This document shows positions 1-36,381 of a DNA stretch of 36,381 nucleotides, one piece after another (the first letter of the stretch is position 1; each line of letters begins with the position of its first letter). The DNA lies in NCBI RefSeq assembly GCF_029213205.1, contig NZ_JARGNH010000017.1:41055-77435 (forward strand). Direction: 5' to 3'. The stretch comes from Pseudooceanicola sp. (lineage in GTDB: Bacteria > Pseudomonadota > Alphaproteobacteria > Rhodobacterales > Rhodobacteraceae). The notes below the pieces were generated by a model. It was not told where the DNA came from, did no database searches, and saw nothing but the letters and a program-made list of their open reading frames with translations. A program made the translations under genes and the position numbers.

Positions 1-50
1 CCCCCGGGGGCCCCGGGCCTCCGGCGGGAATATTTCCGGCAAGATGAAGC
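1..50 (+). repeat. Partial copy of a GC-rich dispersed intergenic repeat
   Basis: The stretch at 27-50 (GGAATATTTCCGG followed by CAAGATGAAGC) is identical over 24 bases to the reverse complement of 16379-16402. A diverged form occurs at 26704-26728. The C/G-rich bases before it resemble the hairpin part of the other copies, but this copy is cut by the window edge. It lies in the leader of rlmJ. Many Rhodobacteraceae genomes carry such intergenic repeats (recollection, not searched). Confidence 0.6.
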
Positions 51-101
51 CGGGGCAATGTCGGGATTGACCGGTCGCGCCCGGGCGGTCAGGAGTGGAC
101 G

Positions 102-878
102 ATGCTGTCCTACCAACATGCCTATCACGCCGGGAATCTGGCCGATGTCCACAAGCACGCGCTGCTGGCGCTGGCGCTGGATTACCTGGTGCAGAAACCC
201 AAGCCGCTGACCTATATCGAAACCCATGCCGGGCGCGCGCTGTATGATCTGGCCGGGGCCGAGGCCGCCAAGACCGGCGAGGCGGCGCGGGGGATCGAAC
301 GGGTGGCTTGCTGGTTTGCCGGGGATCATCCCTATGCCCGCGCCCTCAGCGTCGCCCGGGACCGGGCCGGGCCGCGGGCCTATCCCGGCTCGCCCTTGAT
401 TGCGCAAACCCTGCTGCGCGACGGCGACGCGATGATCCTGGCCGATCTGCACCCGCAGGAGGCGGGTGCTCTGCGCGCTGCACTTCCCGGGGCCGATGTC
501 CGGCAGGTTGACGGGCCGCAGATGGCGCTGAGCCTGGCGCCGCCTGTGCCGCGCCGGGGTCTGCTGCTCTGCGATCCCTCCTATGAGATCAAGGACGATT
601 ATCTGCAGATGCCGCGGCTGATCGCGCAGCTGCATCGCAAGTGGAATGTCGGGGTGTTGATGCTCTGGTATCCGATCCTGGCGAGCGGCGCGCAGAGCGG
701 GATGTGTGCCGCGCTCGATGCGCTGCAGATCGACGCTGCGATTCGGCACGAGGTGCGGTTTCCGCCCGCGCGCCCGGGGCATGGGATGATCGGATCGGGG
801 CTTTATATGGTCAACCCGCCCTGGGGCTGGGCCGATGCGGCGCGGGATCTGGGCAAGCGGTTCGACCAAATAACATAG
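102..878 (+). CDS. rlmJ: 23S rRNA (adenine(2030)-N6)-methyltransferase RlmJ
   Basis: A 258-residue SAM-dependent methyltransferase that would modify adenine 2030 (E. coli numbering) of 23S rRNA. The N-terminus MLSYQHAYHAGNLADVHKHA is the hallmark of the RlmJ/YhiR family, and residues near 155-160 carry the catalytic DPSYE motif (LLLCDPSYE), the N6-adenine DPPY variant. Length is a little below the E. coli protein (about 280). An AGGAG element lies about 7 bases before the ATG. The gene is single, convergent with the ABC operon to its right, and its stop codon sits inside a strong hairpin. Family assignment is secure; activity is inferred. Confidence 0.93.
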   Translation: MLSYQHAYHAGNLADVHKHALLALALDYLVQKPKPLTYIETHAGRALYDLAGAEAAKTGEAARGIERVACWFAGDHPYARALSVARDRAGPRAYPGSPLIAQTLLRDGDAMILADLHPQEAGALRAALPGADVRQVDGPQMALSLAPPVPRRGLLLCDPSYEIKDDYLQMPRLIAQLHRKWNVGVLMLWYPILASGAQSGMCAALDALQIDAAIRHEVRFPPARPGHGMIGSGLYMVNPPWGWADAARDLGKRFDQIT

Positions 879-901
879 GGCGGGGAAATCCCCGCCCTAT
901 G
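874..901. terminator. Perfect 12-bp hairpin between convergent genes
   Basis: CATAGGGCGGGG, loop AAAT, then CCCCGCCCTATG form a perfect 12-bp stem. The rlmJ stop codon (876-878) lies in the left arm and the convergent permease gene ends at 928. There is no U-tract on either side, so it may act as a bidirectional transcript end or 3'-end stabiliser rather than a classical intrinsic terminator. Confidence 0.55.
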
Positions 902-927
902 GTTGCATCGTGACCTGGTTGCGCCGC

Positions 928-1782
928 CTAGCCCGGCGACAGCCCGCGCAGCCGTTCCGAGCGGCGGCGCAGCAGTTCGACCACGGTCAGCAGGCAGATC
1001 GAGATCGCCACCAGCATCGTCGCCACTGCCAGGATGGTCGGCGAGATCTGTTCGCGCAATCCGATGAACATCTGCCAGGGCAGGGTCTTTTGTCCGGCAG
1101 AGCCGACAAACAGCACCACCACCACCTCGTCAAATGAGGTGATAAAGGCAAACAGGGCGCCAGAGATCACCCCGGGCATGATCAGCGGCATCTGCACCCG
1201 AAAGAAGGTGGTGACCGGATTGGCCCCCATATTCGCCGAGGCCCGGGTCAGCGACCGGTCAAAGCCGACCAGCGTCGCCGTCACCGTGATGATGACAAAG
1301 GGAATACCCAGCACCGCATGCGCCAGAACCACGCCCAGATAGGTGCCCTGCAGCCCGATGCGGGAATAGAAGAAATACATCCCCGCCGCCGAGATAATCA
1401 GCGGCACGATCATCGGCGAGATCAGGATCGCCATGATCGCCCGGCGAAACGGCACATGTTCCGAAGACAGGCCAATGGCCGCCAGGGTACCGAAGCTCAC
1501 CGACAGGAAGGTCGCCATCGGCGCGATCTTGAGCGAGTTCCACATCGCCGCCTGCCAATCCGAGGTTTCAAAGAAATCCCGGTAGTGTTTCAGAGAATAG
1601 CCCTCGGGATCGAGGCGCAGCATCTCTGGCGTGAAGGTAAAGAAATCCTGCGCGTTGAACGACAGCGGCATCACCACCACGATCGGTGCGATCAGGAAAA
1701 AGAAGATCAGCCCGCAGATCACGCGAAAGGCGTAATACCAGATCCGTTGGCCGGTGGTGGCATATGGAGGAAGTCCGCTCAT
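928..1782 (-). CDS. ABC transporter permease, PotC-like
   Basis: A 284-residue inner-membrane permease of the binding-protein-dependent (BPD) transport family with about six membrane segments. TM1 is near residues 16-40, and the EAA loop near residues 180-210 (SLTRASANMGANPVTTFFRV, then the PLIMPG region) would contact the ATPase. It is the last gene of the minus-strand operon ATPase - binding protein - permease - permease and starts 4 bases after the upstream permease stop, indicating co-translation; the SD is a weak GGGG. It resembles PotC/PotI by sequence, but substrate identity cannot be read from a permease. See the binding protein at 3698-4816 for reasons to doubt spermidine. Confidence 0.88.
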   Translation of the reverse strand: MSGLPPYATTGQRIWYYAFRVICGLIFFFLIAPIVVVMPLSFNAQDFFTFTPEMLRLDPEGYSLKHYRDFFETSDWQAAMWNSLKIAPMATFLSVSFGTLAAIGLSSEHVPFRRAIMAILISPMIVPLIISAAGMYFFYSRIGLQGTYLGVVLAHAVLGIPFVIITVTATLVGFDRSLTRASANMGANPVTTFFRVQMPLIMPGVISGALFAFITSFDEVVVVLFVGSAGQKTLPWQMFIGLREQISPTILAVATMLVAISICLLTVVELLRRRSERLRGLSPG

Positions 1783-1786
1783 GTCT

Positions 1787-3454
1787 TTACCCCAGCTTCA
1801 CGTTGTCGATGCCCACGATCTTGTCATAGGCCCAGTAGAGGATCAGCACCGCCGCCAGCAGGATGGCCCCGAGCGCGGCGCCCAGCCCCCAGTTCAGCGA
1901 TGACGAGATGTGATAGGCGATCCGGTTCGAAATGAACGTCCCGGTGGTGCCGCCGACGATTTCCGGCGTGATGTAATAGCCGATGGCCAGGATGAAGACC
2001 AGGATCGACCCGGCGCCGATCCCCGGCACCGATTGCGGGAAATAGACCCGCCAGAACGCCGTCCAATTGGTGGCGCCCAGCGATTTCGCGGCACGCAGAT
2101 AGGTCGGCTGGATGGTCTGCATCACCGAATAGAGCGGCAGGATCATGAAAGGCAACAGGATATGCGTCATCGCCACGATGGTGCCGAACTGATTGTTGAT
2201 CATGATCAATCGGCTGTCATCCGACACGATATGCAGCCAGACCAACACATCGTTGATTACCCCCTGCTGTTGCAGCATCACCTTCCAGGCTGAGGTCCGC
2301 ACCAGCAGCGAGGTCCAGAACGGCAACAGCACCAGGATCATCAGGAGATTGGCGGTGCGCATTGGCAGGTTGGCGAGCAGCCAGGCCACCGGATAGCCCA
2401 GCATGATGCAGGACAGGGTGATGGTGATCGACATGAAGATCGTGCGCTTGAACAACAGGCCGTAGATCTGTTCGTTCTCCGGCCGCGCCTCGATCCCGTC
2501 CGGGGTCAGCTGCATGTCGGCCGCGTTGAGGAAATAGCCCGGTGTGTATTTCGGCGCATAAGTCTTGATCGTCGCCCAGACCTGGGGATCGGCCCAGTCC
2601 TTGTCAGCGTCCAGGAACCCTTGTTTGAGGTCAAACTTGGTGAAATTCACGGCGGCGGTGCGGGCTTCTGCGATCAGATCCGGCATCGGGCCGGAATAGG
2701 CGGCACCCGGCGTGGTCAGATCCATGTAAAGCGCGGTATGCACCAGCGTCCAGGGGTCTTCGTCGGTCGGGCTGTCCTGGTCGACCTCTTGGATGAACTT
2801 GGCAAATTCGCTGTAAGCCTCGGCGGTGCGCGGCAGCATCATGGCCACGCCCGGGCGCAGCTCGAACGCCGGTTCTGCGCCTTTCTTGGTCTTGGCCCAA
2901 TCCGCCTGCGCGGTGGTCCAGCCGGGTGCGGCCAGCAGGGCCACCCAGGTCTTTGGGTCTTTCCACGCCGCATTCAACGCGTTGAACTGGTCTTCATAGA
3001 CTTCGCCAAAATCGTCCAACCGGCGCCCGGTCTTGCGGAACAGCGATGACACGCCGGTCATCTCGTAATTCAGCCTGGTGCCCAGGCGGGTGTGCAATTT
3101 GCGCTCGGCTGCGACAAAGAGATCGACGTAAAGCGCCTCAAAGGTTTCGATCCCGGGTTCGACTCCGGTGTCGGCGTCCCACTCATCGAGCTTTGCCACG
3201 GTGCGCGGCAGGGTTTCCGACACAATCTGGTTTTCGACAGAGCGGAACAGCATGTCGGCAATCGGCGCGATAAAGGTGAGCATCACGAACAGCAGCAGCG
3301 GCGCGATCAGCAGCAGCGCCCGCACCTTCTGACGCCGCAGGGCGCGCGCCAGCGAGCGTTTCAGCGGCGTGCCGTCGGCGGCAAGCATCAGGCCGGTCTG
3401 GCTGTCCGTCTCATCGCCCACTTGAGTGCCGGTCTGAAAGGATGAATCCGTCAT
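1787..3454 (-). CDS. ABC transporter permease, PotB-like, with a large periplasmic insertion
   Basis: A 555-residue BPD-type permease, about twice the usual PotB length (275-285). A cytoplasmic N-terminus of about 45 residues is followed by TM1 (about 48-70). A hydrophilic block of roughly 265 residues (about 75-340), rich in charged and Trp residues, precedes the remaining five membrane segments. The EAA loop near residues 465-490 reads YLRAAKSLGATNWTAFWRV. The start at 3454 is chosen because AGGAGGG (3461-3467) lies 6 bases upstream; an in-frame start at 3472 would put that SD inside the gene. The extra block should lie in the periplasm and may contact the binding protein (inference). Confidence 0.87.
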   Translation of the reverse strand: MTDSSFQTGTQVGDETDSQTGLMLAADGTPLKRSLARALRRQKVRALLLIAPLLLFVMLTFIAPIADMLFRSVENQIVSETLPRTVAKLDEWDADTGVEPGIETFEALYVDLFVAAERKLHTRLGTRLNYEMTGVSSLFRKTGRRLDDFGEVYEDQFNALNAAWKDPKTWVALLAAPGWTTAQADWAKTKKGAEPAFELRPGVAMMLPRTAEAYSEFAKFIQEVDQDSPTDEDPWTLVHTALYMDLTTPGAAYSGPMPDLIAEARTAAVNFTKFDLKQGFLDADKDWADPQVWATIKTYAPKYTPGYFLNAADMQLTPDGIEARPENEQIYGLLFKRTIFMSITITLSCIMLGYPVAWLLANLPMRTANLLMILVLLPFWTSLLVRTSAWKVMLQQQGVINDVLVWLHIVSDDSRLIMINNQFGTIVAMTHILLPFMILPLYSVMQTIQPTYLRAAKSLGATNWTAFWRVYFPQSVPGIGAGSILVFILAIGYYITPEIVGGTTGTFISNRIAYHISSSLNWGLGAALGAILLAAVLILYWAYDKIVGIDNVKLG

Positions 3455-3455
3455 G

Positions 3456-3554
3456 TCAGGCCCTCCTGCCACTGGTGTTGGCTTTCGTGGTCGTCTGGAT
3501 CGCGTCCTCGGGGTCGGTCACCGAGTTCTGGCCGATGATAGTGCCCTTTGGCAT
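3456..3554 (-). pseudogene. Mini-ORF resembling the N-terminus of a DUF1330 protein (probable relic)
   Basis: A 32-codon reading frame beginning MPKGTIIGQNSVTDPE. The complete DUF1330 gene at 11077-11364 begins MPKGYIIGHITVNDPE, so 11 of the first 16 residues agree; after that the similarity ends. An AGGGA element lies 8 bases before its ATG. Its last codons (AGG AGG GCC TGA) form the Shine-Dalgarno of the next permease gene, whose ATG starts 1 base after the stop. I read it as the 5' end of a deleted DUF1330 gene that may survive as a translational-coupling leader. It could instead be a functional small peptide or a coincidence; about 100 bases is too short to be certain. Confidence 0.45.
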
Positions 3555-3630
3555 GTCAAATGTCCCTGTCGTCTGTCCGGCGGTCGTGCCGCCTTGGAGC
3601 GCCGGACGAAATGCCCGATCGGCCCGAGCT

Positions 3631-3690
3631 GTGCGAGGCGGGCAGATTGCCGCCTCGCACGATGGCAATGGGCGGGCCAGAGGCCCGCCC
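3631..3690 (-). other. Two tandem stem-loops in the binding-protein/permease spacer
   Basis: Reading with the operon, the first hairpin has 9-bp perfect arms GGGCGGGCC (3690-3682 with 3678-3670) and a 3-base loop, 7 bases after the binding-protein stop. The second has 11-bp perfect arms GTGCGAGGCGG (3660-3650 with 3641-3631) and an 8-base loop. Neither is followed by a U-tract. Such hairpins after the binding-protein gene of ABC operons commonly protect the upstream mRNA and lower expression of the permeases (established for maltose-type operons; inferred here). Confidence 0.7.
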
Positions 3691-3697
3691 AAGTGTC

Positions 3698-4816
3698 TTA
3701 TTGTGCCAACCAGGCTTGGAATTTCGCGTCGATGTCGTCGCGATAATCCGCCCAGAACTCGTAGTTATAGAGGAACGTGTTCTTGGCATTGGCCGGATCG
3801 GTCGGCATATGCGGACCCATCGCGATGCCCAGCTCGGCATGTTTGCCGACCAGCGGCGCCGAGGACAGGCGTGCCGGACCGTAGGAGATGTACTTCGCCT
3901 GATCCGCCAGACGCTGAGTGTCGGTGGCGAACGTCAGGAAGTCCTTGACCCGGGCCAGACGATCGGCGGGCAGACCGGCGGGAATGATCCAGCCGTCAAG
4001 GTCGAACACCTGCGCGTCCCACATCATGGCGACAGGCTGTTTCTGCTCTTCGATGACCGAGAACAGACGACCGTTATAGGTCGAGCCCATGAAGATCTCG
4101 CCATCCGCCAGCAGTTGCGGCGTATCGGCGCCAGCCGACCACCAGATCACCTGATCCTTGATGGTGCCGAGCTTGTCCAGCGCCTGTTGCTGACCAGCTT
4201 CGGTTGCCAGAACGTCATAGACAGCGTCCTTGGCCACACCGTCGCAGAGCAGCGCCCATTCCATATTGTTGATCGGGCGTTTTTCCAGCGACCGTTTGCC
4301 CGGGTATTTTTCCAGGTCGAACACGTCACAGATTTTGCTCGGGGCTTCGACGCCAGCCGGCACCATGTCGGTGCGATAGCCAAAGGTGGTCGAATACACG
4401 ATCTGCGGGATAAAGCAGTCGCTCACCAGCAGGTCGCCGAAATCGTCTTCGGCCGAGGTGCCGTCAGGCGCCGCTGCCAGGTCTTCGTCGGGGTCGATTT
4501 CCATCGCCAGACCTTCGTCGCAGAGACGAATGCCATCCGATGCCACGACATCGACGAGGTCCCAGGTGACGTTCCCGGCTTCGTTCATGGCGCGCAGTTT
4601 TGCCACAGCTTCGGCCGAGCTTTCGTCCCAGACGACGTTCACGTCGTCATGCATGCCGAGATAAGGTTCGACATAGGCCTTTTGCTGGCTTGATTGATAG
4701 GCGCCGCCCCAGGACACGAGCGTCAGCTCGTTTGCCATGTTGCCGTGGCTGGCCGCAAAGGCCATGCCCGCCGCGGATACCGCGACACCGGCGATTAGGG
4801 TCTTGGTCAGTTTCAT
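3698..4816 (-). CDS. ABC transporter periplasmic substrate-binding protein, PotD/PotF superfamily
   Basis: A 372-residue secreted protein. A signal peptide of about 22 residues (MKLTKTLIAGVAVSAAGMAFA, then ASHG) targets it to the periplasm. The mature start ELTLVSWGGAYQ differs from the polyamine-binding signature (YNWSDYI in the second system at 14099). SWGGAY-type starts are common in binding proteins for other cationic or opine-like compounds, so the ligand is probably not plain putrescine or spermidine (inference). GGGAG lies 7 bases before the ATG. It is the second gene of its operon, 110 bases after the ATPase gene, and is followed by two strong hairpins that may raise its level relative to the permeases. 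Confidence 0.88.
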   Translation of the reverse strand: MKLTKTLIAGVAVSAAGMAFAASHGNMANELTLVSWGGAYQSSQQKAYVEPYLGMHDDVNVVWDESSAEAVAKLRAMNEAGNVTWDLVDVVASDGIRLCDEGLAMEIDPDEDLAAAPDGTSAEDDFGDLLVSDCFIPQIVYSTTFGYRTDMVPAGVEAPSKICDVFDLEKYPGKRSLEKRPINNMEWALLCDGVAKDAVYDVLATEAGQQQALDKLGTIKDQVIWWSAGADTPQLLADGEIFMGSTYNGRLFSVIEEQKQPVAMMWDAQVFDLDGWIIPAGLPADRLARVKDFLTFATDTQRLADQAKYISYGPARLSSAPLVGKHAELGIAMGPHMPTDPANAKNTFLYNYEFWADYRDDIDAKFQAWLAQ

Positions 4817-4925
4817 ACTGTGCTCCCTAGCTTTGAGCCCGTATTTGAAGTTCGAGATCCCCAGCCACGGGCAAGACGTTCAGGATCTGTCAAAACCGCA
4901 CCGAAACCGGCGCGAGTTCGGCCCG

Positions 4926-6026
4926 TCAGGCATCCAGCGCGTGGCAATCGGTCGGCAGCCAGCCGATTTCGATCTTGTCGCCACGCCGCAGACGCACCTG
5001 ATCAGGCGCATTCCGGGTCTTGATGATGAAATCTTCTTTGCCCGCGACCCGCAGCCGTGTGCGAAAAATGTCGCCCATATAAATGAATTCAAGCACTTCG
5101 GCATGCAGCGTGTGCACGCCTTCGGCCATCCGTTCCTTGTTGTATTCGACCCGCTCAGGGCGGATCGAAACCTGGGTTCTTTCGCCGACCCCAGCGATGT
5201 TCACTGCCTTGGCGACAATGGTTTCGCCATCGTCCAGGGTGACATTGCACAGCTCGCCATCAACCGCAGTCACGATGCCGGACAGGGTGTTATTCTCGCC
5301 GATAAACTGCGCGACAAAGCTGTTCTGCGGGCTTTCATAGAGCTGATCTGGCGGCGCCAGCTGCTGAATGCGGCCATCGTCGAACACCGCAACGCGATCA
5401 GACATGGTCAGCGCCTCGGTCTGGTCATGGGTCACATAGACCGTGGTGATTCCTAGGGAATGGGCGAGGTTGGTGATCTCGAACTGCATATGTTCGCGCA
5501 ATTGCTTGTCGAGCGCGCCCAGTGGTTCGTCCATCAGCACCAGTTCAGGCTCGAACACCAGGGCGCGGGCCAGGGCGATCCGCTGCTGCTGACCACCCGA
5601 AAGCTGCGCCGGGCGGCGACCGCCGAAATCGCCCATCTGCACCATGTCGAGGGCGCGCTTCACCTTGGCCTCGCGATCGGACTTGCCGATCTTGCGAACC
5701 TCAAGCGGAAAGGCAAGGTTTTCGGCCACGGTCATATGCGGGAACAGGGCGTAGTTCTGGAACACCATGCCGATGCCGCGCTTGTGCGGCGGGATGTTGT
5801 TGATCGGTTTGCCATCCAGGAGGATTTCGCCATGGGTGGCGGTTTCAAACCCGGCCAGCATCATCAGGCAGGTGGTTTTGCCCGATCCCGACGGTCCGAG
5901 CATGGTCAGAAACTCGCCCTTGGGCAGCGCCAGGTTCAGGTCTTTGACGACCAGTGTCTCGCCGTCGTAGCTCTTCTGAACGCGTTCGAATGCGACGAAA
6001 GCGTCGCTTGTGTTTCCATCAGCCAA
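4926..6026 (-). CDS. ABC transporter ATP-binding protein, PotA-like
   Basis: A 366-residue ATPase with the full ABC motif set: Walker A GPSGSGKT (44-51), Q-loop Gln90, signature LSGGQ (142-146), Walker B LVLMDEP (Asp166, Glu167) and switch His200 (THDQTEA). A C-terminal TOBE domain of about 120 residues follows, as in PotA and UgpC. The start codon is TTG at 6024-6026: GGGGAG lies 6 bases upstream, and the nearby ATG is out of frame. It is the first transporter gene of the operon and lies 205 bases after the aminotransferase stop, across a structured spacer. It should power uptake with the two permeases and the binding protein downstream. Confidence 0.9.
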   Translation of the reverse strand: MADGNTSDAFVAFERVQKSYDGETLVVKDLNLALPKGEFLTMLGPSGSGKTTCLMMLAGFETATHGEILLDGKPINNIPPHKRGIGMVFQNYALFPHMTVAENLAFPLEVRKIGKSDREAKVKRALDMVQMGDFGGRRPAQLSGGQQQRIALARALVFEPELVLMDEPLGALDKQLREHMQFEITNLAHSLGITTVYVTHDQTEALTMSDRVAVFDDGRIQQLAPPDQLYESPQNSFVAQFIGENNTLSGIVTAVDGELCNVTLDDGETIVAKAVNIAGVGERTQVSIRPERVEYNKERMAEGVHTLHAEVLEFIYMGDIFRTRLRVAGKEDFIIKTRNAPDQVRLRRGDKIEIGWLPTDCHALDA

Positions 6027-6103
6027 AAGCGGCTCCCCGTTGTCTTATGCGCGGTTATATTTCCGCTTTATTTCCTGATACTAAACATTTTCGCGGCCCA
6101 AAA

Positions 6104-6132
6104 TGCAACCGGTAGGCGGTGAAACCGGTGCA
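6104..6132. promoter_or_regulatory. Imperfect dyad upstream of the PotA-like gene (possible operator/promoter)
   Basis: TGCAACCGGT and ACCGGTGCA are near-perfect inverted arms around AGGCGGTGAA. On the minus strand this overlaps a weak promoter-like pair, TTGCAT (6108-6103), 17 bases, then TTTAGT (4 of 6 matches to the -10 consensus), about 55 bases before the ATPase start. Either a second promoter for the transporter genes or part of the structured leader would explain it. Confidence 0.3.
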
Positions 6133-6145
6133 AATCCGATATGAC

Positions 6146-6236
6146 GCTAGGGAAGCGACTGCAGATCGGGCAATAGTTTCCAAGGCCGCGCCGGTTTTGA
6201 AATAATCTGCAATCGCCTGTTCGAATCGTCCCTAGC
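6146..6236 (-). ncRNA. Structured RNA element in the aminotransferase/PotA-like spacer
   Basis: On the minus strand, GCTAGGGA pairs with TCCCTAGC (outer 8-bp helix; the aminotransferase TAG stop is inside it). GCGATTGCAGAT pairs with ATCTGCAGTCGC (inner helix of 12 pairs, one U-G). The helices are separated by a 12-base bulge on the 5' side and one base on the 3' side, and close a loop of about 38 bases containing CCGGCGCGGCC. No U-tract follows, so it is not a classical terminator. It matches no riboswitch consensus I know. It may be an mRNA processing or stability element, or a leader RNA for the transporter genes. Confidence 0.45.
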
Positions 6237-7602
6237 CCAGAACCTTGGCAACGGCCTTGGCGGTCTTGTCTGCGATCTCGTCGGCTTCTGACTCGGTCAG
6301 GCAGAACGGCGGTGCAAAGCCCAGGATGTCGCCCTGCGGCATCGCCCGGGCGATGACCCCCTGGTCCAGCATCGCGGCGGCGACCTTGGCGCCGATCCCG
6401 TCGCTGGCCTCAAAGAAGCTGCCGTTCGCCGGGTCCTTCATGAACTCGACCGCCGCAATCATCCCATCGCCGCGCACTTCACCGACCTGAGCATGACCGC
6501 CGACCGCAGCGCGCAGCGCGGCGTTCAGATAGGCGCCGGTCTTGCCCGCCGCTGCGACCAGGTTCAGCTCGTCGATCAGCTTCAGATTGGCAACCCCGGC
6601 GGCCGCGCCGATCGGATGGGCGGAATAGGTCCAGCCATGGCCGATCGGCCCGTTTTCATCGGTGCCCTGTTCCAGAACTTTCCACATCTTGTCCCCGACA
6701 ATCGAGCCGGACAGCGGCGCATAGGCGCTGGTCAGCCCCTTGGCGATGGTGATCAAATCCGGGCGCATACCGTAGTGATCGGACCCGAACATCGTGCCCA
6801 GACGGCCAAACCCGGTCACCACCTCATCGGCGACCAACAGGATGTCATGGCGATCCAGCACCGCCTGAATTGCGGGCCAGTAGCCGGCGGGCGGCGGCAC
6901 GATGCCACCGGTGCCCATCAGCGGCTCACCAATGAACGCGGCGATGGTGTCGGCGCCTTCTCGGGCGATCATCTCTTCAAGGTCGGCCACGCATTGCGCG
7001 GTAAATGCCGCCTCGTCCTGGCTCTGGTCCTCGCGGCGCAGGAAATACGGCGCGGTGGTGTGCAGGATCGGCGCGCGCGGCAGGTCGAACTTGTTGTGGA
7101 ACCCGGCCAGCCCGGTCAGCGATCCGGTCATCACCCCCGAGCCGTGGTAGCCACGCCAGCGCGAGATGATCTTTTTCTTTTCCGGCCGCCCGAGGATGTT
7201 GTTGTAATACCAGATCAGCTTGATGTTGGTCTCGTTTGCATCCGATCCACCAAGGCCAAAATAGACCTTGCTCATCCCCTTCGGCGCCCGGTCCAGCACC
7301 ATCTTGGCCAGGGTGATCGAGGCCTCGGTGCCGTGGCCGACATAGGCGTGGTAATAGGCCAGTTCGCGCGCCTGATCGGCAATCGCTTCGGCGATCTCCA
7401 TTCGGCCATAGCCGACATTCACGCAATAGAGCCCGGCAAAGGCATCGAGCAGGCGGGTGCCGTCGCGATCCTCGATATGGCAGCCGCTGGCGGTGCGGAT
7501 GACGCGATTTGGCAGCTCGCCCCGGGCGAACTGGGCGAGATGGGTGGAGGGGTGAAAGAAATTCTCCCGGTCCCATTGATCAAGCTGGTCGTTGCGCAGC
7601 AT
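6232..7602 (-). CDS. Class III PLP-dependent aminotransferase (omega-transaminase)
   Basis: A 456-residue fold-type I transaminase. The PLP lysine is Lys288 (TIAKGLTSAYAPLSG), the pyridine-nitrogen Asp is Asp259 (LLVADEVVTGFGR), and the ring-stacking pair is Tyr152-His153 (WRGYHGSG). From memory it is very close to the structurally solved omega-transaminase of Ruegeria sp. TM1040 (PDB 3FCR), which uses pyruvate as acceptor and accepts bulky amines. The start at 7602 is set by AAAGGAGG 5 bases upstream; a longer in-frame version to 7674 lacks support. It lies 19 bases after the small gene at 7622-7882 and shares its promoter. In this cluster it would transaminate the diamine or diamino acid released by the M24 and M20 enzymes (inference). 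Confidence 0.92.
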   Translation of the reverse strand: MLRNDQLDQWDRENFFHPSTHLAQFARGELPNRVIRTASGCHIEDRDGTRLLDAFAGLYCVNVGYGRMEIAEAIADQARELAYYHAYVGHGTEASITLAKMVLDRAPKGMSKVYFGLGGSDANETNIKLIWYYNNILGRPEKKKIISRWRGYHGSGVMTGSLTGLAGFHNKFDLPRAPILHTTAPYFLRREDQSQDEAAFTAQCVADLEEMIAREGADTIAAFIGEPLMGTGGIVPPPAGYWPAIQAVLDRHDILLVADEVVTGFGRLGTMFGSDHYGMRPDLITIAKGLTSAYAPLSGSIVGDKMWKVLEQGTDENGPIGHGWTYSAHPIGAAAGVANLKLIDELNLVAAAGKTGAYLNAALRAAVGGHAQVGEVRGDGMIAAVEFMKDPANGSFFEASDGIGAKVAAAMLDQGVIARAMPQGDILGFAPPFCLTESEADEIADKTAKAVAKVLG

Positions 7603-7621
7603 GGCGCCTCCTTTCCTGGGG

Positions 7622-7882
7622 TCAGGTCGTGATGATCTGCCCGGTTTTCGTGTTGGCCAAGAGCCCGGCCACATGGCTGGCGATGGCGGTGTCCTGCGCT
7701 CCGGTTCCGGTCACCCCGGCACACTTCACCTCAGCCGGGGCCAGATGCCGGGCGGCGGCGCGGATGTCGGTGAGATTGCCATTGTCGAGGATCAGCGGAG
7801 TCGCGTCAGCCCGGTCCGCAAGGGCCCCCGCCGCCGTTTCTACGGCCGCCATCGTCACCATGGGTTTGGTCGCTTTGCTCAT
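7622..7882 (-). CDS. Small unrecognised protein, first gene of the aminotransferase operon
   Basis: An 86-residue frame beginning MSKATKPMVTMAAVETAAGA. I do not recognise the family. It is Ala/Thr-rich, with no membrane segment or signal peptide, and a Gly/Ala stretch near residues 62-78 (GVTGTGAQDTAIASHVAG). Codon third positions are G/C-rich, consistent with real coding. There is no Shine-Dalgarno: the bases before the ATG are the palindromic operator (7884-7897). The predicted transcription start lies within about 3-5 bases of the ATG, suggesting a leaderless mRNA. Shorter in-frame starts exist at 7861 and 7852 but have no better SD. It may be a small partner of the aminotransferase, or non-functional. 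Confidence 0.6.
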   Translation of the reverse strand: MSKATKPMVTMAAVETAAGALADRADATPLILDNGNLTDIRAAARHLAPAEVKCAGVTGTGAQDTAIASHVAGLLANTKTGQIITT

Positions 7883-7883
7883 A

Positions 7884-7897
7884 TGTTGTGCACAACA
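7884..7897. promoter_or_regulatory. Palindromic operator 1 (TGTTGTGCACAACA)
   Basis: A perfect 14-bp palindrome directly upstream of the ATG at 7882. Its 12-bp core GTTGTGCACAAC is identical to operator 2 at 7990-8003. TTGTnnACAA palindromes are typical binding sites for GntR-family (FCD subgroup) repressors, and a GntR/FCD gene is in the divergent operon. It overlaps the putative -10 of the minus-strand promoter, the expected position for repression. Confidence 0.75.
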
Positions 7898-7921
7898 CGC
7901 TCTAAAATGCCCAAACGTCAA
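7892..7921 (-). promoter_or_regulatory. Putative sigma-70 promoter for the aminotransferase operon
   Basis: On the minus strand, TTGACG (7921-7916, 5 of 6 matches to TTGACA), an 18-base spacer, then TGTTGT (7897-7892, a weak -10 with 3 of 6 matches). The -10 lies within operator 1. Transcription would begin near 7885, so the first gene (ATG at 7882) would be almost leaderless. Confidence 0.4.
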
Positions 7922-7989
7922 CTCTGACGCATGGTTAACCACTGATGTTTTCCGAAAACGACCTGTTTGGTTCGGTTTTGGAGCGGCAC

Positions 7990-8003
7990 GGTTGTGCACA
8001 ACC
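7990..8003. promoter_or_regulatory. Palindromic operator 2 (GGTTGTGCACAACC)
   Basis: A perfect 14-bp palindrome with the same 12-bp core as operator 1. Centre-to-centre distance is 106 bp, close to ten helical turns, which would allow two dimers on the same DNA face to loop the promoter region. It sits 46 bases before the M24 gene start. A weak plus-strand -35 (TTGGTT, 7967-7972) lies 17 bases before the GGTTGT of this palindrome, mirroring the arrangement on the other strand. Confidence 0.75.
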
Positions 8004-8049
8004 TGTCACCAAATCCCTGTCAGGGCCCAAACCAGCGCCGGAGACCAGC

Positions 8050-9234
8050 ATGATCCGCAAATCGATTCCCTTTTCGGATACCGAATATCAGCGCCGCTTG
8101 AACAAGACCCGGCTGGCGATGCAGGCGGCAGGAATCGAGGTGCTGTGCGTTTCCGACCCGTCCAACATGGCCTGGCTCACCGGCTATGACGGCTGGAGCT
8201 TTTATGTCCATCAGGGCGTCGTCGTCTTTCTGGATCGTGACCCCTGGTGGTGGGGCCGGATGCAGGATCGCAACGGCGCCCTGCGCACCGTCTGGATGGA
8301 GGACAGCCGTATCCACGGCTATGTCGATAATTTCGTGCAGAGCACCGACCGCCACCCGATGCAGGACCTGGCCGCCAATCTGGTGGCGATGGGCGTCGGC
8401 ACCGTGCATATCGGGGTGGAGATGGAGAATTACTATTATTCCGCCAAGGCGCATGCGGTGCTGACCCATGAATTGCCTGACGCCACCTTTCACGACGCCA
8501 CCGCGTTGGTGAATTGGCAGCGCACCGTCAAATCCGACGAAGAGCTGGTGTTCATGCGCCATGCCGCGCGGATCTCGGAAAAGATCGTCGATGGCCTGCT
8601 TGAGCGGGTCGAACCCGGGGTGCAAAAGAACCAGGTGGTGGCGGAAATCTATCGCGACGCTATCAACGGCGTCGACGGCGCCTGGGGCGATTACGCCGCG
8701 ATCCCGCCCCTGCTGCCCTCGGGATCGGACGCCGCCGCGCCGCATCTGACCTGGGACGGCAGGCCCTTTATCGAGGGCGAAGCGACGTTTTTTGAGATCT
8801 CCGGCTGCTATCGCCGCTACCACGCGCCGTTCTGCCGGACCCTGTTCCTTGGCAAGCCCTCTGATATCCTGCTTGCCGCCGAGGCGGCGCTGGTCGAGGG
8901 GCTGGAGGCCGGGATTGATGCCGCCCGCGCCGGCAACCGAGCCTGTGACGTCGCCAATGCCCTGGCCGGACCGCTGGAGCGGGCCAAGATCACCCGCGGT
9001 GAACGCTGTGGCTATCCGATCGGGCTGTCCTATCCGCCGGATTGGGGCGAGCGCACGATTTCCTTCCGGGCCGAAGATGAGACGGTTCTGGAACCCGGCA
9101 TGACCTTTCATTTCATGCCCGGTCTCTGGATGGCCGATTGGGGGCTGGAGATTACCGAATCCATCCTGATCAAGGCGGACGGTGCCGCAGAATGCCTCTG
9201 CGATCGGCCGCGCAAGATGTATGTGAAAGCATGA
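8050..9234 (+). CDS. M24-family hydrolase, ectoine hydrolase (DoeA/EutD)/creatinase-like, without metal ligands
   Basis: A 394-residue pita-bread-fold protein. The N-terminal domain carries SDPSNMAWLTGYDGWSFYVH (35-54), which from memory is characteristic of DoeA/EutD ectoine hydrolases, and length fits (about 400). In the catalytic domain the first metal Asp is Glu249 (FFEISGC) and the second is missing (HAPFCRT, about 258-264). It should therefore be a metal-free enzyme, like creatinase and EutD, in which a Glu at this place attacks the ring. The start at 8050 has GGAGA 5 bases upstream; an in-frame ATG at 7945 would run through operator 2. The next gene overlaps by ATGA. Substrate is unknown: a cyclic amidine or N-acylated diamino acid is likely. 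Confidence 0.85.
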   Translation: MIRKSIPFSDTEYQRRLNKTRLAMQAAGIEVLCVSDPSNMAWLTGYDGWSFYVHQGVVVFLDRDPWWWGRMQDRNGALRTVWMEDSRIHGYVDNFVQSTDRHPMQDLAANLVAMGVGTVHIGVEMENYYYSAKAHAVLTHELPDATFHDATALVNWQRTVKSDEELVFMRHAARISEKIVDGLLERVEPGVQKNQVVAEIYRDAINGVDGAWGDYAAIPPLLPSGSDAAAPHLTWDGRPFIEGEATFFEISGCYRRYHAPFCRTLFLGKPSDILLAAEAALVEGLEAGIDAARAGNRACDVANALAGPLERAKITRGERCGYPIGLSYPPDWGERTISFRAEDETVLEPGMTFHFMPGLWMADWGLEITESILIKADGAAECLCDRPRKMYVKA

Positions 9235-10397
9235 GCGATCTGGCCACCACCACCGCGATCCTGGCGGATCTGATCGCCCATCCGACGGTGTCTTCCGAGG
9301 CCAATACCGAGGTGATTGCCCATATGGCCACCCGGCTTGAGGACGCAGGCGCCCGGGTCGAGGTGATGCTGGACGCGACCGGGCAAAAGGCCAACCTGTT
9401 TGCCAGTATCGGGCCAGAGGAACCCGGCGGCATCATGCTGTCGGGCCATTCCGACGTGGTCCCGGTCGAGGATCAGCCCTGGACCGGCGACCCTTTCGCG
9501 ATGTGGCAGGAGGGCGACCGGCTCTATGGTCGTGGCAGTTGTGACATGAAGGGGTTTCTGGCGGCCTGCATCGCATCGGCGCCTCTGTTCAATGCGCGCA
9601 AGCTGACCCGACCGGTGCATTTCGCCTTTACCCATGACGAGGAAATCGGCTGTCTCGGGGCGCAGTCGCTTGCCGACGTGCTCAAGGATCGCGTCGCCCG
9701 CCCGGCCTTGGCCATCGTTGGCGAGCCGACCTCGATGCGGATTGTCGAGGGTCACAAGGGCTGCTGCGAATACCGCGTCACCTTTACCGGCGTTGAAGGT
9801 CATGGATCGCGTCCCGAAATGGGGGTGAATGCCGCCGAATTCGCCGCCCGCTATGTCACCCGCCTGCTGGAACTGCGCGAGACGCTGCGGCATCGCACGC
9901 CGCCGGACAGCCGGTTCGAACCGCCCTGGACCACCATCAACATCGGGCGGCTGTCTGGTGGCCATGCGCCCAACGTGATACCCGGGCTGGCCGAAGTTGA
10001 ATGGGAAATGAGGCCGGTGCAAAAGACCGATGCGGATTTCGTCAAACGCCTGATCAACGGCTATGCCGAGGATATCCTGCTGCCCGAAATGCAGCGCGTC
10101 GCAACCGACGCCTCCATCGTCACCGAGGTGTTGGGCGAGGTCGCCGGGCTGCAACCGGCAGACCGCAATGCGGCGCTTGCAATCGTTGCCGAACTGACCG
10201 GTGCCAATGGCGCCGATCTGGTGGCCTTTGGCACCGAGGCCGGGCTCTATCAGGATATCGGCATGGATGTGGTGGTCTGCGGTCCCGGGTCGATTGAACA
10301 GGCGCACAAGCCTGACGAATATCTTGAGACCGGGCAGCTGACCGCCTGTCTCGACATGCTCTCCGGTCTTGCGGACCGGTTGACCGCCCATGGCTGA
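9231..10397 (+). CDS. M20-family deacetylase, acetylornithine deacetylase (ArgE)-like
   Basis: A 388-residue zinc hydrolase with all M20 landmarks: His73 and Asp75 (SGHSDVVP), bridging Asp105 (GRGSCDMKG), catalytic Glu137 and ligand Glu138 (THDEEIG), Glu165 (GEPTS) and a C-terminal ligand His (EQAHKPDEY). The dimerisation domain lies around residues 175-290. ArgE removes acetyl from N-acetylornithine. Here the gene overlaps the M24 gene (ATGA at 9231-9234) and the regulator gene (8 bases), so it is a dedicated catabolic step, probably deacylating the product of the M24 enzyme. Canonical ectoine operons use an AstE/AspA-type deacetylase (DoeB/EutE) instead. Confidence 0.9.
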   Translation: MSDLATTTAILADLIAHPTVSSEANTEVIAHMATRLEDAGARVEVMLDATGQKANLFASIGPEEPGGIMLSGHSDVVPVEDQPWTGDPFAMWQEGDRLYGRGSCDMKGFLAACIASAPLFNARKLTRPVHFAFTHDEEIGCLGAQSLADVLKDRVARPALAIVGEPTSMRIVEGHKGCCEYRVTFTGVEGHGSRPEMGVNAAEFAARYVTRLLELRETLRHRTPPDSRFEPPWTTINIGRLSGGHAPNVIPGLAEVEWEMRPVQKTDADFVKRLINGYAEDILLPEMQRVATDASIVTEVLGEVAGLQPADRNAALAIVAELTGANGADLVAFGTEAGLYQDIGMDVVVCGPGSIEQAHKPDEYLETGQLTACLDMLSGLADRLTAHG

Positions 10398-11040
10398 GGA
10401 TGTGCGCGACCGTCTGGATCGGCTGCACCGGGTGATGCGCGAACGGATTTGCCTGCTCGACTGGCCACCGGGGTCGCGGCTGTCAGAGGCCGAGATTGCC
10501 GCCGATTATGGCATGTCGCGGACCCCGATCCGCCGGGTTCTGGCCCGGCTTGAGGACGAGGGGCTGGTGCAATCGCAACATGGCATCGGCACCCTGGTCA
10601 CCGATCCCGGCGAGGAAGAGCTGGCGCAGACCTATGCCCTGCGCAGCGAATTGGCCGAGCTGGTCGGGCGGATGGCGCCGGTGCAACCGACCGACGCCCA
10701 TCTGGCACGTCTCAGCAATATCATGGCTGAGGCCGAGGCGCTGACCCGGCGGCCCGAGCCGCGCGAATTCGTCCGGCTGAACATGGCCTTTTTCGATTTC
10801 GGCCTGACCCTGACCGACAATCTGGTGCTGCGTGAGGTGTCCGAAACACTCTACTACCGCACCGCCCGGGTCTGGCTGCGCCAGATTGCCGATCTGGACC
10901 TGTCCGAGGAATGCGCGGTGTTCATCCGCGAATTGAACGACTGCGCCCTGGCGCTGCGCAGCGGCGACGCACTGGCCGCCGCCCTGATCCGCCGCGCCCA
11001 TATCTCGATGTCGGTGCGGCGCTTGATGCGCGACGTCTAG
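10390..11040 (+). CDS. GntR-family transcriptional regulator (FCD subfamily)
   Basis: A 216-residue regulator. A winged helix-turn-helix occupies about residues 8-75 (SRLSEAEIAADYGMSRTPIR is the recognition part, followed by the wing HGIGTLV), and an all-helical FCD effector domain about 80-212. The usual FCD metal histidines are mostly absent: FH is replaced by FFDF near residue 136 and the eHraI position is VFIREL, leaving only His207 (RAHISMS). It is the third gene of the operon and overlaps the deacetylase gene by 8 bases. The TTGTGCACAA palindromes at 7884 and 7990 are its likely operators, giving autoregulation plus control of the divergent aminotransferase and transporter genes. Confidence 0.92.
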   Translation: MAEDVRDRLDRLHRVMRERICLLDWPPGSRLSEAEIAADYGMSRTPIRRVLARLEDEGLVQSQHGIGTLVTDPGEEELAQTYALRSELAELVGRMAPVQPTDAHLARLSNIMAEAEALTRRPEPREFVRLNMAFFDFGLTLTDNLVLREVSETLYYRTARVWLRQIADLDLSEECAVFIRELNDCALALRSGDALAAALIRRAHISMSVRRLMRDV

Positions 11041-11076
11041 GCGCGCTGCGCCGGACCGGGCCAGATCTGAATTGGG

Positions 11077-11364
11077 TCAGACGCCTTCAACCACCAGGAT
11101 CGTGCTGCTGGCCGAGCGGCGGCGAATATCGGCGACCTTTTGGTATTCAGGGTCGTGATAGGCGGCCAGCGCGGCGGCGTAGCTGGGGAATTCGATCACC
11201 ACATGCCGCGCCTCGGCCTTGCCCTCGGTGACCTGGCTCTGACCGCCGCGCACCACGAATGTGCCGCCCAGTGCCGCCAGAATCGGCGTGTCGAGGCGGA
11301 TATATTCGGCATAGGCTTCGGGATCGTTCACGGTGATATGGCCGATGATGTAGCCTTTGGGCAT
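11077..11364 (-). CDS. DUF1330 domain protein
   Basis: A 95-residue dimeric alpha-beta-barrel (ferredoxin-like) protein of the DUF1330 family: the N-terminal strand MPKGYIIGHITVNDPEAY and a conserved EFPSYAAALAAYHDPEYQ segment near residues 58-75. Function is unknown; members often accompany catabolic operons. AGGAG lies 6 bases before the ATG. It follows the two half-permease genes by 45 bases on the same strand, so it is probably co-transcribed with them, and it is convergent with the GntR gene. A fragment of a related gene seems to survive at 3456-3554. Confidence 0.9.
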   Translation of the reverse strand: MPKGYIIGHITVNDPEAYAEYIRLDTPILAALGGTFVVRGGQSQVTEGKAEARHVVIEFPSYAAALAAYHDPEYQKVADIRRRSASSTILVVEGV

Positions 11365-11409
11365 CTGGCGCTCCTGTTGTCTGGTTCGGTTGTCGGTCTC
11401 GCGGCCGGT

Positions 11410-11916
11410 CTAACCCAGCGGTGTCACCGCGACGATGACTTCGGTGATCAGCCCGGCCAGCAGCGGCAAGATCAGGCAAGAGCCTAGCCGCAACGCGACA
11501 AAGCGCCAGCCCATGATCGGGGCTTCATAGGCCAGCAACCGGTGCAGCGCGAACACCGACCAACCGCCGATCAGCCCGACCATCTGTGGAATCCCGGCGC
11601 CGCCTTCGATGAACACGATGGCAATCGGGAACGAGGTCATCGGCCCCCCCGGCAACAGCCCGCCAAGCAGCGAGGCAATGAAGATCCCGATCACGCCCGA
11701 AGTCGGGCCGATCAGCCGCGACATCGGCTCGATCGGCACGATCTGCACCAGGAAAGACGCCGCCAGCAGCGCCAGCGGCAGCCGCAGCACCAGGGTCTTG
11801 CTGATTCCGGCCGCCGAGGCTGCCCCGGCGCGCAATCCCCTCGGGCCTTCGCGCCGCCAGACAAAATAGCCGAGGATCAGAACCGCGACCCAGACGATGA
11901 TCAGTGGACCGTTCAT
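11410..11916 (-). CDS. Half-size DUF318/COG0701-like permease subunit B
   Basis: A 168-residue membrane protein starting MNGPLIIVWVAVLILGYFVW, with about four or five hydrophobic segments and the motif LLPGGPMTSFPIAIVF near residues 88-103. The upstream neighbour has the matching TPGGPFTSFPMVYALW. TPGGP-x(3)-FP motifs occur in predicted permeases of COG0701 (DUF318, ArsP-like), which are normally single chains of about 300-350 residues with two such halves. The ATG overlaps the upstream stop codon (ATGA), which argues for equimolar heterodimer assembly. Longer in-frame versions would lie inside the upstream gene and are not favoured. Substrate is unknown. Confidence 0.8.
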   Translation of the reverse strand: MNGPLIIVWVAVLILGYFVWRREGPRGLRAGAASAAGISKTLVLRLPLALLAASFLVQIVPIEPMSRLIGPTSGVIGIFIASLLGGLLPGGPMTSFPIAIVFIEGGAGIPQMVGLIGGWSVFALHRLLAYEAPIMGWRFVALRLGSCLILPLLAGLITEVIVAVTPLG

Positions 11917-12446
11917 TCCGCCTCGGGCGATTTGAGCTGAAACGCCGGCCAGCGGGTCAGCCAGCGCGCAAGCACACCCGCGAGGATCGGCAGCGGCAGG
12001 CAGGCGGCATAGCGGATCAGGCTGAATTCGACCCCCAGCAAGGGCAATTCCCATACGATCAGCCGGTTGAAGCCAAGCAGCGACCAGGCCGAGATAAAGG
12101 CGATCAGCGCCCCGGCATCCGCCCCAGCGATCCAGAGCGCATAGACCATCGGGAATGAGGTGAACGGCCCGCCCGGCGTCAGCAGACCGGCAATCGTCGC
12201 CAGCATCAGCCCGGTCAGCCCCGAGGCCCCGCCGAGCCAGCGGGCGACCTTTTCGCGACTGACCAGCCGGGTCACCAGCCCGCCGATCAGCAGACCGGCG
12301 ACAAGTTGCGGCAGGATTTCGAGCAGCAAGATTCCCGCCTTGACCGTCCCGTCGATCACTGGATCGGCGCCGAACCGGGCATAACAGATGCCGCCGGTGA
12401 CGCTGGCCAGCAGGAAAAACACGATATCGGTCTTGGCAATCTTCAT
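11913..12446 (-). CDS. Half-size DUF318/COG0701-like permease subunit A
   Basis: A 177-residue membrane protein (MKIAKTDIVFFLLASVTGGI start) with about five hydrophobic segments. It contains REKVARWLGGASGLTGLMLA (about 69-88) and the pore-type motif TPGGPFTSFP (about 95-104), both typical of COG0701 permeases. It is about half the family length, and its partner half is the overlapping downstream gene. The pair sits between the two aminotransferase modules and before DUF1330. It could export or import a metabolite or metalloid; nothing in the sequence decides this. Confidence 0.8.
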   Translation of the reverse strand: MKIAKTDIVFFLLASVTGGICYARFGADPVIDGTVKAGILLLEILPQLVAGLLIGGLVTRLVSREKVARWLGGASGLTGLMLATIAGLLTPGGPFTSFPMVYALWIAGADAGALIAFISAWSLLGFNRLIVWELPLLGVEFSLIRYAACLPLPILAGVLARWLTRWPAFQLKSPEAE

Positions 12447-12544
12447 ATGCGGTCGGCCTTCATGCCCCGCCCGGTCAGCGGGCGCGTTGGCCGAGTCTGG
12501 CCGAGCCGCGTGGGGAAATCAATGACTCGGGCATGTATTTTTCA

Positions 12545-12561
12545 GGGCGGTTCAGCCGCCC
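12545..12561 (-). other. Stem-loop just after the SpuC-like aminotransferase stop
   Basis: GGGCGG (12545-12550), loop TTCAG, CCGCCC (12556-12561), starting 4 bases after the stop codon of the minus-strand gene. No U-tract follows in the direction of transcription, so it is likely a 3'-stabilising or attenuating hairpin before the half-permease genes (start 12446). Confidence 0.45.
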
Positions 12562-12565
12562 CGGA

Positions 12566-13960
12566 TTATCCCGCCTCCCAGAGTCCCGCCGCTTTGACGG
12601 CCGCCATGCCTTCGTCCAGCGATTTCCGGGCGCGGGCGATCAGCAGGTCGATCTCGGATTCGGAAATCACCAGCGGCGGCGAGATGATCATCCGGTCGCC
12701 GACATGGCGCATGATCAGGTTGTTGGCGAAGCAGCGCTCGCGCACCATATAGCCGACGGTCCCGGTCTCGGCGGCAAAGGCCGCGCGGCTGGCCTTGTCC
12801 GGGGTCAGGGCCAGCGACCCCATCATCCCGACGATCTTGACCTCACCGACCATCGGATGATCGGCGAGGCTTTCGAATTGCGCCTTGAGGTAGGGGCCGG
12901 TCACGTCGTGCACCCGCTCGACGATCTGTTCCTCTTCCAGGATCCGCAGGTTTTCCAACGCCACGGCACAGGCCACCGGATGGCCGGAATAGGTGTAACC
13001 GTGGTTGAATTCACAGGCCCCCAGCACCGCCGCCACCTCGTCGCAGACAATCGAGCCACCGATCGGCTGATAGCCTGACGACAATCCCTTGGCGATGGTC
13101 ATGATATGCGGGCGGATGTTCATCGCCTGCGAGCCGAACCAATGGCCGGTGCGGCCAAAGCCACAGATCACCTCATCGGCGATCAGCAGGATGCCGTATT
13201 TGTCGACGATCCGCTGCACTTCGGGCCAATAGCTGTCCGGCGCCACAATCACCCCGCCGGCGCCCTGCACCGGCTCGGCGATAAAGGCGCCGACGCGATC
13301 CGCCCCGATTTCCAGGATCTTGGCCTCCAGCTCCTGCGCGCGGGCCAGACCAAAGGCCTCTGCTGTCATCTCGCCGCCCTCGGCCCACCAGTTCGGCTGA
13401 CCGATATGGGCAATGCCGGGAATCGGCAGCCCGCCCTGTGCATGCATCCCGACCATACCGCCGAGCGAGGCCGACCCCATCGAGGACCCGTGATAGCCGT
13501 TCCAGCGGCCGATGATCACATCACGCTCGGGCTGTCCTTTTTCTGCCCAATAACTGCGCACCATGCGGATATTGGTGTCATTTGCCTCGGATCCGCTCGA
13601 CGCGAAAAACACATGGTTCAGATCGCCCGGCGCCAGGTCTGCCAGTTTCGCCGCCAGCGCGATCACCGGCACATGGGTGGTCATGAAGAACGTGTTGTAA
13701 TACGGCAGTTCGCGCATCTGCCGCGCCGCCGCCTCAGCCAGTTCCTCACGGCCATAGCCGATGTTGACGCACCAGAGCCCAGCCATCGCGTCAAGGATTT
13801 CGACGCCATCGCTGTCGTGCAGATAGCAGCCCCTGGCGCTGGTGATCACCCGGGCGCCGCGGGTGTTGAAATCATTCTGGGTCGAAAACGGGTGCATGTG
13901 ATGCGCTGCGTCCAGCGCCTGCAGTTCGGAGGTTGGCAAATGGTTGGTAATCGCGGACAT
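12566..13960 (-). CDS. Omega-amino acid/putrescine:pyruvate aminotransferase, SpuC-like
   Basis: A 464-residue class III PLP aminotransferase. The PLP lysine is Lys291 (TIAKGLSSGYQPIGG), the ring-nitrogen Asp is Asp262 (LLIADEVICGFGR), and Tyr156-His157 stacks on PLP. From memory it is close to the omega-transaminase of Ruegeria pomeroyi (PDB 3HMU) and to SpuC of Pseudomonas, which converts putrescine plus pyruvate into 4-aminobutanal and alanine. It is divergent from potFGHI with a 138-base shared promoter region, a context that fits putrescine use. It is clearly a different subgroup from the aminotransferase at 6232-7602. Confidence 0.92.
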   Translation of the reverse strand: MSAITNHLPTSELQALDAAHHMHPFSTQNDFNTRGARVITSARGCYLHDSDGVEILDAMAGLWCVNIGYGREELAEAAARQMRELPYYNTFFMTTHVPVIALAAKLADLAPGDLNHVFFASSGSEANDTNIRMVRSYWAEKGQPERDVIIGRWNGYHGSSMGSASLGGMVGMHAQGGLPIPGIAHIGQPNWWAEGGEMTAEAFGLARAQELEAKILEIGADRVGAFIAEPVQGAGGVIVAPDSYWPEVQRIVDKYGILLIADEVICGFGRTGHWFGSQAMNIRPHIMTIAKGLSSGYQPIGGSIVCDEVAAVLGACEFNHGYTYSGHPVACAVALENLRILEEEQIVERVHDVTGPYLKAQFESLADHPMVGEVKIVGMMGSLALTPDKASRAAFAAETGTVGYMVRERCFANNLIMRHVGDRMIISPPLVISESEIDLLIARARKSLDEGMAAVKAAGLWEAG

Positions 13961-14038
13961 GGGGCACCTGATTGCTGGGTTACGTCAGGACGCTACGCCG
14001 CCGCCGTATGAAACGCCATATTGCCATAACACCAATTT

Positions 14039-14078
14039 GTTGCTTGGATCATCGGGCAAGGACGTCAGACCAAGCAAC
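14039..14078. promoter_or_regulatory. Inverted repeat in the spuC-like/potF divergent region
   Basis: GTTGCTTGG (14039-14047) and CCAAGCAAC (14070-14078) are perfect 9-bp inverted arms 22 bases apart, with partial continuation inward (ATC/GA). Centre-to-centre spacing of the arms is 31 bases, about three helical turns. It lies 21 bases before the potF start, so it is either an operator for the putrescine module or a leader hairpin in the potF mRNA. It shares no sequence with the GTTGTGCACAAC operators. Confidence 0.45.
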
Positions 14079-14098
14079 GTCCAACGGGAGACACACTT

Positions 14099-15181
14099 AT
14101 GACCAAGACACTTGTTTCGATCGCCGCCGCTCTGGCCATTGGCACCGCCGCCATGGCCGAGGATGTGCGCGTCTACAACTGGTCCGATTACATCGACGAA
14201 AATCTGCTGGCCAAGTTTCAGACCGAGACCGGGATCAACCTGATCTATGATGTCTTTGACAGCAACGAGCTGCTGGAAACCAAGATGCTGGCCGGCGGCT
14301 CGGGCTATGATGTGGTGGTGCCGACCGGCACCTTCCTGCAACGGCAGATCAGCGCCGGGGCGTTTCAAAAACTCGATCTGGCGAAATTGCCGAACCATCA
14401 AAACCTGTGGGATGTGATCGCCAAGCGCACCGCGCAATACGATCCCGACAATGCCTATTCTATCAACTACATGTGGGGCACCACCGGCATTGGCGCCAAT
14501 ATCGGCAAGGTGACCGCGACGCTGGGCGCCGATGCGCCGATCGACAGCCTCGAACTGGTGTTCGATCCGGCCAATATGGAAAAGCTGGCCGCCTGCGGCG
14601 TGCATTTCCTGGATGCCCCGACCGAAATGATCCCGGCGGCGCTGAAATACATTGGCGAGGATCCCGACAGCAAGGACCCGGCCAAGATCGAGGAGGCCGC
14701 CAAAGTGCTCGAGGCGGTCCGCCCCTATGTGCAGAAATTCCACAGTTCGGAATATATCAACGCCCTGGCCAATGGCGACATCTGCGTCGCTTTCGGCTGG
14801 TCCGGTGACATCCTGCAGGCCCGTGACCGGGCTGCCGAGGCCGACAATGGCAATGAGATTGCCTTTCACGCCCCCAAGGAGGGTGCGCTGATGTGGTTTG
14901 ACCAGATGGCGATCCCCGCCGATGCCCCGAACCCGGACGGCGCCCATAAATTCCTGAATTTCATCATGGATGCGCAGAACATGGCGGCGGCGTCGAACTA
15001 TGTCTATTACGCCAATGGCAACAAGGCCTCACAGGAATTCCTGAATGAGGATGTGATCGGCGACGGGGCGATCTACCCGGATGCGGCCACGCTGGACAAC
15101 CTCTATTCGGTCTCGCCCTATGATCCCAAGGTGCAGCGGGTGGTGACCCGGATCTGGACCCGGGTCAAATCCGGCACCTGA
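14099..15181 (+). CDS. potF: Putrescine ABC transporter periplasmic binding protein PotF-like
   Basis: A 360-residue secreted binding protein. Signal peptide MTKTLVSIAAALAIGTAAMA, mature start EDVRVYNWSDYIDE. The YNWSDYI motif is the PotF/PotD polyamine-contact signature (Trp, Ser and Asp near the ligand). Further PotF-like features are GSGYDVVVPTGTFLQRQ (about 76-92) and FGWSGDILQARDRA (about 235-248). GGGAG lies about 8 bases before the ATG. It is the first gene of potFGHI-oxidoreductase and is followed by a strong hairpin before the ATPase gene. Putrescine is the most likely ligand. Confidence 0.92.
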   Translation: MTKTLVSIAAALAIGTAAMAEDVRVYNWSDYIDENLLAKFQTETGINLIYDVFDSNELLETKMLAGGSGYDVVVPTGTFLQRQISAGAFQKLDLAKLPNHQNLWDVIAKRTAQYDPDNAYSINYMWGTTGIGANIGKVTATLGADAPIDSLELVFDPANMEKLAACGVHFLDAPTEMIPAALKYIGEDPDSKDPAKIEEAAKVLEAVRPYVQKFHSSEYINALANGDICVAFGWSGDILQARDRAAEADNGNEIAFHAPKEGALMWFDQMAIPADAPNPDGAHKFLNFIMDAQNMAAASNYVYYANGNKASQEFLNEDVIGDGAIYPDAATLDNLYSVSPYDPKVQRVVTRIWTRVKSGT

Positions 15182-15195
15182 CGCATATGGCACAG

Positions 15196-15220
15196 GGTCC
15201 GCGCGGCATTCGCGCGGCCC
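15196..15220 (+). other. Stem-loop between potF and potG
   Basis: CCGCGCG (15199-15205), loop GCATT, CGCGCGG (15211-15217), extended outward by GGG/CCC with one bulged T. It begins 14 bases after the potF stop, has no U-tract, and parallels the hairpins after the other binding-protein gene (3631-3690). Probable role: keeping the binding-protein mRNA more abundant than the rest of the operon. Confidence 0.6.
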
Positions 15221-15239
15221 GGCCCAGACCGGAGGCGTC

Positions 15240-16361
15240 ATGCCGCAAACTGTATTTGCCCCCTGGAACGACCCCGACGAAAAGCCGCTGATCAGCTTTC
15301 AGGGCGTGACCAAACGGTTTGGCGATTTCACCGCCATCGACGACATCACGCTCGGCATCTACGCCCGTGAATTCTTTGCCCTGCTCGGCCCCTCCGGCTG
15401 CGGCAAGACCACTCTGATGCGGATGCTCGGCGGCTTCGAAACGCCCAGCGCGGGCACGATCCTGCTGGCCGGACAGGACATTGCCCCGGTGCCGCCGAAC
15501 AAGCGCGCGGTGAACATGATGTTCCAGAGCTACGCGCTGTTCCCGCATCTGTCGGTCTGGGACAACATCGCCTTTGGCCTGCGCCGCGAGGGCCGCGACA
15601 AGGCCGCCATCGCCGCCCGGGTCGAGGAGATGCTGAAACTCACCCGGCTGGAAAAGTTCAGCCACCGCAAGCCGCATCAGATTTCTGGCGGCCAACGGCA
15701 ACGGGTGGCGCTGGCGCGGTCGCTGGCCAAGGCGCCGAAACTGCTGCTTCTCGACGAGCCGCTCGGCGCGCTGGATCGCAAATTGCGTGAAGAAACCCAG
15801 TTCGAGCTGATGGATATCCAGGAAAAGACCGGCACCACATTCGTCATCGTCACCCATGACCAGGAAGAGGCGATGACCGTTGCCTCGCGCGTTGCGGTGA
15901 TGGACGAGGGCCGGTTGATTCAGGTCGCCACGCCTGACCGGATCTATGAGACCCCCGATTCCGTATATGTGGCGGATTTCATCGGCGACGTGAATATCAT
16001 CGAGGCAAGCGCCCGCCAGAGCGGCGACAAGGTCAGCCTGGCCTGGGCCGAGGGCCAGCTGCCGCTGATCGCCACGACCACCAAAACCTTTGCCCCGGAT
16101 CAGCACTGCTGGCTGGCGATCCGCCCCGAGAAAATCGCGATTTCCGCCGAAAGGCCAAAGGCGGCGAATGCATTGCAGGGCCGGATCCTCGACATTGCCT
16201 ATCTTGGCAATATCTCGACCTATCACGTGGCGCTGCCCAGCGGTCAGGTGCTCAAGGCGCAGACCGCCAACACCCGCCGCATCGAACGCCGCAGCTTCAC
16301 CTGGGAGGACGAGGTCTGGATCAGTTGGACCGACACCGCCGGGGTGCTGCTGGACAAATGA
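15240..16361 (+). CDS. potG: Putrescine ABC transporter ATPase PotG-like
   Basis: A 373-residue ABC ATPase: Walker A GPSGCGKT (50-57), Q-loop Gln96, signature ISGGQ (148-152), Walker B LLLLDEP (168-174), switch His206 (THDQEEAMT), and a C-terminal TOBE domain from about residue 290. GGAGG lies 4 bases before the ATG. It follows potF by 58 bases and would energise PotH/PotI. A repeat element separates it from potH, unlike the overlapping junctions downstream. Confidence 0.92.
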   Translation: MPQTVFAPWNDPDEKPLISFQGVTKRFGDFTAIDDITLGIYAREFFALLGPSGCGKTTLMRMLGGFETPSAGTILLAGQDIAPVPPNKRAVNMMFQSYALFPHLSVWDNIAFGLRREGRDKAAIAARVEEMLKLTRLEKFSHRKPHQISGGQRQRVALARSLAKAPKLLLLDEPLGALDRKLREETQFELMDIQEKTGTTFVIVTHDQEEAMTVASRVAVMDEGRLIQVATPDRIYETPDSVYVADFIGDVNIIEASARQSGDKVSLAWAEGQLPLIATTTKTFAPDQHCWLAIRPEKIAISAERPKAANALQGRILDIAYLGNISTYHVALPSGQVLKAQTANTRRIERRSFTWEDEVWISWTDTAGVLLDK

Positions 16362-16378
16362 CCCTGCGCCGCCCTCCA

Positions 16379-16441
16379 GCTTCATCTTGCCGGAAATATT
16401 CCGGGGGAGTCGCGCTATGGCGCGACGGGGGCAGCGCCCCC
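16379..16441 (-). repeat. Dispersed GC-rich repeat with two hairpins inside the pot operon
   Basis: In plus-strand order: the 24-base block shared with 27-50, then CCGGGGG, a perfect hairpin GTCGCGC-TATG-GCGCGAC (16409-16426), then a second GGGGGC-AGC-GCCCCC (16427-16441). The same architecture in opposite orientation occurs at 26663-26729. It occupies most of the potG-potH spacer. An in-frame ATG at 16417, preceded by GGGGGAG, lies inside the hairpin and could be mistaken for the potH start. Confidence 0.8.
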
Positions 16442-16461
16442 AAACCGTCAGCGGGGTCGCG

Positions 16462-17352
16462 ATGCGCCGCCTGATCCTGATCGCCATCCCCTATCTCTGG
16501 CTGTTCGCGCTGTTCCTGATCCCGTTTGCGATCGTGTTGAAAATCTCGCTCAGCGACACGGTGCTGGCGATTCCGCCCTATGCGCCGCAGATCGACCTGG
16601 CTGCGGGTTGGCAGGGGATCAAGGACTTCTTCGGGGCGCTGGATGGCGAAAACTTCGTCTTCCTGACCAGCGACGATCTTTACTGGAAGGCCTATCTCTC
16701 CTCGCTCAGGATCGCGGCGCTGTCGACGCTGATGACGCTGCTGGTCGGCTTTCCGATTGCCTATGCCATGGCCCGGGCCCCGGATGAATGGCGCCCGACC
16801 CTGATGATGCTGGTGATCCTGCCGTTCTGGACCAGTTTTCTGATCCGGGTCTATTCCTGGATGGGGATCCTCGCCAACGAAGGCATTCTGAATCAGGTCC
16901 TGACCTGGACCGGGATCATCGACAGCCCGCTGCAGATCCTGAACACCAACACCGCCGTCTATATCGGCATCGTCTACACCTACCTGCCCTTCATGATCCT
17001 GCCGATCTACGCGGCGCTGGAACGGCTGGATGGCTCGCTGCTTGAAGCGGCCGAAGATCTGGGCTGTTCGCGGACCTCGGCGTTTTGGCTGATCACCCTG
17101 CCGTTGTCCAAGAACGGGGTGATCGCCGGCTGTTTCCTGGTCTTCATCCCGGCGGTCGGTGAATTCGTCATCCCCTCGCTGCTCGGCGGCTCGCGCACCC
17201 TGATGATCGGCAAGGTGCTGTGGGAGGAGTTCTTTTCCAACCGCGACTGGCCGGTCGCCTCGGCGGTGGCGGTGGTCCTGTTGCTGATCCTGGTGATCCC
17301 GATCGTGCTGTTCCAGCGTCAGGAACAAAAACAGCGCGAGGCCGAAGGATGA
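16462..17352 (+). CDS. potH: Putrescine ABC transporter permease PotH-like
   Basis: A 296-residue BPD permease starting MRRLILIAIPYLWLFALFLI (TM1), then a periplasmic stretch of about 50 residues, then five more membrane segments. The EAA loop is near residue 195 (LLEAAEDLGCSRTSAFWLIT). I chose 16462 because TM1 starts right after it and the preceding bases belong to a repeat. A start at 16417 would add 15 repeat-encoded residues (MARRGQRPQTVSGVA) and does have an SD-like GGGGGAG, so it cannot be excluded. The stop overlaps the potI ATG (ATGA). Confidence 0.88.
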   Translation: MRRLILIAIPYLWLFALFLIPFAIVLKISLSDTVLAIPPYAPQIDLAAGWQGIKDFFGALDGENFVFLTSDDLYWKAYLSSLRIAALSTLMTLLVGFPIAYAMARAPDEWRPTLMMLVILPFWTSFLIRVYSWMGILANEGILNQVLTWTGIIDSPLQILNTNTAVYIGIVYTYLPFMILPIYAALERLDGSLLEAAEDLGCSRTSAFWLITLPLSKNGVIAGCFLVFIPAVGEFVIPSLLGGSRTLMIGKVLWEEFFSNRDWPVASAVAVVLLLILVIPIVLFQRQEQKQREAEG

Positions 17353-18164
17353 GACGGCTGTCGTGGTTCAATGTCACCTCGCTTACCCTCGGGCTGGCTT
17401 TTCTCTACCTGCCGATGGTGGTGTTGGTGATCTACAGTTTCAACGCCTCGAAACTGGTCACCGTCTGGGCCGGGTTCTCGACCAGATGGTATGGCGAGTT
17501 GCTGCACAACGAGGCCTTTCTCGATGCCGCCTGGGTGACCCTGAAGGTCGCGGTGGTCTCTTCGACCATGGCCACCGTCCTTGGCACCATGGCCGCCTAT
17601 GTGCTGGTCCGTGCCGGGCGTTTTTATGGCCGCACCCTGTTTTCCGGGATGATCTATGCGCCGCTGGTGATGCCCGAGGTGATCACCGGCCTGTCGCTGC
17701 TGTTGCTGTTCATCGGCATTGGACTCGACCGGGGGATTTTCACCATCATCCTGGCCCATACCACCTTTTCGATGTGCTATGTCTCGGTCGTGGTCTCCTC
17801 GCGGCTGGTCAGCTTTGACCGCGCGCTGGAAGAGGCGGCGCTCGACCTGGGCTGCACCCCTTTCGCGGCGTTCCGCCTGGTCACCCTGCCGATCATCGCC
17901 CCGGCGGTGATCGCCGGCTGGTTGCTGGCCTTTACCCTGTCGCTGGATGATCTGGTGATTGCCTCTTTCGCCGCCGGGCCCTCGGCCACCACCCTGCCGA
18001 TCAAGATCTATTCGGCGGTGCGCCTCGGGGTTTCGCCCGAGATCAACGCGCTGTCGACGATTATGATCGCGATTGTCACCATTGGGGTGATCACCGCCTC
18101 GCTGCTGACCAAGCGCGCCGCGGTCCGCCGCAACGCCGAAGAACACGCGGCGGATCGCGCATGA
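17349..18164 (+). CDS. potI: Putrescine ABC transporter permease PotI-like
   Basis: A 271-residue BPD permease with about six membrane segments. Its EAA loop lies near residues 155-185 (LEEAALDLGCTPFAAFRLVT), and SLDDLVIASF (about 198-207) is typical of PotI/PotC. The start overlaps potH (ATGA at 17349-17352) and the end overlaps the oxidoreductase gene (ATGA at 18161-18164). It pairs with PotH to form the membrane channel. Confidence 0.92.
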   Translation: MRRLSWFNVTSLTLGLAFLYLPMVVLVIYSFNASKLVTVWAGFSTRWYGELLHNEAFLDAAWVTLKVAVVSSTMATVLGTMAAYVLVRAGRFYGRTLFSGMIYAPLVMPEVITGLSLLLLFIGIGLDRGIFTIILAHTTFSMCYVSVVVSSRLVSFDRALEEAALDLGCTPFAAFRLVTLPIIAPAVIAGWLLAFTLSLDDLVIASFAAGPSATTLPIKIYSAVRLGVSPEINALSTIMIAIVTIGVITASLLTKRAAVRRNAEEHAADRA

Positions 18165-19507
18165 AACGCCCCTATGGCCACTATGCCTATTCCCTGGGTC
18201 CGATCCGCAAATGCGCCTGGACCGAGGAAATCGCCGCTGTCGATCTGCAAGTCCCGACCGCGAGCGGCATGATCATCGCGGATTTCGCGATCATTGGCGG
18301 CGGCTATACCGGGTTGAACGCGGCGTTGGCGCTGGCTGAGGCTGGGGCGGATGTGGCTCTGTTCGATGCCGAATTCCCCGGCTTTGGTGCCTCTGGCCGC
18401 AACGGCGGCTTCTGCTGCATCGGCGGCGCGCGCGCCAGCGACGCGCAGCTTGAGCGGCGCCATGGCCGCGGCGCGGCGGCAGAGGTCCGCCAGGCCGAAA
18501 TGGCGGCGGTGGCGCATGTCGCGACGCTGATCGACCGGCTCGGGCTTGACGTTGACCGCCATTCCGAGGGCGAGGCGATGATGGCGCATAGCCCTGCCAA
18601 ATTCGAGGCGCTGCGCCGGGCCCAGCCCGAGATTGACCGCCGCTACGGGGTCAAGACCAGGTTGATCGAGGCCAGCGCCTTGGCCGAGCACGGGCTGAAC
18701 AGCGGCTTTCATGGCGCCTTGATCCTGCCGGTCGGCTTTGCCCTGCACCCGCGCAAATACCTGGCTGGGTTGGTGGCCGCGGCCAAGTCTGCCGGGGCGC
18801 GCCTGTTCGGTGACAGTCCGGTCACCGCCATTGCGCCCGCCGCCGAAGGTTTCCGCCTGACCACGCCGCAGGCCAGTATTCGCGCCCGCCGCCTGCTGAT
18901 CAGCACCAATGGCTATAGCGCCGAAAACCTGCCGCCCTGGCTGCGCCACAGGTTCTTGCCGGCGCAAAGCTCGATGCTGGCGACGCGGGTGATGAGCCCG
19001 GCAGAACTGGCGGCGCAGGGCTGGACCAGCCCGCAGATGGCCTATGAGGACCGGCGGCTCCTGCATTATTTCCACCTGACACCAGACAACCGGATGGTGT
19101 TTGGCCAGCGCGGCGGGCTGATCGCCTCGCAGGCCAATGACGCCAGGATCGCCCAAAAGGTGCGCGCCGATTTCGACCGCCTGTTCCCGGCCTGGCGCGC
19201 GGTGGAAACCCCGCATCACTGGTCTGGCATGGTCTGCCTGACCGCCAGCCTGACCCCGTTCTGCGGCGCCATCCCCGAGCTGCCCGGCGCCTTTGCCGCC
19301 TTCGGCTATCACGGCAATGGCGTGGCGATGGGATCCTATTGCGGCAAGGCGCTTGCCGATCTGGCGCTGGGATCAAACGGGAATGATCCGGACCGGGTTG
19401 CGATCCCGCGCGCCTTTGCCGCGCCGCCGCCTCGGTTTCCGCTGGGCCCGTTGCGCCGGGCCTGGCTGGCCGCCGAATATGGCTGGGCCCGGCTGACCGA
19501 TCGCTGA
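18161..19507 (+). CDS. FAD-dependent amine oxidoreductase, PuuB-like (DAO family)
   Basis: A 448-residue flavoprotein of the D-amino-acid-oxidase fold. The FAD Rossmann motif is IIGGGYTGLNAAL (about 44-56), followed by GFGASGRNGGF (about 75-85) that contacts the flavin. The C-terminal FAD segment is GYHGNGVAMGSYCGKALADL (about 385-404). PuuB oxidises gamma-glutamylputrescine, but no puuA, puuC or puuD is in the window. Here it may oxidise putrescine, a glutamylated or acylated form, or another amine imported by PotFGHI. It is translationally coupled to potI, so transport and oxidation go together. Confidence 0.88.
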   Translation: MKRPYGHYAYSLGPIRKCAWTEEIAAVDLQVPTASGMIIADFAIIGGGYTGLNAALALAEAGADVALFDAEFPGFGASGRNGGFCCIGGARASDAQLERRHGRGAAAEVRQAEMAAVAHVATLIDRLGLDVDRHSEGEAMMAHSPAKFEALRRAQPEIDRRYGVKTRLIEASALAEHGLNSGFHGALILPVGFALHPRKYLAGLVAAAKSAGARLFGDSPVTAIAPAAEGFRLTTPQASIRARRLLISTNGYSAENLPPWLRHRFLPAQSSMLATRVMSPAELAAQGWTSPQMAYEDRRLLHYFHLTPDNRMVFGQRGGLIASQANDARIAQKVRADFDRLFPAWRAVETPHHWSGMVCLTASLTPFCGAIPELPGAFAAFGYHGNGVAMGSYCGKALADLALGSNGNDPDRVAIPRAFAAPPPRFPLGPLRRAWLAAEYGWARLTDR

Positions 19508-19592
19508 CTGGGGCGGCGATGGGGTGTCAGGACCAGCAGGGCGCGCGCCAACCCGGCTTGCCCGGATCGGGGCGGCGGCATAGGCTTCAGCC

Positions 19593-20525
19593 ATGACAAC
19601 AGCCCTGATCAGCCATCCCGATTGCCTGGCCCATATCACGCCGGAGGGTCACCCGGAGCGGGTGGCCCGGCTGCAGGCGGTGCTGGCAATGCTCGACGGC
19701 AAGGATCTGCTGCGAGTGGCGGCGCCGCAGGCGGCTGACGCCGATCTGGAGCTGGCGCACCCGGCCCGCTATGTCGCGCGGATTCGCGCCACCGGCCCGG
19801 CCGAAGGCGTTGTCCAGCTCGACCCAGACACCTGGATGTCACCGGGGTCTCTGACCGCCGCCCTCAGCGCCGCCGGCGGGGCGCTCAAGGCGGTCGATCT
19901 GGTGCTGCAGGGGCAGGCCGACAATGCCTTTGTCGCCTGTCGCCCGCCCGGGCATCACGCCGAAACCGAAACGCCGATGGGGTTCTGCCTGTTCGGCAAT
20001 GTCGCTATCGCCGCCAAACATGCGCTGGAGCGGCACGGGCTGACGCGGGTGGCGATTGTCGATTTCGACGTGCATCACGGCAATGGCACCCAGGACCTGC
20101 TGCAAAACGATCCGCGCATCCTGTTCATTTCGAGCCACCAGATGCCGCTCTATCCCGACACCGGCGCGCCTGAAGAGACCGGCGGCCATGACAATGTGAT
20201 GAATATCGCGCTGCGCGCGGGCGCCGATGGCCATGCCTATCGGACAATCCTCGCGGACCGCATCCTGCCGCGCCTGCGCGACTTTGCGCCCGAGCTGATC
20301 CTGATCTCAGCCGGATTCGATGCGCACCGGGACGATCCGCTGGCCGGGTTGTGCCTGGTCGAGGCGGATTTCGCCGAGATCACCGAGGCGATCTGTGAAT
20401 TGGCCGCCGAGGTTTGCAACGGCAGGGTCGTCTCCTGCCTCGAGGGGGGCTATGACCTGGACGCGCTGGCCAATAGCGCGGCGGTGCATGTCGACGCTTT
20501 GATCGCCGCCGGACAAAAGTCTTAG
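19593..20525 (+). CDS. HDAC-family deacetylase / acetylpolyamine amidohydrolase-like
   Basis: A 310-residue zinc hydrolase of the histone-deacetylase fold. The catalytic set is complete: His121-His122 (RPPGHHAE), metal ligands Asp159 and His161 (DFDVHHGNG) and Asp243 (SAGFDAHRDDP), and transition-state Tyr287 (EGGYDLD). Bacterial members deacetylate acetylpolyamines or small acyl-amines, while histones are absent. No clear SD precedes the ATG. It lies 85 bases after the polyamine island but also belongs to the common HDAC-xseB-ispA-dxs order of this group (recollection), so a link to polyamine catabolism is possible, not shown. Confidence 0.9.
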   Translation: MTTALISHPDCLAHITPEGHPERVARLQAVLAMLDGKDLLRVAAPQAADADLELAHPARYVARIRATGPAEGVVQLDPDTWMSPGSLTAALSAAGGALKAVDLVLQGQADNAFVACRPPGHHAETETPMGFCLFGNVAIAAKHALERHGLTRVAIVDFDVHHGNGTQDLLQNDPRILFISSHQMPLYPDTGAPEETGGHDNVMNIALRAGADGHAYRTILADRILPRLRDFAPELILISAGFDAHRDDPLAGLCLVEADFAEITEAICELAAEVCNGRVVSCLEGGYDLDALANSAAVHVDALIAAGQKS

Positions 20526-20561
20526 CCAAGACTTTTGACAAGAATTTTCGCGATAATTCTT
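20515..20561. other. Two tandem AT-rich hairpins after the HDAC-like gene
   Basis: AAAAGTCTT (20515-20523), loop AGCC, AAGACTTTT (20528-20536) is a perfect 9-bp stem that overlaps the TAG stop codon. AAGAATT (20540-20546), loop TTCGCGAT, AATTCTT (20555-20561) is a second, 7-bp stem. The first hairpin ends in TTTTG. This AT-rich patch stands out from the surrounding GC-rich DNA. It likely ends the upstream transcript, or it is a dispersed repeat. Confidence 0.55.
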
Positions 20562-20626
20562 CGCCCTTTGCACCCGCCGCGCCCGCCGGATATGCTGCGC
20601 CGGTGAGCAGCCGGAGGACCGTGCCC

Positions 20627-20869
20627 GTGACAGATCAACCCGTCGAAAAAATGACGTTCGAACAGGCGATGAAAGAGCTCGAAGGGGTCGTCGCCCAATT
20701 GGAACGTGGCGACGTGCCATTGGACGAATCCATTGCGCTCTATCAGCGCGGCGCGGAGCTGAAAGCCCGCTGCGAGGCGCGGCTGAAGGATGCCGAGGAA
20801 AAGGTGGCGGCCATCACCCTTGATGCGCAGGGTCAGCCCACCGGCACCACGCTTGTCGAACCGCAGTGA
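20627..20869 (+). CDS. xseB: Exodeoxyribonuclease VII small subunit
   Basis: An 80-residue helical protein; MTFEQAMKELEGVVAQLERG followed by LDESIALYQRGAEL is the diagnostic XseB core. It associates with several-fold excess over XseA to form the single-strand DNA nuclease. Two further in-frame GTG codons lie upstream (20603, 20621). The GTG at 20627 is preferred because GGAGG (20613-20617) lies 9 bases before it and the protein then has the usual length. The end overlaps ispA (GTGA). xseA is not in the window. Confidence 0.93.
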   Translation: MTDQPVEKMTFEQAMKELEGVVAQLERGDVPLDESIALYQRGAELKARCEARLKDAEEKVAAITLDAQGQPTGTTLVEPQ

Positions 20870-21732
20870 GTTTTGACACCGCGCTCTCCGCCGCCGCCGT
20901 GGCGCTCGAGGCGCATCTGACCCGGGTTCTGGCCGATCACCCCGGCGTGGTCGGTGACGCGATGCGCCATGCGGCGGGTGGCGGCAAGCGGTTGCGCGGC
21001 TTTCTGGTGCTGGAAAGTGCGCGCCTGCACGGGGTTCCCCAGGACCGGGCGATCTGGCCTGCTGCGGCCATCGAAGCGATGCATGCCTATTCGCTGGTGC
21101 ATGACGACCTGCCGGCGATGGATGACGACGACCTGCGCCGCGGCCAGCCGACGGTGCATGTGAAATGGGACGAGGCGATTGCGATCCTGGCCGGTGACGC
21201 TCTGCAGGCGCTGGCCTTTGAATGCGCCACCCGGCCTGAGGTCGGCACCGCTGCGCTGCGCGCCGATCTGGCGCTGAGCCTGGCCCGGGCGGCGGGGGGC
21301 CGGGGCATGGTTCTGGGACAGGCGATGGACATCGCCGCCGAAACCGCCGCCACGCCGCTGACCCTGGCCGAGATCACCGCGCTGCAGGCGGGCAAGACCG
21401 GGGCGCTGTTCGAATGGTCCGCCGCCGCCGGGGCGCTGATGGCGGGGGGCGATCCTTTGGCCCTGCGTGTTTATGCCCGCGCTTTTGGTCTGGCCTTTCA
21501 GATTGCCGATGACATTCTGGATGTCGAGGGCAGCGAACAGGCCGCGGGCAAGCGGCTGGGCAAGGATGGGGCGGCGGGCAAGGCGACCTTCGTCTCGTTG
21601 CTGGGGCTCGATGGCGCGCGGGCCCGGGCGGCGGATCTTGTCGAACAGGCCTGTGACGCGCTGGCGCCCTATGGGGGCGATGCCGAAAACTTGCGGGATG
21701 CCGCCCGCTTCGCTATTGCACGGCAAAGCTGA
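20866..21732 (+). CDS. ispA: Polyprenyl (farnesyl) diphosphate synthase
   Basis: A 288-residue all-helical prenyltransferase that condenses IPP with DMAPP/GPP to make farnesyl diphosphate. First Asp-rich motif DDLPAMDDDDLRRG (about 83-96); second motif DDILDVEGS (about 216-224); GGGKRLRGFLV near residue 41 binds IPP. The start is GTG overlapping the xseB stop (GTGA), and dxs follows 33 bases later, so precursor supply and use are co-expressed. Confidence 0.94.
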   Translation: MSFDTALSAAAVALEAHLTRVLADHPGVVGDAMRHAAGGGKRLRGFLVLESARLHGVPQDRAIWPAAAIEAMHAYSLVHDDLPAMDDDDLRRGQPTVHVKWDEAIAILAGDALQALAFECATRPEVGTAALRADLALSLARAAGGRGMVLGQAMDIAAETAATPLTLAEITALQAGKTGALFEWSAAAGALMAGGDPLALRVYARAFGLAFQIADDILDVEGSEQAAGKRLGKDGAAGKATFVSLLGLDGARARAADLVEQACDALAPYGGDAENLRDAARFAIARQS

Positions 21733-21765
21733 ACCCACCGCCACCGCAAGGGAGGGGCTGGACCG

Positions 21766-23694
21766 ATGACAACCCGACCGAAGACGCCAGACCTCGACCG
21801 GGTGCAGTCGCCCGCCGATCTCAAGGCGATGAGCGAAAGTGAATTGCGCCGCGTCGCCGATGACCTGCGCGCCGAGACGATTTCGGCGGTCAGCGAGACC
21901 GGCGGCCACCTCGGTGCCGGGCTGGGCGTGATCGAATTGACCGTCGCCCTGCACACCGTATTTGACACCCCGCGCGACAAGGTGATCTGGGACGTCAGCC
22001 ACCAGGCCTATCCGCACAAGATCCTGACCGGCCGTCGCGACCGCATCCGCACCCTGCGTCAGGAGGGCGGGCTCTCGGGCTTCACCAAGCGCAGCGAAAG
22101 CCCGTTCGACCCCTTCGGCGCCGCGCACAGCTCGACCTCGATCTCCGCGGCGCTCGGCTTTGCCGTGGCCCGCGATCTGGGTGGCGTGACCGAGGAAGGT
22201 CTGGGCGATGCCATCGCGGTGATCGGCGATGGCGCAATGAGCGCCGGGATGGCGTTCGAGGCGATGAACCATGCCGGCCATCTGGGCAAGCGGCTGATCG
22301 TGGTGCTGAACGACAACGAGATGTCGATCGCGCCGCCGGTGGGGGCATTTTCGGCCTATCTGTCCCGCCTCTACGCCGGTGCGCCGTTCCAGGAATTCAA
22401 GGCCGCCGCCAAGGGTGCGGTCAGCCTGCTGCCAAGCCCGTTCCAGGAGGGCGCCAAACGCGCCAAGGAAATACTGAAGGGCATGACGGTGGGCGGCACC
22501 CTGTTCGAAGAGCTCGGGTTTTCCTATGTCGGCCCCATTGACGGCCATGACCTGAGCCAGCTGTTGCCGGTGCTGCGCACCGTCAAGGCGCGGGCCACCG
22601 GGCCGATGCTGATCCATGTGATCACCAAGAAAGGCAAGGGTTTCGCCCCCGCCGAACAGGCCCGCGACGGCGGTCATGCGACCGGCAAGTTTGACCCGGC
22701 CACCGGCGAACAGAAACCGTCGAAATCCAATGCGCCGAGCTATACCAAGGTCTTTGGCGAAACGCTGGTGCAGCTGGCCGCCGAGGATTCCCGGATCTGC
22801 GCCGTCACCGCCGCGATGCCGGATGGCACCGGCCTGACCTTGATGGCCGGGCGCTATCCGTCGCGCTGTTTCGATGTGGGCATTGCCGAACAGCATGCGG
22901 TGACCTTTGCCGCCGGGCTGGCTGCGGGCGGGATGCGTCCGTTCTGCGCGATCTATTCGACCTTTCTGCAACGCGGTTACGATCAGGTTGTGCATGATGT
23001 GGCGATTCAGCGTCTGCCGGTGCGGTTCGCCATTGACCGGGCTGGGCTTGTCGGCGCCGATGGCGCGACCCATGCCGGCAGTTTCGACGTCGCCTTTCTG
23101 GCCAATCTGCCCGGCTTCACCGTGATGGCCGCCGCTGACGAGGCCGAGCTGCGCCATATGGTGGCCACCGCCGCCGCCCATGACAATGGCCCGATTGCGT
23201 TTCGCTATCCGCGCGGCGAAGGCGTTGGCGTCAGCCTGCCGGACAAGGGCGAGGTGCTGGAGATCGGCAAGGGCCGCATGATCCGTGACGGGGCGCGGGT
23301 GGCGCTGTTGTCCTTTGGCACCCGACTGGATGAGGTGGTGAAGGCGGCAGAGGCGCTTGAGGCGCGGGGGATTTCCCCGAGCGTCGCCGATGCCCGCTTT
23401 GCCAAGCCGCTGGACCGCGAGTTGATCCTGTCGCTGGCCGCCGATCACGAGGCGCTGATCACCATTGAGGAGGGTGCGGTTGGCGGCTTTGGCAGCCATG
23501 TGGCGCAGCTTCTGGCTGACGCCGGGGCGCTCGATACCGGGTTGAAATTCCGCTCCATGGTTCTGCCCGACATCTTTATCAACCAGGCCGATCCGCGTCG
23601 CATGTATGAGGTCGCAGGGCTGAACGCGGCCGATATCGAGGCCAGGGTGCTGGATGTGCTGGGCGTCGCCCGGCTGGACGCGCGCAAGGCCTGA
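21766..23694 (+). CDS. dxs: 1-deoxy-D-xylulose-5-phosphate synthase
   Basis: A 642-residue thiamine-diphosphate enzyme, full length, that makes DXP from pyruvate and glyceraldehyde 3-phosphate, the first step of the MEP isoprenoid pathway. The TPP/metal motif is [19 protein letters not shown] (about 152-170), ending with the expected Asn in [10 protein letters not shown]. The transketolase pyrimidine domain has [18 protein letters not shown] (about 368-385) and [15 protein letters not shown] (about 424-438). GGAGGGG lies about 9 bases before the ATG. It is the last gene of xseB-ispA-dxs and ends 8 bases from the convergent SDR gene. Confidence 0.96.
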
Positions 23695-23702
23695 GCCGGG
23701 GC

Positions 23703-24557
23703 TCAGTCGCCACCGGCCTCCAGCAGCGCCGCCAGCCCGTCACGATAGGTCGGATAGATCAGCCGTACCCCCAGATCGTCCTTGATCCGGTCGTTTCTGA
23801 CCCGCTTGCTTTCGGCATAGAAGCTGCGTGCCATCGGCGTCATCTCGGCGGTCGCGAAGTTTTCCTCTGGTGGCAGCGGCAGGTCCAGCAGGGTGGCCGC
23901 ATGGGCGATGACATCCTCGGGCGGGGCCGGGTCGTCGTCACAGAGGTTGTAAACGGCACCGGGATCGGGGCGCGCCATCGACGCGGCGAGCACCTGGGCG
24001 ATGTCCGCGACATGGATGCGGCTGAATACCTGGCCGGGCTTGACGATCCGCCGCGCCGTGCCGGCGCGCACCTTGGCAAAGGGGCCGCGCCCGGGGCCAT
24101 AGATCCCGGCCAGGCGAAAGACATGCAGCGGCAGGCCGGCAATGGCGCGCCATTCCGCCTCGGCGGCGACCCGCCATTTCCCGCGCCGTGTCGAGGGGGT
24201 CAGCGGCGTCGCCTCGTCCACCCAGCCGCCGTCATGATTGCCATAAACCCCGGTGGTGGACAGGTAACCGACCCAGGCGAACTGACCCGCCCGCGCCGTG
24301 ATGGCGGCGCGCAGATGGCGCAGCATTGGATCGCCCTCGGCATCTGGTCCGGCGGAGATCAGCAGATGGGTCGCGGCGTCCAGCGTCGCGGTCAGGTCAT
24401 CGCCGGGAAACACATGGGCCACGACCGTACCGCCGCGCAGGGCCGCAGCCTTGTCCGGCGACCTTGTGGTGGCGTGAATGCGCCAATCCTTTGGCGGCAG
24501 CAATTGGGCGAGGGCGCGGGCGCTATAGCCATGGCCGAGGGAGAGCAAGGTGTTCAT
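23703..24557 (-). CDS. NAD(P)-dependent SDR-family epimerase-like protein, YeeZ type
   Basis: A 284-residue atypical short-chain dehydrogenase. The N-terminal nucleotide motif is LSLGHGYSARALAQLL, with GYLSTTGVYGNHDGGWVDE near 102-120 (Ser/Thr and Tyr of the active-site region), FRLAGIYGPGRGPF near 150, and RIHVADIAQVL near 177. Substrate is unknown. The ATG at 24557 follows GGGGGG closely; a TTG three codons earlier is in frame but sits at the SD. It is divergent from the AMP nucleosidase gene and convergent with dxs. Confidence 0.88.
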   Translation of the reverse strand: MNTLLSLGHGYSARALAQLLPPKDWRIHATTRSPDKAAALRGGTVVAHVFPGDDLTATLDAATHLLISAGPDAEGDPMLRHLRAAITARAGQFAWVGYLSTTGVYGNHDGGWVDEATPLTPSTRRGKWRVAAEAEWRAIAGLPLHVFRLAGIYGPGRGPFAKVRAGTARRIVKPGQVFSRIHVADIAQVLAASMARPDPGAVYNLCDDDPAPPEDVIAHAATLLDLPLPPEENFATAEMTPMARSFYAESKRVRNDRIKDDLGVRLIYPTYRDGLAALLEAGGD

Positions 24558-24640
24558 CCCCCCCAAATGCGTCGCGACGGGCGCTCTGGCAAGGGCCGAT
24601 GGGCTTGCGCCCGCCGCAAGCTCCGGTCAGAACGAGAGCT

Positions 24641-26110
24641 ATGAGAACCGAAATTCGCATCCCCTCGCAGAAACCCGCCGAAAGCTTCACCGATGCTGCC
24701 GCAGCGGTGGATCGGTTGATCGCGGATTACGACGCGGCCACCGCCTTTCTGCGCGCGGCTTTTCGGCAGGCCCTGGCCGAGGGCGAACCCGCCTCACGGA
24801 TCCGGGCGTTTTATCCCGAGGTGCGGATCACCACCACGACCCATGCCAAGATCGACAGCCGGTTGAGTTTTGGCCATGTCCCCGCACCCGGCACCTATGC
24901 CGCGACGATCACCCGGCCCCGGCTGTTCGCCAATTACCTGCGCCAGCAGATCGGTCTGCTGATCGAACACCACGCGGTGCCGGTCGAAGTGCGGATATCC
25001 GACACGCCGATGCCGCTGCATTTCGCCGTCGCCTCGGATGCCGAAGTCTCCGTGCCGCAAGAGGGTGCCGCCGATTTCCCGCTGCGTGATTTCTTTGACG
25101 TGCCAGATCTGTCGACCACCAATGACGACATCGTCAACGGCACCTACACCCAGGTGCCGGCTGCGGCGCGGCCGCTGGCGCCGTTCACCGCGCAGCGGGT
25201 GGATTATTCGCTGGCCCGGCTGGCGCATTACACCGCCACCGACCCCGAGCATTTCCAGAACCATGTTCTGTTCACCAACTACCAGTTCTATGTCAGCGAA
25301 TTCGAAAGCTTTGCCCGACGGATGCTGGCCGACCCGGACAGCGGCTATACCAGCTTTGTCTCGACCGGGAATGCCGAGATCACCACGCCGCTGGGCGATC
25401 TGCCGTCCAGCCCGAAGATGCCGCAGATGCCGACCTATCACCTGAAACGGCCCGGCAATGGCGGCATCACCCTGGTCAACATCGGCATCGGCCCCTCCAA
25501 CGCCAAGACCGCCACCGACCATATCGCGGTGCTGCGTCCACATGCCTGGATCATGGTCGGCCATTGCGCCGGTCTGCGCAATTCCCAGAGCCTGGGCGAT
25601 TTCGTTCTGGCCCATGCCTATCTGCGCGAGGACAAGGTGCTGGACGACGACCTGCCGGTCTGGGTGCCGATCCCGGCGCTGGCGGAAATTCAGGTGGCGC
25701 TGGAAAAGGCGGTGGCCGATGTCACCGCGCTGCAGGGCTATGACCTGAAACGGATCATGCGCACCGGCACTGTGGCAACGCTGGACAACCGCAACTGGGA
25801 ATTGCGCGATCAGAGCGGCCCGGTGCAACGGCTGTCACAATCCCGCGCCGTGGCGCTGGATATGGAAAGCGCCACCATCGCCGCCAATGGATTCCGCTTT
25901 CGGGTGCCCTATGGCACCCTGCTCTGCGTTTCAGACAAACCGCTGCATGGCGAATTGAAATTGCCGGGCATGGCCAGCGATTTCTACAAGACCCAGGTGT
26001 CGCGGCATCTGATGATCGGTATAAAAGCCATGGAAACCCTGCGGGAGATGCCTTTGGAGCGGATCCACAGCCGGAAATTGCGGTCCTTTGATGAAACCGC
26101 CTTCCTCTGA
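24641..26110 (+). CDS. amn: AMP nucleosidase
   Basis: A 489-residue enzyme that hydrolyses AMP to adenine and ribose 5-phosphate; the E. coli protein has 484 residues. The N-terminal AMP_N domain spans about 10-165 and the nucleoside-phosphorylase-like domain about 265-475. Landmarks are VNIGIGPSNAKTATDHIAVL, WIMVGHCAGLRNSQ, and the substrate-binding VALDMESATIAANGFRF near 405. The ATG at 24641 gives a family-like N-terminus; only a weak GAGAG precedes it. The gene stands alone and is followed by the HU promoter region. Confidence 0.94.
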   Translation: MRTEIRIPSQKPAESFTDAAAAVDRLIADYDAATAFLRAAFRQALAEGEPASRIRAFYPEVRITTTTHAKIDSRLSFGHVPAPGTYAATITRPRLFANYLRQQIGLLIEHHAVPVEVRISDTPMPLHFAVASDAEVSVPQEGAADFPLRDFFDVPDLSTTNDDIVNGTYTQVPAAARPLAPFTAQRVDYSLARLAHYTATDPEHFQNHVLFTNYQFYVSEFESFARRMLADPDSGYTSFVSTGNAEITTPLGDLPSSPKMPQMPTYHLKRPGNGGITLVNIGIGPSNAKTATDHIAVLRPHAWIMVGHCAGLRNSQSLGDFVLAHAYLREDKVLDDDLPVWVPIPALAEIQVALEKAVADVTALQGYDLKRIMRTGTVATLDNRNWELRDQSGPVQRLSQSRAVALDMESATIAANGFRFRVPYGTLLCVSDKPLHGELKLPGMASDFYKTQVSRHLMIGIKAMETLREMPLERIHSRKLRSFDETAFL

Positions 26111-26164
26111 CGGGCTGACGTCGGGGAAAAAGGACCCAAAGCGCAGTTTTTGCCTTGTTTTATT

Positions 26165-26209
26165 ACACAAATTGTTGTGTTTGACCTCAATATCCGGTTA
26201 AATTTCCGG
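26165..26209 (+). promoter_or_regulatory. AT-rich promoter region of the HU gene with two dyads
   Basis: TTGTGT (26175-26180), a 17-base spacer, then TTAAAT (26198-26203, 4 of 6 to the -10 consensus) is a plausible promoter 45 bases before the HU start. ACACAA-ATTG-TTGTGT (26165-26180) is a perfect inverted repeat overlapping the -35, and CCGG-TTAAATTT-CCGG (26194-26209) surrounds the -10. HU genes are often autoregulated; these dyads are candidates. Confidence 0.4.
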
Positions 26210-26247
26210 AATGTGGCCCAAGATCGGGCAGTATAGGGAGACCAGCA

Positions 26248-26535
26248 ATGGCAAAACCGATGACCAAGACCCAATTGGTGGCTGCACTGGCCGAAGAAAT
26301 GGGCGCAGACAAAAAGACCGCTTCTGCGGCTCTGGACGCCGTGACCGGCGTGATCACCAAGGAAGTGTCGGGCGGCGGCGCTGTGACCCTGCCTGGTGTT
26401 GGCAAGATTTATTGCCGCGAACGTCCCGAGCGGATGGTGCGCAACCCTGCCACCGGCGAGCAATTCAAGAAAGAAGCCGACAAGGTGGTCAAGATGACGA
26501 TCGCCAAGGCGCTGAAAGACAGCGTCAACGGCTGA
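26248..26535 (+). CDS. HU-family nucleoid DNA-binding protein
   Basis: A 95-residue histone-like protein. Residues 5-50 form the helical dimerisation part (MTKTQLVAALAEEMGADKKT). GVGKIYCRERPERMVRNPATGE (about 51-72) contains the beta-arm with the conserved RNPATGE tip that inserts Pro into the DNA minor groove. GGGAG lies about 8 bases before the ATG. It is monocistronic, with an intrinsic terminator at 26587-26614. HU bends and compacts DNA; IHF is less likely given length and arm sequence. Confidence 0.93.
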   Translation: MAKPMTKTQLVAALAEEMGADKKTASAALDAVTGVITKEVSGGGAVTLPGVGKIYCRERPERMVRNPATGEQFKKEADKVVKMTIAKALKDSVNG

Positions 26536-26586
26536 CTCTGACATCGGCCCGCGCGGCGACGCGCAGCGGCCAGATCAGGTGGATGC

Positions 26587-26614
26587 AAGGGCTGCGCGTG
26601 TCGCGGCCCTTTTT
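26587..26614 (+). terminator. Rho-independent terminator of the HU gene
   Basis: AAGGGCTGCG, short loop, CGCGGCCCTT followed by a T-run (five T from 26610). The stem pairs AAGGGC with GCCCTT and GCG with CGC around one mismatch. It starts 51 bases after the HU stop codon and is the cleanest intrinsic terminator in the window. Confidence 0.85.
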
Positions 26615-26662
26615 CATTGGGCGATCTTCTGAAAGTGCGGCCTCAGGTCGTTGAGGTCAGAA

Positions 26663-26729
26663 GGGGGCGCTGCCCCCCGTCGCCCCTGCGGGGCGCCTCC
26701 CCCCGGGATATTTCTGACCAGAGGAAGCC
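26663..26729 (+). repeat. Dispersed GC-rich repeat, diverged copy
   Basis: Hairpin GGGGGC-GCT-GCCCCC (26663-26677), hairpin CGCCCC-TGC-GGGGCG (26681-26695), then CTCCCCCC, GGGATATTTCTG and ACCAGAGGAAGC. This is the same order of parts as the copy at 16379-16441 (opposite strand), with the second hairpin changed but still paired, so the structure is kept while the sequence drifts. It lies upstream of the EamA gene. Confidence 0.75.
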
Positions 26730-26794
26730 AGCGGGCCTTTCCCCGATCCGGCGGCTGTGTTTGTGTCGAGCGATCACAGCGGAGGGGCAGACAA

Positions 26795-27667
26795 TTGGGG
26801 TGGAAAGCATTCGGGCTGGGGCTGGCCTTTGCGCTGTTCTGGTCATCGGCCTTCACCTCGGCAAGAGTGATCGTTTCTCATGCACCGCCGCTGACCTCGC
26901 TGGCCCTGCGGTTTCTGCTGTCCGGGGTGATCGGCGTGGCGTTGGCACGGGCGCTGGGCCAATCCTGGCGGCTGACCGTGGGTCAGCGCCGGGCAACGGT
27001 GATTTTCGGGATCTGCCAGAATGCGATCTATCTGGGCCTGTTTTTTGTGGCGATGCAATGGATCGAGGCCGGGCTGGCCTCGATCATGGCCTCGGCGATG
27101 CCGCTGATCGTGGCGCTGGCGAACCGGCTGTTCTTTGGCGAACGGCTGGCCGCGATGGCCATGGTCGGGCTGGGCCTGGGGTTCGGCGGGGTGATCGTGA
27201 TCATGGGCGCCCGGCTGTCCGGCGGCGCCGATCCGCTGGGGCTGACGCTTTGCGTGGTTGGCACCCTGGCACTGGCGGCGGCGACGCTGACCGCACGCGG
27301 CGCCTCTTCTGGGGGCAATGTGTTGATGGTGGTGGGCTTGCAGATGCTGGTCGGTGCCGCCTGCCTGGGCATCGCCGCGCTGCTGCTGGAGGAGTGGTGG
27401 ATTGACCTCAGCTGGTCGCTGGTCGTTGCCTTTGTCTATACCGTCCTGGTGCCCGGCCTGCTGGCGACCTGGATCTGGTTCACCCTGGTCAATGACATCG
27501 GCGCAATCCGCGCCTCGGTGTTTCATTTCCTGAACCCGTTCTTCGGGGTTCTGGTCGCCGCGCTGGTGCTGGGTGAACAGATCAGCGGGCGCGATATCCT
27601 GGGTGTGGTGATCGTCGCGATCGGCATCCTGATGGTGCAGCTGGGGCGGGCGCGCGGCACCGAATAG
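26795..27667 (+). CDS. EamA/DMT-superfamily transporter
   Basis: A 290-residue inner-membrane protein with about ten hydrophobic segments in two EamA repeats (about 8-135 and 145-285), as in RhaT/YdcZ-type metabolite exporters. The start is TTG at 26795-26797: GGAGGGG (26781-26787) lies 7 bases upstream, and no ATG or GTG is nearby. Longer in-frame versions would translate the dispersed repeat. Substrate is unknown; these proteins often export amino acids or other metabolites. It is convergent with the thioesterase-like gene. Confidence 0.88.
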   Translation: MGWKAFGLGLAFALFWSSAFTSARVIVSHAPPLTSLALRFLLSGVIGVALARALGQSWRLTVGQRRATVIFGICQNAIYLGLFFVAMQWIEAGLASIMASAMPLIVALANRLFFGERLAAMAMVGLGLGFGGVIVIMGARLSGGADPLGLTLCVVGTLALAAATLTARGASSGGNVLMVVGLQMLVGAACLGIAALLLEEWWIDLSWSLVVAFVYTVLVPGLLATWIWFTLVNDIGAIRASVFHFLNPFFGVLVAALVLGEQISGRDILGVVIVAIGILMVQLGRARGTE

Positions 27668-27673
27668 GGCGGA

Positions 27674-28219
27674 TCAGGCCCGCTCGGGCGGCCAGGGTCG
27701 GGCGGATTCGGCGGCGGCCCATTGCACCATCCACTCGGGCAGATGCGGGCGGTTATCATGGAGCTCGGGGCGGTCGAGCAGCGGGATCACCTCGGTCTCC
27801 ATATTGACCATCTTGCGGTTGCGCACCACTGCGGCGCGGAACACCCCCTGACCGGCACAGGTGTCCGGATCAATCCAGAACGACTGATCGAAATAGAGGA
27901 ACCGGGCATCCCAACCGGCCACCCTTGTCCGCTGTTCGAACTTTTCAAACAGGGTCAGCCGCCGCCGATAGCGCACCGCACTGCCGGCGATGGTCAGCGA
28001 CAGGCCGTTTTTCTGAAATGTCTTCCAGGCGCCAATGCGCAGGACAAAGGGAATCCGGCCCATGTCGTAGAAGGTCAGGGTCAGGCCATTGTTCAGCTCG
28101 CCCATGAAATCCAGGTCCCAGGGCATCACGATGTGATGCGATACATGGGTGCCCCAGGGATCCAGCGGCTGGTTGCGCCAGCGCAGGGCCTGAAGGGTGA
28201 GTCGGGCAAAGGGATACAT
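27674..28219 (-). CDS. Thioesterase-like (hotdog-fold) protein
   Basis: A 181-residue protein starting MYPFARLTLQALRWR. The segment HHIVMPWDLDFMGELNNGLTL (about 28-48) with its Asp and the following FYDMGR resembles 4HBT/acyl-CoA thioesterase hotdog proteins of the THEM6-like group. The rest is basic and lacks membrane segments. The ATG at 28219 has a perfect AGGAGGT 6 bases upstream; a longer frame has no support. It probably hydrolyses an acyl-CoA or acyl thioester, substrate unknown. Confidence 0.8.
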   Translation of the reverse strand: MYPFARLTLQALRWRNQPLDPWGTHVSHHIVMPWDLDFMGELNNGLTLTFYDMGRIPFVLRIGAWKTFQKNGLSLTIAGSAVRYRRRLTLFEKFEQRTRVAGWDARFLYFDQSFWIDPDTCAGQGVFRAAVVRNRKMVNMETEVIPLLDRPELHDNRPHLPEWMVQWAAAESARPWPPERA

Positions 28220-28368
28220 ATGGTGACCTCCTGCGCGGCCCCTTGCCGCACTGCAGCGAGAGATCAACACGCGTTGCACCAGAAGGTCAACCGCGACCAC
28301 GCGTCGACCTTGCACCAGGGCGCCGCATTGCCTACCTAGGGCTCTGACCCTGCCAAGGAGTGCCGCCG

Positions 28369-28656
28369 GTGCTGAGCCTGTTCCAAATTCTGATGCTGAT
28401 CCTAGACATCGTCTGGTTCTTTATCATCGCCCATATCATCATGTCCTGGCTGATCAATTTCGCGGTTCTGAACATGCGGCAGCCGCTGGTCGCGCAGATC
28501 TGGCAGGGGCTGAACCGGATTGTCGAACCGATGTATCGCCCGATCCGGCGTATTTTGCCACCAATGGGTGGCCTCGACCTGGCGCCGCTGGTGGTGCTGA
28601 TCGCGCTCTACGCGATCCGCATCGTTCTGGCCAACAACATCGGGTTGTTCGTCTGA
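28369..28656 (+). CDS. YggT-family membrane protein
   Basis: A 95-residue protein with two hydrophobic segments (about 4-26 and 68-90) around the conserved RIVEPMYRPIRRILPPMGGLDLAPLV region, diagnostic of YggT (DUF751-like). Members act in membrane or cell-envelope homeostasis and often neighbour cell-shape genes. The start is GTG at 28369, with AAGGAG 8 bases upstream; the GTG at 28360 overlaps that SD and is less likely. It is divergent from the thioesterase-like gene. Confidence 0.9.
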   Translation: MLSLFQILMLILDIVWFFIIAHIIMSWLINFAVLNMRQPLVAQIWQGLNRIVEPMYRPIRRILPPMGGLDLAPLVVLIALYAIRIVLANNIGLFV

Positions 28657-28663
28657 TCACGGC

Positions 28664-28695
28664 CCCGGGCGGAGCCTTGCCCGGGCGGAGCTTTG
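28664..28695 (+). repeat. Two tandem 16-bp units downstream of yggT
   Basis: CCCGGGCGGAGCCTTG (28664-28679) is followed at once by CCCGGGCGGAGCTTTG (28680-28695), with one mismatch. It begins 8 bases after the YggT stop codon. GGGCAAAGCCC further on (near 28758-28768) could pair with the second unit. No function is evident. Confidence 0.6.
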
Positions 28696-28784
28696 CCAGT
28701 CGCATCGGGGGAACGGCAATGTCACTTGCCTTTCGCCGCCGTCACTGGCCATCCTCGGGCAAAGCCCCAAATCCGGAGACCCTG

Positions 28785-30410
28785 ATGCGCATTGCTCTGT
28801 TCCTTTCGCTGATCCTGCCGCTGCCTGCTTTGGCCGCCGATATCGCGGTGCCAAGCCGGGTCGAGGCGGTGACGGTGTTTCCCTCCGGCGCTTCGCTGAC
28901 CCGCAGCGCCAGGTTCAGCGCCCCGGCTGGTCAACACCGGCTGATCCTTACCGACATGCCGGTGCGCGACATCGGTGGGCTGCGGATCGAGGCCGCCGGG
29001 GTGACCCTGGGATCGGTGACCATCCGCGATGACCTGACCCCGCCACGCGACCCGGATTCCCGCGCTGCCATTGCCGCCGCCGAGGCCGAGGTGACCCGCG
29101 CCGAACAGGCGCTCGAGGCGTCGCGCGACGCGGCCCAGTCGATTCGCGCCGAGGCGCAGGCGGCCCGGGCGAGGATCGCCTTTCTGCAGGGGCTGAGCAC
29201 AGCCGATGGCCTGGCCGGGGCCGGGGTCGATGCCTTGCGCGACATGTCCCGCATGGTCGGTGAGGAAACCCTGACCGCCGAACGTCAGGCGCTGGCCGCT
29301 GAAACCGCCGCGCGTGCCGCCGATCAGGCCACCAAGGCGCTGCTTGAGGATCTGAACCGCGCCAAACAGGCATTGGCGGCGCTGGATGTCGAAACCAAGA
29401 GCCGGTCCTACCTGGCCATCGCCGTGGATGTGCCCGAAGCGACCGAGGGCAGCCTCACCGTGCGCTATGTCACCGGCGCCGCCGGCTGGCGCCCGATCTA
29501 TGATTTCCATCTGGAACGCGGCCCGACCCCCTCGCTGGAACTGGGGCGCGGCGCCTATGTGGCGCAATGGTCCGGTGAGAACTGGGAAAATGTCGCGCTG
29601 GAATTGTCGACTGTGCGCCCGACCGGCAAGACCGATCCCGGTGTGCTCTACCCGATCCTGCGCCGGATCGAGGATCAGGATGCCCCGACAACTCGGTCGG
29701 AAAAAAGCTATGGGGCCGGCGCCCCGGATGCCGAGGAAGGGCTGGCGCCGACACCGGAACCGGTGATGGCGGTCGCCGATGCGCGCTATGACGGGTTGAG
29801 CGTGACTTACAGCTATGGCAACCCGGTCAGCATTGCCACCGGCGCCGACGAATTGCGCATCGCCCTGGGCAGCCTCAGCTTTCAGCCCGAAATCACCGCC
29901 CGCGCGGTGCCGATCCGCGATGAAACCGCGTTTCTGATGGCCGGGTTCGTGAATGGCGCGGACGAGATCATCCTGCCCTCGGACCAATCCGAATTCTATC
30001 TGAACGGCACCTTTGTCGGGCTGCGCGAAACCGCGCTTGTCGCCGCCGGGGATCGGGCCGAGTTCAGCTTTGGCCCGATCGAGGGGTTGCGGCTGACCCG
30101 TCGGGTGCTGGACCGCAATGAGGGCGACCGCGGTGTCATCAACCGCTCGAACCAGATCGAAGAGCGGGTCGAGATCGGGCTGCGCAACCTGACCAGCGAG
30201 GCCTGGGCGGTGCATCTGCTGGATCAGGTGCCCTATTCGAACCAGGAAGATCTGGAAATCGACTGGACCGCCACCCCGGCGCCCAGCCAGAAAGACGTCG
30301 ATGGCAATCGTGGCATCCTCGGCTGGAACCTGATGCTGGAGCCTGGGGCGGAACGGACCATCCGTCTGGACCAGCAGCTGAAATGGCCCGCCGACAAGGT
30401 TTTGCGCTGA
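28785..30410 (+). CDS. DUF4139 domain protein, mucoidy-inhibitor MuiA-like, secreted
   Basis: A 541-residue protein with a signal peptide (MRIALFLSLILPLPALAADI). A DUF4140 N-terminal strand domain follows (VPSRVEAVTVFPSGASLTR, about 22-40), then an Ala/Glu-rich coiled coil (about 90-205). A C-terminal DUF4139 domain (about 215-541) contains VRYVTGAAGWRPIYDFHL and WSGENWENVALELST. Members were linked to mucoidy (MuiA); the mechanism is unknown. The ATG at 28785 follows GGAGA and places the signal peptide at the N-terminus; longer versions would bury it. Confidence 0.88.
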   Translation: MRIALFLSLILPLPALAADIAVPSRVEAVTVFPSGASLTRSARFSAPAGQHRLILTDMPVRDIGGLRIEAAGVTLGSVTIRDDLTPPRDPDSRAAIAAAEAEVTRAEQALEASRDAAQSIRAEAQAARARIAFLQGLSTADGLAGAGVDALRDMSRMVGEETLTAERQALAAETAARAADQATKALLEDLNRAKQALAALDVETKSRSYLAIAVDVPEATEGSLTVRYVTGAAGWRPIYDFHLERGPTPSLELGRGAYVAQWSGENWENVALELSTVRPTGKTDPGVLYPILRRIEDQDAPTTRSEKSYGAGAPDAEEGLAPTPEPVMAVADARYDGLSVTYSYGNPVSIATGADELRIALGSLSFQPEITARAVPIRDETAFLMAGFVNGADEIILPSDQSEFYLNGTFVGLRETALVAAGDRAEFSFGPIEGLRLTRRVLDRNEGDRGVINRSNQIEERVEIGLRNLTSEAWAVHLLDQVPYSNQEDLEIDWTATPAPSQKDVDGNRGILGWNLMLEPGAERTIRLDQQLKWPADKVLR

Positions 30411-30425
30411 GGCCCAGGCAGGGGT

Positions 30426-30443
30426 CGGCCCTGACCGGGGCCG
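30426..30443. terminator. Weak hairpin between convergent genes
   Basis: CGGCCC (30426-30431), loop TGACCG, GGGCCG (30438-30443): a 6-bp stem in the 47-base gap between the convergent MuiA-like and carbonic anhydrase genes. No U-tract; possible transcript end. Confidence 0.3.
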
Positions 30444-30457
30444 CCCTCTGTCTTTGC

Positions 30458-31108
30458 TTAGACCGGGCGGAACCGGGCCTCTGAGGGCACGAATTCCTCG
30501 ACCCCGCCGTCGCCGATGTCATTCCACAGCCCATGCAGCGTCAGCTTGTCCTCTTCCACTGCCTTGCACACAAAGGGAAAGGTCATCAGGTTTTCCAGGC
30601 TGACCAGTACCGATTCCTTTTCCAGCGCCTGACGCTGTTCGATCGGATCGGTCAGATCCTTCACCTTTTCATAGCCGGGACGCAGGATATCCATCCAGCG
30701 GCCAACAAAGCTCGATTGTTCCTCAAGCTCGGGGGCATGGCCGGAGCACATGTCCAGGCAGCCCTGGACGCCGCCGCAATTGGAATGCCCCACAACGATG
30801 ATATGCGCCACCTTCAGCACGGCGACGGCATATTCGACCGCCGCCGAGGTGCCGTGCTGCAACCCATCGGGTTTGTGCGGCGGCACCAGATTGGCGATAT
30901 TGCGGTGGATAAAGAATTCGCCCTGATCGGCACCAAAGATCGCGGTCACATGCACCCGGCTGTCGCAGCATGAGATGACCATGGCGCGCGGGTGCTGGCC
31001 TTCGTCCGCCAGATGGCGGTACCAGGCGCGATTTTCAGCAAAAGAGGTCGCTTTCCAACCGCGATAGCGCTTCACCAGATAGGTAGGCAGGGGTTTGGCA
31101 AACTGCAT
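30458..31108 (-). CDS. Beta-class carbonic anhydrase
   Basis: A 216-residue zinc enzyme that interconverts CO2 and bicarbonate in the cytoplasm. Zinc ligands: Cys47 in the CxDSR motif (SCCDSRVHV; the Asp-Arg dyad is Asp49-Arg51), His108 and Cys111 (HSNCGG). The start at 31108 has GAGG 6 bases upstream; an ATG four codons earlier (31120) overlaps that site and is the alternative. It is divergent from the HPt-like gene and convergent with the MuiA-like gene. Confidence 0.93.
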   Translation of the reverse strand: MQFAKPLPTYLVKRYRGWKATSFAENRAWYRHLADEGQHPRAMVISCCDSRVHVTAIFGADQGEFFIHRNIANLVPPHKPDGLQHGTSAAVEYAVAVLKVAHIIVVGHSNCGGVQGCLDMCSGHAPELEEQSSFVGRWMDILRPGYEKVKDLTDPIEQRQALEKESVLVSLENLMTFPFVCKAVEEDKLTLHGLWNDIGDGGVEEFVPSEARFRPV

Positions 31109-31268
31109 CCTGATCCTCATCAAATTGTCTGAACCGGATATAGCCTGTGGCGTGCGCTGATGGAACGCATTCGTGAAAAATCGACAGCGCTATCGTCCCT
31201 CACCTCAATCATTTGGGAACAAAGCCGCCGCATCCTTGGCGGTGGAGCATAGGGAATACGAGGGTGAG

Positions 31269-31652
31269 ATGGAGGATCGCGTTGCAATCCTGACCAGCGA
31301 CGAACGCGTGCGCCTGGATCGGGACAGATTGGCCGAATTGACCAGCCAGCTTGGCGAGCAGGAGGCAGAAAACATCATTTGCCGCGCGATGGAGGAACTG
31401 GCGGTGCGCCTGTCCTTTACCGAGCGGCAGTTTCGTCAGGGAAAATACGCTGAAATACGCAAGAGCGCGAGGGCGCTGGTCGCGATTGCCGACCAGATCG
31501 GCATGTATGCGCTGGCCCGGGTCGCGGGCGATGTGATCGCCTGCGTCGATCGCGGAGATGAGGTGGCGTTGACGGCGGTTCTGGCGCGGCTGATGCGGAT
31601 TGGTGAACAATCTCTGGCGGCGATCTGGGATCGGCACGACATGCGGTTCTGA
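31269..31652 (+). CDS. Hypothetical protein with a degenerate HPt-like helical domain
   Basis: A 127-residue all-helical cytoplasmic protein starting MEDRVAILTSDERVRLDRDR. Residues about 64-95 (RALVAIADQIGMYALARVAG is the core) follow the spacing of histidine phosphotransfer domains (H-x-LKGSA-x(3)-G-x(3)-L-x(3)-A), but the phospho-His position is Arg68. The helices on either side (30-60, 97-120) would complete a bundle. Starts are uncertain: ATG at 31269 (GAGGG 4 bases upstream) versus GTG at 31242 or 31173, which would add up to 32 poorly structured residues. It may be a scaffold or phosphorelay inhibitor; the HPt relation is pattern recognition only. Confidence 0.65.
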   Translation: MEDRVAILTSDERVRLDRDRLAELTSQLGEQEAENIICRAMEELAVRLSFTERQFRQGKYAEIRKSARALVAIADQIGMYALARVAGDVIACVDRGDEVALTAVLARLMRIGEQSLAAIWDRHDMRF

Positions 31653-31739
31653 GCGGCGGCCGCGGCCCTCTCCGGGTACGGGCCCTTGCAGGTGCGCGGC
31701 ACTCTTGTAGGTTAGCGGCGCAAACTGATGAGGGTTCCC

Positions 31740-33122
31740 ATGCCGCTGACTTTCGCCCCCGCCGGGTCTGATGCCTTGCCACTGACGCTTCTGTCCACCG
31801 AAACCGCCGAGGCCTGGATCGAGGCGCAGGATGCGCGCAGCGCCGCCTGGGCGCGGGGATCGGGATTTACCGGTGCGCTGGGCCAGCTGCTGGTGTTGCC
31901 GGGCGTGGATGGCGCCCCCGCCGGGGCGTTGTTCGGCCTCGGCTCTGCCGCCGACCGCCGCCGTGGACGGTTCTTTGTCGCCACCGCCGCCGCCAAGCTG
32001 CCGGAAGCGATCTGGCAACTCGACGACACCTATGCTGGTGATGATTTGGATCAGGTGGCGCTGGGCTGGCTGTTCGCGGGCTATGCCTTTGATCGCTACA
32101 AATCCAAGACCGGCGCCAAGGCGCGGCTGATCGCGCCGCCGGGGGTGGAAGCCGAACGGCTGGAAACCATCGCCGGATCCGAGGCGCTGATCCGCGATCT
32201 GATCAACACCCCCGCCGCCGATATGGGCCCCGCCGCGCTGGAAGCCGCCGCCACCGCCCTGGCCGATGCCCATGGCGCGACCATCAAGGTGCTGCGCGGT
32301 GCGGAACTGATCGACCAGAATTTCCCGATGATCCACGCGGTCGGGCGCGCCGCCGAAGAGGCGCCCCGGCTGATCGAATTCACCTGGGGCAGCGACGGCC
32401 CGGCACTGACCCTGGTTGGCAAGGGTGTCTGTTTCGACACCGGCGGGCTGGACATCAAACCCGCCGCCTCGATGGGGCTGATGAAAAAGGACATGGGCGG
32501 TGCCGCCAATGTGCTGGGCCTGGCCCGCGCGATCATGGAGCTGGGGCTGAACCTGCGTCTCAGGGTGCTGATCCCGGCGGTGGAAAACGCGATTTCCGCC
32601 AATGCCTTTCGCCCCGGCGACGTGCTGACCGCCCGCAACGGGCTGACGGTCGAGGTCAACAACACCGATGCCGAAGGCCGGTTGGTACTGGCCGATGCGC
32701 TGGCTTATGGGGCCGAGGGATCGCCGGATCTGATGATCTCGATGGCGACTCTGACCGGCGCGGCAAGGGTCGCGGTGGGGCCGGATCTGGCGCCATTCTA
32801 CAGCGATGACGAAGGCTTTGTCGCCGCTCTGAACGGAGCGGCGCTGCGCGTCGCCGATCCGGTTTGGCAGCTGCCGTTCTGGGATCCATATGAAAAGATG
32901 ATCGAACCGGCGATTGCCGATCTCGACAATGCGCCCAAGGGCGGGTTTGCCGGGTCGATCACTGCCGCCCTGTTCCTGCGCCGCTTCGCCGGGGGCACGA
33001 ATTACGCGCATTTTGACATATATGGCTGGCAACCCAGCGCCGCGCCGGGCCGTCCGGTCGGCGGCGTCGGCCAGGGCTGGCGCGCGATCCTTGCGGCACT
33101 GCCCGAGGTGCTGGAGATTTGA
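31740..33122 (+). CDS. Leucyl aminopeptidase-family (M17) metallopeptidase
   Basis: A 460-residue cytoplasmic aminopeptidase. Metal and catalytic residues of M17 are all present: Lys228 and Asp233 (VGKGVCFDTGG), Lys240, Asp251 (MKKDMGG), Asp310 and Glu312 with Arg314 in the signature NTDAEGRL. The N-terminal 150 residues are the variable domain, shorter than in PepA. The ATG at 31740 has GAGGG 5 bases upstream; an ATG at 31728 is closer to that site. It is translationally coupled to the NlpC/P60 gene. Confidence 0.93.
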   Translation: MPLTFAPAGSDALPLTLLSTETAEAWIEAQDARSAAWARGSGFTGALGQLLVLPGVDGAPAGALFGLGSAADRRRGRFFVATAAAKLPEAIWQLDDTYAGDDLDQVALGWLFAGYAFDRYKSKTGAKARLIAPPGVEAERLETIAGSEALIRDLINTPAADMGPAALEAAATALADAHGATIKVLRGAELIDQNFPMIHAVGRAAEEAPRLIEFTWGSDGPALTLVGKGVCFDTGGLDIKPAASMGLMKKDMGGAANVLGLARAIMELGLNLRLRVLIPAVENAISANAFRPGDVLTARNGLTVEVNNTDAEGRLVLADALAYGAEGSPDLMISMATLTGAARVAVGPDLAPFYSDDEGFVAALNGAALRVADPVWQLPFWDPYEKMIEPAIADLDNAPKGGFAGSITAALFLRRFAGGTNYAHFDIYGWQPSAAPGRPVGGVGQGWRAILAALPEVLEI

Positions 33123-33991
33123 GCGACCGGCGACGGTTGAAATCGAACGGGCGGGTCGCGGATATCGCGCTTCAAGGCGTGGTCGATGCCGACCGCTTTG
33201 TCGTTCCGCTACGGCATCAGGTCCGGCATCCGGTCACCGCCATCCACCCGCGCCCGCATGCCGGCGCGCGCGACCGCGAACTGGCATTCGGAGAGTTGTT
33301 CGAGGTGCTCGACATCGCCGATGGCTATGCCTTCGGCTATGCCGCGCGCGATGGCTATGTCGGTTATGTCCGGGCCGAGGCGCTGTCGGATCACTGGCGG
33401 AACCCGAGCCACCGGATCATCGCGCCGACCTATTGGCGCGGCCACCCGGCGCTGAAGGCCGAGGGCGAACCCGGCTTTCTGCCGATCGGGGCGCGGGTCA
33501 CGGTCGACGCCATCCACCACGATCACTGTGACTGGGCCGAGGTCGCTCACCCGCCGGCCGGGCCGGACAGCAACGGCAGCGCCATCTATCTGCCGATGCC
33601 GCAGCTTGCGCCAATTGACCCGCCCGGCAGCGATCTGGTCGCCGAGGCGGCACGCTATCTCGGGGTGCCCTATCTCTGGGCCGGAAACAGTGGCTTCGGG
33701 ATTGATTGTTCGGGTCTGGTTCAGGCCGCCTGCCTGGCCTGCGGCATCGCCTGTCCCGGCGACAGCGACATGCAGGCAGAGGAACTGGGTGCGGTGCTGC
33801 CCGAGGATGCGCCGCTGAAACGCGGTGACCTGCTGTTCTGGAAAGGCCATGTTGCGCTGGTCGCGGATCCGGATCGGATCCTGCATGCCAATGCCGGCTA
33901 TATGGCGGTGGTCCATGAACCGCTGGATGAGGCGATTGCCCGGATCGAAGCGGTTGGCAACGGGGCGGTGATTGCCCGGCGCAGGCTTTAA
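33119..33991 (+). CDS. NlpC/P60-family (C40) cysteine peptidase with SH3-like N-terminal domains
   Basis: A 290-residue protein that probably cleaves peptidoglycan stem peptides (gamma-D-glutamyl-diamino acid endopeptidase type). Catalytic Cys197 (GIDCSGLVQ), His244 (WKGHVALV) and third residue His256 (LHANAGY). Two SH3b-like domains at about 35-90 and 105-165. The start is TTG overlapping the M17 stop (TTGA at 33119-33122). No signal peptide is seen, so it may work on recycled muropeptides together with the M17 peptidase. Its TAA stop overlaps the convergent DUF2794 stop at TTAA (33988-33991). Confidence 0.92.
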   Translation: MSDRRRLKSNGRVADIALQGVVDADRFVVPLRHQVRHPVTAIHPRPHAGARDRELAFGELFEVLDIADGYAFGYAARDGYVGYVRAEALSDHWRNPSHRIIAPTYWRGHPALKAEGEPGFLPIGARVTVDAIHHDHCDWAEVAHPPAGPDSNGSAIYLPMPQLAPIDPPGSDLVAEAARYLGVPYLWAGNSGFGIDCSGLVQAACLACGIACPGDSDMQAEELGAVLPEDAPLKRGDLLFWKGHVALVADPDRILHANAGYMAVVHEPLDEAIARIEAVGNGAVIARRRL

Positions 33992-34332
33992 TCCACCGCG
34001 CGGATCAGCTTGCGTTCCAGCACCCGCAGAACGGTTTTCAGGTCATGACCCCGGCGCAGGATTCGCCCGTCCATCCCGACCACCGAATACATCCCCTGCT
34101 TGTCGCGCATCTTTGGTCGTTTCTCGATCCTATAGAGTGGCTGTTCCGAGGCGCGCCGAAACACCGAATAGATCGCGACATCGCTGAGGAACGAGATTCC
34201 ATAATCGCGCCACTCTCCGGCGGCGACCATGCGCCCGTAGAGTCCGTTGATCTCCCGCAGCTCCGTTTTGTGAAACGTCACCTGTTCGGGGATGTATTGG
34301 CCGCCGCCGGGCGGAGTTGGGACATAGTTCAT
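33988..34332 (-). CDS. DUF2794 family protein
   Basis: A 114-residue conserved alphaproteobacterial protein of unknown function. Typical family segments are FHKTELREINGLYGRMVAAG (about 22-41), EWRDYGISF, YRIEKRPKMRDKQG, and the C-terminal RRGHDLKTVLRVLERKLIR. It is basic and cytoplasmic. The ATG at 34332 is preferred over the TTG two codons earlier; the SD is a weak AGGG. Its stop shares the TTAA with the NlpC/P60 stop. Confidence 0.92.
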   Translation of the reverse strand: MNYVPTPPGGGQYIPEQVTFHKTELREINGLYGRMVAAGEWRDYGISFLSDVAIYSVFRRASEQPLYRIEKRPKMRDKQGMYSVVGMDGRILRRGHDLKTVLRVLERKLIRAVD

Positions 34333-34479
34333 CAGCAAACCCTGCCACGATGGCGGCCAAAATCAAGGGCCTTGGCGCTTAGGGCATGTGGAAAAGCATC
34401 ACCCCGGCTTGACCATCCCGGGCCTTTTGCGCAGGTTGCGGGCAAATTGGCATGCCGCCAAAAAAGGGAAGGATAGATC

Positions 34480-35673
34480 ATGGCCGAGGCATTTCTTTGT
34501 GACGGGCTGCGCACACCGATCGGGCGCTACGGGGGTGCGCTGAGCAGCGTGCGCCCCGATGACATGCTGGCCGATGTGATGCGCCAGCTGATGGCGCGCA
34601 ATCCCGGCGTTGAAGTCGACGATGTCTATGTCGGCTGCGCCAACCAGGCGGGCGAGGACAACCGCAACGTCGCCCGGATGGCGGTGCTGCTGTCTGGCCT
34701 GCCCGATACCATTCCGGGCGGCACCATCAACCGGCTCTGCGGGTCTGGCCTTGATGCGATCGGCACCGCCGCACGGGCGATCAAAGCCGGTGAAATGCAG
34801 GTGGTCATCGCCGGTGGCGTCGAAAGCATGAGCCGCGCACCGCTGGTCATGCCAAAGGCGGACAGCGCCTTTTCGCGCAAGGCCGAAATCTATGACACCA
34901 CCATCGGCTGGCGTTTCGTGAACAGGGCAATGCACAAGCATTTCGGCACTGATTCGATGCCGGAAACGGCTGAAAACGTCGCCGAACAATTCCAGATCAG
35001 CCGCGATGATCAGGATGCTTTCGCCTTCCGCTCGCAGGATCGCGCCTCCAAGGCCATCGCGTCGGGTCGGCTGGCCGAGGAAATCGCCAAGGTGACGATC
35101 CCGCAGCGCAAAGGTGACCCCAAGGTGGTGGACACTGACGAACACCCCCGCGCCACCACGCTGGAAAAACTTGCCTCTCTGCCCGCACCGTTCCGTCAGG
35201 GCGGCTCGGTCACGGCCGGCAATGCCTCGGGTGTCAATGACGGCGCCGCGGCGGTGATCATCGCCTCGGAAGCGGCGGTGAAGAAATATGGCCTGACCCC
35301 GCGGGCGCGGATCGTCGGCATGACCACGGCAGGCGTGCCGCCGCGGATCATGGGCATCGGCCCGGCACCGGCGACGGAAAAACTGCTGGCGCTGACGGGC
35401 TACAAAATCGGTGACATTGACCTGATGGAACTGAACGAAGCCTTTGCCGCACAGGGTCTCGCGGTGACTCGTCAGCTCGGCATCGCCGATGACTCCGATT
35501 GGGTGAACCCCAACGGCGGCGCGATTGCGCTGGGCCACCCGCTGGGCATGTCCGGCACCAGGCTGGCCCTGACCGCGGGTATTTCCATGGGTCACATGGG
35601 CGCCAAACGTGCGATCTGCACCATGTGCATCGGCGTCGGCCAGGGCATCGCGATGATGCTGGAAGCGGTCTGA
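34480..35673 (+). CDS. pcaF: 3-oxoadipyl-CoA thiolase (acetyl-CoA C-acyltransferase)
   Basis: A 397-residue thiolase that cleaves 3-oxoadipyl-CoA into succinyl-CoA and acetyl-CoA, the last step of the beta-ketoadipate and phenylacetate pathways. Catalytic Cys87 (NRLCGSGLDA), His353 (GGAIALGHPLGMSG) and Cys383 (CIGVGQG). RTPIGRYGGALSSVR, CANQAGEDNRNVARMA and DTTIGWRFVN match PcaF/PaaJ closely (from memory) rather than PhaA. AAGGAT lies about 6 bases before the ATG. No other beta-ketoadipate gene is in the window, so it stands alone with its own terminator. Confidence 0.88.
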   Translation: MAEAFLCDGLRTPIGRYGGALSSVRPDDMLADVMRQLMARNPGVEVDDVYVGCANQAGEDNRNVARMAVLLSGLPDTIPGGTINRLCGSGLDAIGTAARAIKAGEMQVVIAGGVESMSRAPLVMPKADSAFSRKAEIYDTTIGWRFVNRAMHKHFGTDSMPETAENVAEQFQISRDDQDAFAFRSQDRASKAIASGRLAEEIAKVTIPQRKGDPKVVDTDEHPRATTLEKLASLPAPFRQGGSVTAGNASGVNDGAAAVIIASEAAVKKYGLTPRARIVGMTTAGVPPRIMGIGPAPATEKLLALTGYKIGDIDLMELNEAFAAQGLAVTRQLGIADDSDWVNPNGGAIALGHPLGMSGTRLALTAGISMGHMGAKRAICTMCIGVGQGIAMMLEAV

Positions 35674-35700
35674 GACCCACTCCGGCCTGATCCAAGACCA

Positions 35701-35730
35701 AAGGGCCGTCCCGGTTGGGGCGGCCTTTTT
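35701..35730 (+). terminator. Rho-independent terminator of the thiolase gene
   Basis: AAGGGCCGTCCC, loop GGTT, GGGGCGGCCTT followed by TTT (35728-35730). The stem has one bulged G and one G-U pair. It begins 28 bases after the thiolase stop codon. Confidence 0.8.
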
Positions 35731-35784
35731 CTATGGCTGGAGCATAGGGCTTAACCGCCCCCTGGCAGCGGACAGGACGATTTC

Positions 35785-35804
35785 GGATCTCGGATCAGAG
35801 ATCC
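35785..35804 (-). terminator. Hairpin over the stop of the DUF6434-like gene
   Basis: GGATCTC (35785-35791), 6-base loop, GAGATCC (35798-35804): a perfect 7-bp stem that includes the stop codon of the minus-strand gene. No U-tract follows. Likely a transcript end between convergent genes. Confidence 0.35.
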
Positions 35805-36307
35805 AGATCGCCCGGGTCGTAGACATGGCGACCAGTGTTTGAGGGCAGCAGGATCTTCCGGACCCAGATCCGGCGCGCATCGGCGATGCCGAGCGTCGGG
35901 TTGTCGTCCAGGAAATCACGGGTGAATTGATTGAACTGGTTGGCGGTCATCCACTCCATGAAGGCGATGTTGAACTTGAAATCCTCGCCGAGGATCTCCT
36001 TGAAGAATCGCCGCACATTTTGGGTGTTCTTGTAGCTGTCGGTGATGATCGTGGACGGCGAAAGCGGTTCCGCATGCCAGTCGAATGTTGATCGTTTCGG
36101 CCTGGCCTGATCGTCGGGATGAGTGGTTTCGCCGATGTCCAGAAAATGCGCGATACGCTCCAGGATGACGTACTTTCGCGAGGTCGTCTTGAGCCCCAGC
36201 CCCCTGGCGATCAACTCATCCTTGCGCCAATACCAGCGTTTCAGCTCTGCGCCAGTGCTGATCTGCGCGATGTCGGGGCGGGGATCTGATGGGGCGTTGG
36301 TTAACAT
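35795..36307 (-). CDS. DUF6434-like protein with a SAP-like N-terminal segment
   Basis: A 170-residue cytoplasmic protein. Residues about 15-60 (STGAELKRWYWRKDELIARG then TTSRKYVILERIAHFL) look like a SAP-type helix-extended-helix. Residues about 70-165 contain FDWHAEPLSPSTIITDSYKN, NVRRFFKEILGEDFKFNIAF and FMEWMTANQFNQF, which I associate with DUF6434. SAP segments can bind nucleic acid, but no function is established. GAGGAGAT lies about 7 bases before the ATG. The 74 bases upstream to the window edge hold no recognisable promoter. Confidence 0.8.
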   Translation of the reverse strand: MLTNAPSDPRPDIAQISTGAELKRWYWRKDELIARGLGLKTTSRKYVILERIAHFLDIGETTHPDDQARPKRSTFDWHAEPLSPSTIITDSYKNTQNVRRFFKEILGEDFKFNIAFMEWMTANQFNQFTRDFLDDNPTLGIADARRIWVRKILLPSNTGRHVYDPGDLDL

Positions 36308-36381
36308 TGCGTATCTCCTCAGGCCATGTTGCCAAATGGGATTCGCATCGCCGCGCAGGCATGATTCAAGCTGGTATCTGC

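Follow-up and report, generated by a model that had tools for sequence, protein, structure and literature searches.

Ectoine, a widespread compound for protection against salt, is also known as a nutrient. The closest described systems are clusters for ectoine degradation, whose hydrolase EutD works efficiently only together with a deacetylase partner, as stated for EutD in PMC8739950. With the canonical ectoine cluster, in the gene order given in a 2026 survey (PMC13188858), the locus studied here shares an EutD-like hydrolase of the M24 family and an Atf-like transaminase, and its relatives additionally share EutB, EutC, AsnC, Ssd and, in one case, Ueh. It differs from the canonical cluster in an M20 deacetylase instead of EutE, in a GntR/FCD regulator instead of the MocR-type EnuR, and in a Pot-like importer, which is present in 56 of the 70 loci of its clade where an importer was seen. 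The abgB clusters of Bacillota, as described in the same survey (PMC13188858), resemble it in having EutD, no eutE and another amidohydrolase gene, but they represent a lineage of their own with a PucR regulator, thrA and adh, and the Bacillota part of the survey does not put abgB forward as a replacement of EutE. As far as its search is outlined there, the survey (PMC13188858) concentrated on matches with EutD, EutE and EutB; with this focus on EutE clusters, a version with M20 would have been skipped.

Here, we analysed a window, i.e. the whole stretch of 36,381 nucleotides from Pseudooceanicola sp., together with related loci and genomes of the order. Judged by sequence comparisons, the cluster very probably serves the utilization of ectoine (ancestrally of ectoine and 5-hydroxyectoine), with EutE displaced by an unrelated M20 deacetylase of the ArgE type. 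This M20 version appears to be a new version of ectoine catabolism, which is apparently common in its bacterial group and which surveys requiring EutE overlook.

Gene arrangement of the locus

The set of transaminase, M24, M20 and GntR genes that a preliminary description had assigned to 6232-11040 was confirmed by profile matches and open frames (Table 1). The ABC importer, which it had included in this range, is indeed present and Pot-like, but is located outside it, at 928-6026. The ATG of the M20 gene shares four bases with the stop of the M24 gene, and the start of the GntR/FCD gene overlaps the M20 gene by eight bases. M20 directly follows M24 in 65 of the 80 related loci (64 by script plus L028, which was dropped from the scripted count because the script recovered only part of its M24; duplicate or short loci, i.e. 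L001-L003, L090-L097, L118-L147, L185 and L188-L203, were skipped), and since the pairing is kept to this extent, it is not due to chance. The other 15 of these 80 close loci lack an adjacent M20, and inspection by eye revealed no substitute deacetylase downstream of M24 in the loci without M20.

Table 1 Features of the locus, with window coordinates, strand and supporting evidence.
Feature	Position	Strand	Evidence
Presumed ABC permease, PotC position	928-1782	-	kept with ATPase and binding protein in relatives
Presumed ABC permease, PotB position	1787-3472	-	kept with ATPase and binding protein in relatives
Periplasmic solute-binding protein (SBP_bac_8)	3698-4816	-	PF13416; nearest solved chain 8jv1
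PotA-like ABC ATPase	4926-6026	-	TIGR01187, 378.6 vs cut-off 355.6
Class III transaminase, Atf/DoeD-like (predicted L-2,4-diaminobutyrate transaminase)	6232-7602	-	PRK07482 above cut-off; likeness to L089
eutB/eutC scar, open frame of 86 residues: EutB-like start, then EutC-like pieces	7622-7882	-	blastx, translation
Predicted operator 1, TTGTGCACAA	7886-7895	.	2 in window vs 0.03 expected; footprint in GntR-linked loci
Predicted operator 2	7992-8001	.	106 bp from operator 1; footprint, spacing across loci
M24-family hydrolase, EutD/DoeA-like, predicted ectoine ring opening	8050-9234	+	TIGR02993 score, 6twk match, tree
ArgE-type M20 deacetylase, predicted N-alpha-acetyl-DAB deacetylase replacing EutE	9231-10397	+	TIGR01892, catalytic residues, distribution
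GntR/FCD regulator, predicted local repressor	10390-11040	+	PF00392 and PF07729; TTGTNNACAA linkage

The M24 protein and its relation to ectoine hydrolases

Against TIGR02993 (ectoine_eutD), the M24 protein of the window reaches 579.8 bits and is therefore missed at the curated cut-off of 613. It matches DoeA (6twk) over the full length with 489.5 bits, including the conserved glutamate of the FFEI motif, which corresponds to E255 of R. pomeroyi EutD. An alignment with the prolidase 3q6d, inspected by eye, shows that the positions of the M24 metal ligands (D, D, H, E and E) are occupied by E, P, L, M and T in the window protein, and by E, P, I, M and T in the structurally solved ectoine hydrolase 6twk. 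The enzyme had been called metal-less, and the ligands are indeed lost; however, this is no oddity, since 6twk lacks them as well and the loss is therefore the normal state of EutD. While the full-length match, the lost ligands and the FFEI glutamate connect the protein to EutD/DoeA (6twj, 6twk, 6yo9), it differs from them by its score below the TIGR02993 cut-off, an identity of about 61% to Leisingera EutD and its position in a sister clade.

In a tree of 145 M24 rows, the window protein is located within a clade of 104 rows (SH-aLRT 100), of which 83 are M20-linked and none is EutE-linked, and the remaining 41 rows include all 16 EutE-linked EutD; because the rows were selected (first the 80 nearest loci, followed by loci chosen for their identity or for the presence or absence of EutE), these label counts do not represent frequencies. 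The phylogeny, which had been proposed as a check, thus places the protein in a clade that is sister to the EutE-linked EutD (branch 0.36), and not inside the EutE-linked clade. Only four columns distinguish the clade from the 16 EutE-linked EutD, and 104 of 394 columns carry the same residue at 97% or more in both groups. From the small number of separating columns we conclude that the alignment gives no pointer to a different substrate.

Ectoine genes in the neighbourhood

The transaminase of the window is 78.9% identical over 456 aa to that of the canonical Leisingera ectoine cluster L089. Relatives place the M24-M20-GntR triad beside eutB, eutC, asnC and ssd: in L183, of the same genus, Pot-TA-Ssd-AsnC-EutC-EutB is divergent to M24-M20-GntR, and in L109 the triad occurs together with the genes of the ectoine TRAP importer Ueh (72/83% to canonical), seen in this one locus, as well as EutB, EutC, AsnC, Ssd and Atf. 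In the window itself, the respective gap is a deletion remnant of eutB and eutC. It matched, by blastx, EutB of L008 (47% over 74 residues, E 1e-12, partly upstream DNA), EutC of L010 (67% over 40, E 3e-9, and 59% over 34) and EutC of L183 (62% over 40), the match to EutB of L183 comprising only 15 residues (E 0.16). The ssd gene is lost from the window, with a best match of 47% in the own genome, and asnC is also absent beside the cassette.

Such losses would fit a decaying, functionless remnant, and as both families include peptidases, M24 and M20 could also be enzymes that cleave ordinary dipeptides. We consider either possibility highly improbable: the M24 protein shows the EutD-like replacements at the positions where M24 peptidases bind their metals, and the locus has intact frames for M24, M20, GntR, transaminase and importer, starts that overlap, and two predicted operators.

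The M20 deacetylase and its distribution relative to EutE

The M20 protein passes TIGR01892 (AcOrn-deacetyl) with 377.8 versus a cut-off of 297.7, and is therefore likely to be named acetylornithine deacetylase. Six catalytic or metal positions are identical in all 94 aligned M20 sequences. AbgB presumably belongs to the M20 family, too. The proposal that M20 replaces EutE is supported by the TIGR01892 match and by the lack of any match to TIGR02994 (EutE/DoeB) in the own genome; a canonical eutE elsewhere in the genome, which the preliminary description had named as an argument against its reading, was not found in this 95.6% complete assembly.

Among 390 genomes of the order, 286 carry an EutD-like M24, and these divide into 86 with EutE only, 157 with M20 only, two with both and 41 with neither, so that the M20 version outnumbers the textbook EutE version in this sample. 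EutE was found in 88 genomes, every one with M24; the 104 genomes without M24 harbor EutE in no case and M20 in two. These counts are raw and ignore kinship, but in at least 12 genera some species have one type and others the other. The genome lists behind the counts were transcribed by hand. The M20 cut-off (E 1e-110) was chosen once the E values of partners (1e-152 or better) and of paralogs (1e-94 to 1e-99) were known; matches that fell in between were counted as M20. Neither deacetylase was found in 13 of the 127 genomes with M24 at ≥63%.

An alternative, namely that M20 is simply the ArgE used for arginine synthesis, with M24 as an accidental neighbour, is very hard to reconcile with this distribution. 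The protein does pass ArgE models and shares with ArgE (7rsf) the M20 family and the metal-site residues; however, it occurs in 159 of 286 genomes with M24 versus 2 of 104 without, adjacent or not, and the next M20 of the own genome is only 37% identical. An ArgE-like biosynthetic distribution, independent of ectoine genes, was thus not observed, as 159 of the 161 M20 genomes carry M24. In 31 of the 149 M20 genomes listed with coordinates, M20 is present though not within 3 kb of M24, which in draft assemblies may reflect a contig break. Of eight genomes of genus g26 without an adjacent M20 that were examined, seven carry M20 elsewhere (59-62%), the exception being G130 (best M20 only 44%).

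Predicted pathway and substrate

The order of ring opening, deacetylation and transamination had been recognized correctly. The M24 protein would open the ectoine ring via its conserved glutamate, with no metal, to N-alpha-acetyl-L-2,4-diaminobutyrate; M20, with its two-metal site, would take off the acetyl group, and the class III transaminase would convert the resulting L-2,4-diaminobutyrate to aspartate semialdehyde. The preliminary description, which also holds for the M20 exchange, the regulator and the importer class, had suggested, from the ArgE-type second step, an acetylornithine-like product or an ectoine homolog as substrate. This part is not supported: an ArgE-type enzyme need not mean acetylornithine, because N-alpha-acetyl-L-2,4-diaminobutyrate is the lower homolog of N-alpha-acetylornithine, and ectoine is favoured by the context (EutB/C, AsnC, Ssd, Atf and once Ueh), the M24 phylogeny and the either-or distribution of EutE and M20. 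Acetylornithine and homoectoine were rejected as first-choice substrates on gene context and genome distribution.

It is unlikely that the cassette degrades another compound (an ectoine homolog, a cyclic amidine or an acylated diamine) to an acetylornithine-like product. Such a function would fit the distinct M24 clade with its branch of 0.36, the match of M20 to the acetylornithine deacetylase model, and G362, which carries both complete systems (L171, L172) and in which different substrates would thus be allowed. However, the accompanying genes include ectoine-pathway homologs (transaminase, AsnC, Ssd, EutB/C and, in one case, Ueh), the mutual exclusion of EutE and M20 is what equivalent enzymes would show, and M20 is also found in genomes in which an EutD of the other clade lies beside ueh (L159 and L148, with neither EutE nor M20 within 17 kb). 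Equally doubtful is a complete parallel system, consisting of M24-M20-GntR and the Pot-like importer, for an undescribed ectoine relative or for a range of cyclic amidines wider than ectoine; if true, the many organisms with this cassette would feed on a solute that has escaped attention so far. If the ectoine assignment is right, ectoine consumption in the order is underestimated.

The Pot-like importer

The scan of the window found Pot-like importer genes only and no Ehu- or Ueh-like frame, in line with the earlier statement that the importer is of neither type. In the 104 clade loci the importers are mutually exclusive (Pot 56, Ehu 13, Ueh 1, none seen 34). The Pot-like type also occurs beside EutD of the other clade in L116, L153, L222, L223 and L224, representing three genomes; no deacetylase was seen by eye near EutD in L223 and L224. 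A role as exclusive ectoine importer is weakened, since the binding protein (E 1e-120) is encoded not only in 218 of the 286 M24 genomes but also in 27 of the 104 that lack M24, and its nearest solved chain, 8jv1, was deposited as spermidine/putrescine-binding protein.

The GntR/FCD regulator and its predicted operators

The regulator carries a GntR (PF00392) and an FCD (PF07729) domain, and the scan of the window revealed no EnuR-like (MocR/GabR) frame, which agrees with the proposed GntR/FCD regulator instead of EnuR. The motif TTGTNNACAA was found upstream of M24 in 32 of 37 GntR-linked loci versus 0 of 108 others, and each of three operator patterns tried had no match outside GntR-linked loci; the Ueh locus L109 has GntR but no TTGTNNACAA site. 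The regulator would repress the divergent operons from a pair of TTGTNNACAA sites that lie between them and face the same side of the helix, and this predicted pair of repressor and operator would represent an EnuR-independent, testable control. In the loci with two sites (n = 13), the operator spacings are mostly near whole helical turns. Their helical phasing clusters at periods of 10, 10.5 and 11 (p 0.002, 0.0002 and 0.001, respectively), with the mean spacing near whole turns for a period of 10.5 only and p = 0.011 with the eight distinct spacings.

Gene layout and relationship of the M24 hydrolase

The cluster is best read as one for ectoine catabolism in which the second enzyme has been displaced, the repressor is of another kind and the importer may differ as well. 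The combination emphasized in the preliminary description, i.e. an M24-M20 pair without an EutE-type enzyme, a GntR/FCD regulator and a Pot-like importer, is real and informative; the importer, however, lies outside the coordinates given there (6232-11040). The overlapping gene ends suggest that the M24, M20 and GntR/FCD genes form one operon.

Genes of the cluster in the window.
Feature	Coordinates	Strand	Remark
M24 hydrolase	8050-9234	+	
M20 deacetylase	9231-10397	+	
GntR/FCD regulator	10390-11040	+	
Class III transaminase	6232-7602	-	divergent to M24-M20-GntR
Importer: PotA-like ATPase, binding protein, two presumed permeases	928-6026	-	

Judged by its sequence, the M24 protein is a relative of the ectoine hydrolase EutD. 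The solved ectoine hydrolase DoeA (6twk) matches it over its full length (489.5 bits), and in the alignment both have lost the metal ligands alike and share the FFEI glutamate, which we take to be the catalytic E255; the curated EutD cut-off is narrowly missed (579.8 vs 613). In a midpoint-rooted tree of 145 M24 proteins, whose rows were picked so that label counts are not frequencies, it falls into a clade of 104 (SH-aLRT 100, branch 0.36), of which 83 are M20-linked, 21 have no adjacent deacetylase and none is EutE-linked. The other 41 rows comprise all 16 EutE-linked proteins, 23 without deacetylase and two M20-linked ones (L154, L155). No EutE was found in the window's genome (95.6% complete). 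When the clade is compared with the 16 EutE-linked EutD proteins, 104 of 394 columns are ≥97% the same in both groups and only 4 differ consistently.

In three loci (L154, L155, L225) an M20 at 52% comes immediately after an M24 at 56-57%, perhaps a second, independent M24-M20 pairing; L154 and L155 lie outside the clade. Six others (L160, L161, L162, L166, L167, L178), whose M24 groups on the EutE side, carry an EhuA-like ATPase (35-38%) and lack both EutE and M20 within the stretch fetched. Two plasmid-borne M24 genes of the M20-linked clade (66%; L004 9001-10185, L005 4460-5644) lack a deacetylase; both have a mandelate racemase family gene, two SDRs and a DMT transporter nearby, L004 additionally a trimethylamine methyltransferase family gene and an aromatic ring-hydroxylating dioxygenase, and these M24 proteins may act on a different substrate. 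A Klebsiella pneumoniae plasmid (L087, NZ_CP013713.1 29094-46260) carries a canonical ectoine cluster that includes doeA, doeB, an Ehu importer and a gene of the cystathionine gamma-synthase family. Matches to the M24 occur in 28 Klebsiella plasmid records.

M20 and EutE exclude each other

Searches for M24, EutE and M20 all covered one set of 390 genomes from the order (EutD-like M24, E 1e-60; M20, E 1e-110; EutE over its cut-off). M24 was found in 286 genomes, EutE in 88, all with M24, and M20 in 161, of which 159 have M24. The M24 genomes divide into 86 with EutE only, 157 with M20 only, two with both (G339, G362) and 41 with neither, or 34 if seven weaker EutE matches count; of the 104 genomes without M24, none has EutE and two have M20. 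Fisher's test of the exclusion gives p 2e-38, with no correction for descent. Where the M24 reaches ≥63% (127 genomes), 114 have M20, one has EutE (G362, with both) and 13 have neither; among the other 159, M20 occurs in 45 and EutE in 87. Since at least 12 genera contain both EutE species and M20 species, the exchange probably happened many times.

M20 lies within 3 kb of M24 in 104 of the 149 M20 genomes listed with coordinates; in 31 it does not, contig breaks being possible for some, and for 14 no M24 place is listed. Two ueh-eutD clusters (L159, L148) lack both EutE and M20 within the 17 kb fetched, and their genomes (G358, G153) carry M20. At six catalytic or metal positions 94 of 94 M20 sequences agree, and because two paralogs are included, this pattern is a sign of an intact site, not of specificity. 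The predicted role of M20 is replacement of EutE.

According to PMC8739950, efficient breakdown needs both EutD and EutE, and a substitute for EutE is therefore expected. No description of an M20/ArgE-type second step in ectoine breakdown was found among the matches listed, drawn from literature with few subscription papers; a search for ectoine hydrolase paired with acetylornithine deacetylase returned nothing, and term look-ups for M20 and ArgE were negative in PMC13188858, PMC5924519 and PMC7192451. PMC13188858 focuses on hits with EutD, EutE and EutB and describes abgB in Bacillota clusters without eutE. The M20-type cluster is common within the order, and its predicted role in ectoine breakdown would be easy to test.

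The 41 genomes with neither deacetylase include G001, G010, G025, G083, G130, G144, G169 and G223; a third deacetylase may exist.

An ectoine neighborhood in reduced form

By gene content, the M24 has the neighborhood of an ectoine pathway. The transaminase shares 78.9% identity with that of a canonical Leisingera ectoine cluster, compared with 41% for the window's other transaminase (12566-13960). The 104 clade loci, some of which end early so that counts are lower bounds, include EutB and EutC in at least 36, Ssd in at least 34, AsnC in at least 37, the transaminase in at least 53 and GntR in at least 37. One locus (L109) joins M24-M20-GntR with UehA/UehC (72/83%), an EnuR-like gene (37%), EutB, EutC, AsnC, Ssd and Atf. 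The substrates considered in the preliminary description (an ectoine homolog, another amidine, an acetylornithine-like product) hence appear too exotic, given this neighborhood and the mutual exclusion of M20 and EutE.

In a genome of the same genus (G307, L183), PotB-SBP-PotA-TA-Ssd-AsnC-EutC-EutB lies divergent to M24-M20-GntR. The transaminase-M24 gap of the window holds an 86-residue open frame with an EutB-like start followed by EutC-like pieces; the latter are firmer (E 1e-9 to 1e-7 against L183), while the EutB piece matches L008 (E 1e-12, partly upstream DNA) and L183 only at E 0.16. On this comparison, the window's cluster is a reduced form. As EutABC has a proposed role in the hydroxyectoine branch (PMC13188858), this branch seems lost and the ectoine branch kept.

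The genome (window at G000:C34:41055-77435; 3.69 Mb) has three M24-domain matches, no EutB match over the cut-off, no close Ssd (best match 47%) and no second M20 >37%. It contains an ectoine synthase match over the cut-off, and the organism may thus make ectoine itself.

Predicted operators and importer

Of the 37 loci carrying GntR, 32 have TTGTNNACAA in the 400 bases upstream of M24 (it is missing in L018, L025, L073, L080 and L109). None of the 67 clade loci lacking GntR and none of the 41 other loci has it there, and 12 of 2900 random stretches of 400 bases contain it. In the window, TTGTGCACAA is present twice, at 7886 and 7992 (0.03 expected). In 13 two-site loci the spacings cluster near whole 10.5-bp turns (83-84, 94-97, 104-106; one of 23), with Rayleigh p ~2e-4, or 0.011 on 8 distinct spacings, the loci not being independent. 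The best reading is that the GntR/FCD protein is a repressor that would bridge two predicted operators between divergent promoters.

Pot-like importers are the commonest among clade loci (56 of 104). Thirteen have an Ehu-like one, 11 of these from named records, of genera in Hyphomicrobiales. In three genomes (L116/L224, L153/L222, L223) the Pot-like importer also adjoins an EutD that belongs to the other clade. On the other hand, its binding protein, whose nearest solved relative is named a polyamine-binding protein, occurs in 27 of the 104 genomes without M24. Ectoine uptake by this importer is plausible, not established.

Between the GntR gene and the second transaminase, two minus-strand frames (11410-12054, 11913-12446) look hydrophobic and perhaps encode membrane proteins. 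The region 12566-19507 encodes another class III transaminase, a homolog of which recurs beside many related loci, together with another Pot-like system. The binding protein of that system (14099-15181) has PotF (1a99) as its closest match, and the region resembles an ordinary cluster for uptake and transamination of putrescine.
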